Source of the DNA: Oleiharenicola sp.
Lineage (GTDB): Bacteria > Verrucomicrobiota > Verrucomicrobiia > Opitutales > Opitutaceae
Assembly (NCBI GenBank): GCA_025363455.1
Contig: JANYDW010000061.1
Coordinates: 62,001-126,000, forward strand
Length of the DNA stretch: 64,000 nucleotides
Direction of reading: 5' to 3'
Position 1 is the first letter of the stretch. Every line of letters starts with the position of its first letter. Position numbers and translations under genes: made by a program. This document shows positions 1-64,000 of the stretch, piece after piece. The notes beneath the pieces were generated by a model. It did no database searches. It was not told where the DNA came from and saw nothing but the letters and a program-made list of their open reading frames with translations.

Positions 1-2
1 TC

Positions 3-380
3 GGCGACAAGGTCGGTCATGCGGCCGATGCGGTGGCGGCGTTTGTCGAATCGCCCGAGGCGAAAAAGACCTTTGCCAACCTGAACGAAGCCTTAGCCGC
101 CACCAAGGCAGCGATCGCCAAAATCGACGCCCAGGTCGGGCCGGTGAGCGATGAGATGAAGGCCACGCTGAGCGCCGCGCAGACGGCGATGAAGACGCTC
201 GATGCCGCCGCGGCCACGACCAAACAGTTCGTGCAGCAGCAGGGCCAGACCGGTGACGAGCTGGCCCAAGCCCTCCGGCAGATCGCCGAGGCGGCGGGCG
301 CGCTCGAGAACCTGGCCAATGCCATTGAGCGGAACCCCAGCTCCCTGATCGTCGGCAAAAAGAAACCCGGCCCACCATGA
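3..380 (+). CDS. MCE/MlaD (PqiB-like) lipid-transport protein, C-terminal part (5' end outside window)
   Basis: The reading frame is open to the left edge of the window, so this is only the C-terminal end of a longer protein; the GTG at 33 is internal. What remains is an alanine-rich, amphipathic helical stretch with residues spaced like a coiled coil, ending in a short basic, proline-rich tail (KKKPGPP). This is typical of the end of MCE-domain substrate-binding proteins of Mla/Pqi-type phospholipid transporters. The family call rests mostly on the next gene, a PqiC/YmbA-like lipoprotein, whose ATG overlaps this stop codon (ATGA at 377-380) and suggests translational coupling. The MCE domain itself is not visible, so another periplasmic helical protein cannot be excluded. 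Confidence 0.6.
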   Translation, partial: GDKVGHAADAVAAFVESPEAKKTFANLNEALAATKAAIAKIDAQVGPVSDEMKATLSAAQTAMKTLDAAAATTKQFVQQQGQTGDELAQALRQIAEAAGALENLANAIERNPSSLIVGKKKPGPP

Positions 381-937
381 AGAACCTCTTTCGTCTCACG
401 GCGCTCAGCCTCTGGTCTTCCGTCCTCTGGTGGTCGACCGGCTGCAACCTGCTGCCGGAACAGCAGCCCGACCGGGTGCGCCACTTCACGCTCAGCGGGT
501 CGGCCGGGGCCGGGACCGCAGCCGTGGTTGACGCAGTCCGTATTCGTCCCGTGCAACTGGCCGGACACCTTCGCAACCGCTCCGTGGCCGTCCGGGTATC
601 GGACAACGAGGTTATCTATCTCGACGATGCCCGGTGGGCGGAGCCCCTTGACGAGGCGTTTACCCAGATGCTGCGCAACCGCTTGCGCTCGGTAAGTGGC
701 GGCAGCGTGGTCAGCGTGCAAGTTCAACGCTGCGAGCCCGTCCGGCCGGAAGGCAACTCGGTGCAGCTCGCCGCGACCTATACCATCACCCCGCCGGCCG
801 GCCCGACCCGAACCGGTTCTTTTACCGCGACTCCGCGTCCTTGGGATGGCCGGGATCCCGGCGCCATGGTGGGTTTGCTGCGCGAGGCGGCCAACGAGCT
901 GGCCGAGGCGGTGGCCGCGGCGGCCGAGGCGAAATGA
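377..937 (+). CDS. PqiC/YmbA-like ABC-type transport auxiliary lipoprotein
   Basis: A 186-residue outer-membrane-type lipoprotein. The N-terminus has a basic start, a hydrophobic stretch and a lipobox-like STGC with the modified cysteine near residue 23. The mature part starts with a RVRHFTL strand and continues with RIRPVQLAGHL and DARWAEPLDEAFTQML, the pattern of the ABC-transport auxiliary family (PF03886: a mature chain that begins with a conserved beta strand, followed by 'arWaepl'). Family members partner with MCE proteins in PqiABC/Mla-like systems that move lipids between membranes. The 4-bp overlap with the upstream MCE-like gene fits this. The tail is alanine/glutamate rich. Function is inferred from family and context. 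Confidence 0.75.
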   Translation: MKNLFRLTALSLWSSVLWWSTGCNLLPEQQPDRVRHFTLSGSAGAGTAAVVDAVRIRPVQLAGHLRNRSVAVRVSDNEVIYLDDARWAEPLDEAFTQMLRNRLRSVSGGSVVSVQVQRCEPVRPEGNSVQLAATYTITPPAGPTRTGSFTATPRPWDGRDPGAMVGLLREAANELAEAVAAAAEAK

Positions 938-1019
938 ACATTGGCCAATTAAATTCTTTCCAGCACCCGGCCGGCCGTGGCATGGTTCCGGCTATTCCAA
1001 GCTTTCCCACTGTGCATTC

Positions 1020-1325
1020 ATGAAACCCGGCTTTTCAGTCCTGCGCTTCGTCCTCAAGCGAGGGCCCGACGGCCAGCTGACGCAGGAGGTGAAACGCTGC
1101 GGCGAATTTGGCGACGTGGAGCAGGCCTTTGATACCGCGCGCATGGAAGTGTTGCGCGAATGGCAGGAGGCGGTGAACGAGCCCGGGCCGACCGCCCATC
1201 CCGGGCGCATTGTCGAAATCAAGATCAAGGACACGGAATGGGGCTACGAGCTGAAGCGAGACCACCAGGTGCTCTCACGCTTTTGGGTGCACGACAACGC
1301 TCCCGCTGTGATCAGCGGCGCTTGA
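1020..1325 (+). CDS. Small conserved-looking hypothetical protein (101 aa)
   Basis: I do not recognise this protein. The ATG at 1020 begins MKPGFSVLRFVLKRG. The sequence is mixed alpha/beta with a high fraction of charged residues, no signal peptide and no membrane segment. Codon use (G/C at third positions) matches the neighbouring genes, and the frame stays open well upstream of the ATG, which fits real coding but makes the exact start uncertain. It lies 82 bp after the PqiC-like gene on the same strand, so it could be the last gene of that operon. A FYRxx-type or nucleic-acid-binding role cannot be read from the sequence. Confidence 0.55.
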   Translation: MKPGFSVLRFVLKRGPDGQLTQEVKRCGEFGDVEQAFDTARMEVLREWQEAVNEPGPTAHPGRIVEIKIKDTEWGYELKRDHQVLSRFWVHDNAPAVISGA

Positions 1326-1420
1326 GGTTGGCGTTTGACGTGTAGGATCGATCCTACAAACCTCCGCCAATTGCCCGGGGCCACTGGCGGCATTACTGTG
1401 TAGGTTTGCTTACTCCTGCC

Positions 1421-2503
1421 ATGCCCAATCGAGATATTCACCAAAAACCTTTCGATGCGGGAACGCTAGCAAAGCTCGAACTCTTCAAGCTGACTGCCGA
1501 GGGTTTTCTTGGAGTTTTCGTGGGTAGCAGACAATCGCGATACAAGCGGATTCAAATCTTCGATTTTTTCTGCGGCCCCGGCCTCGACGCTCAAGGGAAT
1601 CAAGGCAGCCCGGTGATGTTGCTCAAACACCTGCACACCTTAGGTAATAAAATTCAGGGAAAGGACTATAAAATTTCGGTGCTGCTGAATGATGCTGAGC
1701 GCGGAAAAATCGAAGAGCTGAAGAAAAATTTACGGAGCTCTAAGCTGGATTCAGGGCCTTATAGCCTTCGATTCGCGAATAGGGAATTCCTAGAGGCTTT
1801 TCCGGAAGAGGCGGTCCAGATGGCGGGGGCGGCAAATCTAGTTGTGATTGATCAAAATGGCGTCCGCCAATTTCCGCCTGACGTGTTCACTAAATTGCGT
1901 AACCTGCCCACAACGGATGTATTGGTTTTCATGTCGTCATCATATGCTTGGCGATTCCAAGATGCGCCGGAGATGCAGCGGCATTTAGAAACAGCCAAGG
2001 CGTTCGGTCCTGCGACGTCTTTCTACGATACGCATCGAGCCATTGTAGACTATTATCGATCGCTCATTCCAGCAGGCGTTGTTTATTATCTGGCTCCCTT
2101 TTCCATCAAAAAAGGAAGCAATATCCACGGAGTGATGTTTGGTTCATCCAACCTGAAGGGCTTGGAGAAATTCCTAGAAGCGGCTTGGCATCTAGACGAC
2201 CGGACCGGCGAAGCAAATTTCGACATTAACCGAGAGGGCCGCTTCAGTCTACCTGGCGAACTGCCGATTGAATGGGGAGAGACCAAAAAGGTGCAGGTCT
2301 TTGAACGTGAGCTTTCTCAAGCGATACTTTCGGAAATCCTGCCGACAACGGCCGCCATCTACAGTTTCTCATTGGAGCGAGGTTTTCTGCCTAAACATGC
2401 AAATACAGTGCTTAAATCACTTTATACCTCTGGAAAGATCGAGAAAGTGTCCGGTCTGGGCTACTCATCGCTTGAGAATCCACGGCCGCTGGTCCTACGG
2501 TAG
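1421..2503 (+). CDS. tcmP: Three-Cys-motif partner protein TcmP
   Basis: About 360 residues. The start is set at the ATG at 1421 (MPNRDIHQKPFDAGTLAKLE); a TTG five codons earlier is the alternative. The segment RIQIFDFFCGPG near residues 45-54 matches the Rossmann-like first strand and glycine loop expected for the TcmP family (TIGR04474-type, usually D-x-F-A/C-G-P-G), and VVIDQNGV further on occupies the place of the usual DPxG motif. The family is defined by its constant pairing with a three-Cys-motif Gp37/Gp68-like protein, and that gene follows after only 3 bp. Its biochemical role is not established. Base composition is clearly more A/T-rich than the flanking genes, which suggests horizontal acquisition. 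Confidence 0.85.
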   Translation: MPNRDIHQKPFDAGTLAKLELFKLTAEGFLGVFVGSRQSRYKRIQIFDFFCGPGLDAQGNQGSPVMLLKHLHTLGNKIQGKDYKISVLLNDAERGKIEELKKNLRSSKLDSGPYSLRFANREFLEAFPEEAVQMAGAANLVVIDQNGVRQFPPDVFTKLRNLPTTDVLVFMSSSYAWRFQDAPEMQRHLETAKAFGPATSFYDTHRAIVDYYRSLIPAGVVYYLAPFSIKKGSNIHGVMFGSSNLKGLEKFLEAAWHLDDRTGEANFDINREGRFSLPGELPIEWGETKKVQVFERELSQAILSEILPTTAAIYSFSLERGFLPKHANTVLKSLYTSGKIEKVSGLGYSSLENPRPLVLR

Positions 2504-2506
2504 AGC

Positions 2507-3256
2507 ATGCGCGGTAAATCTCACATCGAATGGACTGAATCCACCTGGAACCCAGTGACGGGTTGCAGCAAAGTCAGCGCTGGCTGTAAGCACTGTTATG
2601 CCGAGCGCATGGCGCTACGGCTTCAGGCTATGGGTAACGAACGCTATGCCAATGGCTTTGGCCTTACCCTGCATGAGGATCTGGTTGATGCGCCAAAATA
2701 CTGGAAGACTCCGCGGGTGATTTTCGTGAATTCGATGAGCGACCTTTTTCACGAAAAAGTTCCGCTCGGATTCATTAAAAAAGTATTCGCGACTATGCGG
2801 GCCTGTCCGCAACACACGTTTCAAATACTTACCAAAAGAAGCAGTCGGTTGGCGGAAATAGCCACGCAACTCGACTGGGCTCCAAATGTCTGGATGGGTG
2901 TGAGCGTGGAAGATTCAAGGGTGGTCCACCGCGTGAATGACCTCCAGTGTGTCCCGGCAGCAGTTCGTTTTCTTTCCCTTGAGCCACTAATCGGCGCAAT
3001 CGACAGTCTGCCGCTAGAGGGCATTGATTGGGCTATTGTCGGTGGGGAGAGCGGACCGGGAGCGAGGGAAATGAAGATCGAATGGGTCCGGTCGATTTTC
3101 CGACAATGCCGGAAATCCGGAACGGCCTTTTTCTTTAAACAATGGGGTGGGGTGAGAAAGGATCTGACTGGTCGTGAGCTTCGTGGTCGCACTTATGACG
3201 AAATGCCCACTCCGCGCGATCCAATAGAAAGACGCCTCGAACTCATGTCGGCGTAA
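2507..3256 (+). CDS. Three-Cys-motif DUF5131 protein (phage Gp37/Gp68 family)
   Basis: 249 residues beginning MRGKSHIEWTESTWNPVTGC. Cysteines at about 20, 27 and 30 (GC-SKVSAG-CKHC-YAE) form the defining three-Cys motif, which resembles a radical-SAM or spore-photoproduct-lyase-like iron-sulfur site. Downstream, VIFVNSMSDLFHEKVP, FQILTKRS, WMGVSVED and WAIVGGESGPGAR are the hallmark blocks of the DUF5131/Gp37-Gp68 family, which occurs in phages and accessory regions. It forms a two-gene unit with tcmP 3 bp upstream. Like tcmP it is relatively A/T-rich. The substrate is unknown; a role in nucleic-acid modification or phage conflict is inference only. Confidence 0.88.
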   Translation: MRGKSHIEWTESTWNPVTGCSKVSAGCKHCYAERMALRLQAMGNERYANGFGLTLHEDLVDAPKYWKTPRVIFVNSMSDLFHEKVPLGFIKKVFATMRACPQHTFQILTKRSSRLAEIATQLDWAPNVWMGVSVEDSRVVHRVNDLQCVPAAVRFLSLEPLIGAIDSLPLEGIDWAIVGGESGPGAREMKIEWVRSIFRQCRKSGTAFFFKQWGGVRKDLTGRELRGRTYDEMPTPRDPIERRLELMSA

Positions 3257-3297
3257 GAGACAATACGCGCTAGTGAACTGACCCATCCAGTCTGGAC

Positions 3298-4545
3298 TTA
3301 TTTCAGCGTGGCGGCGATGCGGGCGAGAGCGGTTTCGACGTTCGCGCGGGAGTTGAAGGCGCTGATGCGCACATGGCCTTCGCCACACTTGCCGAAGCCG
3401 GCGCCGGGCGTGCAGACGACCTGGGCTTGGTTCAGGAGCAGGTCGAAAAACTCCCAGGAGTCGCGGCCGGTGTTCACCCAGATGTAGGGAGCGTTGTCGC
3501 CGCCAATGCAAGTGAAGCCGAGTTTCGTCATCGCATCGCGGATGAGCTTGGCGTTGGCCAGGTAGAAGTTGATGAGGTCGCTGGTCTGCTTCTTGCCGGC
3601 GTCGGTGTAGATCGCGGCGGCGGCCTTTTGAATGGGGTACGCGACGCCGTTAAACTTGGTCGTGTGGCGGCGGTTCCAAAGCGCATGCAGCGGGTGGGCG
3701 TGGCCGGCGGCGTCATAGGCCAGCAGTGACTTGGGTACGACCGTGTAGGCGCAGCGGGTGCCTGTGAAACCGGCAGTCTTGGAGAAGCTGCGGAACTCGA
3801 TGGCGACGTCACGTGCGCCCTCGATCTCGTAGATGGAATGGGGGATGGCGGGATCGCGAATGTAGGCCTCGTAGGCGGAATCGAAGAGGATGACGGCTTG
3901 GTTGGCCTTGGCGTAGGCGACCCACGCGGCGAGTTGGGCCTTGGTGGCGACCGCCCCGGTCGGATTGTTGGGGAAGCAGAGGTAGATGAGGTCGGCGGAT
4001 TCGACAGGCTCACCGCGGGTGGCGGCGCCGGGGACAGCCGGCACGTAGCCGTTGGCGGGCGTGCAATCGAGGTAGGTAATGCCCTGGTATCGACCATCGA
4101 CGTTGGCGCCGGTGCGGCCGGCCATGACATTGGTGTCGACGTAAACGGGATAGACCGGGTCGGGGATCGCGAGCCGGACGTCGGTGGCGAAGATCTCCTG
4201 GATATTGCCGCAGTCGCATTTCGAGCCGTCGGAGATGAAAATCTCATCGGCCTCGATGTTGCAGCCGCGGGCCGTGTAGTCGTGCTGGGCGATGGCTTCC
4301 CGGAGGAACGCATAGCCCTGCTCGGGGCCGTAGCCCTTGAAAGTGGCGCGATTGGCCATCTCATCGGTTGCGGCGTGGAGGGCCTCGACGCAGACGGCCG
4401 GGAGGGGCTCGGTGACGTCGCCGATGCCAAGGCGGATCACTGGCTTGCCCGGGTGGGCGGCGACGTAGGCGTTCACGCGCTTGGCGATGTCGGCGAAGAG
4501 GTAGGAGGCTTTGAGCTTGGTGTAATTCTCGTTGATGCGGATCAT
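3298..4545 (-). CDS. dapL: LL-diaminopimelate aminotransferase
   Basis: A 415-residue class I/II PLP aminotransferase converting tetrahydrodipicolinate directly to LL-diaminopimelate for lysine and peptidoglycan synthesis. The start [20 protein letters not shown] and the block [12 protein letters not shown] are typical of Dap[13 protein letters not shown] (about 188-200), FDSAYEAYI and [12 protein letters not shown], with the PLP-binding lysine near 256, complete the signature. Length matches the family (about 410). Residues about 170-185 ([16 protein letters not shown]) look longer than usual and coincide with a TTCGACAGGCTCACC-like repeat fragment on the opposite strand, so a small in-frame repeat insertion is possible. 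The leader before the ATG is pyrimidine-rich with no Shine-Dalgarno sequence. An upstream in-frame start extending 42 codons is less likely. Confidence 0.95.
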
Positions 4546-4589
4546 GAGGGGAAAAGGGAGAGGGAAAGAGAGAGAGGGAGGGCGCTTGT

Positions 4590-4671
4590 CGTCCGTAGTC
4601 TTGGCGAAGGATGATGGCGATCCAGCTGGATTGCTTCGTCGTCTGGCGGACCAGACTTCTCGCCATGACAA
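4590..4671. repeat. Degenerate dispersed repeat between dapL and panC
   Basis: This divergent intergenic region holds a GTCCGTAGTCTTGGCGAAGGA segment-like unit followed by CCAGCTGGATTGCTTCGTCG and CGCCATGACA. The latter match the other strand of the repeats at 6003-6090 and 18054-18137. It looks like a half or decayed copy. Confidence 0.6.
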
Positions 4672-4744
4672 ACCGTATGGTCACAGATGAGTGCGAAGGC
4701 TTGATAAAGGGAACGGGGTCTGGATATTCAAGTCTGTTTACCCC

Positions 4745-5587
4745 ATGCAGAAGATCGAAACCGTCACAGCGATGCGCGAAGCCGCGGCGGCGCTGCGGGC
4801 CGGCGGCCGAAAAATCGCCTTCGTCCCAACCCTGGGAGCTTTGCATGCGGGCCATGCGAGCTTGATCCGGCTGGGGCGAGCGAGCGGGGCGGCGGTGGTG
4901 GTGTCGGCCTTCGTAAATCCGCTGCAATTCGGTCCGAGCGAAGATCTCGCGAAATATCCCCGCACCCTGTCGGCCGACCTAATGCTGGCCGAGAAGGAGG
5001 AGGTCGAGGTGCTGTTCACCCCGACGGCCGAGGAAATGTTTCCCAAGGGTTTTTCGACTTTGGTGCTGGAGGAGGCCGTGAGCAAACCGCTCTGCGGGGT
5101 GGCCCGGCCGGCCCTGTTCCGGGGCACGCTCACCTGCTGGTTGAAATTGTTCAGCATCGTGCAGCCGGACCTGCTGGTGCTGGGGGAAAAGGATGTGCAG
5201 CAGGTGGCGGTCGTCAAAAAAGTCGCCGCCGACCTGCTTCTACCATTCAAGATCATCACCGGCCCGGTGGTGCGCGACGCGGATGGCATGACGGCGAGTG
5301 CCCGCAACAATTACCTCACGCCTTCCCAGCGCGAGGAGGCGCTGGCGGTGGTGCGGGCACTCCGCAAGGCCAAGGAAATGGTCGAATCCGGGGTAAAGAG
5401 TTCCGACCGGCTGGTCGCCGAGGCCACGCACATCATTTCAGCCAAACGTCGCCTGCGCGTCATCTACATTTCTGTCGTGGACCCGCGCACCATGGAGCCA
5501 ATCCGCGAGGTGGTGTCCGGCGAATGCCTGATGGCCATCTCCTTTTGGGTAGATGAGGTAAGGTTGACGGATAACATGCCGCTTTGA
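4745..5587 (+). CDS. panC: Pantoate--beta-alanine ligase (pantothenate synthetase)
   Basis: 280 residues. It condenses pantoate with beta-alanine using ATP in the last step of pantothenate synthesis. The ATP-binding PTLGALHAGHASLI near residues 28-41 is the PanC signature (PTMGxLHxGH), followed by SAFVNPLQFGPSEDLAKYPRT, GVARPALFRGTLT and LVLGEKDVQQ, all expected for the family. DGMTASARNNYL replaces the usual DGLAxSSRNxYL, and GEKDVQQ replaces GEKDYQQ, which are mild departures. The ATG at 4745 is chosen over an upstream in-frame one because MQKIETV matches the normal PanC N-terminus. panE lies about 580 bp downstream, so two pantothenate genes sit close together, although the gap argues against one transcript. 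Confidence 0.95.
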   Translation: MQKIETVTAMREAAAALRAGGRKIAFVPTLGALHAGHASLIRLGRASGAAVVVSAFVNPLQFGPSEDLAKYPRTLSADLMLAEKEEVEVLFTPTAEEMFPKGFSTLVLEEAVSKPLCGVARPALFRGTLTCWLKLFSIVQPDLLVLGEKDVQQVAVVKKVAADLLLPFKIITGPVVRDADGMTASARNNYLTPSQREEALAVVRALRKAKEMVESGVKSSDRLVAEATHIISAKRRLRVIYISVVDPRTMEPIREVVSGECLMAISFWVDEVRLTDNMPL

Positions 5588-6165
5588 GCCTACGTGGGCC
5601 TGTGAATAACTTGTCAGCCCAAGCAGAAATTCACTCGTGGAATTCCACTTTGCTCGGGTTGTGAACAGTCAGGGAAAATCCTGGGCTACACCAATATTCT
5701 GCTGGGGCCGTGGTGCAGCGTGGAGTCGCCCCCGAGAATCGTATTTCCCGACAGGATGCCGGTTTGATACGTAATACATTGAAGATAAATGATCTAGCGC
5801 GGTGTAATGTGGCCTCCCCCGAGTATTTTCGCTCTGAAACGCCCTGGGAGCTTCTTGGCAACTGTTCCAAGGGGATGATCGCGCCGGACGATGCTGCGTG
5901 GCAATCGGGACAGCCTCGGTGAGTTTACAATTAAAAGTTGCCGAGTGTGAAGAAAGCCAGAACTTGCGGCCGCGGCCAGCGAGACGGTTGTGTCCAAATT
6001 TGTCATTGCGAGGAGTCGCGCGCAGCGCGCGACGAAGCAATCCAGCCTTGATGGATCGCCACGGCCGGTTGCGCCAGCCTCGCGATGACAGGGCAAATCA
6101 GGACACCGCCAAAGAGACACTGAGGGGTTGTATTATTGGCCTAACTTTGTGACGACTGAGGCGTT
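5588..6165. other. Gene-free interval between panC and panE
   Basis: I see no convincing gene here. Short ORFs on both strands have no family features and overlap the dispersed repeat at 6003-6090. The remaining sequence (about 5600-5990) is less G/C-rich than its surroundings and shows no RNA or terminator structure that I can support. Confidence 0.5.
6003..6090. repeat. Dispersed inverted repeat, TCATTGCGAGG type
   Basis: The element begins TCATTGCGAGGAGTCGCG, passes through GACGAAGCAATCCAG and TGGATCGCCACGG, and ends CTCGCGATGACA, so the outer arms are complementary. A second full copy lies at 18054-18137 and a partial one at 4590-4671. Confidence 0.8.
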
Positions 6166-7128
6166 GTGAGCACCTCTTTTCCCGAGAAACCCCGTATCGC
6201 GATCATCGGCACTGGAGCCTTGGGCTGTTACTACGGAGCGCGGTTGGTGAAGGCCGGTGAGGATGTGCATTTTCTGGGGCGAAGCGGCCGCGCCGCACTC
6301 ACAGCCCGTGGGCTGAAGATCAAAACTCCCACCGAGCGGATCAATCTGCGTAAAATCCAAGTGTATGGTTCGTCGACCGAGATTGGGCCGTGCGATCTGG
6401 TGATTATTGCGACCAAGGCGACAGCCAACGAGGCCCTGAAGAACATCCTGCCGCCCTTGCTCGGGCCGGAAACCACGGTGCTCACCCTGCAAAATGGTTT
6501 GGGTGTGGAGGAACCCGTGGCGGAGATCGCCGGGCCCGGCCGCGTCGTCGGTGCCATTTGCTACATCGGCTGCACGCGCACCGCCCCCGGCGTGGTCAAC
6601 TGCTCGTTCCCGGGCCTCATGACCATTGGCAAGTTCGGGAAACCCGCGGGTGAGCGCACCCATGCGGTCGCCGCGCTCTGGCGTCGGGCGGGCGTGAAAT
6701 GCACGGCCCAGGATAACCTGGAGGCCCAACGTTGGCACAAGCTCGTCTGGAACGTGCCCTTCAACGGCCTCGCCATCATTACCGGCGGCGTGACCACCGA
6801 TGTGCTCCTCGCCGACGAGGGCATGCGCCTGCTGGCGCGCCGCCTGATGGAGGAGGTCGTCGAGGCTGCGGCCAAGTTCGGCCACGAGATTTCCCGCTCA
6901 TTCGTGGACCTGCAGTTTGAACGCACCGCCAAGATGGGCGAGTACCGGCCCTCCAGCCTGATTGATTTTGAGGAGGGTCGCGACGTGGAGCTCGAGGAAA
7001 TTTGGGGCGAGGCAGTCCGTCGCGCGAAGTCCGTGGGCGTGCCAGTGCCGCGCATGGAAATGCTCTACTGGCTGATCAAGCAGCGGATCGCGGCGCGCAA
7101 CGCCCGGGCGAAGACCCGCAAGCGCTGA
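6166..7128 (+). CDS. panE: 2-dehydropantoate 2-reductase
   Basis: 320 residues. It reduces 2-dehydropantoate to pantoate with NADPH, the step before PanC. The N-terminal Rossmann motif IAIIGTGALGCYYGARLVKAG is diagnostic, followed by VIIATKA, VLTLQNGLG and GAICYIGCTRTAPG. In the C-terminal domain, RWHKLVWNVPFNGLAIITGG contains the catalytic-lysine block (K in RWxKLxxN), and EYRPSSLIDFEEGRDVELEEIWG is the usual substrate-loop region. The start is the GTG at 6166 (VSTSFPEKPRIAIIG); no better ATG lies in frame. Length is normal for the ApbA/PanE family. Other ketopantoate-reductase-like paralogues share these motifs, but the nearby panC supports this call. Confidence 0.93.
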   Translation: MSTSFPEKPRIAIIGTGALGCYYGARLVKAGEDVHFLGRSGRAALTARGLKIKTPTERINLRKIQVYGSSTEIGPCDLVIIATKATANEALKNILPPLLGPETTVLTLQNGLGVEEPVAEIAGPGRVVGAICYIGCTRTAPGVVNCSFPGLMTIGKFGKPAGERTHAVAALWRRAGVKCTAQDNLEAQRWHKLVWNVPFNGLAIITGGVTTDVLLADEGMRLLARRLMEEVVEAAAKFGHEISRSFVDLQFERTAKMGEYRPSSLIDFEEGRDVELEEIWGEAVRRAKSVGVPVPRMEMLYWLIKQRIAARNARAKTRKR

Positions 7129-7143
7129 GGCGGGTGCCTCGAT

Positions 7144-7202
7144 GTAGGTCGGGCTTCACGCCCGACATTCTGTGTAATCGTCGGGGATGAACCCCGACCT
7201 AC
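7144..7202. repeat. Palindromic repeat GTAGGTCGGG...CCCGACCTAC
   Basis: Outer arms GTAGGTCGGG and CCCCGACCTAC are complementary, with inner hairpins CGGGCTTCACGCCCG and CGGGGATGAACCCCG. This belongs to a class of GTAGG...CCTAC palindromes that recurs through the window. Confidence 0.85.
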
Positions 7203-7245
7203 ACGGGTCGTCTGGACGGCCGGGATCCCGCGAGGCCGCGCTCGC

Positions 7246-7271
7246 AACCCGTCCGGAGGCCGGGTTCCACC
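7246..7271. repeat. Dispersed 26-bp repeat unit
   Basis: The unit AACCCGTCCGGAGGCC plus GGGTTCCACC occurs identically at 50064-50089 and as its reverse complement at 9969-9994. At 50017-50089 two copies face each other as an inverted repeat inside a gene. Confidence 0.85.
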
Positions 7272-7313
7272 AAGCCTCGCAGGAGCTCGGCCCTAAGCCG
7301 GGGGTGAGTGAAT

Positions 7314-7363
7314 GTAGGGGCGCGCCTCGCGCGCGCCCGGGCGTGGTCGAGCCACGCCCCTAC
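7314..7363. repeat. Palindromic repeat GTAGGGGCG...CGCCCCTAC
   Basis: A second GTAGG-type palindrome just upstream of the OPT transporter gene. The outer arms GTAGGGGCG and CGCCCCTAC are complementary and the interior is a run of alternating GC. Confidence 0.8.
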
Positions 7364-7461
7364 GGTTGAAACCAAACGGACCATCGGGCCTTCTGCCGAA
7401 AAAACCGACCCGTGTCATACTGAGGCTTGATGCCACCCACCCCTTCCGCCCAAAGTGTGCC

Positions 7462-9411
7462 ATGCAAAAACACACCGAACTGCGTGAACTCACATTCCGC
7501 AGCGTCATTCTTGGCGGGCTCATCACGCTGCTGTTCACCGCTGCCAACGTGTACCTTGGTCTGAAGGTCGGCCTGACCTTCGCCACCTCGATTCCGGCCG
7601 CGGTCATCTCGATGGCGGTCCTGCGCCTGGTCGGGAATTCCAACATTCTCGAGAACAACATCGTCCAGACGATCGCCTCGGCCGCCGGCACGTTGGCCGC
7701 GATCATCTTCGTTCTCCCGGGCCTCATCATGGTGGGTTGGTGGACGGGCTTTCCCTACTGGGTCACGGTGGCGGTCTGCGCGATCGGCGGAACGCTGGGC
7801 GTGATGCTCTCGGTGCCCCTGCGGCGCGCGCTGGTGACGGGTTCCGACCTGCCTTATCCCGAGGGCGTCGCGGCTGCCGAGGTTCTGAAGGTCGGCTTTG
7901 GCTCAGCCGAGGGCAAGGAGGAGAACGCCAAGGGCCTACGCATGATCATCGTCGGATCGGTCATCTCGGCGGCTTACGCGCTGCTGGGCGCCATGCGCCT
8001 GGCGGCGAGCGAGATCGCGACCACTTTCCGCGTGGGCGCCGGCGCCTCCGGTGCCTCGACGAGCCTTTCGATGGCTCTCATCGGCGTCGGGCACCTGGTC
8101 GGCCTGTCGGTCGGCATGGCCATGCTGTTCGGCATGCTCATCGCCTGGGCCGGGCTGGTGCCCTACCTTACGGCGATGCACGGGGTCACGGGTGACCTCG
8201 GCCACCTGGTCAACACTACTTTCCGCAGCGAGGTGCGTTTCATCGGTGCGGGCACGATCGGGGTGGCGGCGCTGTGGAGCCTCTTCCGCATCATCGGTCC
8301 GATCATCAAGGGCATTCGTTCCGCCATCGCGGCCTCCAAGGCGCGCTCGGCCGGTGCAACACTGGAACTCACCGAGCGCGATCTGCCCATCGGCGTCGTG
8401 GGTGGCACCATCCTCGCGTTGCTGGTGCCGATTGCCGCGCTCCTCTGGTATTTCAGCTCGGGGACCGTGCTCGCCGCCGGTATCTGGCCGGTGATTTTCG
8501 GGACGCTGCTGTACGTCGTCGTGGTCGGCATCATCATCGCTGCGGTGTGCGGCTACATGGCCGGCCTGATCGGCGCCTCGAACAGCCCCGTCTCGGGTGT
8601 GGGTATCCTCGCTGTGCTTGGCGCCTCGGTGCTGCTGGTGATGTTCTACGGCCACGGCGGCAACCCGGAGCAGACCAAGGCCCTGGTGGCCTACGCGCTG
8701 TTCACGACCGGCATCATTTTCTCCATCGCCACGATCTCGAACGACAATCTCCAGGATCTGAAGACCGGGCAACTGGTGGGCGCGACGCCGTGGCGGCAGC
8801 AGCTGGCGCTGGTATACGGTGTCATCTTCGGCTCACTGGTGATTCCGCCCGTGCTTGGCCTGCTGAACAAGGCCTTTGGTTTCGTCGGGGCGCCCGGGGC
8901 GGGGGAGCACGCGCTCGCCGCGCCGCAAGCGGCGCTCATTTCGGCGCTGGCTAAGGGTGTGCTGGGCGGCGACATCAATTGGAGTCTGATTGGCTGGGGC
9001 GCGCTGCTTGGCGTCGGGACGATTATTTTGGACGAGATACTGCGCAAGGCCGGCAAGATGCGGCTGCCCCCGTTGTGCGTCGGCATGGGCATCTATCTGC
9101 CGATGGCCCTGACGCTCCTCATTCCCGTCGGCGCCGTGATCGGTCATTACTACGAAAAATGGGCCGACGGCCACGCGAACCCGGATTTTGCCAAGCGCAT
9201 GGGCGTGCTGGCGGCCACCGGGTTGATCGTGGGCGAGAGTCTGTTCGGCGTGGCGTTCGCCGGTGTGGTCGCCGCGGCCGGCACGGATTCACCCCTGGCG
9301 GTCGTGGGGGACAGCTTCGAGAAGCCGGGCATCATCATCGGCATGCTGCTATTCGCCGGCGCCATCTACGCGCTCTACCGCTACGCCTGCAAAACCTGCC
9401 GGGCCGGTTGA
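7462..9411 (+). CDS. OPT-family oligopeptide transporter
   Basis: A 649-residue polytopic membrane protein with about 14-16 hydrophobic segments. The start MQKHTELRELTFRSVILGGL is placed at the ATG at 7462; the 32 in-frame codons before it come from the repeat-rich leader. Blocks FTAANVYLGLKVGLTFATSIPAAVISM, LPYPEGVAAAEVL, SISNDNLQDLKTGQ-like (TISNDNLQDLKTGQ) and PPLCVGMGIYLPM identify the OPT family (TIGR00728/00733-like bacterial branch). Members import oligopeptides or metal chelates by proton coupling; the substrate cannot be read here. It stands alone with repeats on both sides. Confidence 0.93.
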   Translation: MQKHTELRELTFRSVILGGLITLLFTAANVYLGLKVGLTFATSIPAAVISMAVLRLVGNSNILENNIVQTIASAAGTLAAIIFVLPGLIMVGWWTGFPYWVTVAVCAIGGTLGVMLSVPLRRALVTGSDLPYPEGVAAAEVLKVGFGSAEGKEENAKGLRMIIVGSVISAAYALLGAMRLAASEIATTFRVGAGASGASTSLSMALIGVGHLVGLSVGMAMLFGMLIAWAGLVPYLTAMHGVTGDLGHLVNTTFRSEVRFIGAGTIGVAALWSLFRIIGPIIKGIRSAIAASKARSAGATLELTERDLPIGVVGGTILALLVPIAALLWYFSSGTVLAAGIWPVIFGTLLYVVVVGIIIAAVCGYMAGLIGASNSPVSGVGILAVLGASVLLVMFYGHGGNPEQTKALVAYALFTTGIIFSIATISNDNLQDLKTGQLVGATPWRQQLALVYGVIFGSLVIPPVLGLLNKAFGFVGAPGAGEHALAAPQAALISALAKGVLGGDINWSLIGWGALLGVGTIILDEILRKAGKMRLPPLCVGMGIYLPMALTLLIPVGAVIGHYYEKWADGHANPDFAKRMGVLAATGLIVGESLFGVAFAGVVAAAGTDSPLAVVGDSFEKPGIIIGMLLFAGAIYALYRYACKTCRAG

Positions 9412-9610
9412 GCTGGGCGCGATGCGCCAGGGTGGTTTGGATTGGCTGTAGGAGCCTGCTTGCAGGCGATTCACGGTCCGTCCGTTAATGGGATCGTAAG
9501 GTTCGGCCCGATCTAGTGTGTAACGTATTATGTTACACAATTGGTCGGGAGGTTGAGGGTAACCGCCCCTACCAAGGTGGCGGGATCGGTCCTATCCCGG
9601 AGAGGTTTTA

Positions 9611-9887
9611 ACCACTAAGGTGGATTCACCAAAGGGTGAATCCTACGAGATTCGGTTCCGACTGATCGTCTCCACCTATGGGTTTCGGGGGCCGGCTGAT
9701 CGCCGGCTGGGGAGACCAGACAGATTTCCATGCGGCGATTAGCCGCACCCCGGAACCAAAACCGAAGCCGATTATCCGCCTGAGTTTCGCAGCAGCGAGA
9801 ACTTAGGACGGACCCTGGGTGGGCAGCAGTCCGCTACAGGGCCGAAGGGGATCTCCAAGCAGAGCCGTTAGGCGATGCATTAGTGGT
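9611..9887. repeat. Composite interspersed repeat sharing its right end with 18231-18260
   Basis: It begins ACCACTAAGGTGGATTCACC and ends with a 30-bp right terminus (9858-9887, AGCAGAGCCGTTAGGCGATG onward to TAGTGGT) identical to 18231-18260. Its first ~100 bp (to about 9712) closely resemble 16894-16993, including TGGGTTTCGGGGGCCGGCT. It also holds small internal hairpins such as GGATTCACC/GGGTGAATCC. Confidence 0.8.
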
Positions 9888-9968
9888 CAAAACAAATCGG
9901 GCGAATCAGTGTCAGATCTTTCGCGGCTACACTTCTGGTTAAACTGATCCAGGAACCGACTTGGTAGA

Positions 9969-9994
9969 GGTGGAACCCGGCCTCCGGACGGGTT
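9969..9994. repeat. Dispersed 26-bp repeat unit, inverted copy
   Basis: Reverse complement of the unit at 7246-7271 and 50064-50089, beginning GGTGGAACCCGGCC and ending GGACGGGTT. A diverged facing copy (GCGTCCGGAGGCCGCATTCC) lies at about 10061-10082. Confidence 0.8.
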
Positions 9995-10109
9995 CTTCAG
10001 GGAGGGTGGTGAATCCCTTCATCGCCGAAGCGGCGCGGAGCGGAATCCGCGCCCTACCAAACGCGTCCGGAGGCCGCATTCCGCCCAAGTCAACTGCTTG
10101 CATGCAACC

Positions 10110-10490
10110 TCACCCGAGATTGCGCCGGAAGATTTCGGCCAGCCGGGCCTTGTCGATCCGCTTCTCCGCGATGCCGATCATGGCGTCGTAGAACCCATCG
10201 ACCGGCCGGTCGGAGACGATGCCATTCTGAGCCAAGAAATTCAACGCACTGAGCAGTCCCGTTCGTTTGTTGCCGTCGATGTACGGTTGGTTCTCGGCGA
10301 CATGGAAAGCATAGGCCGCAGCGATCTGATAAAGGTCGGATTGTCGGTAGAAATGCTCCTGCATCGGCTGGGCGAGAGCCGATTCGAGGGCATTTTCGTC
10401 GCGGACGCCATCGGCGCCGCCAAAGGCCCGGAGGGAGGCTTCGTGGATGAGATCGACGGCCTCCCTCGAAAGGAAGACAGGCTCGTTCAT
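10110..10490 (-). CDS. doc: Doc-type (death-on-curing, Fic-fold) toxin
   Basis: 126 residues, the normal Doc length. The Fic-like core is at about residues 63-76, where AFHVAENQPYIDGNKRTG contains the phosphate-binding DGNKR. Doc toxins inactivate EF-Tu by phosphorylation, and Fic relatives AMPylate targets. The canonical HPFxDGNKR reads QPYIDGNKR here, so the position normally holding the catalytic histidine is Q68; a histidine at 63 lies five residues earlier. This may indicate altered or lost activity. The gene follows a small antitoxin-like gene with a 4-bp overlap, the expected antitoxin-toxin order. Confidence 0.85.
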   Translation of the reverse strand: MNEPVFLSREAVDLIHEASLRAFGGADGVRDENALESALAQPMQEHFYRQSDLYQIAAAYAFHVAENQPYIDGNKRTGLLSALNFLAQNGIVSDRPVDGFYDAMIGIAEKRIDKARLAEIFRRNLG

Positions 10491-10672
10491 TGGGCCAGTT
10501 TTTGCAGAACCTTGCTGTGAACCTGGATCAGCTTGGCGTTGCTCGTCCGGACCTTGGCCAAATCGGCAAAGCGAGGTCCGGACTCAGAAGCAGCTGCAGG
10601 CGCCGCCTTCGCCGGCTTCTTGGCCGGGTAGGGGGCCTGGGGCTCGTCGACTTTGCGGGGTTTCTTGCTCAC
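10487..10672 (-). CDS. Putative antitoxin of the Doc pair
   Basis: 61 residues starting with GTG at 10672 (SKKPRKVDEPQAPYPAKKPA). The N-terminal half is lysine/proline/alanine rich and probably disordered. The C-terminal half (FADLAKVRTSNAKLIQVHSKVLQKLAQ) is predicted helical, the kind of segment an antitoxin uses to wrap the toxin. It does not look like Phd. The antitoxin role is inferred from the 4-bp overlap with the downstream doc gene and from size. Confidence 0.65.
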   Translation of the reverse strand: MSKKPRKVDEPQAPYPAKKPAKAAPAAASESGPRFADLAKVRTSNAKLIQVHSKVLQKLAQ

Positions 10673-10804
10673 GGTGGGAAGGATGGGCCGGGGGGAAGGA
10701 GTGTCAACCGGGCGGAAGGTCAGGAAGGGGCAGTTTGCCCCTTAATCTCCAGGATGGTGCTGCGCCGAGCAGGTGCGGGGTCAACACACTCAGAACCGGA
10801 TTTT

Positions 10805-10887
10805 TAGCCGCAAAAGAACGCAAGGAACACAGAGATAAACTCTGCAAACCGCTCCTCTTTGCGCGCTATGCGTTCTTTCGCGGCTAA
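10805..10887. repeat. Inverted repeat TTTAGCCGCAAAAGAACGCA...
   Basis: The arm TTAGCCGCAAAAGAACGCA faces TGCGTTCTTTCGCGGCTAA. Related single arms (CCTTCGTG/CTTCGTGGTTAAA) occur near 16822-16855 and 21590-21606. A short GGGGCAGTTTGCCCC hairpin lies before it at about 10727. Confidence 0.7.
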
Positions 10888-10896
10888 AGTTCAAAT

Positions 10897-11202
10897 CTAG
10901 CGTTTGCGCGACTTCCGCCCGCCCTTGCCGGGAGTCGCTGGCAACCCGTCATCCGGCCGATCCTCGGCCAGCACTGATGGCATGGTCTCGAAATCGAGCA
11001 GCTCGTCGAGCTTCAGTCCGCAGGCCTTGGCCAGTTTCTCCAGGGTGGAGAGGCGGATATCCCGTTTCCGACCGGCTTCGACGTGCTGATAGTACTTGTA
11101 GCCGAGGCCGGTTCGCTCGGCGAACGCCTCCTGGCTGAGCCCAAGAGCCTCCCGGAGTGTCTTTACCCGCGCCAGCAGGCGCTTCGCTGTGTCGTTTGCC
11201 AC
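10897..11202 (-). CDS. XRE-family helix-turn-helix regulator
   Basis: A small Cro/CI-type DNA-binding protein. The HTH covers LLARVKTLREALGLSQEAFAERTGLGYKYYQHVEAGRKRDIRLSTLEKLAKACGLKLDELL, with SQEAFA and the recognition helix YKYYQHVE clearly visible. The tail is basic (GKGGRKSRKR). The start is uncertain: I place it at the GTG at 11202 (VANDTAKRLL), while a TTG at 11241 would add 13 residues. It is divergent from the type III methyltransferase gene with paired inverted repeats between them. It could therefore act like a restriction-modification controller protein, although classical C-proteins usually precede the restriction gene. Confidence 0.8.
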   Translation of the reverse strand: MANDTAKRLLARVKTLREALGLSQEAFAERTGLGYKYYQHVEAGRKRDIRLSTLEKLAKACGLKLDELLDFETMPSVLAEDRPDDGLPATPGKGGRKSRKR

Positions 11203-11248
11203 GTACGACAATAACTGGAGATTGCCCGCAGCGGCACCCAAGCAAAGG

Positions 11249-11283
11249 TAGTGTAGGCTTTACACCCCACTAACGGTAGTGTG
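11249..11283. promoter_or_regulatory. Candidate operator between xre and mod
   Basis: Two perfect inverted repeats sit back to back: GTGTA-GGCTT-TACAC at 11251-11265 and CACTA-ACGG-TAGTG at 11268-11281. The unit TAGTG occurs in three places counting both strands. The position between divergent xre and mod genes suits an XRE operator. Binding is inferred. Confidence 0.5.
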
Positions 11284-11299
11284 CGTTGTCAGGGCGTCG

Positions 11300-13309
11300 A
11301 TGCCTGACACGCCCACAACTGCCAGCGCGGCTTCAGCTCGCCTGCCTCTGACCTCCGCCGACCCGCTCGCGTCGCGCTATGAGGAATTGAAGGCGTTGCT
11401 CCCGATGGCCGTGACGGATGGTCGCGTGGACTTGGAGAAATTGCGGGCCTTGCTGGGTCCACAAGCCGTCACGGGCCCGGAGCGCTACGGATTGTCCTGG
11501 GCCGGCAAGAGCGATGCACTCAAAGCGCTGCGGCAGCTCACGACCGCGACGCTGCTGCCGGCGCCGTCGGAATCGGTGAATTGGGACACCACCGGCAACG
11601 TGATCATCGAAGGAGACAATCTTGAGGTGCTCAAGGTGCTCCAGCACGCCTATCACGGGAAGGTGAAGCTCATCTACATTGATCCGCCCTACAATACCGG
11701 CGGCGATTTTATCTACCCGGACGACTACGCCGAGGGGCTCAATAGCTACTTGCAATTCACGCGGCAGAAGGACGAGGAAGGCCGCAAGCTTACGACCAAT
11801 GTAAACACCAGCGGGCGCTATCATTCGCGCTGGCTGACGATGATTTATCCGCGTCTCTTTCTTGCTCGCAATCTCCTCCGTGAAGACGGGGTGATATTTG
11901 TCTCAATTGACGATCACGAAGTGCATAACTTGCGACTCGTGATGGATGAGATCTTTGGCGAGGAGAACTTCGTTGCGAATCTTGTTTGGGAGAAAGGTCG
12001 GAAAAACGACGCGAAGCTGGTTTCAGTCGGGCACGAGTACCTTATGATTTTTGCCCGAAGCAAGCGCGCGGTTACGGAGGCTGGAATTTGGCGGGAAGCC
12101 AAGCCGGGGGCGGCGGAGATCCAGCAAAAATACGAAGCGCTTCGACGTGAATACAGGAATAAAGACGAGCTGGTTCAACAGGCGCTGCGTGCCTATTATC
12201 AATCTTTGCCAAAAGCGCATGCATCCAAGAAACTGTCGCGATACAACAATGTTGATGCGACAGGTGTGTGGCGGGATGATAACATGTCATGGCCCGGCGG
12301 TGGTGGGCCCACCTACGACGTAGTCCATCCCGTCACGGGAAAACCCTGCGCGTTGCCGGAGGGCGGATGGCGATATACCGAAAAAACAATGCGTGAAAAA
12401 ATCGCCGACGGAACAGTGGTATTTCGTGACGATCACACTGAACCGCCGATTCGAAAGACATATCTGGTCCGAGGTTCCGGTGATGAAGACAACGAGGACG
12501 ACGCGGCCATCCAGGTGGCCGGCTCATATTTCTATCGGAGTGCCATCCAAGCCACGAACGTGCTGACTTCCATTTTTCAGGAGAAAATATTCGAGAACCC
12601 CAAGGACCATGAAATATTGATGCGTTGGCTGCGTCTCGTCGGCAATCCGGGTCGTGACGAAATCGTTCTGGATTTTTTTGCCGGCTCGGGAACGACGGCG
12701 CACGCTGTCCTGGAGCTCAACAAGGAGGATGGTGGCAACCGAAAGTTCATCCTCGTCCAGCTGCCAGAACTGACGGGGCGTATGGATTTTCCGACTATTG
12801 CGGAGATTACCAAAGAGCGCGTGCGCCGTGTCATTCAGCATTTAAGAAAGGAACAGAATGGCGAACTAGCACTTGGAAATGCGGCTACCTCCGATTTCGG
12901 CTTCAAGGTCTTCAAGCTCGCTCCGAGCAATTTCGCCGTATGGGATCCGGCGCGGGCGGCAAGCGATCCCGCCAAGCTGGCTGAGCAGTGGCAGCTCACC
13001 GCCGACAATGTGCGGAGCGATGCCCAGGAGCAGGCGCTGCTTCACGAACTCATGCTGAAGTGTGGCCTTCCGCTGGCGGCGCGTGTGGATACGGTGCAGG
13101 TTGCCGGTGTGCCCGCGTTCCGCCTCGACGATGGCAAACTGGTCATCTGTCTCGCGCGGGTTCTCACCCAGGAAGCACTGCGGGCAATCATCCAGCTCAA
13201 GCCGCAGTCGGTGCTGTGCCTCGACGTGGGCTTCAAGCGCAACGATGCGCTCAAGGTGAACGCGCAGTTGGAATTCCAGAGCCACGGCATCCAGTTCCGG
13301 ACCGCCTGA
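11300..13309 (+). CDS. mod: Type III restriction-modification DNA methyltransferase (Mod)
   Basis: 669 residues starting at the ATG at 11300 (MPDTPTTASAASARLP). The catalytic DPPYNTGGDF lies near residue 128 and the AdoMet-binding LDFFAGSGTTAHAV near 457-469. This DPPY-before-FxGxG order defines the beta class of N6-adenine methyltransferases typical of type III Mod subunits. The protein modifies its recognition site and supplies target recognition for the Res subunit encoded 2 bp downstream. The central segment (roughly 11900-12850) is more A/T-rich than the ends and probably contains the exchangeable target-recognition region. It is divergent from an XRE regulator. The recognition sequence cannot be predicted. 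Confidence 0.93.
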   Translation: MPDTPTTASAASARLPLTSADPLASRYEELKALLPMAVTDGRVDLEKLRALLGPQAVTGPERYGLSWAGKSDALKALRQLTTATLLPAPSESVNWDTTGNVIIEGDNLEVLKVLQHAYHGKVKLIYIDPPYNTGGDFIYPDDYAEGLNSYLQFTRQKDEEGRKLTTNVNTSGRYHSRWLTMIYPRLFLARNLLREDGVIFVSIDDHEVHNLRLVMDEIFGEENFVANLVWEKGRKNDAKLVSVGHEYLMIFARSKRAVTEAGIWREAKPGAAEIQQKYEALRREYRNKDELVQQALRAYYQSLPKAHASKKLSRYNNVDATGVWRDDNMSWPGGGGPTYDVVHPVTGKPCALPEGGWRYTEKTMREKIADGTVVFRDDHTEPPIRKTYLVRGSGDEDNEDDAAIQVAGSYFYRSAIQATNVLTSIFQEKIFENPKDHEILMRWLRLVGNPGRDEIVLDFFAGSGTTAHAVLELNKEDGGNRKFILVQLPELTGRMDFPTIAEITKERVRRVIQHLRKEQNGELALGNAATSDFGFKVFKLAPSNFAVWDPARAASDPAKLAEQWQLTADNVRSDAQEQALLHELMLKCGLPLAARVDTVQVAGVPAFRLDDGKLVICLARVLTQEALRAIIQLKPQSVLCLDVGFKRNDALKVNAQLEFQSHGIQFRTA

Positions 13310-13311
13310 CC

Positions 13312-15951
13312 GTGAAACTGCATTTCAACGCGCAGGAGTCCTACCAGCTCGAGGCCATCCAGTCGGTGGTTGACCTCTTCACCGGCCAGCCGGCGGCAGC
13401 CGGCAGTTTCGAATGGCAGGCGAACCTTCTCGAGCCGGAACTGCTCGATTCACTGGGGGTTGCCAACGCGCTGGCGCTTACCGAAGTGCGCTTGCTCGAA
13501 AACCTGCGTGCCGTGCAACAGCGCAACAAGCTCGATCCCGCCGAGGCGCTCGCCTCGGACGACATCCTCGGTCCGCGCAATATTTCTGTCGAGATGGAGA
13601 CCGGGACGGGCAAGACCTACGTTTACCTTCGCACGATCCACGAGCTGCACCGTACCTACGGCTGGAAGAAGTTCGTCATCGTCGTGCCGAGCGTGCCGAT
13701 CCGCGAGGGTGTCACCCAGAGCTTGGAGTCGATGGCTGAGCACTTCGAGTCGATCTACGGCAAGGTGCCGCTCGACAAGTGGGTTTACGACTCGGGCCAA
13801 GTTTCGCGGTTGCGCCAGTTCGCCCTCAGCAACCAACTTCAGGTCCTCGTGATGAACATCCAGGCTTTTCATTCGAAAACCGTGGCGGTTGTGCACCAGG
13901 AGAGCGACTTCATGCAGGGCCGGCGTCCGATCGAGTTCATCCAGCAGAGCCAGCCCATCGTCATCATGGACGAGCCACAAAACATGGAGGGCGAGAATGC
14001 CCGGCAGGCGATCCGCTCGCTCAATCCGCTCTTCACGTTGCGTTACTCTGCAACGCACCGGAATGTCCACAACCTAGTCTACCGGCTTGACCCGGTGCGC
14101 GCCTACGACCTCGGGCTGGTGAAGCGCATCGAGGTGGACTCGGTGACCGACGGCGGCGATTTCAACCGGCCATTCGTGGCGCTGGAGAGCGTGACGGCAT
14201 CGCGCACGGCTATTGTGGCTAAGCTGAGGATCGACGTGGAGCAGACGGGAGGCGTGAAACGGAAGCTCATTTCGGTGAAACGGAATGACGACGACTTGTT
14301 CGAGTTGTCCGGCCAGCGTGAAATCTACCGCGGCTACACGGTAACAGAGATCAACGCCGATGGCTTCGTCACCTTTGGCAACGGCGTTCGGTTGGGCACC
14401 GGCGAGGCGCAAGGCGGGCAAAACGACGCGGTGATGCGCGTGCAGATCAAGGAAACTATCCTCGAGCACTTCCGGAAAGAGATAGCCCTACGCGGCCGCG
14501 CGCGGGGTGAACGCATCAAGGTGCTGTCACTGTTTTTCATCGACCGTGTCGCGCATTATGCCGCGGCCGATGGCAAGATCCGCCGCTGGTTCGAGGAATG
14601 TTATCGGGAGTTGGCGGCTCAGTCTGAATTCGCGGTGATTTCCCCATTGCCAGTAGAGTCGGTGCACAACGGTTACTTTGCTTGCGACAAGGAGGGGGTG
14701 AAGGATTCCAGCGAGGGCAAGTCGACGAAGGCTGACGACGAGGCGTATCAGCTTATCATGCGGGAGAAGGAGCGTCTGCTGTCGCCAGACGAACCGCTGC
14801 GTTTCATCTTCAGCCACTCGGCGCTACGGGAAGGCTGGGACAATCCCAATGTGTTCCAGATTTGCACGCTGCGGGAGGGCCAGAGCGAGATCCGCAAGCG
14901 CCAGGAGGTCGGCCGCGGACTGCGGCTCGCGCGCATCGAGAACGGATTCCGTTGCGATGACCCGAAGATCAACCGGCTCACGCTTATAGCCAATGAAAGC
15001 TTCGCCGAGTTTGCGCGGAAACTGCAGGCGGAACTGCAGGACGAGTGTGGCGTGTCCTTCAAGGATCGCATCGTGAACAAGCGCGAGCGCAAGAAGGTGG
15101 TTTTACGCAAGGAGCGTCTGCTCTCGGAGGAGTTCCGGCAGCTTTGGCGGCGAATCAGCCACAAGACGCGCTATCGAGTGGAATTTCCCACCCACGAACT
15201 GATCGCGCGTGCGGCTCGGATCCTGAGCCAGGAACCCGAGGTTTCCGTCCCGCAAATCACCGTTGCGAAATCGGAAGTGAGCTTCAAGGCCGAGGGAGTG
15301 GCAGAGACGCCGCGGGCGTTCCGGCCGGTGTCCTTGGCGGATTACCGCCCACCCGTGCCCGACATCATCGGTTACTTGCAGCGCGAGACCGAACTCACGC
15401 GCGGCACACTGGTTGACATCCTGATCGATTCAGGCCGGAGTGCGCAGGCCCTCAAGAACCCGCAGGAGTTCATGGAACGGGCCGCCAGTGCCATCCAGCA
15501 CGCGAAACGCGAACTCATGGTCGATGGTATCCGCTACGAGCGGATGACAGGACAAGCCTATGAGATGCAGCTCTTCGAAAACGAAGAGATCGAGAGTTAC
15601 CTGAGTCGGCTGCTTTCGGTCGATCGCTCCATTTACGATGCCATTGAATACGACTCCGAGGTGGAACGGAAATTTGCGGCTGATCTCGACGCCAATGAGG
15701 ATGTGCGCTTGTTCGTGAAGCTCCCGCGCTGGTTTGTCGTGAAGACCCCGCTCGGTGATTATCGCCCGGATTGGGCCATCGTGAGGGAGCGTGATGGCAA
15801 AGTGTATCTGGTCGTCGAAACGAAGGGTACCATTGACCAGAAGGCTCTGCCAGATGCGGAGCGACTTCGCATCAAGTGCGGCGAACGGCACTTCGACGGC
15901 TGCCTCAAGGTGCCATACAAACTGGCGAAGACGGTGAGCGATCTAGCCTGA
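13312..15951 (+). CDS. res: Type III restriction endonuclease subunit (Res)
   Basis: 879 residues starting with GTG at 13312 (VKLHFNAQESYQLEAIQSVV), 2 bp after the mod stop. The N-terminal superfamily 2 helicase has Walker A METGTGKTY near 95-103 and a DEPQ box near 220 (VIMDEPQNME). Motif V/VI is SALREGWDNPNVFQ and QEVGRGLRLA near 530-540. The C-terminus holds a PD-(D/E)xK nuclease (DYRPDWAIV near 816 and VVETKG near 834-839) that cuts DNA after translocation. All elements look intact. A longer upstream reading frame overlapping mod is a shadow. Together with mod this makes a complete type III system. Confidence 0.94.
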   Translation: MKLHFNAQESYQLEAIQSVVDLFTGQPAAAGSFEWQANLLEPELLDSLGVANALALTEVRLLENLRAVQQRNKLDPAEALASDDILGPRNISVEMETGTGKTYVYLRTIHELHRTYGWKKFVIVVPSVPIREGVTQSLESMAEHFESIYGKVPLDKWVYDSGQVSRLRQFALSNQLQVLVMNIQAFHSKTVAVVHQESDFMQGRRPIEFIQQSQPIVIMDEPQNMEGENARQAIRSLNPLFTLRYSATHRNVHNLVYRLDPVRAYDLGLVKRIEVDSVTDGGDFNRPFVALESVTASRTAIVAKLRIDVEQTGGVKRKLISVKRNDDDLFELSGQREIYRGYTVTEINADGFVTFGNGVRLGTGEAQGGQNDAVMRVQIKETILEHFRKEIALRGRARGERIKVLSLFFIDRVAHYAAADGKIRRWFEECYRELAAQSEFAVISPLPVESVHNGYFACDKEGVKDSSEGKSTKADDEAYQLIMREKERLLSPDEPLRFIFSHSALREGWDNPNVFQICTLREGQSEIRKRQEVGRGLRLARIENGFRCDDPKINRLTLIANESFAEFARKLQAELQDECGVSFKDRIVNKRERKKVVLRKERLLSEEFRQLWRRISHKTRYRVEFPTHELIARAARILSQEPEVSVPQITVAKSEVSFKAEGVAETPRAFRPVSLADYRPPVPDIIGYLQRETELTRGTLVDILIDSGRSAQALKNPQEFMERAASAIQHAKRELMVDGIRYERMTGQAYEMQLFENEEIESYLSRLLSVDRSIYDAIEYDSEVERKFAADLDANEDVRLFVKLPRWFVVKTPLGDYRPDWAIVRERDGKVYLVVETKGTIDQKALPDAERLRIKCGERHFDGCLKVPYKLAKTVSDLA

Positions 15952-16114
15952 GCTGGAATAACCGGGCCAAGTCATGGGCCAAGTCATGGGGTCAGGACGC
16001 GTATCGGGAGGTGCCGGCCGACCAGTCTCGTCGTTACCATCCTCTGCGTCCTCCGCGGCCTCTGTATTAAGTCATTCTTTCCGACCAAACCCGGGCTTGC
16101 GGGGGCGGGGCTTG

Positions 16115-16139
16115 ACGATGCATATAGAACATGCATCGT
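16115..16139. promoter_or_regulatory. Candidate VapBC operator
   Basis: A perfect 9-bp inverted repeat, ACGATGCAT-ATAGAAC-ATGCATCGT, ends 7 bp before the vapB ATG and overlaps a TTGACG-like -35 element (16112-16117). VapBC complexes usually repress their own promoter through such palindromes. Confidence 0.65.
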
Positions 16140-16146
16140 TATCTGC

Positions 16147-16347
16147 ATGAGAACTACGCTGAACCTGAACGAGGCCCTGATGGAGGAGGCGGGTGAATAT
16201 GCCGGCCTGAAGGAGAAGACGGCCTTGTTGCATGAAGGCTTGCGGGCGTTGATCCAGCGGGAGGCGGCAGCGCGGCTGGCGGCGCTTGGGGGCAAGGACC
16301 CCAAGGCCATGGCGGGCCCCCGGCGAAAAGCGGGCATGCGTCAGTGA
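16147..16347 (+). CDS. vapB: VapB-type antitoxin (type II, VapB_antitoxin-like)
   Basis: 66 residues: MRTTLNLNEALMEEAGEYAG, then KEKTALLHEGLRALIQREAAARLAALGG. This is the standard ribbon-helix-helix antitoxin pattern (short beta strand RTTLNLNE, two helices with a T-x-x-L-x-x-x-G-L block) followed by a basic, flexible toxin-binding tail (PRRKAGMRQ). It binds and neutralises VapC and represses its own promoter, with a clear palindrome just upstream. It overlaps vapC by 4 bp. Confidence 0.9.
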   Translation: MRTTLNLNEALMEEAGEYAGLKEKTALLHEGLRALIQREAAARLAALGGKDPKAMAGPRRKAGMRQ

Positions 16348-16709
16348 AAATACTGGTCGATACCTCCGTTTGGATCGACCACTTCCATCGGGCGGACCCG
16401 CAGTTGCAGGCCTGCCTGCAGGCGGGCTTTGTCTGGACGCACACGGTGGTGATCGGGGAGCTGGCTGTCGGGCAACTAAAGCACCGCACCGATATCCTGC
16501 GGCATCTGCAGAAATTGCCCCGGGCGGATGAGATCAATCTGGCCGAGGGGCTGCATCTGCTGGAGGAGCACGTCCTGATGGGGCGGGGATTGTCTTGGGC
16601 GGATGTTCAGGTCCTGGCTGCGGCCCGGATCGACGGACTCAAGCTCTGGACACGCGATCGGGCGCTGGCCAAGGCAGCGATGGGGTTGGACTTGGCCTAC
16701 GTCGGGTGA
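16344..16709 (+). CDS. vapC: VapC-type PIN-domain ribonuclease toxin
   Basis: 121 residues starting with GTG at 16344 inside a GTGA overlap with vapB. The PIN fold begins KILVDTSVWIDHF, and the conserved acidic metal ligands are all visible: D6, E39 (VVIGEL), D87 (SWADVQ) and D105 (LWTRDRALA). VapC toxins cut tRNA or rRNA. Nothing looks damaged, so the toxin is predicted active. This closes the accessory block that begins with the Doc pair. Confidence 0.93.
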   Translation: MKILVDTSVWIDHFHRADPQLQACLQAGFVWTHTVVIGELAVGQLKHRTDILRHLQKLPRADEINLAEGLHLLEEHVLMGRGLSWADVQVLAAARIDGLKLWTRDRALAKAAMGLDLAYVG

Positions 16710-17117
16710 AATCAAGAGCCCCGCCCGCTGGCAGGACTGGGGACGGCGGTCGCAGACCGCCGCTACAGGATGGCAGAAGGCGGTTGAGGGCAACCGTCCC
16801 TACCGCAGTGAAGGCCCAATCCCTTTCGCGGTCCTTCGTGTTCTTCGTGGTTAAATAGATCGGGCGGATCGAATCACGGCCTCGGAAAGTTTAACCACTA
16901 ATATGGATTCACCAACAGGCGAATCCTTCGAGATCCGGCTCCGACTGATCGTCTCCGCCCGTGGGTTTCGGGGGCCGGCTCTTCGCCGGCTGGTTATCCC
17001 TCCAGCGGATTCGGGTAGATTCTTTTTGTGCGCATTGTGTTTTTGTGGCCAAATGGATCGGGTGAATCAGTTCGCGCGGCTTGCATTTCGTTTCGCGGCT
17101 CGCTCAATCGGCTTCGC
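16710..17117. other. Repeat-rich gap before the Gre-like gene
   Basis: No gene is supported. It holds a CGGCGGTCGCAGACCGCCG hairpin near 16743, a CTTTCGCGGTCCTTCG/TTCTTCGTGGTTAAA arm near 16822-16855, and the long repeat at 16894-16993. Confidence 0.6.
16894..16993. repeat. Copy of the long interspersed repeat at 9611-9712
   Basis: Starts ACCACTAATATGGATTCACC and ends GGGTTTCGGGGGCCGGCTC...CCGGCTGG. By eye it is strongly similar along its length to 9611-9712. The typical right terminus seen at 9858-9887 is missing, so this may be a truncated copy. Confidence 0.75.
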
Positions 17118-17741
17118 ATGGCTCCGCCTCGGCGCAAAAACATCTTCCGCGTGGCTCTCCCTCCGCCGGGGACGATCTATGTGCGGCGGGGGTACAACGT
17201 GGTGCTCGCGGAGGAATTCGCAGCGCTCAAGGTGAAACGCGCCGCCCTCGTGGAGGACAAGATCGAGGCGCACAGCCAGGGCGACCTGCGGGAGAATTTC
17301 GGCTTCAAGGCCGCCAAGGATGCGATCCGGGCCGTGGACCGGAAAATGGACGAGCTCGACCGCTTCGCGCTGCGCAACACCTTCATCGAGGTCGACCCAG
17401 CCACCTGGCTCACCAAGCCGGTCGATTTCCTCCAGCTCGGCCATGTGGCCCGGATCGAGAAGGAGGACGCGGACACCAAGCGGAAGCACCGCTTCACGTT
17501 TCTCATTGCGACCTACGGCGAGACGGCGAGCGATCCCGAGAGCGGCATCGAGTGTCTGCCGCATAACTCGCCGCTCGCTGCGGTCTTGCTTGGTCTTGCT
17601 GTCGGCCAGCCGGCGCAGGTCAACCTGCCGGCTGGTCCGGCAATCCTCACGGTGCATTCGATCCGCAACCCGACGCAGGCCGAACTCGATCGCCTGCTCA
17701 CAGCCATCAAACCGCCGGAGATTGAGGGGGAAGAGCAGTAG
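17118..17741 (+). CDS. Gre-family (GreA/GreB-like) transcript-cleavage factor
   Basis: About 207 residues from the ATG at 17118 (MAPPRRKNIFRVALPPPG). The N-terminal helical hairpin contains EAHSQGDLRENFGFKAAKDAI near residues 50-70, where the GDLxEN tip carries the acidic pair that Gre factors insert into the RNA polymerase secondary channel. The C-terminal FKBP-like domain shows SPLAAVLLGLAVGQPAQVNLPAGPAILTVHSI, matching the GreA pattern (SPLGxALLGxxxGDxVxVxxPxG). The N-terminus before the coiled coil is longer and more proline-rich than in GreA, so it is a divergent paralogue. The codons upstream of 17118 derive from repeats. Confidence 0.78.
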   Translation: MAPPRRKNIFRVALPPPGTIYVRRGYNVVLAEEFAALKVKRAALVEDKIEAHSQGDLRENFGFKAAKDAIRAVDRKMDELDRFALRNTFIEVDPATWLTKPVDFLQLGHVARIEKEDADTKRKHRFTFLIATYGETASDPESGIECLPHNSPLAAVLLGLAVGQPAQVNLPAGPAILTVHSIRNPTQAELDRLLTAIKPPEIEGEEQ

Positions 17742-17776
17742 GGCGAGGCACCGAACCGGAAAGGTTTGACCACTAA

Positions 17777-17935
17777 CAGGCTGCTGAAAAAGCCTCCTTT
17801 CGAATTTTGCCAGAAACATCGCAAGAAAATGACCCTCAGAAACAGGCCTAGAATCGAAGATCTCGACCAAGTTGAGGCTCAGGCATCCCTTGATTCTCCC
17901 CAATTTTTCGCCCCGCCGACTTTTTCAGCAGCCTG
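17777..17935. mobile_element. MITE-like element with 16-bp perfect terminal inverted repeats and CTAA target duplication
   Basis: The 159-bp element starts CAGGCTGCTGAAAAAG and ends CTTTTTCAGCAGCCTG. It is flanked by CTAA on both sides (17773-17776 and 17936-17939). No transposase ORF is present, so mobilisation would need an enzyme in trans. A 4-bp YTAR-type duplication recalls IS5-group elements, but the family is not certain. Confidence 0.85.
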
Positions 17936-18053
17936 CTAATGCTTCGCCTACCGGCTTCGCTACATTGTCTCCTCTGCCTTATCGGCTCCGGTCTTGGTTT
18001 CGGGGAGCGGCTAATCGCCGCGTGGATATCTGACCAGGGGCGTGTTTAATATG

Positions 18054-18137
18054 TCATTGCGAGAAGCCCCGTTTGGCGGGGCGACAAAGCAATCCAGCTG
18101 GATCGCCACGGCGCGCTGCGCGCACCTCGCGATGACA
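18054..18137. repeat. Dispersed inverted repeat, TCATTGCGAG type (second full copy)
   Basis: Starts TCATTGCGAGAAGCCCCG, contains GACAAAGCAATCCAGC and TGGATCGCCACGG, and ends CTCGCGATGACA. It matches 6003-6090 and lies inside the larger element at 17769-18260. Confidence 0.8.
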
Positions 18138-18308
18138 AGGCATTCTAGAATACGCGCTAGTTCATCCGTCGGCGATTAGCCGACCCCCGAAGCAACCTCG
18201 CGGAGCCGATCAGGCGGAGCTGCACCAAGTAGCAGAGCCGTTAGGCGATGCATTAGTGGTGAAAAACCGGATTGGTTGCCCTACGCCTTCACCGCCTCCG
18301 CATACGCC

Positions 18309-21242
<2,934 letters not shown>

Positions 21243-21635
21243 ACGCCGACGCTAGGCCGGGGGCGGGGTCGCGCAACTGAGTTTTCGGCGGCCGCGGGGG
21301 CATTTCCAACCACTAATGGCCACTAATGTGACACTAATCCGGACCTTGGTGAGATATCAGCCAATCTATGCAGAAGATTTCCCGCGAATAGCGCGAATTG
21401 ACGCGGATGGCAGAGAGAAATGGCGTCAGACCGGCAGGGCTGGTTAAGCCAACATCCTGTGTTTGGGATCTGTCACGATATTCTATTCGCGTTTATCCGC
21501 GTGATTCGCGGGGAACTGAATTGTTCCGAATCAGTGTGGTTCAGTGGCTATCCGATCTGGGATCGGAAAATCTTATCCGTGTTCCTTCGTGATCTCCGTG
21601 GTTAAAGCTGCATGGTTTGCGGGCTCCTTTACCGA
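21243..21635. other. Divergent gap between gcvP and nth
   Basis: No gene is supported. It shows CCACTAATGGCCACTAATG near 21310, a CCGCGAATAGCGCGAATTGACGCGGA-like tract near 21380 related to the repeat at 42112-42192, and a CGTGTTCCTTCGTGATCTCCG/GTGGTTAAAG arm near 21579-21606. Promoters for both genes must lie here but I cannot place them. Confidence 0.5.
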
Positions 21636-22301
21636 ATGTCTGATTCATATCCCACCAAGGCGGCCCGTGCGGCCTACATCGACGGGCGGCTGGCCGAGTT
21701 CTATCCAGAAACACCCATCCCGCTCGACCACCGCGATCCCTACACGCTGCTCGTGGCGGTGGTGTTGTCGGCCCAATGCACGGACTTGCGCGTGAACCAG
21801 GTGACGCCGCAGCTCTGGGCCTTGGCCGGGACACCGCAGGCCATGGCGCAGGCGTCCGTGGAAGCGATCCAGCAAATCATCCGGCCCTGCGGGTTGTCGC
21901 CGCAGAAGGCGAAAGCCATCAGTGGCCTCTCCCGGTTGATCATGGAGCGGCATGCGGGCGCGGTGCCGCGGACCTTTGCCGACCTGGAAGCTTTGCCGGG
22001 GGTGGGGCACAAGACGGCGTCGGTGGTCATGAGCCAGGCGTGGGGCGTGCCGGCTTTTCCCGTGGACACGCACATCCACCGGCTGGCGCAACGCTGGAAG
22101 CTGACCGACGGGCGCAACGTGGAGCAGACCGAGGGCGACCTGAAGCGGCTGTTTCCCCAAGCCCGCTGGAACCGGCTCCACCTGCGCATCATCTTTTACG
22201 GGCGCGAGCACTGCACCGCGCGCGGATGCGACGGAACCGTTTGCGAGATCTGCCGGACGCTGTTTCCGGGGCGGCAGCGAACGGTGCGAACCAAGAAATA
22301 A
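21636..22301 (+). CDS. nth: Endonuclease III (DNA glycosylase/AP lyase)
   Basis: About 221 residues from the ATG at 21636 (MSDSYPTKAARAAYIDG). It removes oxidised pyrimidines and cuts the abasic site. The helix-hairpin-helix LPGVGHKTASVV carries the catalytic lysine (about K126), and FPVDTHIHRLAQR carries the catalytic aspartate (about D144). LLVAVVLSAQCTDLRVN is the usual N-terminal block. The C-terminal cysteines are C193, C198, C203 and C206 (CX4CX4CX2C), not the canonical CX6CX2CX5C of the [4Fe-4S] loop, so cluster binding is doubtful or altered. The gene converges on the glycine-zipper gene. Confidence 0.92.
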   Translation: MSDSYPTKAARAAYIDGRLAEFYPETPIPLDHRDPYTLLVAVVLSAQCTDLRVNQVTPQLWALAGTPQAMAQASVEAIQQIIRPCGLSPQKAKAISGLSRLIMERHAGAVPRTFADLEALPGVGHKTASVVMSQAWGVPAFPVDTHIHRLAQRWKLTDGRNVEQTEGDLKRLFPQARWNRLHLRIIFYGREHCTARGCDGTVCEICRTLFPGRQRTVRTKK

Positions 22302-22330
22302 AAAAAAGACCGCGCCCTGCGTGGGCGCGG
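22300..22330 (-). terminator. Rho-independent terminator of the glycine-zipper gene
   Basis: On the minus strand a CCGCGCCC-ACGCA-GGGCGCGG stem-loop is followed by a run of eight T residues (A-tract at 22300-22307 on the plus strand). It lies about 25 bp after the stop of the minus-strand gene and overlaps the end of nth. Confidence 0.8.
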
Positions 22331-22355
22331 CCTGATGTTTGACAGACGGGGACGG

Positions 22356-22841
22356 TTAATCCTGGAGGCGTTTCCACGCGGCATACGAAGCGGGGCGAGC
22401 CTCATTCCAGGCCAGCTTGGAACCCGTGGCCTCATACCGCTTGCGCAGTTTGGCTTCGCGTTCTTCGAAGGTGGCCCCGTTTTCGCCATATTCCGCGTAC
22501 CCGTTGTACCCGGTCTGGTAGGCCGGACCGAATTCATCATAAGACCGGCCTTTGGCAAAAGGCTGGTTGCGGTGATTTTCACGCCAATAGGCGGCTTCCT
22601 CGGTAGGGTTGACGGCTTCCGCCACGCCCTTACCGGCCAGACCTCCGACGACCGCACCGACCGCGGCACCGGCAATGGTGCCGACAGGGCCTGCGACCGT
22701 GCCGGCTGCGGCACCCGCGGCTGCACCCCCGGCGACCGCGCCGAGACCCGTGCCGATGGGGTGAGAACCGGGCTCACCGGTGATAAGATCGGGATTCCGC
22801 GACTTGTCGCGCTTGTCGTAAGTTTTTTGGGTGTCTTTCAT
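22356..22841 (-). CDS. Glycine-zipper domain protein of unknown function
   Basis: 161 residues from MKDTQKTYDKRDKSRNPDLI. Residues about 30-70 (GTGLGAVAGGAAAGAAAGTV, then GPVGTIAGAAVGAVVGGLAG) form a long glycine/alanine zipper able to pack as paired transmembrane or amphipathic helices. The second half (YWRENHRNQPFAKGRSYDEF, GPAYQTGYNGY, ATFEEREAKLRKRYE) matches a family of bacterial glycine-zipper proteins often linked to stress. There is no signal peptide. Isolated and convergent with nth; a terminator follows. Upstream codons as far as 23033 are in frame but the ATG at 22841 gives the natural start. Confidence 0.8.
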   Translation of the reverse strand: MKDTQKTYDKRDKSRNPDLITGEPGSHPIGTGLGAVAGGAAAGAAAGTVAGPVGTIAGAAVGAVVGGLAGKGVAEAVNPTEEAAYWRENHRNQPFAKGRSYDEFGPAYQTGYNGYAEYGENGATFEEREAKLRKRYEATGSKLAWNEARPASYAAWKRLQD

Positions 22842-23363
22842 GGATAGGATGGGAATGGGATTGAGGATGATGACGATTAGAGGAGATATCTTGCCAGGAT
22901 CGTCAGAAATGTTGCACCGGCGTTGCTCTTGCTGATGGAGAATAACGTGAGCCGGCTCCCCGGGTAGACAAGCGTCGCGGCACCCATTTCGTCCTGAGCG
23001 TCCCATGGGGCTTTCCCCTATGCGTATGATCAAAAGCAGCCTGCCATCGCATACCCAGGTGCAGTTCGCCGCAGATGTAGTGCCCGCCTTCTTCCTGCGG
23101 ACTCCGGCGCGGCAGCCTTCGCCACGGACGTCGTGAGTTTATGCGCGGACATCATCGTCTTGGGTGGCTTGCCGAGCCCGAGCAACGGACGGGTCCGCCT
23201 ACGCTTGGCATAAGCTTCGGCGAGACAGCCAACGCTCTCACTGCGCTCGGCGAAGGGGTGGCCTGCCAGCCGTAGCCACTTTGGGTTCGCATCGGAAGTT
23301 AAACGCCGTCCGTCGCCGAGCCTATGGACGGCAGCCTTCGCACTCGCTTTGCTCGGCGAAGGC
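22842..23363. other. Gene-free interval with CTCGGCGAAGG-type repeats
   Basis: No gene is supported. From about 23050 it is built of pieces such as CTGCGCTCGGCGAAGGGGTGG, CTTTGCTCGGCGAAGGCTGG and GTCGCCGAGCCTATGGACGG, typical of dispersed non-coding repeats. Predicted ORFs here overlap the tRNA or the repeats. Confidence 0.55.
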
Positions 23364-23440
23364 TGGTGGACGCTATTGGACTCGAACCAATGACCCCCTG
23401 CGTGTGAAGCAGGTGCTCTAACCAACTGAGCTAAGCGTCC
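23364..23440 (-). tRNA. tRNA-Val (anticodon CAC)
   Basis: Read on the minus strand, the acceptor GGACGCT pairs with AGCGTCC. The D-arm is AGCTCAGTTGGTTAGAGC, the anticodon stem CCTGC/GCAGG carries the loop TTCACAC giving anticodon CAC, and the T-arm contains GGTTCGAGTCC. The discriminator is A and the 3' CCA is encoded (23364-23366). It decodes GUG. Confidence 0.95.
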
Positions 23441-23625
23441 AAGACGAGGGGCGAAGGTTGGGGGTCCTCGCCCGTGAATCAACCCTGTTTTCTTGGCGTA
23501 ATTCGTCCAATCAAACCTGATTGTCTCGCGCCAAGGTCGCAGAGGACGCAAAGGCGTGGGTCATTGAGTCTGAGGGACATCCTTTGCGCTCTTGGCGTCC
23601 TTTGCGCGAGGCAATGGATCGCGAA

Positions 23626-25119
<1,494 letters not shown>

Positions 25120-25256
25120 GGGGGAATGGTTGGAAGGCGATAACTGGGGGACGATTTGAATTAAGGCAACGTAAGGAGTGGAATTTTGGGCGAGGTATTA
25201 TTGAGTCCTAATAAATAAACTTACCGTGATGGTGTTTGCGTTGCGGACATCCTGCA

Positions 25257-25357
25257 CACACCCCGCCCTGCCGGGCACCCCTCTTGCTAGAGGGGAATTT
25301 CGTTGGCGCGGGATTGGGTCCCCTCTGGAGAGGGGTGGCGCGGAGCGACGGGGTGGG
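25257..25357. repeat. Palindromic ~100-bp repeat, CACACCCCG type (copy 1)
   Basis: Starts CACACCCCGCCCTGCCGGGC, contains ACCCCTCTTGCTAGAGGGGA and TCCCCTCTGGAGAGGGGT, and ends GACGGGGTGGG. The outer and inner arms are complementary. It sits between xylB and the GH115 gene. Further copies are at 30698-30800 and 39718-39820. The rest of the 25120-25516 gap shows nothing I can support. Confidence 0.85.
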
Positions 25358-25528
25358 TAAGACTGATCCACGAGACTGAATGGGTCGCGGGGCAATTTTC
25401 CCGCCGGGTGCAGGCTTGTCATCACTCGAATGCAGTCCGCTGGGGCGAAAACATACTATCGTTAGACTGAGGCACCAAAGATTTCGACTCACCTTGCCCG
25501 GCCGCGGGCGGTAGCTATGTATTACCCC

Positions 25529-28486
25529 ATGCGCCTACCCCGCTGCTGTCTTGCGACTGGTGTGTTTGCCTTCGTCCTGGGCGCCGTGTCCCGGGGGGCG
25601 CTCGGCGATCCGTCCCTGCTGGCTGGACCAACGACACCGGGCGCCCTGCCGCTCGTGACAGACGGGATGGTGGCGCCGATTGAGGTGTCTGGGGAGGACT
25701 GGCCCGGAGTGAACCGGGCCGCCCGGGACCTGCAGGCCGACATCGAGCGCGTGACAGGACGCAAGCCGAGCCTTCCGAACCCGAGTTCCGCGGTGCTCCC
25801 GACCGCCGTCATCATTGGCACCATTGGCCGAAGCCCGCTGATCGATGGGCTGATCAAAAGCGGCAAACTGAACGTGGACGCGATTCGCGGCAAGTGGGAG
25901 GCGTTCGTCATCGAAACCGTGGAGTACCCGCACAACGGCGTGAATCGTGCGCTAGTCATCGCCGGCAGCGACAAGCGCGGCACGATCTACGGCACCTATG
26001 AAATCTCCCAGCAGATCGGCGTTTCGCCGTGGTATTGGTGGGCGGATGTCCCGATCGAACACCGCGACGCGCTTTATCTTAAGCCTGGGCGGCTGGTCGT
26101 GAGCGGGCCTTCGGTGAAATACCGCGGCATTTTCCTGAATGACGAGGCGCCGGACCTGACCAACTGGGTCCGCGCCAAGTTCGGCAACGTCTCACCGCAG
26201 GCCAACCCGAACGTCATTCCGAACGTCGCCAACTACGGCCATGAATTCTACACGAAACTGTTCGAGCTGATGCTCCGGCTGCGGGCCAACTATCTCTGGC
26301 CGGCGATGTGGAACAACGCCTTCAACGAGGACGATCCGGAAAATCCGCGGCTCGCCGACGAATACGGCATCGTGATGGGCACTTCGCACCAGGAGCCGAT
26401 GCTGCGCGCGCAGAAGGAGTGGGACTGGCGCAACTTGAAGACGATCGGGACGTGGAATTACGCCAAGCATCCCGATGTGCTGGCGAATTTCTGGCGCGAA
26501 GGCATCCGACGGAACAAGGCGTATGAGAGCATCGTCACGATGGGTCTGCGCGGCGCCAACGACACCGAGATGGCCCCGGGTGGGCCCGAGGCCAACCGGG
26601 CTTTGCTGGAGAAGATCGTCGACGTGCAGCGCAATATCCTCCGGGAGGAAGTGAACCCCGACATCACCCAGGTGCCGCAGATGTGGTGCCTCTACAAGGA
26701 GGTGCAGGAGTTCTACGAGCATGGCATGCGCGCTCCCGACGACGTGACGCTGCTGTGGGCGGAGGACAACTGGGGCAACATCCGGCGTCTGCCGACCGCG
26801 GCCGAGCGCGCGCGTCCGGGCGGCGCCGGCATCTACTATCACTTCGATTACCACGGCGGCCCGCGCAGCTACCAGTGGCTGAACACGAGCCCGATCCCCA
26901 AAATCTGGGAGCAGATGTCGCTGGCGAAAAAATACGGCGCCGACCGCATCTGGATCGTGAACGTCGGTCACTTCAAGGGCTACGAGTTCCCGCTCGAATT
27001 TTTTCTGAATCTAGCATGGGACACGAACCGCTGGAACGGCGAGAATCTTGGCGAGTACGGCCGCTTTTGGGCGATCCGCGAGTTTGGCCCCGAGCACGCG
27101 AGCGACATCGCCGATATCATGGCGAAATATTCCAAGTACAATGGCCGGCGCAAACCCGAGATGCTCGCGCCCGACACCTACAGCCTCACCGACTATCGGG
27201 AGGCGGAGACCGTCGTGGCGGACTATCATGCTGTCGCCGCGCGGGCGGAGGAAATATTCCAGGCCCTGCCGGCGGCGAAACAGGACCCGTTTTATCAGCT
27301 CGTGTTGTTTCCCGCCAAAGCGAGTGCCCTGGTAAACGAACTTTACCTCGCGGCCGGTCGCAACGCCCTTTACGCCAAGCAGGTCCGGGCGAGCGCCAAC
27401 AAACAGGCGGCGGAAATTTACCGGCTGTTCGATCAGTTCACGGAGATGACGAACCACTACAACGGCGGCTTTGCCGGAGGGAAGTGGACGCACTTCATGG
27501 ACCAGCCCGTGCTAGGCTACACCACGTGGCGCGATCCACCGAAGAACAACCTCGACCACCTGAAACTTGTGCAGCCACCGATGATGGCCAATGCCGGAAT
27601 CGGAGTGGCGGTGGAAGGCACTGCTGATGCCGCTGGAACGACGACCAAGCTTCCGCGTTTCGATTCCCTGAATCGCCAGCGGTCATGGTTCGACGCCTTC
27701 GAGCGCGGCTATGGCGGCTATCAGGTGAATGCTTCCGCTACTGCACCCTGGATCGTCCTGACATCGGGGCACGAATCGAAGATCGCCGATGTTCGTTACG
27801 ACGTGGAAGTGGACTGGACCAAGGCGCCGGCGGGTCTCGCCACGGGTGAGATCGTCGTTTCCGTGGGCGAGAACCCAGTGACGACCATCACCGTCGAGGC
27901 ACTGAACCCGACCCAGGTCACCCGCAAGAATTTGCGGGGTTTCGTTGAAGGGCAGGGGGTGGTCTCCATCGAGCCCGAGCACTTCACCAAGCAGACCAAG
28001 GTCGGGAAAAGACACTGGATGAAGATCGCTGACTACGGCCGCACCTTGTCGGGGATGAGAGCAGAGGCTCCGGTGGATGCGCCCAGTGCCACGCCGGGCA
28101 GGGATTCTCCCTGCCTCGAATACCAAATGTATTTGTTCACGACCGGCCCCGTCGAGGTTACCGCCATCACCGCGCCGACGCTGAATTTCGTGCCGGATCG
28201 CGGCGTGCGTTACGCCGTGTCGTTTGACGACGAAACCCCGCAGGTCGTCACGCTTGTGCCGCAGGGCTATCAGGCGCAGAACCGCAACCCGGCTTGGGAG
28301 AAATCGGTCGCGGACAACGCCCACTACGGCCGCTCGAAGCATGCGATCGCGAAGCCCGGTTACCACACGCTCAAGATCTGGATGGTTGATCCCGCCGTCG
28401 TCATGCAGAAGCTCGTCGTGGACCTGGGCGGCCTGAAACCCAGTTATCTCGGGCCACCGGAAAGCTTCCGAGGAAATTCACCATGA
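25529..28486 (+). CDS. GH115 xylan alpha-1,2-glucuronidase, exported
   Basis: About 985 residues with a signal peptide (MRLPRCCLATGVFAFVLGAV, cleavage near SRGALG). GH115 enzymes remove glucuronate or 4-O-methyl-glucuronate from intact glucuronoxylan. Family blocks include YEISQQIGVSPWYWWADVP, KYRGIFLNDEAPDLTNW, LRANYLWPAMWNNAFNEDDP, GTSHQEPMLRAQKEW, LLWAEDNWGNIRRLP, RSYQWLNTSPIPKIWEQM and NVGHFKGYEFPLEFFLN. The C-terminal beta domains carry VSIEPEHF and YLFTTGPVEV. It overlaps the next gene by 4 bp, so the two enzymes are translationally coupled. An alternative ATG lies four codons upstream. Confidence 0.94.
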   Translation: MRLPRCCLATGVFAFVLGAVSRGALGDPSLLAGPTTPGALPLVTDGMVAPIEVSGEDWPGVNRAARDLQADIERVTGRKPSLPNPSSAVLPTAVIIGTIGRSPLIDGLIKSGKLNVDAIRGKWEAFVIETVEYPHNGVNRALVIAGSDKRGTIYGTYEISQQIGVSPWYWWADVPIEHRDALYLKPGRLVVSGPSVKYRGIFLNDEAPDLTNWVRAKFGNVSPQANPNVIPNVANYGHEFYTKLFELMLRLRANYLWPAMWNNAFNEDDPENPRLADEYGIVMGTSHQEPMLRAQKEWDWRNLKTIGTWNYAKHPDVLANFWREGIRRNKAYESIVTMGLRGANDTEMAPGGPEANRALLEKIVDVQRNILREEVNPDITQVPQMWCLYKEVQEFYEHGMRAPDDVTLLWAEDNWGNIRRLPTAAERARPGGAGIYYHFDYHGGPRSYQWLNTSPIPKIWEQMSLAKKYGADRIWIVNVGHFKGYEFPLEFFLNLAWDTNRWNGENLGEYGRFWAIREFGPEHASDIADIMAKYSKYNGRRKPEMLAPDTYSLTDYREAETVVADYHAVAARAEEIFQALPAAKQDPFYQLVLFPAKASALVNELYLAAGRNALYAKQVRASANKQAAEIYRLFDQFTEMTNHYNGGFAGGKWTHFMDQPVLGYTTWRDPPKNNLDHLKLVQPPMMANAGIGVAVEGTADAAGTTTKLPRFDSLNRQRSWFDAFERGYGGYQVNASATAPWIVLTSGHESKIADVRYDVEVDWTKAPAGLATGEIVVSVGENPVTTITVEALNPTQVTRKNLRGFVEGQGVVSIEPEHFTKQTKVGKRHWMKIADYGRTLSGMRAEAPVDAPSATPGRDSPCLEYQMYLFTTGPVEVTAITAPTLNFVPDRGVRYAVSFDDETPQVVTLVPQGYQAQNRNPAWEKSVADNAHYGRSKHAIAKPGYHTLKIWMVDPAVVMQKLVVDLGGLKPSYLGPPESFRGNSP

Positions 28487-30657
28487 AGATCACCCCCCTG
28501 TTAATCTCACTGGCGATCGGCCTGACGGCTTGCGCCCAGTCCACGCCACCCGTCACGGCCCCGGTTCCCGCTCGGCCGGCCCCGGCCGTGCCACCGTGGC
28601 AGATGAGTCCGGAGGAGAAGCAGCGCCTGCAGAAACTGTCGGAAGAGGACCATGCGGACATGTTGCGGCAGCTGGGAATCACGAAGCTGCGTCCGGGCCG
28701 CGATCCCAGCCCCGGTTCCATCAACCCGCCCAACATGGACCAGTCCAAAGCCAATCCATGGCCCGACTGGCCGGAGCTTCTCGCGATGAAGGACGGTCGT
28801 CCGGTCACCACGGCCGAGCAATGGCGGAAGGAGCGCCGGCCGGAAATCGTCGAGGACTACGAACGCGAGGTGGTCGGGCGCATCCCGGCCAACGTGCCCA
28901 AGGTCACCTGGGAGGTGACGAAGACCGTTAACACCACCATCGGCGGCCTGCCCGTGGTCGCGCGGCAGGTGATCGGCCATGTGGACGACTCCGCCCATCC
29001 GGCTCTTTCCGTCGACATCAAGATGGCGGTGGTGTTGCCGGCCGGCATGAAGCAGCCAGTTCCGGTGCTCGTCATGTTTGGCTCGGGCAACATGCCCGAT
29101 GAGCCAGTGCCGCGCTTTCCGGGAGCGTTCGAGTCCAAGGCGCCGCCCTCCACCGATCAGCTCATCGCAGCGGGGTGGGGTTACGTTTCGCTCAGTGCGA
29201 CCAGCGTGCAGGCGGACAATTTCGCCGGACTTACGGCCGGCATCATCGGCCTGGCGAACCGCGGCGCGCGCCGCACTCCGGAGCAATGGGGCGTGTTGCG
29301 GGCCTGGGGCTGGGGCGCCTCGCGGGTGATCGACTACCTGGAGACTCTGCCCGAAGTGGATGCCAGGAAGATCGGCCTCGAAGGAGTCTCCCGTTACGGC
29401 AAGGCCACGCTTGTCGCGATGGCGCTGGAGCCGCGCTTCGCCGTGGCGCTGGTCGCTTCCTCGGGTTTGATTGGCGCCAAGCCTTTCCGCCGGGATTTCG
29501 GCCAGGTCGTCGAGAACGTGACCAACTCCTACGAAGGCCACTGGATGGCGGGCAATTTCCTGAAATACGGCGCGGCCGAATCCTCGTTCGGGGCGAAAAC
29601 GGCGGCCGACCTGCCCCTCGATGCGCATTCGGTGATCGCGCTCTGCGCGCCTCGCCCGGTGTTGGTCAGCTACGGCTTGGTGGAAAATGGTGACGCCAAC
29701 TGGGTCGACCAGCAGGGCAGCTACATGGCTACGGTGGCCGCCGGCCCGGCCTACCGCCTGCTCGGCGCGAAGGATCTTGGCGTGAAGGAAGACTACCGCG
29801 TCGCGCAGATGCCCCCGGTCAACACCGGGTTGCTCGCGGGCGACCTCGCCTGGCGCCAGCATGATGGCGGACACGAGGACCGCACCAACATGAGTTCGTT
29901 TCTCGGCTGGGCGAACCGCCTCTTTAACCATCAAGCGCCGAAGCGGCCCGCCGACCTGCCCATCATGCGCAGCGACCGCAACTCGCACCTCGTCCACGCC
30001 GATTTGCTCGCGAAGGCGAAGGCCGGCGGCATCTCGATCTATTTTGTGGGCGACTCGATCACGCGGCGCTGGGGTGCGACCGACTACCCGAACTTTCTCG
30101 CGCACTGGAACCAGAGTTTCCACGGCTGGAATGCCGCCGACTTCGGGCAGGGCGCCGACGGCACGCAGCATATGCTCTGGCGAATGAAGCAGGGCGAACT
30201 GGAGGGCGTGAACCCGAAGGTCATCGTGATTCTCGCCGGTACGAACAATGTCGGCAAGACCCCGGGTGATGACGCCATGGTCGCCGATGTCACGCGCGGC
30301 ATCGCCGCCCTGGTGAAGCTCAGCCGCGAAAAGGCCCCCGGAGCAACGATCATCCTCATGGGCATCTTCCCCCGCAACGATGGTCCGGTCGTGCCCACCA
30401 TCAATCGCATCAATGCCAACCTGGCGAAACTGGCTGATGGCAAGTCGGTGCGCTACCTGAACATCAACGAACAACTCGCCGATGCCTCGGGGAAACTGTT
30501 CGACGGCATGACCGTGGATCAGTTGCACCTCAGCCTGAAGGGCTACCAAGTCTGGGCCGACGCGTTGAAGCCAATCTTCACGGAACTGCTGGGGCCGCCG
30601 GCGGCGACCGACACTGCTCCGTCTCCGACGGGCGATCCCAGCGCTTCGCACCGGTAG
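28483..30657 (+). CDS. CE15 glucuronoyl esterase fused to an SGNH/GDSL esterase
   Basis: 724 residues with an N-terminal lipoprotein-like signal (MKITPLLISLAIGLTACAQS). The first module (about 90-480) is CE15: YEREVVGRIPANVPKVTW, GWGYVSLSATSVQADN, the nucleophile box GVSRYGK with serine near 303, LDAHSVIALCAPRPVLVSYG and a histidine in HDGGHED. It would cut the ester between glucuronate and lignin. The usual SSGEGGAK after the nucleophile reads SSGLIGAK, so an acidic residue seen in many relatives appears absent. The second module (about 500-700) is SGNH: FVGDSITRRWG (serine near 525), ILAGTNNVGK and DQLHLS, likely an acetyl- or feruloyl-type esterase. It overlaps the GH115 gene by 4 bp. Confidence 0.9.
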   Translation: MKITPLLISLAIGLTACAQSTPPVTAPVPARPAPAVPPWQMSPEEKQRLQKLSEEDHADMLRQLGITKLRPGRDPSPGSINPPNMDQSKANPWPDWPELLAMKDGRPVTTAEQWRKERRPEIVEDYEREVVGRIPANVPKVTWEVTKTVNTTIGGLPVVARQVIGHVDDSAHPALSVDIKMAVVLPAGMKQPVPVLVMFGSGNMPDEPVPRFPGAFESKAPPSTDQLIAAGWGYVSLSATSVQADNFAGLTAGIIGLANRGARRTPEQWGVLRAWGWGASRVIDYLETLPEVDARKIGLEGVSRYGKATLVAMALEPRFAVALVASSGLIGAKPFRRDFGQVVENVTNSYEGHWMAGNFLKYGAAESSFGAKTAADLPLDAHSVIALCAPRPVLVSYGLVENGDANWVDQQGSYMATVAAGPAYRLLGAKDLGVKEDYRVAQMPPVNTGLLAGDLAWRQHDGGHEDRTNMSSFLGWANRLFNHQAPKRPADLPIMRSDRNSHLVHADLLAKAKAGGISIYFVGDSITRRWGATDYPNFLAHWNQSFHGWNAADFGQGADGTQHMLWRMKQGELEGVNPKVIVILAGTNNVGKTPGDDAMVADVTRGIAALVKLSREKAPGATIILMGIFPRNDGPVVPTINRINANLAKLADGKSVRYLNINEQLADASGKLFDGMTVDQLHLSLKGYQVWADALKPIFTELLGPPAATDTAPSPTGDPSASHR

Positions 30658-30697
30658 CAGCGAGGCTGTTTCGTTTGATACGTTAAATTCCCGAGCA

Positions 30698-30800
30698 ACA
30701 CACCCCGGCGCTATGCGCCACCCCTCTTGATAGAGGGGAGCCAATGCCGCCAGCCGGAATCCCCTCTGGGAAGAGGGGTGCCCGACAGGGCGGGGTGTGT
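30698..30800. repeat. Palindromic ~100-bp repeat, CACACCCCG type (copy 2)
   Basis: Starts ACACACCCCGGCGCTATGCG, contains ACCCCTCTTGATAGAGGGGA and TCCCCTCTGGGAAGAGGGGT, and ends GGGCGGGGTGTGT. It lies between the CE15 gene and the LacI regulator gene. Confidence 0.88.
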
Positions 30801-30860
30801 GGGACACTTAGCGGAGTAGTCCGCGGTTCGCCGCTTCTGGCTCGCGGTTGCTTGAGCCGT

Positions 30861-30875
30861 GCTCAACCGTTGAGC
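30861..30875. promoter_or_regulatory. Candidate LacI-family operator before the regulator gene
   Basis: The 15-bp palindrome GCTCAAC-C-GTTGAGC ends 2 bp before the regulator ATG. Its 11-bp core TCAACnGTTGA recurs upstream of uxuA at 31909-31919, which suggests autoregulation plus control of uxuA. Confidence 0.6.
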
Positions 30876-30877
30876 GC

Positions 30878-31903
30878 ATGAATGTGCGTTACATCGCGAA
30901 GCTGGCCGGCGTGTCCGCCTCGGCGGTCTCACTGGCCTTGCGCGACAGTCCGCGCATTTCGGCCAAGACCAAGGCGCGCGTGCGCAAGCTCGCGCACGAG
31001 ACGGGTTATACGCCGGATGCGAACATCGTGCACCTGATGCGGCACCTACGGAAACCGCGCGCCGTCCGGCAGCAGGCGTGCTTCGGGGTGATCTCATTCT
31101 ACGACAGCCTGCGGCCGTGGGAAAGATCGCGCCATCTCACCAAGATCCACGAGGGCATGCAGCAGCGCGCGGGCGAACTCGGCTACCGGCTCGAGCCGCT
31201 TTGGCTGACCGCCCCCGGCATGACCTACCGCCGGTTTGGGGACATCCTGGCGGCGCGAGGCATCGAAGGCCTGTTGTGCTTCGGCAGCCCGGATTTCAAT
31301 CAGGAGTTTCCTGGCGAACTTGACGGCCATGCCGTGGTCACCGTTGGTCTAAGCATCCGCACGCCGCTGCACCGCGTGACCAGCCATTTCTACAACAACA
31401 CGCTGCAGGCGCTCAACCGGGTTCACGCGCTGGGCTACCGTCGGCCCGGGCTGGTGCTGGGCATGCACGAGGATACTCGCAGCGCCTCGGCCCACGCCTC
31501 GGCCTACCTCGGCTGGTGCGAGCACGAACTCGGCAGCCAGGGGGCGCGGCCGATCCTGCGTCTGCGCGAAGTCGAGGAACCGGCCCTGACCGGGTGGCTG
31601 GTGAAGAACCGGCCCGACGTGGTCGTTTTCGTCCACCTGCCCGAAATGATCCCCCGCTTCCGGGCCATTTTGAAGCGCCTGCAGATCAGCATTCCGAAGA
31701 GCCTTGGCGTGGTGGTACTCAGCCATGAGGTAGAGGGCACCGGCTTCGCCGGTCTGCGGCAAAACCAGCTGTTGATGGGGTCGTGGGCCGTCGAGTTACT
31801 AGCGGCACGCATCGCCAACCACGACTTTGGCATCCCGGTCAATCCACGCACGGAAATGGTCGAGAGCGAATGGGTTAACGGGGATTCCTTGCGTAAGGGG
31901 TAA
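30878..31903 (+). CDS. LacI-family transcriptional regulator
   Basis: About 341 residues from the ATG at 30878. The N-terminal HTH is MNVRYIAKLAGVSASAVSLA, with the hinge region RVRKLAHETGYTPDAN. The remainder is the periplasmic-binding-protein-like sensor domain (VISFYDSLRPWER, GIEGLLCFGSP, ALGYRRPGLVLG, RTEMVESEW). It lies between the GH115-CE15 pair and uxuA, so the likely effector is a product of glucuronoxylan breakdown, for example an aldobiouronate, glucuronate or methyl-glucuronate. A palindrome overlaps its start region and a matching core precedes uxuA. It resembles the regulator at 58558-59670 in layout and sensor-domain phrases (ELGYRLEPLWL versus ELGYKLEHFWL), so the two are paralogues. 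Confidence 0.9.
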   Translation: MNVRYIAKLAGVSASAVSLALRDSPRISAKTKARVRKLAHETGYTPDANIVHLMRHLRKPRAVRQQACFGVISFYDSLRPWERSRHLTKIHEGMQQRAGELGYRLEPLWLTAPGMTYRRFGDILAARGIEGLLCFGSPDFNQEFPGELDGHAVVTVGLSIRTPLHRVTSHFYNNTLQALNRVHALGYRRPGLVLGMHEDTRSASAHASAYLGWCEHELGSQGARPILRLREVEEPALTGWLVKNRPDVVVFVHLPEMIPRFRAILKRLQISIPKSLGVVVLSHEVEGTGFAGLRQNQLLMGSWAVELLAARIANHDFGIPVNPRTEMVESEWVNGDSLRKG

Positions 31904-31908
31904 ACCGT

Positions 31909-31919
31909 TCAACTGTTGA
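31909..31919. promoter_or_regulatory. Candidate LacI-family operator upstream of uxuA
   Basis: TCAAC-T-GTTGA, the same core as at 30861-30875, lies 55 bp before the uxuA ATG and overlaps a TTGACT (31916-31921) that could serve as a -35 element. Confidence 0.5.
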
Positions 31920-31974
31920 CTAATGGTAGGGATGGCGCGGCTCTCCAAAGGGAGGTAGTCTGTTCGTCTACCCC

Positions 31975-33057
31975 ATGAACCTAGGTCTCGGTCTTTACCG
32001 CCACATGCTTACCCGCGAGAATTTCCAATTCGCGCGGCAGGCCGGGGCTACTCACGTGGTGGCGCACCTCGTGGATTACTTCAAGGGCGGCACTCACGCG
32101 GGTCCGGACGATCAGCCCACCGGCACAGACTGGGGCTGGGGTTTGGCGGGCGACCCGGACCGGCTTTGGACGCAGGAAGAGCTCACCGAGCTGCGCCGCA
32201 ACGTTGAGGCCGCCGGGCTCAAGCTGGAGGCCATCGAGAATTTTGATCCGGCGCACTGGGGCGACATCCTCCTGGATGGTCCCAGGCGGGCGCGGCACAT
32301 CGAGAACGTGAAGACGATCATCCGCCGGCTGGGGCAGGCGGGCATCCCGATCATGGGCTACAACTTCTCCATCGCCGGTGTCGCCGGCCGCACCAAGGGC
32401 AACTACGCCCGGGGTGACGCGCCTTCAGTGGGGATGGAAGGACCGTACGATTTGCCGATGCCCAACGGCCTCGTCTGGAACATGGTGGTCGATCCCACCG
32501 CGCCATTGCGCGAATCCGGCACGATCCCGTCGGCCACGCACGAACAGCTGTGGTCACGGTTGCAGCGTTTTCTCGACGATGTTCTCCCGGTGGCGGAAGA
32601 AGCGGGAGTGCGCCTCGCGCTGCACCCGGACGACCCACCCATGCCGACGATCCGCGGCCAGCCGAGGCTCGTGTACCAACCGTCGCTCTACCAGAAGGTC
32701 ATCGACCTCAATCCGAGTCTGGCCAACCAGTTTGAATTCTGCGTCGGCTCCCTGGCCGAGATGACGGAGGGAAATATCTACGACGTCGTGGATCGATATT
32801 CCCGGCAACAACGCCTCGGGTACGTTCACCTGCGCAATGTCCGGGACAAGGTGCCGCACTACAAGGAGACCTTCATCGACGACGGCGAGGTCGATGTCCT
32901 GCGCGTCCTTGGCATCCTCAAGCGCAACGGATTCAAAGGCGTCATCATCCCCGATCACGCCCCGCAGATGAGCTGCGCCGCTCCGTGGCATGCCGGCATG
33001 GCTTACGCGCTGGGGTTCATGAAGGCGGGGATCATGAGCCTGGAGGGACAGGGATGA
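31975..33057 (+). CDS. uxuA: Mannonate dehydratase
   Basis: 360 residues, TIM-barrel UxuA family. It dehydrates D-mannonate to 2-keto-3-deoxygluconate in glucuronate catabolism. Typical blocks are ARQAGATHVVAHLVDY, GLKLEAIENFDPAHWGDILL, IPIMGYNFSIAGVAGR, GVRLALHPDDPPMP, FEFCVGSLAEM, YVHLRNVRDKVPHYKETFID and VIIPDHAPQM; the H, C and D metal ligands are in place. It is the first gene after the LacI regulator and is followed by the corrinoid methyl-transfer genes on the same strand. uxaC and uxuB are not recognised in the window; the SDR at 43328-44110 might act as the fructuronate reductase. Confidence 0.93.
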   Translation: MNLGLGLYRHMLTRENFQFARQAGATHVVAHLVDYFKGGTHAGPDDQPTGTDWGWGLAGDPDRLWTQEELTELRRNVEAAGLKLEAIENFDPAHWGDILLDGPRRARHIENVKTIIRRLGQAGIPIMGYNFSIAGVAGRTKGNYARGDAPSVGMEGPYDLPMPNGLVWNMVVDPTAPLRESGTIPSATHEQLWSRLQRFLDDVLPVAEEAGVRLALHPDDPPMPTIRGQPRLVYQPSLYQKVIDLNPSLANQFEFCVGSLAEMTEGNIYDVVDRYSRQQRLGYVHLRNVRDKVPHYKETFIDDGEVDVLRVLGILKRNGFKGVIIPDHAPQMSCAAPWHAGMAYALGFMKAGIMSLEGQG

Positions 33058-33080
33058 GGCCGGGGATGGCAGGCCGGGCT

Positions 33081-33162
33081 GTAGGGCGGGATCTCCGAAT
33101 CCCGCCTGCGTCAAATCGTGTCGCCACAACGTTCGTGGCGGGGTTCGGAGACCCCGCCCTAC
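33081..33162. repeat. Palindromic repeat GTAGGGCGGGATC...CCGCCCTAC
   Basis: Outer arms GTAGGGCGGG and CCCCGCCCTAC are complementary, with hairpin GGCGGGATTCGGAGATCCCGCC-like inner pieces. It fills the space between uxuA and the RACo-like gene. Confidence 0.85.
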
Positions 33163-33172
33163 AGACGAGCTG

Positions 33173-34822
33173 ATGAGCGTCCAACTTCATTTCAACTCAG
33201 TCGTCACTGACGCGGCGCCGGGACTTTCTTTGTTCACCCAAGCCGACAAGCTCGGCATCCCCGTGCCCACCTCGTGCAACAAGCAAGGCAAGTGCAAGGA
33301 ATGCGTCGTCGAGGTAGCGGAGGGAATGGCGTGCCTGTCCAAACCCGGTCCGGAGGAGCAGCACTTGAAGGGCAGCTTCCGGCTGTCGTGCTGCACGCGG
33401 GTAACGGCGGAGCAGGGGACCGTGCGCTGCCACACCATGCGGCGGGGTACGATGAAGATCGAGAAGCACGCTTTCGAACTGCCGACCGGCCCGCGCACGT
33501 GGCAACTCGACCCCGCCGTCACCCGCGATGGCGAGCGAATTTTGCTCGAAGGTGTCGAGATTGATCGTGGCACGGGCCCGCTCCACGGCCTCGCCATCGA
33601 CCTCGGCACGACGACTGTCGTCATCCGCCTGCTGAACCTCGAGTCCGGGGAGGTCATCGCCGACTCCTCGTTTGAGAATCCCCAGCGTTTCGGCGGCTCC
33701 GATGTGATGGCGCGCATTCAGTACGACACGGAGGACCGCACCAAGACGCTCCAACGCACACTCGTCGGTTATCTGAGCCGCGCGATCACGGAGTTTCCCG
33801 TCGACCCACGTTCGATCTATGAGGTCATCATCGCGGGCAACTCGACGATGCGAGACCTGTTTTTTAAGCTGTCCGTCTACTCGATCGGCCAGAGCCCCTA
33901 CCAGTCGGTCACCGAGCTGGAAATGGCCGGAGGCCAGCGCACGACCACGACATTGTCCGACACCGCCCGCCGGCTCGGCCTGCCGATCCACCCGAAGGCC
34001 CGGATACTCGGCCTGCCGATCATCAGCGGTCATGTCGGCGCGGACGCGGCCGCCTGCATGCTCGCGATCGACATCGCCAACGAGGAGCGCGTCGTTGCCG
34101 TCATGGACATCGGCACCAACACCGAGCTCATCATTGGCAACAAGCACAAGGTGCTGGCCGCTTCGTGTCCCGCCGGCCCGGCCTTTGAAGGCGGCCAGAT
34201 TACTTGCGGCATGCCCGGGCTGCCCGGCGCGATCGAGAAAGTGGCTATTCAGGACGACGGCCGGGTGGACACGACCGTCATCGGCGACGTCCCGCCAGAG
34301 GGTCTCTGCGGCTCGGGCCTCGTGGACCTGCTCAGCGAACTTCTCCGGACCGGCCGCATGAACGCATTGGGCCGCTTCGAGGAAGCCGGGCAGGATTTTG
34401 TCGTGGCCACCGGCGGCGACCGCCCGGTCATTTTCAACGAGAGTGATGTCAACGCCCTGGCGCAGGCCAAAGGCGCCAACGTGGCCGGCCTGCAGATCGC
34501 CTTCGCGGAATACGGCATCGATTACCCGCAGCTCGACGTGTTCTACCTCGCCGGCGGTTTCGGCCGGCACCTCAACCTCGAATCGTCCAAGCGGATCGGC
34601 CTGATCCCGAATCTTGCCGCCGACCGCATCGTGCAGGTGGGGAATGCCTCGGTGGAGGGCGCCTGCATCGCGCTGCTCTCGTGCACGAAGCGCGCCGAGC
34701 TCGAGGCGCTCGTCAAGCGCGTGACGCACTGCCGGCTCGAGACGCATCCGGGCTTTTTCGACTTCTTCGTCGAGGGCTGCCAGTTTGCGCCCGTCGGCGG
34801 CACCGCCGTTTCCGGAACCTGA
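33173..34822 (+). CDS. RACo-like reductive activator of corrinoid protein (2Fe-2S ferredoxin plus ASKHA ATPase domain)
   Basis: 549 residues. The N-terminal ferredoxin-like domain has CNKQGKCKECVVEV and a later SCCTR, the cysteine set of a plant-type [2Fe-2S] cluster. The large C-terminal part is the DUF4445/ASKHA ATPase: LAIDLGTTTVVIRLLNLESG, IIAGNSTMRDLFF, AVMDIGTNTELIIGN, GGQITCGMPGLPGAI, GLCGSGLVDLLSELL and FYLAGGFGRHLN. RACo proteins use ATP and an electron donor to re-reduce inactive Co(II) corrinoid to Co(I) in methyltransferase systems. It opens the methyl-transfer gene set; the MetH-activation-like gene follows 5 bp later. No membrane segment is present. Confidence 0.93.
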   Translation: MSVQLHFNSVVTDAAPGLSLFTQADKLGIPVPTSCNKQGKCKECVVEVAEGMACLSKPGPEEQHLKGSFRLSCCTRVTAEQGTVRCHTMRRGTMKIEKHAFELPTGPRTWQLDPAVTRDGERILLEGVEIDRGTGPLHGLAIDLGTTTVVIRLLNLESGEVIADSSFENPQRFGGSDVMARIQYDTEDRTKTLQRTLVGYLSRAITEFPVDPRSIYEVIIAGNSTMRDLFFKLSVYSIGQSPYQSVTELEMAGGQRTTTTLSDTARRLGLPIHPKARILGLPIISGHVGADAAACMLAIDIANEERVVAVMDIGTNTELIIGNKHKVLAASCPAGPAFEGGQITCGMPGLPGAIEKVAIQDDGRVDTTVIGDVPPEGLCGSGLVDLLSELLRTGRMNALGRFEEAGQDFVVATGGDRPVIFNESDVNALAQAKGANVAGLQIAFAEYGIDYPQLDVFYLAGGFGRHLNLESSKRIGLIPNLAADRIVQVGNASVEGACIALLSCTKRAELEALVKRVTHCRLETHPGFFDFFVEGCQFAPVGGTAVSGT

Positions 34823-34827
34823 CCGCC

Positions 34828-36108
34828 ATGGAAACCCACGACAGCCACCCCGAATATGCCGTGCCGGAGGCCGAATACCTTCGGCTGCTCGGTTATCCTC
34901 CGGGTCATGAGCCGGGCGACCGGGTGCGCGAGTTGATGCGGTGGGCCCGCGACTGGTATGCGTGCCACGGCCGCCCCTGGGTTTATCTGCGCGAGGCGGT
35001 CCTGCAGAACGATCCCGCCACCCTGCGCCTCGACGGCGTGGTCTTCAACTCCCTCCGGCTGCAGGAACATTTCCGCCAGCACGACGTGCGGAGCGCCATG
35101 CTCGTGGCGGTCAGCGCCGGCCGGGAGTGCGAGGAGCACGCCCGGCAGCTCTGGGCCGAGGGCAAGCCCGATGAGTATTTTTTCCTGGAGATGTTCGGGT
35201 CCGCCGTGGTCGAGGATCTGGTGGCACGGACGAGCGGCCGCATCTGTGACCTGGCCGCGCCTCAGGGCCTGATGGCCGTGCCGCACTACAGCCCGGGATA
35301 TTCGGGCTGGGACGTGGCGGAGCAGGGCCGGCTGTTCGAACTGATCGCCCGGCGGATGAGCCGGCCTTTTCCCGCTCCGCTGGAGGTGCTCGGTAGCGGC
35401 ATGCTGCGGCCGAAGAAATCACTGCTGGCGGTGTTCGGCCTGGCGGGGTCGACCGGCCGAACACCCGCCGAATCGGCCGCCACACCGTGCGAAAACTGCG
35501 CCTTCTCGCCCTGCAGCTATCGCCGCGCGGCGTATCGACACGCAACCGGTTCGGTCTCCCTGCCATCCGTAGCCTCGGCGAAGGACGGTGATCGAACTTC
35601 GGGCCAGCCACAGTCCGGCCTTGCTGCGCGTTACACGGTCAACGCCCGCGCGCTGCGCAAGTGGGCGGCCGAACGCGTCCGCCTCGCCTGGCGCGACGAC
35701 GGTACCGTCGAGGCGGTCTTCCGCTTCGATGGCACGACCTGTTCCAACATGGGCCAGCCGCTGGCCTTCGATTACAGCGTATGGTTGAGCGCCCCCGAGC
35801 AAGGCTTCCTGATCATGGAAAGCAGCTGCGCCCCGGCACCCGGGGACGAGGGCTACCAGTCCACTTGCGCTTACCTGAGCGATGCCGACGGACTCATGCA
35901 GTCCCTCGCCCGCGAGAAACCTCTGCTGGGGCGCCCGCTCGAGGAGGTGCTCAACTGGGCGCGCGCCACCGCGCCGTCTGGCTGCCACTGCACCGCCGAC
36001 AGCCGGATCCACAAATGGGGCCTCGCCCTCGAGGTCATCCACTACGCCCTCACTCAGGTCCGCACCCCCCCAACCTGTTTCCTAACCACGACCCTGCTGC
36101 CTTCATGA
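34828..36108 (+). CDS. MetH activation-domain-like protein
   Basis: 426 residues. The middle resembles stand-alone proteins with a vitamin-B12-dependent methionine-synthase activation domain: FFLEMFGSAVVEDLVAR, YSPGYSGWDVAEQGRLFELI, LEVLGSGMLRPKKSLLAVFG, then a cysteine motif PCENCAFSPCSYRR. This AdoMet-binding fold re-methylates inactivated corrinoid in MetH. The C-terminal part (VEAVFRFDGTTCSNMGQPLA, SSCAPAPGDEGYQSTCAYL, GCHCTADSRIHKWGLALEVI) is cysteine rich and not familiar to me. Residues about 240-260 (LPSVASAKDGDRTSG) are encoded by a CCGTAGCCTCGGCGAAGGA-like repeat and may be an insertion. It overlaps the next gene by 4 bp. Confidence 0.72.
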   Translation: METHDSHPEYAVPEAEYLRLLGYPPGHEPGDRVRELMRWARDWYACHGRPWVYLREAVLQNDPATLRLDGVVFNSLRLQEHFRQHDVRSAMLVAVSAGRECEEHARQLWAEGKPDEYFFLEMFGSAVVEDLVARTSGRICDLAAPQGLMAVPHYSPGYSGWDVAEQGRLFELIARRMSRPFPAPLEVLGSGMLRPKKSLLAVFGLAGSTGRTPAESAATPCENCAFSPCSYRRAAYRHATGSVSLPSVASAKDGDRTSGQPQSGLAARYTVNARALRKWAAERVRLAWRDDGTVEAVFRFDGTTCSNMGQPLAFDYSVWLSAPEQGFLIMESSCAPAPGDEGYQSTCAYLSDADGLMQSLAREKPLLGRPLEEVLNWARATAPSGCHCTADSRIHKWGLALEVIHYALTQVRTPPTCFLTTTLLPS

Positions 36109-36434
36109 TCAAACTCTGCGACATTAATCCGTCCGCCACCGCTAAACTGCCGCCGGCCTTCACCGACAAGTCCGGGATCGGGGTCCACTACGTCGACGCC
36201 TTCATCAAGCCGATGAACGCCGCGCTGCCCGATGGCACGCGCGTCGCCTGCAAGCGCCGCGGCCTCAAGGTCACCCTCAAGGTCGGGCTGACCAAGAAGG
36301 GTGACGGCCTGATGCGCCGTCTGCAGGTCAGCAGGGACCCGGTGATCATGTTGCAGGCCTGCCTCGCGGAGGCCGCCACGGCGGCGGGCGTGCAGCTCCA
36401 GGTCACCGAGCAGGAAATCCTGATCGCCCCGTGA
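36105..36434 (+). CDS. Small hypothetical protein of the corrinoid cluster
   Basis: 109 residues, MIKLCDINPSATAKLPPAFT. I do not recognise the family. It is an alpha/beta protein with a basic middle (RVACKRRGLKVTLKVGLTKK) and no signal peptide or membrane segment. The start ATG overlaps the stop of the MetH-activation-like gene (ATGA at 36105-36108), so the two are translationally coupled and probably work together. A binding or chaperone role for the corrinoid protein is possible but unproven. Confidence 0.75.
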   Translation: MIKLCDINPSATAKLPPAFTDKSGIGVHYVDAFIKPMNAALPDGTRVACKRRGLKVTLKVGLTKKGDGLMRRLQVSRDPVIMLQACLAEAATAAGVQLQVTEQEILIAP

Positions 36435-36445
36435 GTAGGTCACTG

Positions 36446-36473
36446 CTCTCAACTCTCAGCGCTCAACCCTCAA
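36446..36473. repeat. Heptamer repeat tract
   Basis: Four 7-bp units: CTCTCAA, CTCTCAG, CGCTCAA, CCCTCAA. It belongs to the same CARCnCT-like class as the in-gene tracts at 18979-19013 and flanking 40248-40293. Confidence 0.75.
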
Positions 36474-36486
36474 CTACCGCCTTACT

Positions 36487-37551
36487 ATGACACCCGCCCA
36501 ATGGGACATCTTCAAACGCGCCGCGCGCATGGAAAAACTCAGCAAGGTGCCGATGGCCATGATCATCGACAGCCCCTGGATCCCCGGCTACGTCGGCGTG
36601 AAGCACATGGATTTCTTCGTCGACCCACAGGTGTGGTTCGAGTCTCACCGGAAGATCCACGAGGAGTTCCCCGACATCATCTTTGTTCCCGGCTACTGGC
36701 TGGAATACGGCATGGCGGCCGAGCCGTCGGTCCTCGGTTCCAAGATCAAGTTTTGGCAGGACAACACGCCGAGCGAGTACCACATGCTCTTCAATATCGA
36801 GGACGTGGACAAGCTCCCCGAGTATGAGGTCGAGAACGACGCGTTCATGGCGCTCACGCTCCACCGGCTGCGCATGCAGCGCCAGCAGGTGCTCGACACC
36901 GGCGAGATCTTCACGATGGCCACGTCGCGCGGCCCGATGTGTACCGCCGGCTTCGCTCGCAACACCAGCGACTTCATGATCGACCTGGTGGAGAAACCCG
37001 AGTGGGCGCACAAGCTGCTCGACCTTTGCACGCGGCTCATCATCGACTGGCTCAAGGCGCAGGTAAAGGCCATGGGCCCGACCGTCGAGGGCATCTTCCT
37101 CCTCGACGACATCGTCGGCTTTGTGAACGAGGACCATTATCAGGAGTTCTGCCATCCGTACCTGAAGCGCATCTGCGATGCCTTCCCCAAGGACTGGGTT
37201 AAGCTCTACCACAACGACGCTTCCATCGAGGCCTGCCTCGAGCATCTGCCCGACTGCGGTTTCAACATGCTCAACTGGGGCAAGCAGACCGACATTGCCG
37301 ACGTGAAGGCCCGCGTGGGCGACCGCATTTGCCTCATGGGCAACGTCAATCCCCTGGAGGTCGGCGTGCGCGGCACGGTCGCCGAGGTTCGCGAAGCCAC
37401 CCTCGATGTGCTCGAGAAGGGCGCCAACAATGGCAAGGGTCTGGTCCTCTCCGTCGGCGGCGGCACCAGCCCCGGCATGCCGCGCGAGAACATCGTCGCG
37501 ATGAAGGCTGCCCTGGACGAATTCAACAAGGCGCACTTCGGCGCGAGCTAA
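36487..37551 (+). CDS. Uroporphyrinogen-decarboxylase-family corrinoid methyltransferase
   Basis: 354 residues of the UroD/MtaA/CmuA-type TIM-barrel family. Visible blocks are MAMIIDSPWIPGYVG, WFESHRKIHEEFPDIIFVPG, SRGPMCTAGFARNTSDF, EGIFLLDDIVGFVNEDHYQE, WVKLYHNDASIEACLEHLPD, GFNMLNWGKQTDIADVK, CLMGNVNPLEVGVRGT and LSVGGGTSPGMPRENI; H and C residues suitable for zinc are present. In such operons this enzyme moves a methyl group between the substrate (or acceptor) and the cognate corrinoid protein, whose gene is next. A true heme-pathway HemE is excluded by the sequence and context. The substrate is unknown; 4-O-methyl-glucuronate is the context-based candidate. Confidence 0.88.
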   Translation: MTPAQWDIFKRAARMEKLSKVPMAMIIDSPWIPGYVGVKHMDFFVDPQVWFESHRKIHEEFPDIIFVPGYWLEYGMAAEPSVLGSKIKFWQDNTPSEYHMLFNIEDVDKLPEYEVENDAFMALTLHRLRMQRQQVLDTGEIFTMATSRGPMCTAGFARNTSDFMIDLVEKPEWAHKLLDLCTRLIIDWLKAQVKAMGPTVEGIFLLDDIVGFVNEDHYQEFCHPYLKRICDAFPKDWVKLYHNDASIEACLEHLPDCGFNMLNWGKQTDIADVKARVGDRICLMGNVNPLEVGVRGTVAEVREATLDVLEKGANNGKGLVLSVGGGTSPGMPRENIVAMKAALDEFNKAHFGAS

Positions 37552-37563
37552 GAGCATTCCTTC

Positions 37564-37664
37564 CCACTATCATTCTCATTCTCCTACTCGTTCTCTTTCT
37601 CCTGCCTTGGCGAAGCTGATCCAGACGAGAGAAGGAGAATGATTACGAGAACGAGAACGATTTA
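37564..37664. repeat. Hexamer-type inverted repeat
   Basis: Degenerate 6-bp units (CATTCT, CATTCT, CCTACT, CGTTCT) on one side face GAGAATGATTACGAGAACGA on the other, so the two arms can form a long hairpin between the methyltransferase and corrinoid-protein genes. Confidence 0.75.
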
Positions 37665-37677
37665 ATCCCCCATTCCC

Positions 37678-38646
37678 ATGCCAGACTACGCCTTAATGAA
37701 CCAGTGTATCTACGAGGGCAAAGCCAAGGAGGTCGAGCAGCTGACCCAGGCCGCCCTCGCCGAGGGCCGCACCGCCCAGGAAATTCTCTCCGACGGCCTC
37801 ATCGCCGGCATGAGCGTCGTCGGCGAAGACTTCAAACACAACATCCTCTACGTCCCCGAGGTCCTCATTGCCGCGCGCGCGATGAAGGCCGGCATGGGCG
37901 TGCTCAAGCCCCTGCTCAGCGCCAAGGGCGCGGTGGACAGTTCCGCCGGCCGGCTGCTCATGGGCACCGTGCGCGGCGACCTGCATGACATCGGCAAGAA
38001 CCTCGTCTGCATGATGGCCGAGGGCGCCGGCTTCACCGTGAAGGACATCGGCGTGGACCAGAGCGTCGAGAAATTCACGGCCGCCGCCGACGAATTCAAG
38101 CCCGACATCATCGGCATGAGCGCGCTGCTCACCACCACGATGACCTACATGAAGACCGTCATCGACGGCTTCGACCGGCCGGGCTACGACCACATCAAGA
38201 TGGCGATCGGCGGCGCCCCCATCAGCCAGATGTTCGCCGACGAGATCGGGGCCGACGGCTACGGCTCCGACGCCTCGAACGCGGTGGACCTGTTTCTCTT
38301 CCTCGTGGGCAAGGGTCCGGCCCCCAAGGCGACGCTGCGCGCCGGCGTGAAGCCCACGGCCAGTGCCGTCGCCGCGGCGCGCCCGGCCAATAACATCGTG
38401 CACTACCAGATCCTCTACTGGCGCGACCTGCCCTCCGCCGTGAAGGTGTGGGATGATTTCGGCGAGGTGAAAATGGACCTGCCGGCGAAGTTTGCCGACC
38501 GCATCGACGCGACCGCCCAGAAGCTCGGTCTCACTTCCGGCGACGCCTACACCGCCGAGCTCAAGTGGGGCGAGGAGCTGGAGTGCACCGGCGTGCCGGA
38601 GGATGTCGCCAAGGCCCTCGTCAAAGAGATGGAGGGTGTGAATTAA
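37678..38646 (+). CDS. Corrinoid (B12-binding) methyl-carrier protein with an extra C-terminal domain
   Basis: 322 residues. Residues about 1-90 are the helical cap (MNQCIYEGKAKEVEQLTQAA, GMSVVGEDFKHNILYVPEVL) and about 90-215 the Rossmann B12-binding domain with GDLHDIGKN at 100-108, giving the D-x-H-x-x-G cobalt-ligating histidine near 103. Ordinary MtxC proteins end near 215. Here an alanine-rich linker leads to a C-terminal domain from about 240 (QILYWRDLPSAVKVWDDFG, ELKWGEELECTGVPEDVAKA) that resembles the PF13769 'virulence factor' family. The methyl group travels on this protein between the UroD-type enzyme and the pterin-binding methyltransferase encoded on either side. Confidence 0.92.
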   Translation: MPDYALMNQCIYEGKAKEVEQLTQAALAEGRTAQEILSDGLIAGMSVVGEDFKHNILYVPEVLIAARAMKAGMGVLKPLLSAKGAVDSSAGRLLMGTVRGDLHDIGKNLVCMMAEGAGFTVKDIGVDQSVEKFTAAADEFKPDIIGMSALLTTTMTYMKTVIDGFDRPGYDHIKMAIGGAPISQMFADEIGADGYGSDASNAVDLFLFLVGKGPAPKATLRAGVKPTASAVAAARPANNIVHYQILYWRDLPSAVKVWDDFGEVKMDLPAKFADRIDATAQKLGLTSGDAYTAELKWGEELECTGVPEDVAKALVKEMEGVN

Positions 38647-38661
38647 ACCCAGCTTTCACCG

Positions 38662-38755
38662 CCGTCATCCTGCTCCCGCGGTCGTGGGAGCAGGATCCAC
38701 GATTAACCAACCCGGCAACACGTTCATGGATTCTTCGCTTCGCTCAGAATGACGG
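38662..38755. repeat. CCGTCATCC...GAATGACGG inverted repeat (copy 1)
   Basis: Outer arms CCGTCATCCTG and CTCAGAATGACGG are complementary, with inner TGGATTCTTCGCTTCGCTC and a CTCCCGCGGTCGTGGGAG hairpin. Related copies are at 41237-41323 and 43188-43274. Confidence 0.8.
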
Positions 38756-38776
38756 TAAGAGAGTGAAATCCATCCC

Positions 38777-39703
38777 ATGCGCCCGCTCAATATCATCGGC
38801 GAGTTGATCAACAACTCCTACGCCCGCGCCCGCGCCGCCTTTAACGACCGCAATCCCGCCGCCTACGCCCGTCTTGCCAAGCTCCAGGCCGACCTAGGCG
38901 TCAGCTACCTCACACTCAACCTCGACGGCACCGCCCGCATCTCGGTGCGGATGGAGGAAATGCTGGCGCTGCTACCGGATGTCATCCGCGCCATCCAGGC
39001 GGTGACGGACCGGCCCATCAGCTTCGACAATCCATCCGTCGACTATCACAAGGTCGCGCTCAAGCACTACGACCGCAGCAAGAGCGGCCCACCGATCCTC
39101 AACTCGATCGCGGCGTCCCGCACCCAGCTCGACGAGATGATCGCCCTCGTGAAGGACTACGACACCCGGGTCGTCGTGATGGCCTCGGAGCACTTCGTGC
39201 CCGGCGGCACCGGCCAGTGCATGAACCCGCTGGACGCCTATGCTGCCGCGAAGCATTTCGTCGACCTGCTGGTCACGCGGGCCGGCCGTAAGCTCGACGA
39301 CATCATCATCGACCCGGGTCTCGCGCCCGTCGGTGCCGACACCTACGGTCTCGTCAACATCGGCCTCGATGCGATGCGGATGATCAGCACCGATCCGCAC
39401 CTGCAAGGTGTCCATCTGGTCGTGGGGCTATCCAATTTCGCCTGGGGCACGCCGAAGGGCGTCCGCGAGCAGCTGGAATGCGCCTACCTTACGCTCGGCC
39501 AGGAGGTCGGTTTGAATTTCGCCCTCGCGAACCCCGAGAAGGCGCCGGCCCCGCTGCCCGCCGGTCACCCGATGGTGGCCCGGCTCCGTGAGGCGCTCGC
39601 CGCCGGCCGGCCGCTCGAAGGCGAGTCGCAGGAAACGGCCGGCTACCGTCAGGCCGAGGCTATCATGGCGATCTGCAACGATGCGGTGCCGGCCGATTCA
39701 TGA
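38777..39703 (+). CDS. Pterin-binding (DHPS-like) methyltetrahydrofolate:corrinoid methyltransferase
   Basis: 308 residues of the dihydropteroate-synthase-like fold used by AcsE/MeTr and MetH pterin domains. It starts MRPLNIIGELINNSYARARAAF. Blocks supporting the call are LGVSYLTLNLDG, RPISFDNPSVDYHKVALKHY, ILNSIAASRTQLDEMIAL, DDIIIDPGLAPVGADTYG and LVVGLSNFAWGTPKGVREQLE (asparagine-containing pterin-binding segment). The reaction would pass the methyl group from the corrinoid protein to tetrahydrofolate, or back. It is not a folate-biosynthesis FolP: the catalytic phosphate-binding loop is different and it sits in a corrinoid operon. Confidence 0.88.
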   Translation: MRPLNIIGELINNSYARARAAFNDRNPAAYARLAKLQADLGVSYLTLNLDGTARISVRMEEMLALLPDVIRAIQAVTDRPISFDNPSVDYHKVALKHYDRSKSGPPILNSIAASRTQLDEMIALVKDYDTRVVVMASEHFVPGGTGQCMNPLDAYAAAKHFVDLLVTRAGRKLDDIIIDPGLAPVGADTYGLVNIGLDAMRMISTDPHLQGVHLVVGLSNFAWGTPKGVREQLECAYLTLGQEVGLNFALANPEKAPAPLPAGHPMVARLREALAAGRPLEGESQETAGYRQAEAIMAICNDAVPADS

Positions 39704-39717
39704 TATGATTGTCCCCG

Positions 39718-39820
39718 ACACATCCCGGCGCTGCGCGCCACCCCTCTTCCTAGAGTGGACTCCAAGCAACGTCGCAGAGGTCCCCTCTATTAAGAGGGGT
39801 GCCCGAGAGGGCGGGGTGTG
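39718..39820. repeat. Palindromic ~100-bp repeat, CACACCCCG type (copy 3)
   Basis: Starts ACACATCCCGGCGCTGCGCG, contains ACCCCTCTTCCTAGAGTGGA and TCCCCTCTATTAAGAGGGGT, and ends GGGCGGGGTGTG just before the amidohydrolase ATG. Confidence 0.88.
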
Positions 39821-39823
39821 TTC

Positions 39824-41188
39824 ATGATTTCCATTCCGCCAACCACTCGCGACCACCCGGTCTGGCTCCACGTCGGGACCCTGCTCGACGGCACCAGCAC
39901 CAGTCCGGTGCATGACGCCCACGTCGTGTACGATGCCGCTGGCATCCGGTTTGTCGGCCGCAACGGGCAGACGCCTCCGGCCGCATCCATGCGCCCGGGC
40001 CAGACTGCACCCGATGTGGTCGCGCCTGACGCCACGCTTCTGCCGGGCCTGATCGAGGCCCACGCGCATCTCTTCCTGGAAGGAGGCGAGCTCGATCTCG
40101 ACAAGCGCGCCGCCTACCTGAAGCAGGATGCGGCCGGCCTGCTCTCCTCGGCGATGCCGCGTCTGGAAAAGCTGGTGCGACTCGGCGTGATCGCCGTGCG
40201 CGATGCGGGCGACAAGGACGGCGTGGGGCTGGCTCTCAGCTCTTGCGCCCGAGAATCGCGATCCCGCGGCCGCGGGAGGCGCGAGTTCTCGGGACGCATC
40301 CCGGGCGGGGAGCACGCCGCAACGGGACAGCCCTCAGCTCTCAGCCTGGATCCCATGCCCTATCTCGACAGCCCCGGTGCGGCCATCCACCACCGGGGGC
40401 GTTACGGCAGCTTCATGGGTGGGGCGTTGGAGGATTATGCCTCGCCGGCCGATTGTGTGGCCGCACGAATCGCCGCCGGCGCCGACCGCATCAAGCTCAT
40501 CCCGACCGGCATCATCAATTTCAAGCTGGGCGCCGTCACCACTGAACCGCAGATGACCGTGGAAGAGCTGCGGCAGCTCGTCGCCGCGGCGAACGCGACC
40601 GGCCGGCAGACCTTTGCCCACGCGTCCGGCGACGCCGGCATCGAGCGGGTGATCGAGAGCGGGGTGGATTCGGTCGAGCACGGGTTCTTCGTTCGCGATG
40701 ACCAGCTCGCCCGCATGCGCGACCGCCGCATTGCGTGGGTGCCGACCTTCGCGCCTGTCCAGTTGCAGGTGGACGAGGCCGTCCGCTACAAATGGGACGC
40801 CGCGATCGTGGGCAATCTGCAGCGCATCCTCGACCAGCACGCGGCCAGCCTGGTGAAGGCGCATGCGCTGGGCGTGCTCATCGTCGCGGGCAGCGATGCT
40901 GGTTCTTGTGGCGTCGCGCACGGCATGGGCTTTCTCCGGGAGCTGGAATTGATGCAACGCGCCGGGTTGCCCCCGCTGGCGGTAATCAATGCTGCGACAG
41001 GCGTCAGCGCCGGCCGGCTCGGATTTGGGGAGAACTTCGGTCGGATCGAGCCGGGGGCGCTTAGCCGCTTTATCCTGACGAAGCATCCGCCCCATGAGAC
41101 TGTGGCCCATCTCCGCCGGGCAAAGACGGTCGTGTTTGACGGGCGAGTGTATGAGTCGGATGACACACCTGACGTGACCGGACTTTGA
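39824..41188 (+). CDS. Metal-dependent amidohydrolase (imidazolonepropionase-like)
   Basis: 454 residues from the ATG at 39824 (MISIPPTTRDHPVWLHVG). The first metal site is LLPGLIEAHAHLFLEGGE (H-x-H). Further ligands are H in TFAHASGDAGIERVI, H in GVDSVEHGFFV and D in VAGSDAGSCGVAHGMGFL; the strand with KLIPTGIINF carries a lysine candidate. The substrate is unknown. Its place within the methyl-transfer genes could mean that the natural substrate has an amide or lactone, so it does not fit a simple sugar-ether model. Residues about 136-175 come from a repeat insertion (heptamers around a palindrome) and would form a loop. There is no signal peptide. Confidence 0.85.
   Translation: MISIPPTTRDHPVWLHVGTLLDGTSTSPVHDAHVVYDAAGIRFVGRNGQTPPAASMRPGQTAPDVVAPDATLLPGLIEAHAHLFLEGGELDLDKRAAYLKQDAAGLLSSAMPRLEKLVRLGVIAVRDAGDKDGVGLALSSCARESRSRGRGRREFSGRIPGGEHAATGQPSALSLDPMPYLDSPGAAIHHRGRYGSFMGGALEDYASPADCVAARIAAGADRIKLIPTGIINFKLGAVTTEPQMTVEELRQLVAAANATGRQTFAHASGDAGIERVIESGVDSVEHGFFVRDDQLARMRDRRIAWVPTFAPVQLQVDEAVRYKWDAAIVGNLQRILDQHAASLVKAHALGVLIVAGSDAGSCGVAHGMGFLRELELMQRAGLPPLAVINAATGVSAGRLGFGENFGRIEPGALSRFILTKHPPHETVAHLRRAKTVVFDGRVYESDDTPDVTGL
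40248..40293. repeat. In-gene palindrome flanked by heptamers (amidohydrolase)
   Basis: CCCGAGAATCGCG...CGCGAGTTCTCGGG forms an imperfect inverted repeat centred on GCGGCCGC. Heptamers CAGCTCT lie on both sides (about 40236-40244 and 40331-40346). The whole block is read in frame as protein. Confidence 0.8.
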
Positions 41189-41236
41189 ACAAGGCATGAG
41201 ACACAAATTGCACGACTCAATCACGATCCTTCCCAG

Positions 41237-41323
41237 CCGTCATCCTGAGCGCAGCGAAGGATCCAAGAGGAAGGACCGACATACGCCGACTCCGTGGATC
41301 CTCCGCTGCGCTCAGGATGACGG
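41237..41323. repeat. CCGTCATCCTGAGCGCAGCG inverted repeat (copy 2)
   Basis: Arms CCGTCATCCTGAGCGCAGCG and CGCTGCGCTCAGGATGACGG are perfectly complementary, with GGATCCA/TGGATCC next inside. Located between the amidohydrolase and MetF-like genes. Confidence 0.9.
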
Positions 41324-41395
41324 GAACGTGGGTTGGCTTCGTACTCGTGCCATTTCGTGGGATTCGTGTCTCTCCACCTTTATCGCCATATCTCC

Positions 41396-42097
41396 ATGGG
41401 CATGTCTCTCGAAATAACCACCCGCAACGAGGTTCCGGCCGCCGTCGCCTACGACGAGATTTTCGTCACCTGGCTGCCGACGGAGGGCAAAGACACGGTC
41501 ATTGCGAAAACCGCCGGGCTCCACGCCCAGGGCCTGAAGCCGGTGCCGCATCTCGTGGCGTTCAAGATCAAGGACGTGGCCGAGGCGCACAGCATCGCCG
41601 CGGCCGTTGCGCCCTACACGAAGAAGGTTTTTCTCATCCGCGGAGGCGGCCAGCAGGAGGGCGTCTTTAACACGGTCGACGAACTCGTGGCGAGCGGGGC
41701 GTTCCGGAACTTCGAGATCGGCGTCGGCGGCTTCCCGGACGGCAACCGCCCGGTCAGCTACGAGGAAGGGATCGCGATTTTGCGTCGCAAGGCGGCCTAT
41801 GCCAGCTTTGTGGTCACGCAATGGTCGTTAAACGAACCGGCGCTCGCGCGCTTCCTCGAGGATTCGCCCCTGCCGGTTTACCTAGGGGTGCCCAATCGCT
41901 GCTCGCTCAAGCAGCTCGCGCGGTTCGCCGCCATTTGCGGCGTCGAGAATGCCGTCAAGGGCGTGCTGTCGAATCCGCGCAACCTCGCCCGCTTCATGCT
42001 GGGCTTTGATCCGGGTTACATCGTCAAGGCCTTCGCGACGCACCCGCGACTGGCCAAGATTCATGTCTACGCCTTCGGCAACTTCGACCCGCTGTGA
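41396..42097 (+). CDS. Short methylenetetrahydrofolate-reductase-like (MetF-like) protein
   Basis: About 233 residues; starts at 41396 or 41402 are equally possible (MGMSLEITTRNE). It reads as a shortened MTHFR TIM barrel: DEIFVTWLPTEGKDTVIAKT, GLKPVPHLVAFKIKD, VFLIRGGGQQEGVFNT, FEIGVGGFPDGNRPVSYEEG, YASFVVTQWSLNE, VYLGVPNRCSLKQLARFAAI. These correspond to MetF blocks (the 'iGvAGyPExH' and 'FiTQ' segments), but the protein is about 60 residues shorter than MetF. In a methyl-transfer operon it would oxidise methyl-tetrahydrofolate to methylene-tetrahydrofolate. Whether the flavin site is complete cannot be judged by eye. Confidence 0.7.
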   Translation: MGMSLEITTRNEVPAAVAYDEIFVTWLPTEGKDTVIAKTAGLHAQGLKPVPHLVAFKIKDVAEAHSIAAAVAPYTKKVFLIRGGGQQEGVFNTVDELVASGAFRNFEIGVGGFPDGNRPVSYEEGIAILRRKAAYASFVVTQWSLNEPALARFLEDSPLPVYLGVPNRCSLKQLARFAAICGVENAVKGVLSNPRNLARFMLGFDPGYIVKAFATHPRLAKIHVYAFGNFDPL

Positions 42098-42111
42098 AGA
42101 ATCTTTTTCAA

Positions 42112-42192
42112 CAGCTAATTGACGCTAATTGACGCTAATCATTCCGGGTCCAATCTCGTTTCATTAATTAGCGCGAATTAGCGTCAATTAGC
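42112..42192. repeat. Inverted repeat of GCTAATTGAC-like units
   Basis: CTAATTGACGCTAATTGACG on the left faces CGAATTAGCGTCAATTAGCG on the right. Each arm itself repeats with a period of about 11 bp. A related CGCGAATTGACGCG piece lies near 21385. Confidence 0.8.
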
Positions 42193-42210
42193 GGTTAACC
42201 TCTGTCCTCC

Positions 42211-43122
42211 ATGGCTCATCTACCTCTCCTCGAAGCCCTCTCGACCCGCCGCCTCGTGTGCGACGGGGCCATGGGCACGCAACTCATGCTCGCCGGGCTC
42301 GAATCGGGTTCGTGCGGCGAGGCCTGGAATCTCGCGCATCCCGACCGCGTGCTCGCCATCCAGCGCCGCTACGCCGAGGCCGGGGCGGACTGCATCATCA
42401 CCAACACCTTTGGCGGGAGCCGCATCATGCTGCGCCGGCATGGACATGAAAGGGAACTGGCGGAGATCAATGCCGCCGCGGTGCGCATCACGCGTGAAGC
42501 CTTCGGCGGCCGGGCCGGCTATGTGCTCGGGGACATCGGTCCGCTGGGAGCGTTGCTGGAACCCTACGGCGACCTGACCGAGGCCGAGGCGCTCTCTGCA
42601 CTCGAGGAGCAAGCCGTTGCGCTCGTCCAGACCGGGGCCGACGCTCTTATCATTGAGACGCAAACGGGATTGGAGGAACTGGGCTTGGCGATCGACGCCG
42701 CCAAGGCCGCGAAAGCCCCGTGCATCATCGCCTCGCTGGCCTACGACTTGTCAATGGATGGTACTTTCTACAAGACGATGATGGGCATTTCGCCCGAGCA
42801 GGCGGCAGAGTTTGTGGCCGAACGCGGGGCGCACATCGTTGCGCTCAACTGCGGCACCGGCATGGACATGAAGGGCGCGGCCATGGTCGGCCGCCTCTAC
42901 CGGAACACCTGCGCGCTGCCCGTCATGGTGCAGCCGAACGCCGGCCTGCCCGTCCTCGAAAAACTCAAGGCGGTCTACAAGCAGCTTCCCGCTGACATGG
43001 CCAAGGACGTCCCGTCGGTGCTCGAGGTCGGCGTCGGCATCATCGGCTCCTGCTGTGGCAGCACCCCGGACCATACGAAGGCGATCCGTGAGGTGGTGGA
43101 TTCATTCAACCAGACGAAGTAG
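42211..43122 (+). CDS. Homocysteine S-methyltransferase-family protein
   Basis: 303 residues of the pfam S-methyl_trans family (BHMT/MetH N-terminal type). It starts with LVCDGAMGTQLMLAGLESG, then ADCIITNTFGGSRIML, YVLGDIGPLGALLEPYGDLT, GADALIIETQTGLEELGLAI. The zinc cysteines are in ALNCGTGMDM and GSCCGSTPDH. The family moves methyl groups from methylated substrates, corrinoid or AdoMet to a thiol. In this operon it may be a second methyltransferase using the corrinoid protein or making methionine. It lacks the other MetH domains, which are partly supplied by separate genes nearby (activation-like, corrinoid, pterin-binding). Confidence 0.9.
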   Translation: MAHLPLLEALSTRRLVCDGAMGTQLMLAGLESGSCGEAWNLAHPDRVLAIQRRYAEAGADCIITNTFGGSRIMLRRHGHERELAEINAAAVRITREAFGGRAGYVLGDIGPLGALLEPYGDLTEAEALSALEEQAVALVQTGADALIIETQTGLEELGLAIDAAKAAKAPCIIASLAYDLSMDGTFYKTMMGISPEQAAEFVAERGAHIVALNCGTGMDMKGAAMVGRLYRNTCALPVMVQPNAGLPVLEKLKAVYKQLPADMAKDVPSVLEVGVGIIGSCCGSTPDHTKAIREVVDSFNQTK

Positions 43123-43187
43123 ACCCATCCTTTATTAACCACGGATTACACGGATCACACGGATGAACTCAGACAATACCCACACAC

Positions 43188-43274
43188 CCGTCATCCTGAG
43201 CGCAGCGAAGGATCCAAGAACATGGGGCAGGTCTCGACTTCGACTTGGATTCTTCGCTGCGCTCAGAATGACGG
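43188..43274. repeat. CCGTCATCCTGAGCGCAGCG inverted repeat (copy 3)
   Basis: Left arm CCGTCATCCTGAGCGCAGCG faces right arm CGCTGCGCTCAGAATGACGG. Located between the homocysteine-methyltransferase-like gene and the SDR gene. Confidence 0.9.
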
Positions 43275-43327
43275 AACGGGAGTTGTTTGGTTCCTCCGTA
43301 TAATTCGTCGTCACATTTTTTCATTCC

Positions 43328-44110
43328 ATGCCCGCTTCCAAACCCTTGAACTTTCCCGATGCCTTCTCGCTGAAGGGCGAACACGTCCTCATCACCGGTG
43401 GTGGCACCGGCATCGGCCTCGCCGTAGCCCAGGCGATGCACGCCGCCGGCGCCCGCGTCGTCTTGATCGGCCGGCGCGAGGCGGAGCTCGTTGCCGCCGT
43501 ACAGGGACTGGGCGAGCGAGCCTCGTATATTGTGCATGACATCACGCAGTATGACCAGGCCCCGGCACTGATCGAGCGGATCACGAAGGTAAACGGGCCC
43601 ATCACTTGCCTGGTGAACAACGCCGGCAAGCACCTCAAGAAACCCGCCATCGATACCACCCCGGAAGAGCTGCAGCTGGTGATGGGCACGCATATCTTCG
43701 GCGCGCACGCACTCTCCCGCGCGGTCCTGCCGGGCATGATCGAGCGCAAGCACGGCAACATTATCTTCATGGCTTCGATGGCCTCGCTCTTCGGCATCCC
43801 ACTGGTCGTGGCCTACGCCGCGGCCAAGTCGGCCATGATGGGCATGATCCGTACCATGGCCACGGAACTTTCCTCGCACGGCGTGCGCGTGAATGCGATC
43901 GCTCCCGGCTGGATTGACACGGCGATGTCGCGCAAGGCCTTCGAGGGCGATCCGGGCCGTAAGAGCAAGATCGTCAGCCGCACCCCCATGGCCCGCTTGG
44001 GCGAACCCGCCGATGTGGGCTGGGCCGTGGTCTACCTGGCGTCCCCCGCCGCCAAGTTCATTACCGGCTCCATCATGCCCGTCGATGGCGGCGTGAGCAT
44101 GGGGTTCTGA
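43328..44110 (+). CDS. SDR-family oxidoreductase
   Basis: 260 residues of the classical short-chain dehydrogenase family. The NAD(P) motif is LITGGGTGIGLAVA, with LVNNAGKH, the catalytic serine in FMASMASLF, the Y-x-x-x-K in AYAAAKSAMMGM and VNAIAPGWIDTAM. VDGGVSMGF closes the protein as in gluconate 5-dehydrogenase-like enzymes. It is the last gene of the methyl-transfer stretch. A plausible role is fructuronate reduction to mannonate (replacing UxuB) or oxidation of a demethylated sugar acid; the sequence alone cannot decide. Confidence 0.88.
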   Translation: MPASKPLNFPDAFSLKGEHVLITGGGTGIGLAVAQAMHAAGARVVLIGRREAELVAAVQGLGERASYIVHDITQYDQAPALIERITKVNGPITCLVNNAGKHLKKPAIDTTPEELQLVMGTHIFGAHALSRAVLPGMIERKHGNIIFMASMASLFGIPLVVAYAAAKSAMMGMIRTMATELSSHGVRVNAIAPGWIDTAMSRKAFEGDPGRKSKIVSRTPMARLGEPADVGWAVVYLASPAAKFITGSIMPVDGGVSMGF

Positions 44111-44193
44111 CCGGCGCAGCGTGGCATAATATTCGCAATATACTCCGACGTTGTTACCCTCAGCTTCCGTTCTTAGTCCCTTCAATACCCCCA

Positions 44194-45735
44194 ATGAAAC
44201 TACCCCGTCTTACCGGCCTGCTGGCCGGCTCTCTGATTCTTGCCCTCAACGTGTCCGCCGAACCGGTCGGACAGTTCACAGACCACGGTGACGTGGGTGG
44301 ACCGAAAATCGCCGGTTCCTCCCGTTACGACTCCGCCAGCCAGGAATACACGCTGTCGGCCGGTGGCACGAACATCTGGGGCACGAAGGACGAGTTCCAG
44401 TTCGCCTCCCGCAAGATCAAGGGTGACTTCATCCTGCGGGCCCGCGTTGAGTTCCTGGGCAAGGGCACCGATCCACACCGCAAGATTGGCTGGATGGCGC
44501 GCTCGGCCCTCGACGCCGACGCGCCCTACATAGACGCGGTGGCGCATGGCGACGGTCTCACTTCGCTGCAGTTCCGGCGCGCGAAGGGCGGCGAGTCCCG
44601 GCAGTTTCCGATGGCGATCACGAAGCCGGATGTGATCCAGCTCGAGCGGCGCGGCAACCTCTACACTTTCTCCGCGGCTCGTTACGGCGAGCCGTTCATC
44701 AAGAGCGAACTGGCCGACCTCGATCTCGGGGAGGAAGTGAATGTCGGCCTGTTCCTGTGCGCGCATAATCCCGCGGTGGAGGAGAAGGCGGTTTTCCGCG
44801 ACGTGCAGGTCATCAAGCCGGCCGCGGCCACCTTCACCCCCTACCGCGACTACATCGGCAGCGTGTTGCATGTGCTGACGGTGCAGTCGGGCAAATTGGA
44901 AACCCTCTACAGTTCCGCGGAACCTTTTGAGGCGCCGAACTGGCTGCACGACGGCAGCGCGCTGCTCTACAACGTCAGCGGCCGCGGCGACAACCGCGGG
45001 CTCCTGCGCCGGTTCGATCTCGCCACCCGCACGCCGCAACCATTCGACACCGGATTTGCCACGCGCAACAACAACGATCACGTGCTTTCCTTTGACGGGA
45101 CGATGCTGGGCATCAGTCACCAGGGCCCCGAGACCAGTGGTCGCTCCTCCGTCTACATACTGCCCGCCACGGGCGGCACGCCCCGGATGGTGACCCCGCT
45201 GCAGCCGTCGTATTTTCATGGCTGGTCGCCGGACGGGAAGTGGCTCGTCTATGCCGGCGGCCGCAAGGAAAAGGCCGAGGACAAGGTCGACAAATATGAT
45301 ATCTACAAGATCTCCGTTGATGGCGGCCCGGAGACGAAGCTCGGCGCCGCTGGCGGGCGCAGCGACGGGCCGGAATACTCCCCGGATGGCAAGTGGATCT
45401 ATTTCAACTCCACCCGCAACGGGCTGATGCAGATCTGGCGCATGAAGCCCGATGGTTCCGAGCCCGAGCAAGTCACGAGCGATGAGTACAACAACTGGTT
45501 CCCGCACATTTCGCCGGACGGCAAATGGATCGCCATGATTTCCTATGGTCGCGAGATTGGGCCCGAGGACCATCCCTACTACAAGCATTGCTACCTCCGT
45601 TTGATGCCGATTGCCAATGGTCCGGCCCGGATCATCGCCTATGTTTATGGCGGCCAGGGCACGATCAACGTACCGTCCTGGTCGCCCGATAGCACGAAGA
45701 TCGCCTTCGTGAGCAACTCGGATGAAGTGAAATAG
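44194..45735 (+). CDS. Exported TolB-like PD40 propeller protein with an N-terminal lectin-like domain
   Basis: 513 residues with a signal peptide (MKLPRLTGLLAGSLILALNV, cleavage after SAEP). Residues about 25-210 form a DUF1349-like/concanavalin-type sandwich (FTDHGDVGGPKIAGSSRYD, IKGDFILRARVEFLGKG, KIGWMARSALD). Residues about 240-510 hold WD40-like PD40 repeats: SYFHGWSPDGKWLVYAGG, GPEYSPDGKWIYFNSTRNG, WFPHISPDGKWIAMISYG and VPSWSPDSTKIAFVSNS. Such periplasmic proteins are common in Opitutaceae sugar loci, probably binding glycans. It is not a TolB of the Tol-Pal system. Confidence 0.88.
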   Translation: MKLPRLTGLLAGSLILALNVSAEPVGQFTDHGDVGGPKIAGSSRYDSASQEYTLSAGGTNIWGTKDEFQFASRKIKGDFILRARVEFLGKGTDPHRKIGWMARSALDADAPYIDAVAHGDGLTSLQFRRAKGGESRQFPMAITKPDVIQLERRGNLYTFSAARYGEPFIKSELADLDLGEEVNVGLFLCAHNPAVEEKAVFRDVQVIKPAAATFTPYRDYIGSVLHVLTVQSGKLETLYSSAEPFEAPNWLHDGSALLYNVSGRGDNRGLLRRFDLATRTPQPFDTGFATRNNNDHVLSFDGTMLGISHQGPETSGRSSVYILPATGGTPRMVTPLQPSYFHGWSPDGKWLVYAGGRKEKAEDKVDKYDIYKISVDGGPETKLGAAGGRSDGPEYSPDGKWIYFNSTRNGLMQIWRMKPDGSEPEQVTSDEYNNWFPHISPDGKWIAMISYGREIGPEDHPYYKHCYLRLMPIANGPARIIAYVYGGQGTINVPSWSPDSTKIAFVSNSDEVK

Positions 45736-45746
45736 TCGCCTTTGGA

Positions 45747-45815
45747 GTAGGGGCCGTGCTTGCGCGGTCCTTGCTGCCTTGCAACGTTTCTGGACCGCGC
45801 AAGCGCGGCCCCTAC
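45747..45815. repeat. Palindromic repeat GTAGGGGCCG...CGGCCCCTAC
   Basis: Outer arms GTAGGGGCCGTGCTTGCGCG and CGCGCAAGCGCGGCCCCTAC pair with one bulge. Another GTAGG-type palindrome, between the PD40 gene and the oxidoreductase gene. Confidence 0.85.
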
Positions 45816-45826
45816 CGCAACCACCC

Positions 45827-47227
45827 ATGAAAACCTCCATCACCCCTGTCACCCGCCGCCACTTTGTGCGCACCGCCGCCGGTGCGGCGGCCTTGCTCTC
45901 GGCGCCGTTGATCATCCCGTCCCGCCTGTTGGGCGCTGCTGCCCCCAGCAACCGGATCCGGGTCGGCCACATCGGCTGCGGCCGGATCGCCAGCGGGCAC
46001 GACATGCCCGGCGTGTTCAAGGCCGGCCTCGCCGACGTGGTGGCCGTGTGTGATCTCGATTCCAAGCGTCTGGCTGCCGGCCGCGCGCTCGTCGAGAAAT
46101 TCCACCGCGACGCGGGCAAGCCGATCCCATCGATCGACACCTACGGCAATTTTCACGAGCTCCTGGCACGAAAGGACATCGACGCCGTGACCATCAGCCT
46201 GCCCGACCACCAGCATGCCGAGGTCGCGCTGGCGGCCCTCCAAGCGGGCAAGGACATCTACCTGCAGAAGCCCTTCACGATGACGCATGCGGAGAGCGTG
46301 ATCCTGCGGGACGCGGTGGCGAAGAGCGGCCGGATCCTGCAAGTCGGGAGCCAGCAGCGATCGTGGGGTCCGCACGAGCAATTTCGTCAGGCCTGCGAGT
46401 TCGTGCGCAGCGGGCGGGTAGGCCGGCTAAAGGGGGTTGAGATCGGCCTGCCGATCGACCCGACCAAGCCCGATGACCCGGCGCAGCCCGTGCCGGCGAA
46501 TCTGAATTACGACATGTGGCTCGGGCCGACGCCCGAGGCCTATTACACCGAGCAGCGCGTGCATTCGCAGACCGATGTCGCCTCGCGGCCGGGCTGGCTG
46601 CGTAATGAGAACTATTGCCTGGGGATGATCACCGGCTGGGGGGCGCACCACTTCGACGTGGCGCACTGGGGCATGGACCAGGAGCACGGCGGGCCGTCGA
46701 AGATCGAAGGCAAGGGCGAGTTTCCGACCAACTCGATCTGGAACGTCCACGGCAAATATGACGTTCACCTAACCTATCCGGGCGACGTCCAGCTGCGCGT
46801 CTCCGACGAATTGCAGAACGGCATCAAGTTCATCGGCGACGAGGGCTGGATTTTCGTAGCCCGCGACGAGGCCGCGACGGCCAGCGACCCGAAGAGCAAC
46901 ACGCCCGGCAAGCTGCACTGGCTTGCCGCCAGCGACCCGAAGCTGCTCGACCCGGCCGGCGTGAAGGTGAAGTTCCCGGCCAGCCTCTCGCACCATAAGA
47001 ACTGGCTGGAGTGTGTGAAGACCCGCACCACGCCGCTGTCACCCGCCGCCATGGCCCACCACAGCAACACGGCGTGCATCCTGAGCTGGATCGCGATGAA
47101 GACCGCCCGTCCGCTGACCTGGGACGCCAAGGCGGAGCACTTCATCAACGATGCTGCGGCCAATGCCCTGCTGACCCGCCCTGAGCGCGCCGGCTACGGC
47201 GCGCTGCGCTTGGCGGGCAAGGCGTGA
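45827..47227 (+). CDS. Tat-exported Gfo/Idh/MocA-family oxidoreductase
   Basis: 466 residues from the ATG at 45827. The N-terminus has a twin-arginine signal (TRRHFVRTAAGAAALLSAPL, ending near LLGAAAPS), so the protein is predicted to fold in the cytoplasm with its cofactor and then be exported. The Rossmann motif is IRVGHIGCGRIASGHDMPG, followed by VVAVCDLDSKRL, ISLPDHQHAEVALAALQAGK and the catalytic-lysine block DIYLQKPFTMTHAES (family EKP). The C-terminal part has GWGAHHFDVAHWGMDQEHGG. Substrate unknown; in this locus a sugar or sugar-acid oxidation is likely. A remnant similar to its last residues lies at 47573-47637. Confidence 0.92.
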   Translation: MKTSITPVTRRHFVRTAAGAAALLSAPLIIPSRLLGAAAPSNRIRVGHIGCGRIASGHDMPGVFKAGLADVVAVCDLDSKRLAAGRALVEKFHRDAGKPIPSIDTYGNFHELLARKDIDAVTISLPDHQHAEVALAALQAGKDIYLQKPFTMTHAESVILRDAVAKSGRILQVGSQQRSWGPHEQFRQACEFVRSGRVGRLKGVEIGLPIDPTKPDDPAQPVPANLNYDMWLGPTPEAYYTEQRVHSQTDVASRPGWLRNENYCLGMITGWGAHHFDVAHWGMDQEHGGPSKIEGKGEFPTNSIWNVHGKYDVHLTYPGDVQLRVSDELQNGIKFIGDEGWIFVARDEAATASDPKSNTPGKLHWLAASDPKLLDPAGVKVKFPASLSHHKNWLECVKTRTTPLSPAAMAHHSNTACILSWIAMKTARPLTWDAKAEHFINDAAANALLTRPERAGYGALRLAGKA

Positions 47228-47238
47228 CCTGGATTTAT

Positions 47239-47304
47239 TGGCCACAAAAAGTCACAAAAATTGTCAGTCCTGCGGTCGCGAATGTACCGCGCGTCTATAG
47301 ACGC
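47239..47304. repeat. Interspersed repeat with GCGTCTATAGACGC palindrome (copy 1)
   Basis: Starts TTGGCCACAAAAAGTCACAA and ends with the perfect palindrome GCGTCTATAGACGC (47291-47304). The second copy is at 49007-49073. Confidence 0.8.
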
Positions 47305-47572
47305 CCTTGGAGTAAGGCGTGCCGTCGGATTCTTGTGCCTCTTTGTGGCTAAATCCTGACTTGATGATTTGCGCAGTCGCGCTCGACCGCCGCCGAGATG
47401 GCGGCATGAAGCGCGGTTTCCTCCGCCTCGAGCTTCAACCGGCGTCCGGCGCCCGTCCGTGCATTCACGGAACGAACGCGCCTGGTGCGGGAAGCTTTCT
47501 TGAGGCGGGGAAGGACAAGGCCCGTAGACATGGCCAGACCCTAGTCACGCCCGCGCCTCCGTCGATGCCGGG

Positions 47573-47637
47573 CTGGGCCACTTCATCGTGCCCGAGCGCG
47601 CCGGTTACGGCGCCCTGCGGCTGACGGGCAAGGCGCG
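47573..47637 (+). pseudogene. Remnant of a second Gfo/Idh-like 3' end
   Basis: Translation gives LGHFIVPERAGYGALRLTGK, very close to the C-terminal end PERAGYGALRLAGKA of the oxidoreductase that ends at 47227. The matching sequence begins abruptly and is not part of a credible longer ORF. It looks like debris of a tandem duplicate that was deleted. The remainder of the 47228-47709 gap holds only a repeat and no credible gene. Confidence 0.6.
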
Positions 47638-47709
47638 AGGCCGAAAAAAGGACGCTGAAGCCTGCGCCCTTGAGAGGAAAAACGTCGCGCCCAGCGGTCG
47701 CGCTCTACC

Positions 47710-48309
47710 TCAGGACTTCGGGAAGGCCGGGTTGGCCTTCACCTCGAGCATCTGCTTCGTGTGGCGTTCGGAGTGGGCTGCGACGAAGAGGATCCACTGG
47801 TAGCCGTCCAGTTTCTTTTCGAGCGGGCTGTCCATGGCGTGATCCCGGAGATCCTTGGTTTCCTTGAGGAAGGCGATGGTCTTGCCGCGACTCTCCGTGA
47901 AATGATCGAGCGCAGCTTTGGCCGAGCCATAACGATTCGTGGGAATCAAAGGCTCGGGGGCGGAGCGCTTCTGGGTGCGGTCCGGGATCGCGGTCAGGAT
48001 CAACTGGTCGATGGCCTTGACATCTTCGCCGGCGGGCCGGGCGGGCGATTTCATCACCTGCTCGTGCACCATGCCCATGAGCATGTCCTCGGCGGAAGCG
48101 ATGTGTTCGAGGACTTGGGAGACAGACCATTTCTCCGGCGCCGCCTTGAAGTTCAATTGGGCATCCGACAGGCCTTTGGCGGCAGCGATCACGCCGGCTT
48201 TGGTCTTTTCCAGGTAAGCGACCGCACTGGCGCGGTCTTCCGCAGTTTGGGCAAAAAGGCCGGTCAGCAGGAGGGCCGACAGACCGAGGAGAGAGAGCAG
48301 TTTTTTCAT
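47710..48309 (-). CDS. Exported DinB-family (DinB_2) protein
   Basis: 199 residues from the ATG at 48309. A signal peptide (MKKLLSLLGLSALLLTGLFA) precedes a four-helix DinB-like domain: LEKTKAGVIAAAKGLSDAQL, KWSVSQVLEHIASAEDMLMG and FVAAHSERHTKQMLEVK. Histidines in the second (EHIASAED) and last helices (HSERHTKQ) are in positions where DinB proteins bind a metal. Enzymes of this superfamily are metal-dependent transferases or unknown; export is common in Acidobacteria and Verrucomicrobia. No operon partner is visible. An upstream in-frame extension to 48432 is less likely because it would bury the signal peptide. Confidence 0.88.
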   Translation of the reverse strand: MKKLLSLLGLSALLLTGLFAQTAEDRASAVAYLEKTKAGVIAAAKGLSDAQLNFKAAPEKWSVSQVLEHIASAEDMLMGMVHEQVMKSPARPAGEDVKAIDQLILTAIPDRTQKRSAPEPLIPTNRYGSAKAALDHFTESRGKTIAFLKETKDLRDHAMDSPLEKKLDGYQWILFVAAHSERHTKQMLEVKANPAFPKS

Positions 48310-48539
48310 GGGGGGAAGGTACACCTTAGCCGGCATGGCATTCGCGCCAAGGCCTAAGTCGCCTGTCGCCTGACACCTCCCTTCCTCGTTGTCCCTGAGG
48401 TGTATGCCGCAGGGGTGCGACAGGTCCTGCAATTTCGTTGTTAAACTCGAGGACCGAAGGGGAACGACATAGACTCGTGGATCCAGCAGTCCTTTATTGT
48501 GTGTTTATCCGAGAAGCTTTAACTCCTCCACACACTTCA

Positions 48540-48977
48540 ATGAAACGCCTGCTGTCTGCCGCTGTCCTGTTGCTTGTCTTTGCTGGTTGCTCGAGTCCGA
48601 CGACCGGCACGCTCCCAGGAAAAAGCCAGCCGGTGGCCACGATCCAGACGCAGGCGCCCGGCACGGTGGTCTCACTGACGAACAAAGAAATCCGGTGCCA
48701 TATCCACATGATCGACGGGGTGGACGCCCAGGGCAGTGACAACCTGAAGCCGGGGCATCACCGCGTGATCGTGGCCCTTGGCGAGGGGGAGAATGAGCAT
48801 GTGGGCGACGTGGACCTGCTCATTCCCGCGGCAAGGAACTACCGGTTGAAGGCGGAGCGGGGCGAGGAAATGTACACGCTTTCGCTCATCGAGTTGGATT
48901 CCGGGAAAGTGGCGGCCACTTCCGCGGCACTGGTCAGCCAAGTAATGAAGTTCAAGGTGTTCGTCGGGCAGAAGTAG
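48540..48977 (+). CDS. Hypothetical lipoprotein
   Basis: 145 residues from the ATG at 48540. The lipobox is LLLVFAGCSS, with the cysteine near residue 17. The mature chain has beta-rich segments (RCHIHMIDGVDAQGSDNLKP, GHHRVIVALGEGENEHVGDV, NYRLKAERGEEMYTLSLIE). The region resembles PEGA-like or small carboxypeptidase-regulatory-like surface domains, but I cannot name a family. It is flanked by repeats on both sides and no partner gene is evident. Membrane anchoring is the only function supported. Confidence 0.8.
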   Translation: MKRLLSAAVLLLVFAGCSSPTTGTLPGKSQPVATIQTQAPGTVVSLTNKEIRCHIHMIDGVDAQGSDNLKPGHHRVIVALGEGENEHVGDVDLLIPAARNYRLKAERGEEMYTLSLIELDSGKVAATSAALVSQVMKFKVFVGQK

Positions 48978-49006
48978 GCGTCGGTCGATCCGAACCACCG
49001 ATCATC

Positions 49007-49073
49007 TTGGCCACAAAAAGGCACAAAAAGCGTTTGTCCTGTCCGGAGGAACGTTCCGCGCGTCTATAGACGC
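49007..49073. repeat. Interspersed repeat with GCGTCTATAGACGC palindrome (copy 2)
   Basis: Starts TTGGCCACAAAAAGGCACAA and ends with the same perfect 14-bp palindrome (49060-49073) as 47239-47304. Confidence 0.8.
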
Positions 49074-49132
49074 GTTGAGAGCTGCAGCGGCGGTCGAGGT
49101 TTTGGGACTTTTCGTGGCAAAAATGGCTTGGT

Positions 49133-49183
49133 GTAGGAGCCTGCTTGCAGGCGACCCGGAATCGCCTGCAAGCAGCCTCCTAC
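49133..49183. repeat. Palindromic repeat GTAGGAGCCTGCTTGCAGGC...
   Basis: Arms GTAGGAGCCTGCTTGCAGGC and GCCTGCAAGCAGCCTCCTAC pair almost completely. A half copy occurs near 9449-9470. It follows the end of the GH67 gene and may act as a bidirectional transcription stop. Confidence 0.85.
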
Positions 49184-49195
49184 AGGGAAGGGAAT

Positions 49196-51382
<2,187 letters not shown>

Positions 51383-51394
51383 GGGGATTAAAAT

Positions 51395-51451
51395 GTAGCA
51401 GCGGCTTTTCGCCGCGATTCGGTGAGTGGTCGCGGCGGAAAGCCGCTCCGA
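51395..51451. repeat. Palindromic repeat GTAGCAGCGGCTTTTCGCCG...
   Basis: AGCGGCTTTTCGCCGCGA faces TCGCGGCGGAAAGCCGCT between the GH67 start and the GH8 end. Same general architecture as the GTAGG family. Confidence 0.8.
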
Positions 51452-51465
51452 CATAAAAAAAAGGA

Positions 51466-52689
51466 TCATTTGTGTGGGGCTTCCAAAACTTGGAACCGCC
51501 CGCCGGCCTGGAGCAGACCGAGGAAATAAAGCACACCGTTGTAGTATCGCCATTTCCCCTCGGGCAGCGGTGCGTCCCAGAGTCGCTGCACAAAGGGCCG
51601 TGCAAGTTCGGGGTCGGCGGCCTGGCCGGCGACAGCGGCCATGGCGATCAGGCCGAGAGATTCGTCGGTCGAAAGCGATTTTCCTTTTAGCGAGTATTGG
51701 TCGGTGAGTGGTGACTGGGAGCCGAGAAAACGCAGCACCCGGTTGCTCTGCTCGGGCTGCCAGGGGTCGGCATGCCACCAGATGTGGTCGAGGGCCACGT
51801 TGGCCAGCGTGCGCCAGGCGTCGTAACGGAAATCGCGCTTGCCGGTCCCGTAGGTCGTCGCGGCAAAGGGGGCGCCGCTGAACTCGGCGTATTCGGGCAT
51901 CAGGCCGGTTTGCGGATGGGCCGCCCGGTGAAAGAACACGCGGCTGGTATCGGCGGCCTCGGTCCAGAAAGCGCGATCGCCGGGTTGGTCCGCCCACCGC
52001 GCCCAGAGTTCGTAGAAGGCGGGCAGGTGATAGGAGGGATCGGTGAAGCGGCCGCCCTGGGCGTTGGGTGCAAACACCACCTGCTTTGCCGTCCGGTCGA
52101 AGATGGCGGTGACCTCGGCGCTGCCCGGTTTATGGAGCATGTCGCGCAGAATGGCGTGGGCCTCGGCTTCGTAGTTGAAGATGCCTGCGCCGTTGCCCCA
52201 GCGGTGGGAGGCGAAGAAGAGTGCCATCGCGAACCATTCCTCCCCATCGCTGGCTGAGCCGGGGTCGAGCTGGGTCCCGTCGAATTTGCACTGCCAGGCA
52301 AAGTAGCCTTTCCGCGGGCCGTCGGCGTGGCGCATGTAGCGGTTGGCCCAAGCCCAGAGACAGTTGAACTCGTCCCGCTTGTCCAGCTGCACGGCCAGCA
52401 TCATGCCATAGGACATGCCTTCCGAGCGGACATCATTGCTCCCGATGTCGGCGATGTAGGCCAGGTGGGGGCCGACCGGAAAATACAGTCGTTGGTTCGC
52501 CGCATCACCTTGGAAAAAATGCGCCCAAGCGGCGCCGAGTTTCGCGTCGAGCTCGCCCTCGGACTTGCCGAGGAGCTCATAAAAAAGGTTGCGGGTTTGA
52601 CCGGTGGTGGCGGCGCTTGCGCTGGTATTGACGACTGCGAGCGTCACGAGCGTGCCCAGGACGAGGAGAACTTTCAGCGGGCGCAACAT
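51466..52689 (-). CDS. GH8 xylanase / reducing-end xylosidase, exported
   Basis: 407 residues from the ATG at 52689 with a signal peptide (MLRPLKVLLVLGTLVTLAVV, cleavage near SASAA). The (alpha/alpha)6 barrel shows DVRSEGMSYGMMLAVQLD with the general acid near E90, SASDGEEWFAMALFFAS (aspartate near 148), and TYGTGKRDFRYDAWRTLANVAL. These are the hallmarks of GH8; the sequence resembles reducing-end xylose-releasing exo-oligoxylanases more than cellulases or chitosanases. In this locus it would release xylose from xylo-oligosaccharides left after the alpha-glucuronidases act. Confidence 0.92.
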   Translation of the reverse strand: MLRPLKVLLVLGTLVTLAVVNTSASAATTGQTRNLFYELLGKSEGELDAKLGAAWAHFFQGDAANQRLYFPVGPHLAYIADIGSNDVRSEGMSYGMMLAVQLDKRDEFNCLWAWANRYMRHADGPRKGYFAWQCKFDGTQLDPGSASDGEEWFAMALFFASHRWGNGAGIFNYEAEAHAILRDMLHKPGSAEVTAIFDRTAKQVVFAPNAQGGRFTDPSYHLPAFYELWARWADQPGDRAFWTEAADTSRVFFHRAAHPQTGLMPEYAEFSGAPFAATTYGTGKRDFRYDAWRTLANVALDHIWWHADPWQPEQSNRVLRFLGSQSPLTDQYSLKGKSLSTDESLGLIAMAAVAGQAADPELARPFVQRLWDAPLPEGKWRYYNGVLYFLGLLQAGGRFQVLEAPHK

Positions 52690-52825
52690 AGGGAGTAAGG
52701 TGGGTCGCCAGACATGGGACCACGATAGTCGCGCCGGTTGGAAAAACAATGGCTAGCGGGGGTTCTGCTGGGCATCAGGACCGCAGCGTTGGTTCTCGGG
52801 GCGTTTCAGGCCGGAGCAGACAACG

Positions 52826-53296
52826 TCAATTTAGCAGCATCTTTGAGCTCTCATCGGTAACTTTCCATTCAATCAGCCGGTCTTTGATTATCAGCAATTC
52901 AGCTGTCTGGGTGATTTGCACCCGTTCCTGGGAATAGACCGCCTCCGGGACGTTTTTCGTGGCATTGGTGAACGAATCGAAGACGGGGACGAGCTGGGTG
53001 GAAGTGGCCACCTGCCGCTGGTAGCTGCTGATCACGTGGTGATATATCCAGATATCAGCCGCGCCCGCATCGTGATGCATATGCTGCTGCTTTTCAGGCT
53101 GGCCCCACAGTGCGATGACCTCGGCCGTGGTCATGCCTTTCTTAAGCGGGTCGAGCGCGACGGGAGAGTAGGTCACCCCCAGCGGGACCTGAACCGCGGG
53201 CTGCTCGACCGGGGTTGAGGAAACTGCCGGGGCAGTGCAACCGGCCAGAAGACCGGCGGCCAGACCGACGGCAGCAAGAAAAGCCGTCAGCCTCAT
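52826..53296 (-). CDS. Hypothetical lipoprotein, OmlA/SmpA-like pattern
   Basis: 156 residues from MRLTAFLAAVGLAAGLLAGC, a clear lipoprotein signal with the modified cysteine at 20. The mature part starts with a proline/valine-rich linker. The segment ALDPLKKGMTTAEVIALWGQPE followed by WIYHH resembles the SmpA/OmlA fold (K-G-M-T-x-x-E-V-x-x-x-x-G-x-P motif) found in BamE-like lipoproteins. Its role is unknown. It lies between the GH8 and transporter genes on the same strand. Codons upstream of 53296 in the same frame belong to a shadow of the transporter gene. Confidence 0.82.
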   Translation of the reverse strand: MRLTAFLAAVGLAAGLLAGCTAPAVSSTPVEQPAVQVPLGVTYSPVALDPLKKGMTTAEVIALWGQPEKQQHMHHDAGAADIWIYHHVISSYQRQVATSTQLVPVFDSFTNATKNVPEAVYSQERVQITQTAELLIIKDRLIEWKVTDESSKMLLN

Positions 53297-53382
53297 TCCC
53301 TCCGGTTGGTGGCGGTAATGCATAAAACGGAATGGGTGATCTTGAGAGGACAGAAGCATCGGGAGGGGGTGTTTAACGTCAA

Positions 53383-54879
53383 TCAAGTGGCGGTGGCCTT
53401 GCGGCGGCGCTCGGCCAGCTCGGCGGACATGGTCAGGGTGGTCTGCTTGTTCAGTTTGCAGGCCGCGACGGCGACCACGCAGCCCACGAAGAACAGGCCG
53501 ACGGCGATACTGGAGCAGGCCTGGAAACCGGCGATGGCATTGGGGGCGTCGGGTAGTTGCGTATCGTAGCCAAAGAATCCAGAGAGGGCCCAGAGCAGGC
53601 CGGCCGAGCCCAAGGCCAGGCCGGATTTGAGGGAGAAGCCGATCGTGGCGAAGACCATGCCGGTGAAGCGCCGGCCGGTCTGCCACTCGGAATAATCCGC
53701 GGCGTCGGCATACATGGCCCACATGATGGCACAGGTCGGGGCGTAAACGACCGAGCCGGCCATGGCGATGGCGACCATGCCCCAGGTGTTTGTCGGGCTC
53801 AGCAGGTACATCGCAAAGGCGTTGAGGGCGCAGAGCGAGAAGCAGACGAGGGCGACATTCTTCCGGCCAAATATCCCGGACAGGCCCGTCGAGAGCATGA
53901 TGAAAACGATGGTGGTGCCGGTGCCGAGCATGTTGACGATGCTGTTGAAGACGTCGGCGGCATTGGTGGCGGTCTCGCGGGTGCCATGGACGATGTAGCC
54001 CATCCAATCGGCGAGGCTGCCGGTGGCCGCCGCGTCAGGCGTCGTAAGTCCAAGATGCGCGACCCAGTCGAACATCGCGCCCTTGTCGGCATAGTGATGG
54101 TAGTAGTTGTAGTGAGCGCCGCCCCGGAAAGTGAGCATGGCGAAGTGGAAGCCAGTGAAGATGAACAGAGCGATCCAGGGTCCGTTCTTCAGCAGGTCGA
54201 GGAAGTCCTGCTTGGGGGAGGACTTGGTCTCGACGACAGGTTTGATGCGCTCCTTGGTGGTGAAGAACGTGACGAGGAAAAGGATGAAGCAGAGGACCGC
54301 CCAGATGGTCATGGTCATCTGCCAGCCATGCTGCTTGTCGTGGCCGACGGCGAACTTGGCGACGAGCGGGAGCGTCAGGCCGCCCACGATGAACTGGGCG
54401 ATGTTGGCCGAGACAAAGCGGTACGAGTTGAGCTTGGTGCGCTCGTTCAGGTCGGCCGTCATGACGCCGCCCAGGGCGGAATACGGCATGTTGTTCATCG
54501 AATAGAGCGTCATCAGGATCGTGTTGGTGATGCCTGCCCAGGCGACCAGCGAACCCGTGCTCCAGCCCTGCGGCGTGGTGTAGGCGAGAATCATGACAAT
54601 GGCCCAAGGCAGGGAGGTCCAGAGCACCCACGGACGGAACTTGCCCCAGCGGGTGTTGGTCCGGTCGGCGATGACGCCCATGACGGGATCGAAGGCGGCG
54701 TCCCACAGGCGGGGCCACAGCAAGATGGCGGCGGCGGCGCCCGCGGAGAGGCCCATGACGTCGGTGTAGAAGCTCGTTTGAAAGAGCACCATCGACATGA
54801 ACACGAAGTTCGCGGCGGCGTCGCCGGCGCTGAAGCCGGCTTTTTCGACGAAGGTGAGTTTTTGGGGATTATCGCTCAT
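53383..54879 (-). CDS. GPH-family sugar:cation symporter (xyloside/glucuronide type)
   Basis: 498 residues from the ATG at 54879 (MSDNPQKLTFVEKAGFSAGD). About 12 transmembrane helices of the glycoside-pentoside-hexuronide:cation symporter family (MelB/YicJ/XynP-like): GFSAGDAAANFVFMSMVLFQ, PRLWDAAFDPVMGVIADRTN, TRWGKFRPWVLWTSLPWAIV, MPYSALGGVMTADLNERTKL and MYADAADYSEWQTGRR. D-x-x-x-D near helix II is typical of the cation site. It probably imports xylo-oligosaccharides or aldouronates for the GH52 enzyme encoded next. No Shine-Dalgarno sequence; the leader is CCCCC-rich. Confidence 0.92.
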   Translation of the reverse strand: MSDNPQKLTFVEKAGFSAGDAAANFVFMSMVLFQTSFYTDVMGLSAGAAAAILLWPRLWDAAFDPVMGVIADRTNTRWGKFRPWVLWTSLPWAIVMILAYTTPQGWSTGSLVAWAGITNTILMTLYSMNNMPYSALGGVMTADLNERTKLNSYRFVSANIAQFIVGGLTLPLVAKFAVGHDKQHGWQMTMTIWAVLCFILFLVTFFTTKERIKPVVETKSSPKQDFLDLLKNGPWIALFIFTGFHFAMLTFRGGAHYNYYHHYADKGAMFDWVAHLGLTTPDAAATGSLADWMGYIVHGTRETATNAADVFNSIVNMLGTGTTIVFIMLSTGLSGIFGRKNVALVCFSLCALNAFAMYLLSPTNTWGMVAIAMAGSVVYAPTCAIMWAMYADAADYSEWQTGRRFTGMVFATIGFSLKSGLALGSAGLLWALSGFFGYDTQLPDAPNAIAGFQACSSIAVGLFFVGCVVAVAACKLNKQTTLTMSAELAERRRKATAT

Positions 54880-54908
54880 GGGGGTTGGGGGTGGGGAGGA
54901 AAGGGTAT

Positions 54909-57002
54909 TTATTCGCGCAGCCAGAGCCAAGCGGTCACGCCGCGCGGGTAGTAGCGGCTGCCGCAGGAAATGCCAGTGTCGCTGCGGATCTGGTCGCACA
55001 TCGCATCGCGACCGCAGCCCGGGGTGCGCTGCCAGTCGGCATGCACGCGGTCTCCGGTGCGGGCGGCGGGCGTCAGGGCCGCGGGGAAGAGGACACGGAC
55101 GACGTGCTGGGCGAGGGCGATCTTGGAGAACCAGGTATTGGTGCTCGTGCTGCTCATCTTCCAGCCGCCGCTGACCGGATCGAGGCAGACCCCCGGTTGG
55201 AGCGCCTGGCTGATGTGCCGGTGGAGCTGGGCGAAAAGCGGGGCAAAACGACCATGAGCATCGGTGGCGTCCTTGTCGCCCAGGAAGAGCGGATAGACGA
55301 AACCCTCGACGGCGGGCAAAATGCGCGAGCGGTTGCCCTTCTCAAAGACGGCTGGGAAGAAGCCGGTATCGGCTTCAAACTTCGTCGTGAGCGTGTGCGC
55401 GAGGAGGTCGCCCGCGGCCCGGGCAGCGGCGGATTCGTCTTTTCGGCCGAGACGGGCCAAGGCTTTCTCCAGTAGCACCCAGGCGCCGAGGGTCTTCACG
55501 GCGAGGTAAAGGTTGTTGCGGGCCTGCCCGAGACTGACGTCGAGGCTGTCGTAGGTGGTGATTTCCGCGCCGTGGCCGACGCGCGAGGTGTCGTGCTTTA
55601 GGATGCCGTCGCGCTTGGTGGGGTCGGGATTGTCGCGATTTCGCAGGCTGGCGGCGCAGGCGAGCAGGATCTTCGCGTTCGCCCGGAGCCATTTGGTGTC
55701 CCCCGTGTGCTCGGCATAGGTGACGGCGGTGAGAATCCAGTTGAGCAGCTGCTCCATCGTCATGTGGCTGAAGCAGCCCTCGATACCGTCGCACTCGTAG
55801 CTCGAGCGGCCGGGCGGGGTGAAGAAATCGTTCACGCCCATGTCATGGGTGAAGGAGAGGCCGAGCTGGTCGCGGTAGGAGTAGCGACGGACAAACAGGT
55901 CGAGCGTGTCACGCACGGCCCAAGGCTGCCAGGCCAGCTCGAAAAACACATGATCCACGGTGAGATCAAAGGTGTTGATCATGCGGTATTCGCCTTCGTT
56001 GACGATCCAAAGGGGTTTGCCCTTGTGCCAGAGGAGCTGGGTGCTGCCGAGGTAGCTGTGCGCGGCCTGAGCCACGAGGAACTGCTGGTCGGCGTCGAGC
56101 TTGCTCCGGGCCAGCTCGCGGTCGCGCTGCGCGGCGAGCTTCTCGTACCGGCGATAGTCGGCGAGACCGTGGACGAGGACATCTTCCAGGTCGCGGAAGA
56201 CCCGGGTGTAAGCGTAACTGGCGGCAAGGCCGGTGGTGATCGGGCCGGCGGCATAGAAGCCGAGCACCAGCGGGAAGCGCTTCCGCTGGCCGGCAGGCAC
56301 CGCGAATACCAGCGCGGATTCTCCCGCGATGACGAGGAGGCCGCGGTAGTCGTGGAATTTCGGGGCAAGTACGTCGAAGCCCTGGCGCAGCTCAATGCCG
56401 CGGCCGGGCTTGGTCGCGTAACCGAACTTGCCGCCGCTGGCGAAGCCCGCGAGGGCGGCGCAGGTGTCACCCAACGGCCGGAGAGTGTCATCGCCATGGC
56501 CGATACCGAACATCAGCTCGACCGGGGTTGTGCCGCTGCGGTTGTCATACTCGATCCAGCCGGTGACGAGCGGGGCGAGGTGAAAACGGGCCGCGGCCTT
56601 GTTCATCTTCGCCGGGTCGGGCACCACGCCGAAGGGGGAGAGGAGGGAAAAACCGAAGCGAGTCTCGTCGGCGCGCCAAGTATCGCTCGCGAGGCCGAGC
56701 GTGCGCCGGTAATCGGCGGGTCGCAGGGCGTCGAACCCGCGCGGCGGGGCGACCACGGTGGTATCGCCGGTAAAGGCGCCTTCCTGCGATTGGGGCGGGG
56801 TAAGGAAGGGCAGAAGTTGCCAGCGGCTGGCCGGTCCGCGACGAAAACCTACGTAGACATTTTGCTTGGCGGGGGCGCGGAGGGACTGGCCAAAGCCGCC
56901 GGGGGCGTCGACCAGTCCGACCGTAAAGCTGGCGAAGGCGCCAAAAGGCGAATGCTGGACGTGGTAACTCTCGCCGGAAGCCGGCGCGGCAGGGGTGGGC
57001 AT
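54909..57002 (-). CDS. GH52 beta-xylosidase
   Basis: 697 residues and no signal peptide, so cytoplasmic. The start MPTPAAPASGESYHVQHSPF leads to GAFASFTVGL, typical of GH52. The nucleophile region NEGEYRMINTFDLTVDH has glutamates at about 336-338, and the acid region ITTYDSLDVSLGQARNNLYL has the aspartate near 485; both match Geobacillus-type GH52 enzymes. HDMGVNDFFTPPG and SSYECDGIEGCFSHMTMEQL are also family blocks. It hydrolyses xylobiose and xylo-oligosaccharides to xylose for the xylose isomerase encoded upstream. It lies 29 bp from the GPH gene on the same strand. Confidence 0.95.
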   Translation of the reverse strand: MPTPAAPASGESYHVQHSPFGAFASFTVGLVDAPGGFGQSLRAPAKQNVYVGFRRGPASRWQLLPFLTPPQSQEGAFTGDTTVVAPPRGFDALRPADYRRTLGLASDTWRADETRFGFSLLSPFGVVPDPAKMNKAAARFHLAPLVTGWIEYDNRSGTTPVELMFGIGHGDDTLRPLGDTCAALAGFASGGKFGYATKPGRGIELRQGFDVLAPKFHDYRGLLVIAGESALVFAVPAGQRKRFPLVLGFYAAGPITTGLAASYAYTRVFRDLEDVLVHGLADYRRYEKLAAQRDRELARSKLDADQQFLVAQAAHSYLGSTQLLWHKGKPLWIVNEGEYRMINTFDLTVDHVFFELAWQPWAVRDTLDLFVRRYSYRDQLGLSFTHDMGVNDFFTPPGRSSYECDGIEGCFSHMTMEQLLNWILTAVTYAEHTGDTKWLRANAKILLACAASLRNRDNPDPTKRDGILKHDTSRVGHGAEITTYDSLDVSLGQARNNLYLAVKTLGAWVLLEKALARLGRKDESAAARAAGDLLAHTLTTKFEADTGFFPAVFEKGNRSRILPAVEGFVYPLFLGDKDATDAHGRFAPLFAQLHRHISQALQPGVCLDPVSGGWKMSSTSTNTWFSKIALAQHVVRVLFPAALTPAARTGDRVHADWQRTPGCGRDAMCDQIRSDTGISCGSRYYPRGVTAWLWLRE

Positions 57003-57076
57003 GTGGGACGGAGAAACTCTGGGGGTGGGGTAACGATGTCACCCTACTCCCTGCACCCAGGAACAAACGCGAAGCC

Positions 57077-58405
57077 TCAGTCGTGCAGATACTGCATCAA
57101 CAGATTTTCCAGGTATTCCTGTTTGCCGGAGCGGGGCGTGGGCTCGCCGAGTTTGGTGAGGACCAGTTTTTCGAGAGTCTTGAAGTTGGCCTTGCCGGAT
57201 TCGATGTCCTTGCCGTAGCCGCGGTCGAATGAGCTGTAGCGGTCGGCCACGAAAGACTCAAACTTGCCGTCGGCGAGGATGCGGCGGGCGAGCTTGAAGG
57301 CGAGGGTGTAGGCATCCATGCCGCCGATATGGGCGTGGAAGAGGTCGTCGGCGTCGATGGATGGACGGCGGAGCTTGGCGTCGAAGTTGAAACCACCGGT
57401 CCCGAGGCCGCCAGCCTTGAGGATGGAGACCATGGCGAGGGTGAGCTCGCGGACGTCGGTGTTGAACTGGTCGGTGTCCCAGCCGAGGAGCTGGTCGCCG
57501 GCGTTGGCATCAATCGAGCCGAGGGCCCCGGCGGCAGCGGCCACCTCGATCTCATGCTGGAAGGTATGGCCGGCGAGCGTGGCGTGGTTGGTCTCGATGT
57601 TGAACTTGAAGTATTTCTCGAGGCCGTAGGTACGCAGGAAGGCGATGCCGCTGGCGACATCGAAGTCATATTGGTGCTTCGTGGGCTCCTTGGGCTTGGG
57701 CTCGATGAGGAACTGGCCCTTGAAACCGATGCTCTTGGCGTAATCCACGGCCATGTGGAGGAACGCCGCCAGATGGTCCTGCTCGCGCTTTAGATTGGTG
57801 TTGAGAAGCGTCTCGTAGCCTTCGCGGCCGCCCCAGAAGACATAGTTTTCGCCGCCGAGCTCGAGGGTGCACTCCAAGGCCTTCTTCACCTGGGCCGCGG
57901 CATAGGCGAAGACGTGGGCGTCGGGATTGGTCGACGCGCCGCACATGAAGCGCGGGTTGGAGAAGAGGTTGGCCGTGCCCCAGAGGAGCTTCACGCCGGT
58001 GGCCTTTTGCAGGCCCTTGGCGTGGGCGATGATCTGGTCGAGATTCTGGTTGGACTCGGCGAGCGTGCGACCCTCGGGCGAGATGTCGCGGTCGTGCCAG
58101 CACCAGAAAGGCGCCTCGATCTTCTGGAAAAACTCGAAGGCGGCGTCCATGCGGACCTTGGCGACCGACACGGGATCGGAACCGCTTTCCCACGGGCGCA
58201 CGATGGTGCCCGGACCGAAGGGATCGGCGCCGACGCCACGGAAGGAGTGCCAGTAGGCGATGGAGAAGCGCATGTGCTGCTTCAGGGTGCGCCCGTCAAT
58301 CTTCTCGGACGGGTTGTAGTGCTTGAAGGCGAGGGCGTTGGCGGAACGCGGGCCTTCATAGGCGATTTGACCGATCTTGGGGAAATGAGAGTTCAATGTT
58401 TTCAT
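57077..58405 (-). CDS. xylA: Xylose isomerase
   Basis: 442 residues. It isomerises D-xylose to D-xylulose. Blocks are [39 protein letters not shown] (catalytic His and Asp), [77 protein letters not shown] and [13 protein letters not shown]. Length fits class II XylA. It is the most upstream gene of the minus-strand xylA-GH52-GPH run and divergent from a LacI-type regulator, so a shared regulated promoter is likely. The AUG is preceded by GTTTCCGTTAA with no Shine-Dalgarno sequence. Confidence 0.96.
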
Positions 58406-58406
58406 T

Positions 58407-58421
58407 TAACGGAAACAGTTA
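58407..58421. promoter_or_regulatory. Weak candidate operator before xylA
   Basis: TAAC-GGAAACA-GTTA is a 4-bp inverted repeat directly upstream of the xylA start in the xylA/lacI divergent region. It is short, so support is weak. Confidence 0.25.
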
Positions 58422-58557
58422 TCACCAAGACAGTGGTAGGCAGCCGGGGTAGCAAGAGTCACTTTCGGAGAGAGAGACTTCCGCTCACAACTGGAGGAGG
58501 ATGCTAACAATAGACTTGAACGCGTGCCACCAGCGGTCGTGTATGCTGCCCACCCCA

Positions 58558-59670
58558 ATGAGCGAAAGACGTGTTACCCTTTCGGATATAGCCAAGAAAG
58601 CCGGCGTGCATGTCACGACGGTCTCGCTGGCGATGCGCAATCATCCCCGCCTGCCTGAAGGTACGCGGCAGCGCATTCAGGCCCTCGCCGAGGAGATGGG
58701 CTACAGGCCCGATCCATTGCTACGGGCGTTGGTCGCCTATCGCGGAGGTATCATTGAGCGGCGCAATACGCCGACCCTGGCGTATGTCACCAACTGGAGC
58801 ACCCAATGGGGCTGGAAAAAGGTGACAGCGCACGGGGAGTTCTTCATCGGCGCGCAGGCGAAGGCCAGCGAGCTGGGCTACAAGCTGGAACATTTCTGGC
58901 TCAAGGGCGAGGGGATGAGCCAGGAGCGGTTGGGCCAGATTCTCTATTCCCGCGGCATCAACGGGCTGATCATTGCCTCCCACAGCCGGGAGATGGGTGA
59001 TGACCTGCAATTGAAATGGCAGAATTTTAGCGCGGTGAAGATTGACTATTTTCCCCACCAGCCGGCCCTGCACAATGTGACCAACCACCAGAGCCACATC
59101 ATCCGGCTGGCCATGCAGAAGGTGACGGCGGCCGGCTACAAGCGCGTGGGCTTTGTGATGCACCGCGGCTGGGATCACGCGGTCGACCACAACTGGACCG
59201 CCGGCTTCCTGTGCGAGCAGCAGCACATGCCGCTCAAGGAGCGCATCCCCGGCCACATCTTCCCCGAGCCTCTTCCCGTCGAACGGTGGTTTCATGAACA
59301 CAACGCGCAGGTGGAGGTGGATGAAAAGCTCTTCGAGAAATGGCTCAACCGGTATCAGCCGGAAGTCCTCATCACCAAGGCGAGCTTCGTGCAGCCCGCG
59401 CTGGAAAAACTCGGGCTGAGGATTCCCCGGGACATCGCGTTGGTCGACCTCTTCATCGACCGGGCGGACGGACCCGTCGCCGGGGTGCGCCAGAATCACG
59501 AGACGGTCGGCGGACTGGCGGTGGAAATCCTCGCGGGCCAGTTGCAGCATAACAAATTCGGCGTGCCCGGGATTCCCACCACGACCTATGTGGAGGGTAC
59601 ATGGTATGACGGAGATTCCTGCCCCATGCCGGCCGTGGTCACGGCAAGAGTCGGCTTGCGAAAGAAATAG
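58558..59670 (+). CDS. LacI-family regulator divergent from xylA
   Basis: 370 residues from the ATG at 58558 (MSERRVTLSDIAKKAGVHVT). The HTH VTLSDIAKKAGVHVTTVSLA and hinge RIQALAEEMGYRPDPLLRAL are typical. The sensor domain (TLAYVTNWSTQWGWKKV, SRGINGLIIASH, AAGYKRVGFVMHRGW, GIPTTTYVEGTWYDGDSCP) resembles that of the regulator at 30878-31903. Its divergent position suggests control of the xylA-GH52-GPH genes in response to xylose or xylobiose. The protein is longer than the other LacI because of extra loop sequence around residues 210-250. Confidence 0.9.
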   Translation: MSERRVTLSDIAKKAGVHVTTVSLAMRNHPRLPEGTRQRIQALAEEMGYRPDPLLRALVAYRGGIIERRNTPTLAYVTNWSTQWGWKKVTAHGEFFIGAQAKASELGYKLEHFWLKGEGMSQERLGQILYSRGINGLIIASHSREMGDDLQLKWQNFSAVKIDYFPHQPALHNVTNHQSHIIRLAMQKVTAAGYKRVGFVMHRGWDHAVDHNWTAGFLCEQQHMPLKERIPGHIFPEPLPVERWFHEHNAQVEVDEKLFEKWLNRYQPEVLITKASFVQPALEKLGLRIPRDIALVDLFIDRADGPVAGVRQNHETVGGLAVEILAGQLQHNKFGVPGIPTTTYVEGTWYDGDSCPMPAVVTARVGLRKK

Positions 59671-59701
59671 GCCTCAATCCTAGTGGGGCACCCTTTTCCC
59701 C

Positions 59702-60697
59702 ATGAGCAGCTACACCCCGGACGACAAACGCTACGAAGCAATCCCCTATGCGCGCTGCGGCCGCAGCGGCCTGAAACTGCCCCGCATCTCGCTCGGCCTC
59801 TGGCACAACTTCGGCGGCGTCGACCCCCTCGAGAACCAACGGGCATTGCTGCGCCGAGCCTTTGACCTCGGCATCACGCATTTCGACCTGGCCAACAACT
59901 ACGGCCCACCCCCCGGTTCGGCCGAGGAGAATTTCGGCCGCATCCTCCGGGCGGATTTCGCGGCGCACCGGGACGAGCTGATCATCTCCACCAAGGCCGG
60001 CTACCACATGTGGAACGGCCCTTATGGCGAATGGGGTTCGCGCAAATACCTGCTCAGCTCACTCGATCAGAGCCTGAAGCGGATGGGGCTGCCCTACGTG
60101 GACATTTTCTACCACCACCGGCCCGACCCCGATACGCCACTGGAGGAGTCGATGGGCGCGGTGGCTGACGCCGTGAAATCCGGGCGAGCGCTCTATGCCG
60201 GGGTGTCCAACTACAACGCGGCGCAGACGCGCCAGGCCGCCGCCATCCTGAAAAGTTTTGGCGTGCCGCTTTTGATCCACCAGCCGGTTTACAACATATT
60301 CAACCGCTGGGTGGAGCCGGAGCTCCTGCCGGCGCTGACCGAGATCGGGGCCGGGTGCATCCCGTTCTCGCCCCTCGCCCAAGGCTTGCTGACCAATCGT
60401 TACCTGCAGGGCCTGCCGGCTGATTCGCGGGCGGTGAAATCGGGCGTGTTCCTTAACGCCGAGAAGATCACCCCCGAGGTGCTCGCCAAAATCAGGGCCT
60501 TGAACGAAATCGCGCAGAAACGCGGCGCCACCCTCGCACAGTTTGCCACGCTGTGGCTGCTCCGGCGCCCGGAGATCACCACCGTGTTGATCGGTGCGAG
60601 CAAAGTTACCCAGATCGATGACATCCATTCCGGCCTTAGGCTCCCGGCGCTGTCCAGGGAAGAGCAGGGCGCGGTGGAGAAAATTCTCACCAGCTGA
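59702..60697 (+). CDS. Aldo/keto reductase (YghZ / glyceraldehyde-3-phosphate reductase-like)
   Basis: 331 residues. The AKR catalytic tetrad is visible: D in THFDLANNYG, Y in NNYGPPPGSAEENFG, K in ELIISTKAGYHMW and H in DIFYHHRPDPDTPLEE. GRSGLKLPRISLGLWHNFG and VLIGASKVTQIDD match the AKR14/YghZ subgroup, which reduces L-glyceraldehyde 3-phosphate or methylglyoxal. It starts 31 bp after the LacI gene on the same strand and may be co-transcribed. A role in pentose or aldehyde detoxification is inferred. Confidence 0.92.
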   Translation: MSSYTPDDKRYEAIPYARCGRSGLKLPRISLGLWHNFGGVDPLENQRALLRRAFDLGITHFDLANNYGPPPGSAEENFGRILRADFAAHRDELIISTKAGYHMWNGPYGEWGSRKYLLSSLDQSLKRMGLPYVDIFYHHRPDPDTPLEESMGAVADAVKSGRALYAGVSNYNAAQTRQAAAILKSFGVPLLIHQPVYNIFNRWVEPELLPALTEIGAGCIPFSPLAQGLLTNRYLQGLPADSRAVKSGVFLNAEKITPEVLAKIRALNEIAQKRGATLAQFATLWLLRRPEITTVLIGASKVTQIDDIHSGLRLPALSREEQGAVEKILTS

Positions 60698-60737
60698 ACG
60701 CGATCGAGCCGGGCGTTGCTCCCTCCGGCCCGGCGAT

Positions 60738-63113
60738 TCAGAGGCGCTGGCGTAAAGTTGGCGGCAACAGCCGGCGGGCCAGCTCTTCGAGGCGCGGATC
60801 GGGGAACGAATGGCCGGAAATTTTCTTCAGGGTCAACAGGCGCAGGAGCGAATTGGCGCTGAGTGCGCGCAGGCGGGCGTCATCGGCACCGGCAAGGCAG
60901 CGCCGGATCACGTCGCTGGCGAGATCAAGCCGCCGGCCCTGGGTGAGTACGACCGCGACGCTCAGCTGCCGGTCCCAACCGAGGTCTGCGCCGGCCGACC
61001 GCGCGGCGTAAGGCACAAGCTTGCCCAAAAGGGAATCGAACGCAGCCCGGTCTCCGCGGGCGTATTCGACCTGGGCGAGGGCCGAAAGCGCGCCCGGATC
61101 GGCCGGGTAGTGCCTTAGCTTTGCGGCGGTTGCGGCTGCTTGGTCGATCTGTCCGGTTTCGACAAAAAACTCCGCGAGATTGCTGAGCGCGGTGACCTCA
61201 TCTTGTTCGTCGACCACCTCGAAGACCATCACCTCCTGGCCTTCGTAGCCGGGAATCTTGGGCAGGTAGTAGGTGACAGGCCGCACCCACGGTGGCAGGT
61301 TGCGCTGGGCGAGCAACGCGATGAATACGCGGTCGGGACGGCTGGATCCCATGTGCGCATACTGGCTGAGCGTGGTGTCCCACGAGGGAATGACGATATA
61401 GGCCACATGCCGCTGTGTGATCAGGGCGAACGCCTCATCAAAGGAAGTGGCGCTGGCCAGCCGGATGGTGGCGGTCACACCGGATTGGTTTTCCGGGGCC
61501 AAGGAGGCTACGGCGCGCAAGGAACCGTAGTAGGACAAGGGCGCGGCCAAGTCGGGCGAAGTCAGGATCACGGCATCACTCCGGCCGGCGCGCTGGGTGA
61601 GCCATTGCGCGAGGTCGCGGTCGATCAGGCCGCGGACTTCCGTTTCGCCCAATTCGGCGGAGGCGCGCGACGGCACCAGCCGGACCAGGCCCGGGATCAC
61701 CGCCACCGCCAGCAACGCGGACCAGAACCAACGGGCCAGGCGGGGGTTGGCCGCGACATGCGCCGCCGCGGTGCCGGCCAGTACAGCCAGCAGGATGCTG
61801 TCGACCAAGTTCCACCAGCGCAGCTGGCTGCAGGCCAGGCCGAGCGCGACGAGTAGCGGACCGAGCCCGATCGCGAAAGCCGTGCATTCCGGCCCCGGTA
61901 ATTTTCTTCGGAGCAAGAAGAGGCACGCCGGCAGGGCAAGAAGCATGGGCAGCACGGTTGCAACGATGGCGGGACCCGCGCCGGCCTGGGCGAGCCAGGC
62001 GAAAAAATTGGGCGCACTGGCGCCGCCCGGTAAGTTGGTCAACCGCTGCGAAAGCGGGTCCGCGGCGAAGACGTTCGCGTCAATTGCCGAGCCCGTGATT
62101 CCGAGGAATCCCGCGGCCGCCGCGAAGGCCACGATCACGGTCCGGAGGGTGCGTCGGGATCCCTCGCGAGCAGAGAAGGCCAGGATAAATTCACCGGCCG
62201 ACAGCCAGCCGATTCCGAGCAACGGGTGGATGCGAGCCAGGTCGACCTCGCCGCCACTCGGGTAACGTTCCACCACGCAGGCGGCGAATACCGTGATCAT
62301 TCCGCCCAGCGACCAGATCCTCCACGGGAGTATGGGTACGGAGTTGGTCTCGTTGCGAGTCAGCCCACGGGCCAGGCTTGCGCCGAGCACAATCCCGCCG
62401 AGGATCGGCCACTGGGCGGCGGGACTGATCCAGAGTCCCAGACCACCCGCAATTCCCGCCACGAGAAAACGGCCGACGCTTCGGCCGGGGGCCAGCAATG
62501 GCAGCACGCTCCACAGCGCGCACAGGTTGCCGAGATTACGATGATCGGGAGCACCGGGCAGAAATTGCCCGCCCAGCGGATGCAGGGCGACCAGCCCCAC
62601 CGAAAGCAGGGCGGCAGGCAGCGGGCCAAACCACCGGGCCGTAAAGCCCGCCGTCACGAGCAGGAGCAACGCTTGCAACAGGGGATCGGCGTAGAGCGCG
62701 GCGTGTTCGACGGCCGGTCCGGGTGACCGGCCGGACAGGCCACGATCGATGGTGGCCACCAGTCCCAACCACCCACGATACAGCGCGGGCAGATCTGTTT
62801 CACGGCCCCATGGCGCGTTGTCGTAATCGACGTGACGCACTCGCCAGTCCCCGGTGTGCAGCATCTGCTGCGTTTGCCGAATCCATTCCTGGCTCTCGGT
62901 GTTGCGGTTTGGTACCAACAGCTGCCGCAGGCCACCGGCATAGCCGGTCGGAGAAGAGGGATCGACGGCCGGCGCGTCCACCGACCAACTGGCTTGGGCG
63001 GTCGTGTATTGGATCCGGTCGACTCGGGAGTATGCGACCCAGGCGATGAGCCCGAGCGCGCAAACCGGAACCAGCACCCAGGCGCGGGAAACAAGGCTTT
63101 GGGGCGGGGTCAT
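60738..63113 (-). CDS. Large polytopic membrane protein, STT3/oligosaccharyltransferase-like with TPR-like C-terminus
   Basis: 791 residues from the ATG at 63113 (MTPPQSLVSRAWVLVPVCAL). Residues about 1-550 contain about 11-12 hydrophobic segments. The first soluble loop has HTGDWRVRHVDYDNAPWGRE followed by LPALYRGWLG, the D-x-D-N-x-P-x-G-R-E pattern typical of STT3-like or GT39/GT66-type membrane transferases. Residues about 600-690 form a soluble domain (SDAVILTSPDLAAPLSYYGS, YIVIPSWDTTLSQYAHMGS). Residues 690-790 are TPR-like helices (ALSNLAEFFVETGQIDQAAA). No donor or acceptor can be named. It is divergent from the CRTAC1-type gene. Confidence 0.72.
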   Translation of the reverse strand: MTPPQSLVSRAWVLVPVCALGLIAWVAYSRVDRIQYTTAQASWSVDAPAVDPSSPTGYAGGLRQLLVPNRNTESQEWIRQTQQMLHTGDWRVRHVDYDNAPWGRETDLPALYRGWLGLVATIDRGLSGRSPGPAVEHAALYADPLLQALLLLVTAGFTARWFGPLPAALLSVGLVALHPLGGQFLPGAPDHRNLGNLCALWSVLPLLAPGRSVGRFLVAGIAGGLGLWISPAAQWPILGGIVLGASLARGLTRNETNSVPILPWRIWSLGGMITVFAACVVERYPSGGEVDLARIHPLLGIGWLSAGEFILAFSAREGSRRTLRTVIVAFAAAAGFLGITGSAIDANVFAADPLSQRLTNLPGGASAPNFFAWLAQAGAGPAIVATVLPMLLALPACLFLLRRKLPGPECTAFAIGLGPLLVALGLACSQLRWWNLVDSILLAVLAGTAAAHVAANPRLARWFWSALLAVAVIPGLVRLVPSRASAELGETEVRGLIDRDLAQWLTQRAGRSDAVILTSPDLAAPLSYYGSLRAVASLAPENQSGVTATIRLASATSFDEAFALITQRHVAYIVIPSWDTTLSQYAHMGSSRPDRVFIALLAQRNLPPWVRPVTYYLPKIPGYEGQEVMVFEVVDEQDEVTALSNLAEFFVETGQIDQAAATAAKLRHYPADPGALSALAQVEYARGDRAAFDSLLGKLVPYAARSAGADLGWDRQLSVAVVLTQGRRLDLASDVIRRCLAGADDARLRALSANSLLRLLTLKKISGHSFPDPRLEELARRLLPPTLRQRL

Positions 63114-63244
63114 GCGTAGGGCCGGGGAGGGGCGCGGAGCCAATCCACTCAACGAGCGAGCTGAAGGCGAGGCAAGCAAAGTTGCCCGTTTTGCACGGTC
63201 ACTTTGACTCGCCTGCCGCCGCTCCATTCGGTAGGCGTTGGCGC

Positions 63245-64000
63245 ATGCTTGTCGCCCGGTTTTCATCCGCCATTTCGGCTATCCGCCGCGTGCCACTGGG
63301 GGTGTTGGGCGGGCTTTTTTTCCTAGCCCGACTGGCCGTTGCCGCGCCGGGCGAAGGCTTGGTGGAGCACCCATTGGCGGCGCCATCCGGCCCGCGCGGC
63401 GCCACACTTTTTGCCAGCCTGCCCGCGGCCCAGACGGGCGTGGTCGCGGAAAACAACTACGCCGACCCGCGCATGTGGGGCGAGCGTTACCAGGAATTCA
63501 CTGTCGGCGCGATCGGCACCGGCGTGGCGGTCGGCGACTTTGATAATGACGGGCGGCCCGATATTTTTGTCGTCAGCAAGACGGAGAGCTGTCGACTTTT
63601 CCGCAACCGGGGCGGCTGGAAATTCGAGGACGTGACCGAGCGGGCCGGCGTGGGCGATCACGGCCCGGCCGCGGCGATCTGGAAGCAGGGGGTCACCCTG
63701 GTGGACGTGAACAACGACGGCTGGCTCGACATCTACGTCTGTCGTTTCGATGCGCCCAATCTGCTCTACATCAACCAGCGCGACGGGACGTTCAAGGAAT
63801 CGGCCGCCGCCTATGGCCTCGCTGTGAATGACGCCTCCGCCATGGCGGCATTTTGCGACTATGACCGGGACGGCTGGCTCGATGTCTACGTCCAGACGAA
63901 CCTGCTCGACAACGTCGCGCATCCCGGCGGACAGCAGGATTACCTGTTCCACAATAATCGCAATGGGACCTTCACGAACGTCAGCGCGCCGGCCGGGTTA
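63245..64000 (+). CDS. Exported CRTAC1/UnbV-type FG-GAP repeat protein (3' end outside window)
   Basis: An open frame from the ATG at 63245 to the right edge gives at least 252 residues and has no stop inside the window. A signal-like hydrophobic stretch (VPLGVLGGLFFLARLAVAA) is followed by FG-GAP/VCBS repeats with calcium-binding loops: VGDFDNDGRPDIFVVSKT, VDVNNDGWLDIYVCRFD and CDYDRDGWLDVYVQTN. CRTAC1-family proteins (PF13517 plus UnbV/ASPIC) are multiple and exported in Opitutaceae; their functions are largely unknown. The C-terminal ASPIC domain would lie outside the window. Confidence 0.88.
   Translation, partial: MLVARFSSAISAIRRVPLGVLGGLFFLARLAVAAPGEGLVEHPLAAPSGPRGATLFASLPAAQTGVVAENNYADPRMWGERYQEFTVGAIGTGVAVGDFDNDGRPDIFVVSKTESCRLFRNRGGWKFEDVTERAGVGDHGPAAAIWKQGVTLVDVNNDGWLDIYVCRFDAPNLLYINQRDGTFKESAAAYGLAVNDASAMAAFCDYDRDGWLDVYVQTNLLDNVAHPGGQQDYLFHNNRNGTFTNVSAPAGL

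Follow-up and report, generated by a model that had tools for sequence, protein, structure and literature searches.

A corrinoid methyl-transfer module in a glucuronoxylan locus of Oleiharenicola, probably dedicated to O-demethylation of 4-O-methylglucuronic acid

Our subject is a 64,000-nucleotide stretch of DNA from an Oleiharenicola sp. (Opitutaceae), here called the window, in which uxuA opens a single run of plus-strand genes that continues with a RACo-type activator, a UroD-superfamily methyltransferase, a corrinoid protein, a pterin-binding methyltransferase, a MetF-like protein, a homocysteine methyltransferase and an SDR (Table 1). Profile matches across the window place GH115 and CE15 genes upstream of this corrinoid/uxuA set and GH67, GH8 and GH52 genes downstream, in agreement with the original prediction, which had GH115, GH67 and CE15 encoded on either side of it. 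The genes named there are indeed open frames on the plus strand at the positions assigned to them, with domains confirmed by profiles, and most of the labels hold; the exceptions are the MetF-like protein, which has a weak MTHFR match only, and the 'MetH-activation-like' label of the cysteine-rich protein, which is unconfirmed because no relevant match was found in Pfam at E 10 (a chance-level Thg1, E 0.14) or among PDB sequences at E 1 (chance-level myosin matches only), so that any resemblance to a corrinoid activation protein is by eye only. Two features absent from that earlier description are a 101-residue protein, with no Pfam match at E 10, and a PF13769 domain at the C-terminus of the corrinoid protein.

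Table 1. Features of the locus, with positions in the window; fractions of 80 refer to loci found through their UroD gene, many of which end at contig borders.
Feature	Position	Strand	Evidence
GH115 alpha-glucuronidase, frees (methyl)glucuronate from xylan	25517..28486	+	PF15979 9.7e-147, PF17829
CE15-type glucuronoyl esterase + GDSL/SGNH esterase fusion	28483..30657	+	PF22244 9.7e-31, PF13472
LacI-family regulator	30848..31903	+	PF00356 3.2e-11
UxuA, mannonate dehydratase	31975..33057	+	PF03786 1.3e-52
RACo/RamA-type corrinoid reductive activator with 2Fe-2S domain	33173..34822	+	PF14574, PF17651, PF00111
Cysteine-rich conserved protein	34822..36108	+	matched in 51/80 loci
101-residue conserved protein	36129..36434	+	matched in 45/80 loci
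UroD-superfamily methyltransferase, proposed substrate:corrinoid methyltransferase (MT1)	36487..37551	+	URO-D PF01208 1.6e-42
Corrinoid protein, D-x-H-x-x-G motif, fused PF13769 domain	37678..38646	+	PF02607, PF02310, PF13769
Pterin-binding methyltransferase (corrinoid <-> tetrahydrofolate)	38777..39703	+	PF00809 2.2e-12; NF005719 under cut-off
Amidohydrolase	39818..41188	+	PF01979
MetF-like protein, proposed methyl-THF oxidation	41333..42097	+	TIGR00676 2.7e-4 only
Homocysteine S-methyltransferase, proposed main methyl acceptor enzyme	42211..43122	+	PF02574 1.9e-56
SDR oxidoreductase	43328..44110	+	PF13561 2.9e-59, PF00106
GH67 alpha-glucuronidase	49196..51997	-	PF07488 4.9e-141
MFS_2 sugar transporter + GH52 beta-xylosidase	53383..57002	-	PF13347, PF03512

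UxuA is divergent from the NCBIfam model, scoring under the TIGR00695 cut-off, and retains the HPDDPP, CVGS, H-RN and PDH motifs when compared with 3ban, while the SDR, which reaches no NCBIfam cut-off among the 25 matches listed, is perhaps a fructuronate/mannonate oxidoreductase. A LacI-family regulator precedes uxuA in three relatives as well (G003, G016 and G023). A search of 19 intergenic stretches for CG-centred palindromes as operators returned a single near-palindrome, located ahead of the gene for the homocysteine methyltransferase, and with 83 hits across the whole window no operator can be named on that basis.

The gene content and motifs observed here are those of a corrinoid three-component methyl-ether demethylase, a class whose substrate methyltransferase is of UroD or MttB type. 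In the window this enzyme is UroD-type, and it is accompanied by a stand-alone corrinoid protein (PF02607 plus PF02310, with DLHDIG read in the sequence), a methyl-corrinoid:tetrahydrofolate methyltransferase (PF00809) and a predicted ATP-dependent reductive activator, in which profiles find RACo domains and a 2Fe-2S domain. No MttB-family (PF06253) substrate methyltransferase, the mark of a glycine betaine or methylamine demethylase, occurs among the cluster proteins scanned. Homologues of the corrinoid protein (E <= 1e-40) are present in all 38 of the Opitutaceae genomes that carry the UroD gene, although by hand count the corrinoid gene lies elsewhere than beside the UroD gene in 16 of them, and the activator is matched in 54 of the 80 loci. 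Two carriers, Opitutaceae bacterium EW11 (L058) and Verrucomicrobiae bacterium DG1235 (L075), have records without a MAG label.

What kind of UroD-type enzyme is this? Uroporphyrinogen decarboxylase itself (HemE) can be rejected, since the TIGR01464 score is 71.6 bits against a cut-off of 302.95 and the RQAGR stretch of 4wsh, which we take to be important for the decarboxylase, is unmatched in the alignment. A thiol methyltransferase of the MtaA/MtbA/Mlp kind is rejected because two zinc-site cysteines are replaced: aligned to MtaA (4ay7), the enzyme keeps the zinc ligand His242 and has Asp244 and Gly325 in place of cysteine, at the His-x-Cys ... Cys motif with which these methyltransferases bind zinc and activate thiols, and it scores 96 bits with TIGR01463, the model for MtaA/MtbA and mlp-cluster coenzyme M methyltransferases, whose cut-off is 235. 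In a sequence search the chloromethane:corrinoid methyltransferase CdmB (PDB 9rui), a member of the same superfamily, is the third-best PDB chain after two uroporphyrinogen decarboxylases, with weak similarity (E 4.7e-9, positions 154-344); in the portion of PMC13222342 available to us, CdmB is described as holding haloalkanes by a hydrophobic network. Across 80 sequences, positions conserved at 97% or more include His242, Asp244, Arg148, Lys86 and Lys239. The predicted structure of our enzyme has a mean pLDDT of 67.7, a middling value, with low-confidence loops adjoining the conserved 242-244 stretch, and CdmB does not appear among the structure matches listed for it, an absence that excludes nothing. 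With the corrinoid O-demethylases of the MtvB/OdmB/VdmB type, which are built from MT1, corrinoid protein, MT2 and activator, the module shares a UroD-superfamily MT1, a corrinoid protein and an activator driven by ATP, to which the window adds a pterin-type MT2; unlike them, it sits with hexuronate and xylan genes, its commoner acceptor module is a homocysteine methyltransferase, and its carriers seldom encode either of two aromatic ring-cleavage families.

The acceptor is where the original prediction, which passed the methyl group to tetrahydrofolate, needs amendment: the pterin module is present in the window, but among the 80 UroD-found loci it is the rarer of the two, being matched in 14, as against 45 for the homocysteine methyltransferase (three of these at only 37-38% identity). 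The amidohydrolase, earlier called the piece that fits least, is better described as a companion of the pterin gene, which is also present in all nine loci that have an amidohydrolase. The window's MetF-like protein has no match in the 80 loci, and its place is taken by a 14-locus protein cluster (representative MTHFR-DUF5981), again with the pterin gene in 13 of the 14. Judged from these patterns, the tetrahydrofolate module and the amidohydrolase are an add-on.

The linkage of the UroD gene to glucuronate genes is recurrent in the family. A full-scoring orthologue (best match at least 600 bits, the next genome reaching 270) is found in 38 of 252 Opitutaceae genomes, and the co-occurrence search with GH115, GH67 and uxuA that had been proposed for this family gives linkage far above chance. 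Of the 35 carriers with UxuA, 23 have it within 10 kb of UroD (0.24 expected under random placement). A distance of at most 25 kb is seen for GH115 in 15 of 29 (0.60 expected) and for GH67 in 9 of 28 (0.38 expected), and 18 of 32 have one or other hydrolase that near (0.98 expected), these being spread over 11 of 17 carrier genera. GH67 is present in 28 of the 38 carriers versus 36 of 214 other Opitutaceae (Fisher p 7.9e-12), with the qualification that the co-occurrence and linkage statistics, here and in other phyla, ignore shared ancestry; one of the 36 counted as lacking the module, G020, has a partial copy. In six relatives and the window, the GH115 at the locus comes in two types that are 45-49% alike, while UxuA is 75-90% alike. 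The association is not universal: GH67 is missing from 10 of the 38 carriers, GH115 from nine and both hydrolases from six, and of the 30 loci longer than 20.9 kb, 17 contain GH67, GH115 or UxuA and 13 contain none of the three, some of these adjoining unrelated genes. Set against the worry that homologues might lie mostly away from glucuronate genes, 17 of 30 is well above chance yet short of a general rule.

The same association extends beyond the family. Among 50 tested UroD carriers of other phyla, 38 have GH67, and in 11 of these 38 it falls within the fetched UroD locus (0.14 expected). In a 200-genome class sample around one acidobacterium (carriers defined by a UroD match at E <= 1e-120 and including the centre, which was picked as a carrier), GH67 occurs in 11 of 18 carriers versus 34 of 182 others (p 2.3e-4), and a hand count puts the UroD and GH67 starts no more than 10.1 kb apart in 5 of the 11. 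The edge of the family is blurred here, with six of the 18 carriers above 660 bits and 12 at 405-523 bits.

We consider it likely that the module is a corrinoid-dependent O-demethylation system dedicated to the 4-O-methylglucuronic acid side chain of glucuronoxylan, acting on 4-O-methylglucuronate or its ring-opened products. Corrinoid demethylation of 4-O-methyl-glucuronate is supported because UroD is linked to uxuA, GH115 and GH67 and because the ring-cleavage families are rare; the proposal that such demethylation feeds the mannonate branch thus gains from linkage across genera and phyla and is altered in its view of the acceptor. In hardwood xylan the main acidic side chain is 4-O-methylglucuronic acid. 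Counting against our reading, alkyl ethers are harder to demethylate chemically than aryl ethers.

What the analysis establishes is gene content, recurrent linkage, fold and motifs, and from these we infer the substrate, the sequence of steps and each of the reactions proposed. GH115 and GH67 would release the sugar acid, and the UroD-type MT1 would move the methyl group from 4-O-methylglucuronate, or from a downstream ring-opened acid, to Co(I) of the corrinoid protein, with re-reduction of the cobalt by RACo, perhaps helped by the adjoining cysteine-rich protein. The S-methyltransferase would then hand the methyl group to homocysteine; in this genome and a minority of relatives it might also pass to tetrahydrofolate via the pterin-binding protein, to be oxidised via the MetF-like protein. 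The demethylated acid would go through the SDR and UxuA to 2-keto-3-deoxygluconate.

Of the other readings, one that deserves a hearing is that the substrates are methoxylated aromatics which CE15 frees from lignin-carbohydrate esters, in line with the known UroD-type O-demethylases: methoxylated aromatics are the substrates of the MT1 enzymes MtvB, OdmB and VdmB in the accessible part of PMC13222342, a CE15 gene is nearby (with matches to its product in 6 of the 80 loci), and five acidobacterial loci hold an enolase-superfamily gene whose matches, to many families and all weak and below cut-off, are led by glucarate dehydratase (148 bits) and include muconate cycloisomerase (101). We find this unlikely, given that CE15 recurs at loci less often than UxuA, GH67 or GH115, that 20 profiled neighbour proteins include no clear aromatic-pathway enzyme, and that the host has, at E 1e-10, neither of the ring-cleavage families PF00775 and LigB, which are present in just 5 and 3 of the 38 carriers respectively, in tests blind to export of the demethylated phenol, to other dioxygenases and to anaerobic ring reduction. 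The substrate could instead come from plant or algal glycans as some other O-methylated sugar or methylated sugar acid, 4-O-methylglucuronate being only one of several, an idea that draws on loci adjoining GH28, fucosidase or xylonate dehydratase genes and on the six carriers without GH67 and GH115, four of which (G089, G112, G181 and G182) have no UxuA within 10 kb. In the other two hydrolase-free carriers, G188 and G192, UxuA does lie beside UroD, which points to hexuronate, and we hold this broader range to be quite improbable.

The window also recalls a set in Ruegeria and Phaeobacter, where, in the part of PMC12478193 available, MtgB-C-D-E, MetF2 and RamA couple glycine betaine demethylation to a split methionine synthase: common to both are a corrinoid protein, a pterin-binding protein, a homocysteine methyltransferase, a MetF paralogue and a RamA-like activator, whereas in the window the enzyme on the methyl-donor side belongs to the UroD type instead of the MttB type, a full MetH is encoded by the host as well, and no DUF1638 match occurs among the cluster proteins scanned. 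That our locus is merely such a roseobacter-like split B12-dependent methionine synthase located among xylan genes, with the UroD protein an accessory, fits the separate homocysteine, corrinoid and pterin genes and RamA-like activator that profiles find but is very doubtful, since a complete one-piece MetH in the host (1344 residues on another contig, with PF02574, PF00809, PF02607, PF02310 and the activation domain PF02965) leaves no missing enzyme to replace and sets aside a sole methionine synthase, the pterin gene needed for methyl-THF supply is unmatched in 66 of the 80 loci (UroD-found, many ending at contig borders), and the tracking of GH67 and UxuA would be unexpected.

Returning to demethylation of the 4-O-methylglucuronate side chain, the suspicion that such a route for a sugar acid is not well described agrees with our searches of open-access PMC papers, which turned up neither this pathway nor an account of the fate of the methyl group after alpha-glucuronidase release; it may still be described in preprints or behind subscription. 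For the xylan-using Brockarchaeota, the methyl substrates concerned are methanol and trimethylamine in the part of PMC8065059 available.

It is an even call, in our view, whether several phyla of plant-polymer degraders share a B12-dependent sugar-ether demethylase that would send the 4-O-methyl group of hemicellulose straight to homocysteine and so into the methionine/SAM pool, bypassing folate, methanol and formaldehyde, some lineages having gained a folate arm that oxidises the excess. If our reading is true, the module would provide a genetic marker for the methyl-removal step of 4-O-methylglucuronic acid, and corrinoid demethylation would extend to sugar ethers, beyond aromatic ethers, amines and halides. 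It would also connect the breakdown of hemicellulose with the methionine and one-carbon pools of bacteria that are represented here chiefly by environmental genomes.

The association of the corrinoid methyl-transfer gene set around the UroD-type methyltransferase (the module) with genes for glucuronate use is real and strong. In the window, LacI, mannonate dehydratase (uxuA, encoding UxuA), the corrinoid reductive activator RACo, a cysteine-rich conserved protein, a 101-residue protein and the UroD-type methyltransferase are encoded in series on one strand, followed by the corrinoid protein, a pterin-binding protein, an amidohydrolase, a MetF-like protein, a homocysteine methyltransferase and an SDR. 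Upstream lie GH115 and a CE15-GDSL esterase, and downstream, on the opposite strand, GH67, GH8, an MFS_2 transporter and GH52; farther away, genes for an FGGY kinase and for a protein with a xylose-isomerase-like barrel fit a xylan locus. The gene list of the original prediction was correct, apart from its 'MetH-activation-like' label, which was unconfirmed, and its MetF label, which corresponds to a weak match only.

Features with coordinates
Feature	Sequence	Positions	Remark
DNA methylase and ResIII-type genes	window	11279-15951	resemble a type III restriction-modification pair
Paired CCCCTCT...AGAGGGG palindromes	window	25278-25295, 30721-30778, 39741-39799	interspersed hairpin repeat; 7 matches vs 0.03 expected (both strands, up to 3 mismatches)
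Inverted repeat GTAGGGCGGG	window	33081-33162	in the uxuA-RACo intergenic stretch; may be a terminator or a mobile repeat
Cysteine-rich protein	window	34822-36108
101-residue protein	window	36129-36434
Corrinoid protein	window	37678-38646	PF13769 'virulence factor' domain fused C-terminally
TIR-domain proteins, one with TPR repeats	fetched loci L138; L139	433-3702; 7214-9499	near type I restriction genes; upstream of the window on the same contig; likely a defence region

Within the host's family, 38 of 252 genomes have a best UroD match of at least 600 bits, and the best score among the other ten matching genomes is 270 bits; one genome (G244) holds an additional second copy at 556 bits, and two (G020 and G022) hold partial copies and fall outside the 38 carriers. 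Of the 35 carriers that have UxuA, 23 encode it no more than 10 kb from UroD, where random placement expects 0.24. For distances up to 25 kb the corresponding figures are 15 of 29 for GH115 (0.60 expected), 9 of 28 for GH67 (0.38) and 18 of 32 for either alpha-glucuronidase (0.98), and this hydrolase linkage spans 11 of the 17 carrier genera, or 13 once UxuA is counted too. Because the GH115 proteins at the module in six relatives and the window are of two types, 45-49% alike, although the UxuA proteins there are 75-90% alike, we read GH115 as having been swapped while its presence was maintained.

The linkage is not confined to the family. Scanning named genomes yielded 116 relatives; the 80 retained (best segment at least 68% identity) have titles from Verrucomicrobia, Ignavibacteria, Bacteroidota, KSB1, Acidobacteria, Gemmatimonadota and Phycisphaerales. 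Among 50 of these, hand-picked and mostly non-Opitutaceae, 38 possess GH67, which falls within the fetched UroD locus in 11 (0.14 expected). In a class-level sample of 200 genomes centred on one acidobacterial carrier, GH67 occurs in 45, the UroD clade (E <= 1e-120) in 18 and both in 11 (Fisher p 2.3e-4, computed, like all our p values, without regard to shared ancestry). The family boundary is blurred here: scores exceed 660 bits in six of the 18 genomes, four of them with GH67, and range over 405-523 in 12, seven of them with GH67. In gene maps, GH67 immediately adjoins UroD in G517, and in G310 and G468 UroD is adjoined by a consecutive run of one gene, an SDR and GH67, the first gene being an enolase-superfamily dehydratase in a profile search of the G310 gene.

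Several findings count against the proposed sugar-acid demethylation. GH67, GH115 and UxuA are all absent from 13 of the 30 loci longer than 20.9 kb; of ten proteins profiled from such loci, some belong to sugar metabolism (GH28, fucosidase, acid-sugar dehydratase, aldose epimerase) and others do not (acetate kinase, a peptidase, a restriction protein). Both alpha-glucuronidase families are missing from six of the 38 family carriers, only two of which have UxuA within 10 kb, and of the family's genomes with GH67, 36 were scored as lacking the module, G020 with its partial copy among them.

What recurs can be judged from tblastn of window proteins (E 1e-6) against the 80 loci, many cut by contig ends, so that counts are lower bounds: at least 60 match the corrinoid protein, 54 RACo, 51 the cysteine-rich protein, 45 the 101-residue protein, 45 the homocysteine methyltransferase (three at 37-38% identity), 16 GH67, 15 UxuA, 15 the SDR, 14 GH115, 14 the pterin protein and nine the amidohydrolase. 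The cysteine-rich and 101-residue proteins, recurrent across phyla, matched no known family. The 60 corrinoid-matched loci divide into 30 with the homocysteine enzyme and no pterin gene, 11 with both, three with pterin alone and 16 with neither; the pterin gene is found in 13 of the 14 loci of a protein cluster with an MTHFR-DUF5981 fusion representative, and in all nine amidohydrolase loci. The module therefore falls into two parts: UroD, the corrinoid protein, the activator and the homocysteine enzyme form a core, and a folate arm, made up of the pterin enzyme, MTHFR or MetF, and the amidohydrolase, is rarer. The G003 locus has the core and lacks the arm; in the stretches examined, G033 and G017 lack both arm and activator genes. 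All 38 family carriers have a corrinoid homologue, adjoining UroD in 22 by hand count. The length of the corrinoid protein exceeds 300 residues in 14 loci, chiefly of Verrucomicrobia, as it does in the fused protein of the window; in 43 loci the protein is short, and many of these short genes are adjoined by a second, weaker tblastn match, probably a separate small PF13769 gene, and the name 'virulence factor' looks misleading in this corrinoid setting.

Could the module act on methoxylated aromatics instead? We consider this unlikely, given that intradiol dioxygenase occurs in just five of the 38 family carriers and LigB in three, and a search of the host at E 1e-10 detected neither. As a caveat, five acidobacterial loci hold an enolase-superfamily gene with muconate cycloisomerase among its weak, below-cut-off matches (101 bits); its best match, also weak and below cut-off, is glucarate dehydratase (148 bits). 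More improbable still is a split B12-dependent methionine synthase, since the host encodes a complete MetH, although the window gene set is like that of Phaeobacter (PMC5764234) and Ruegeria (PMC12478193). The Ruegeria work nevertheless offers the best mechanistic precedent for the module: it describes a single corrinoid protein shared by demethylase and homocysteine enzyme and proposes methyl-THF oxidation for MetF2 (PMC12478193).

Among the open-access papers listed in our searches we found no corrinoid demethylation pathway for methylated sugars or 4-O-methylglucuronate, the substrate of the original prediction. The methyl group may be lost either before the isomerisation or after it: UxuA acts at C2-C3 and would not require a free C4 hydroxyl, whereas a later step, aldol cleavage, would. 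Overall, the module is most likely a sugar-acid O-demethylase.
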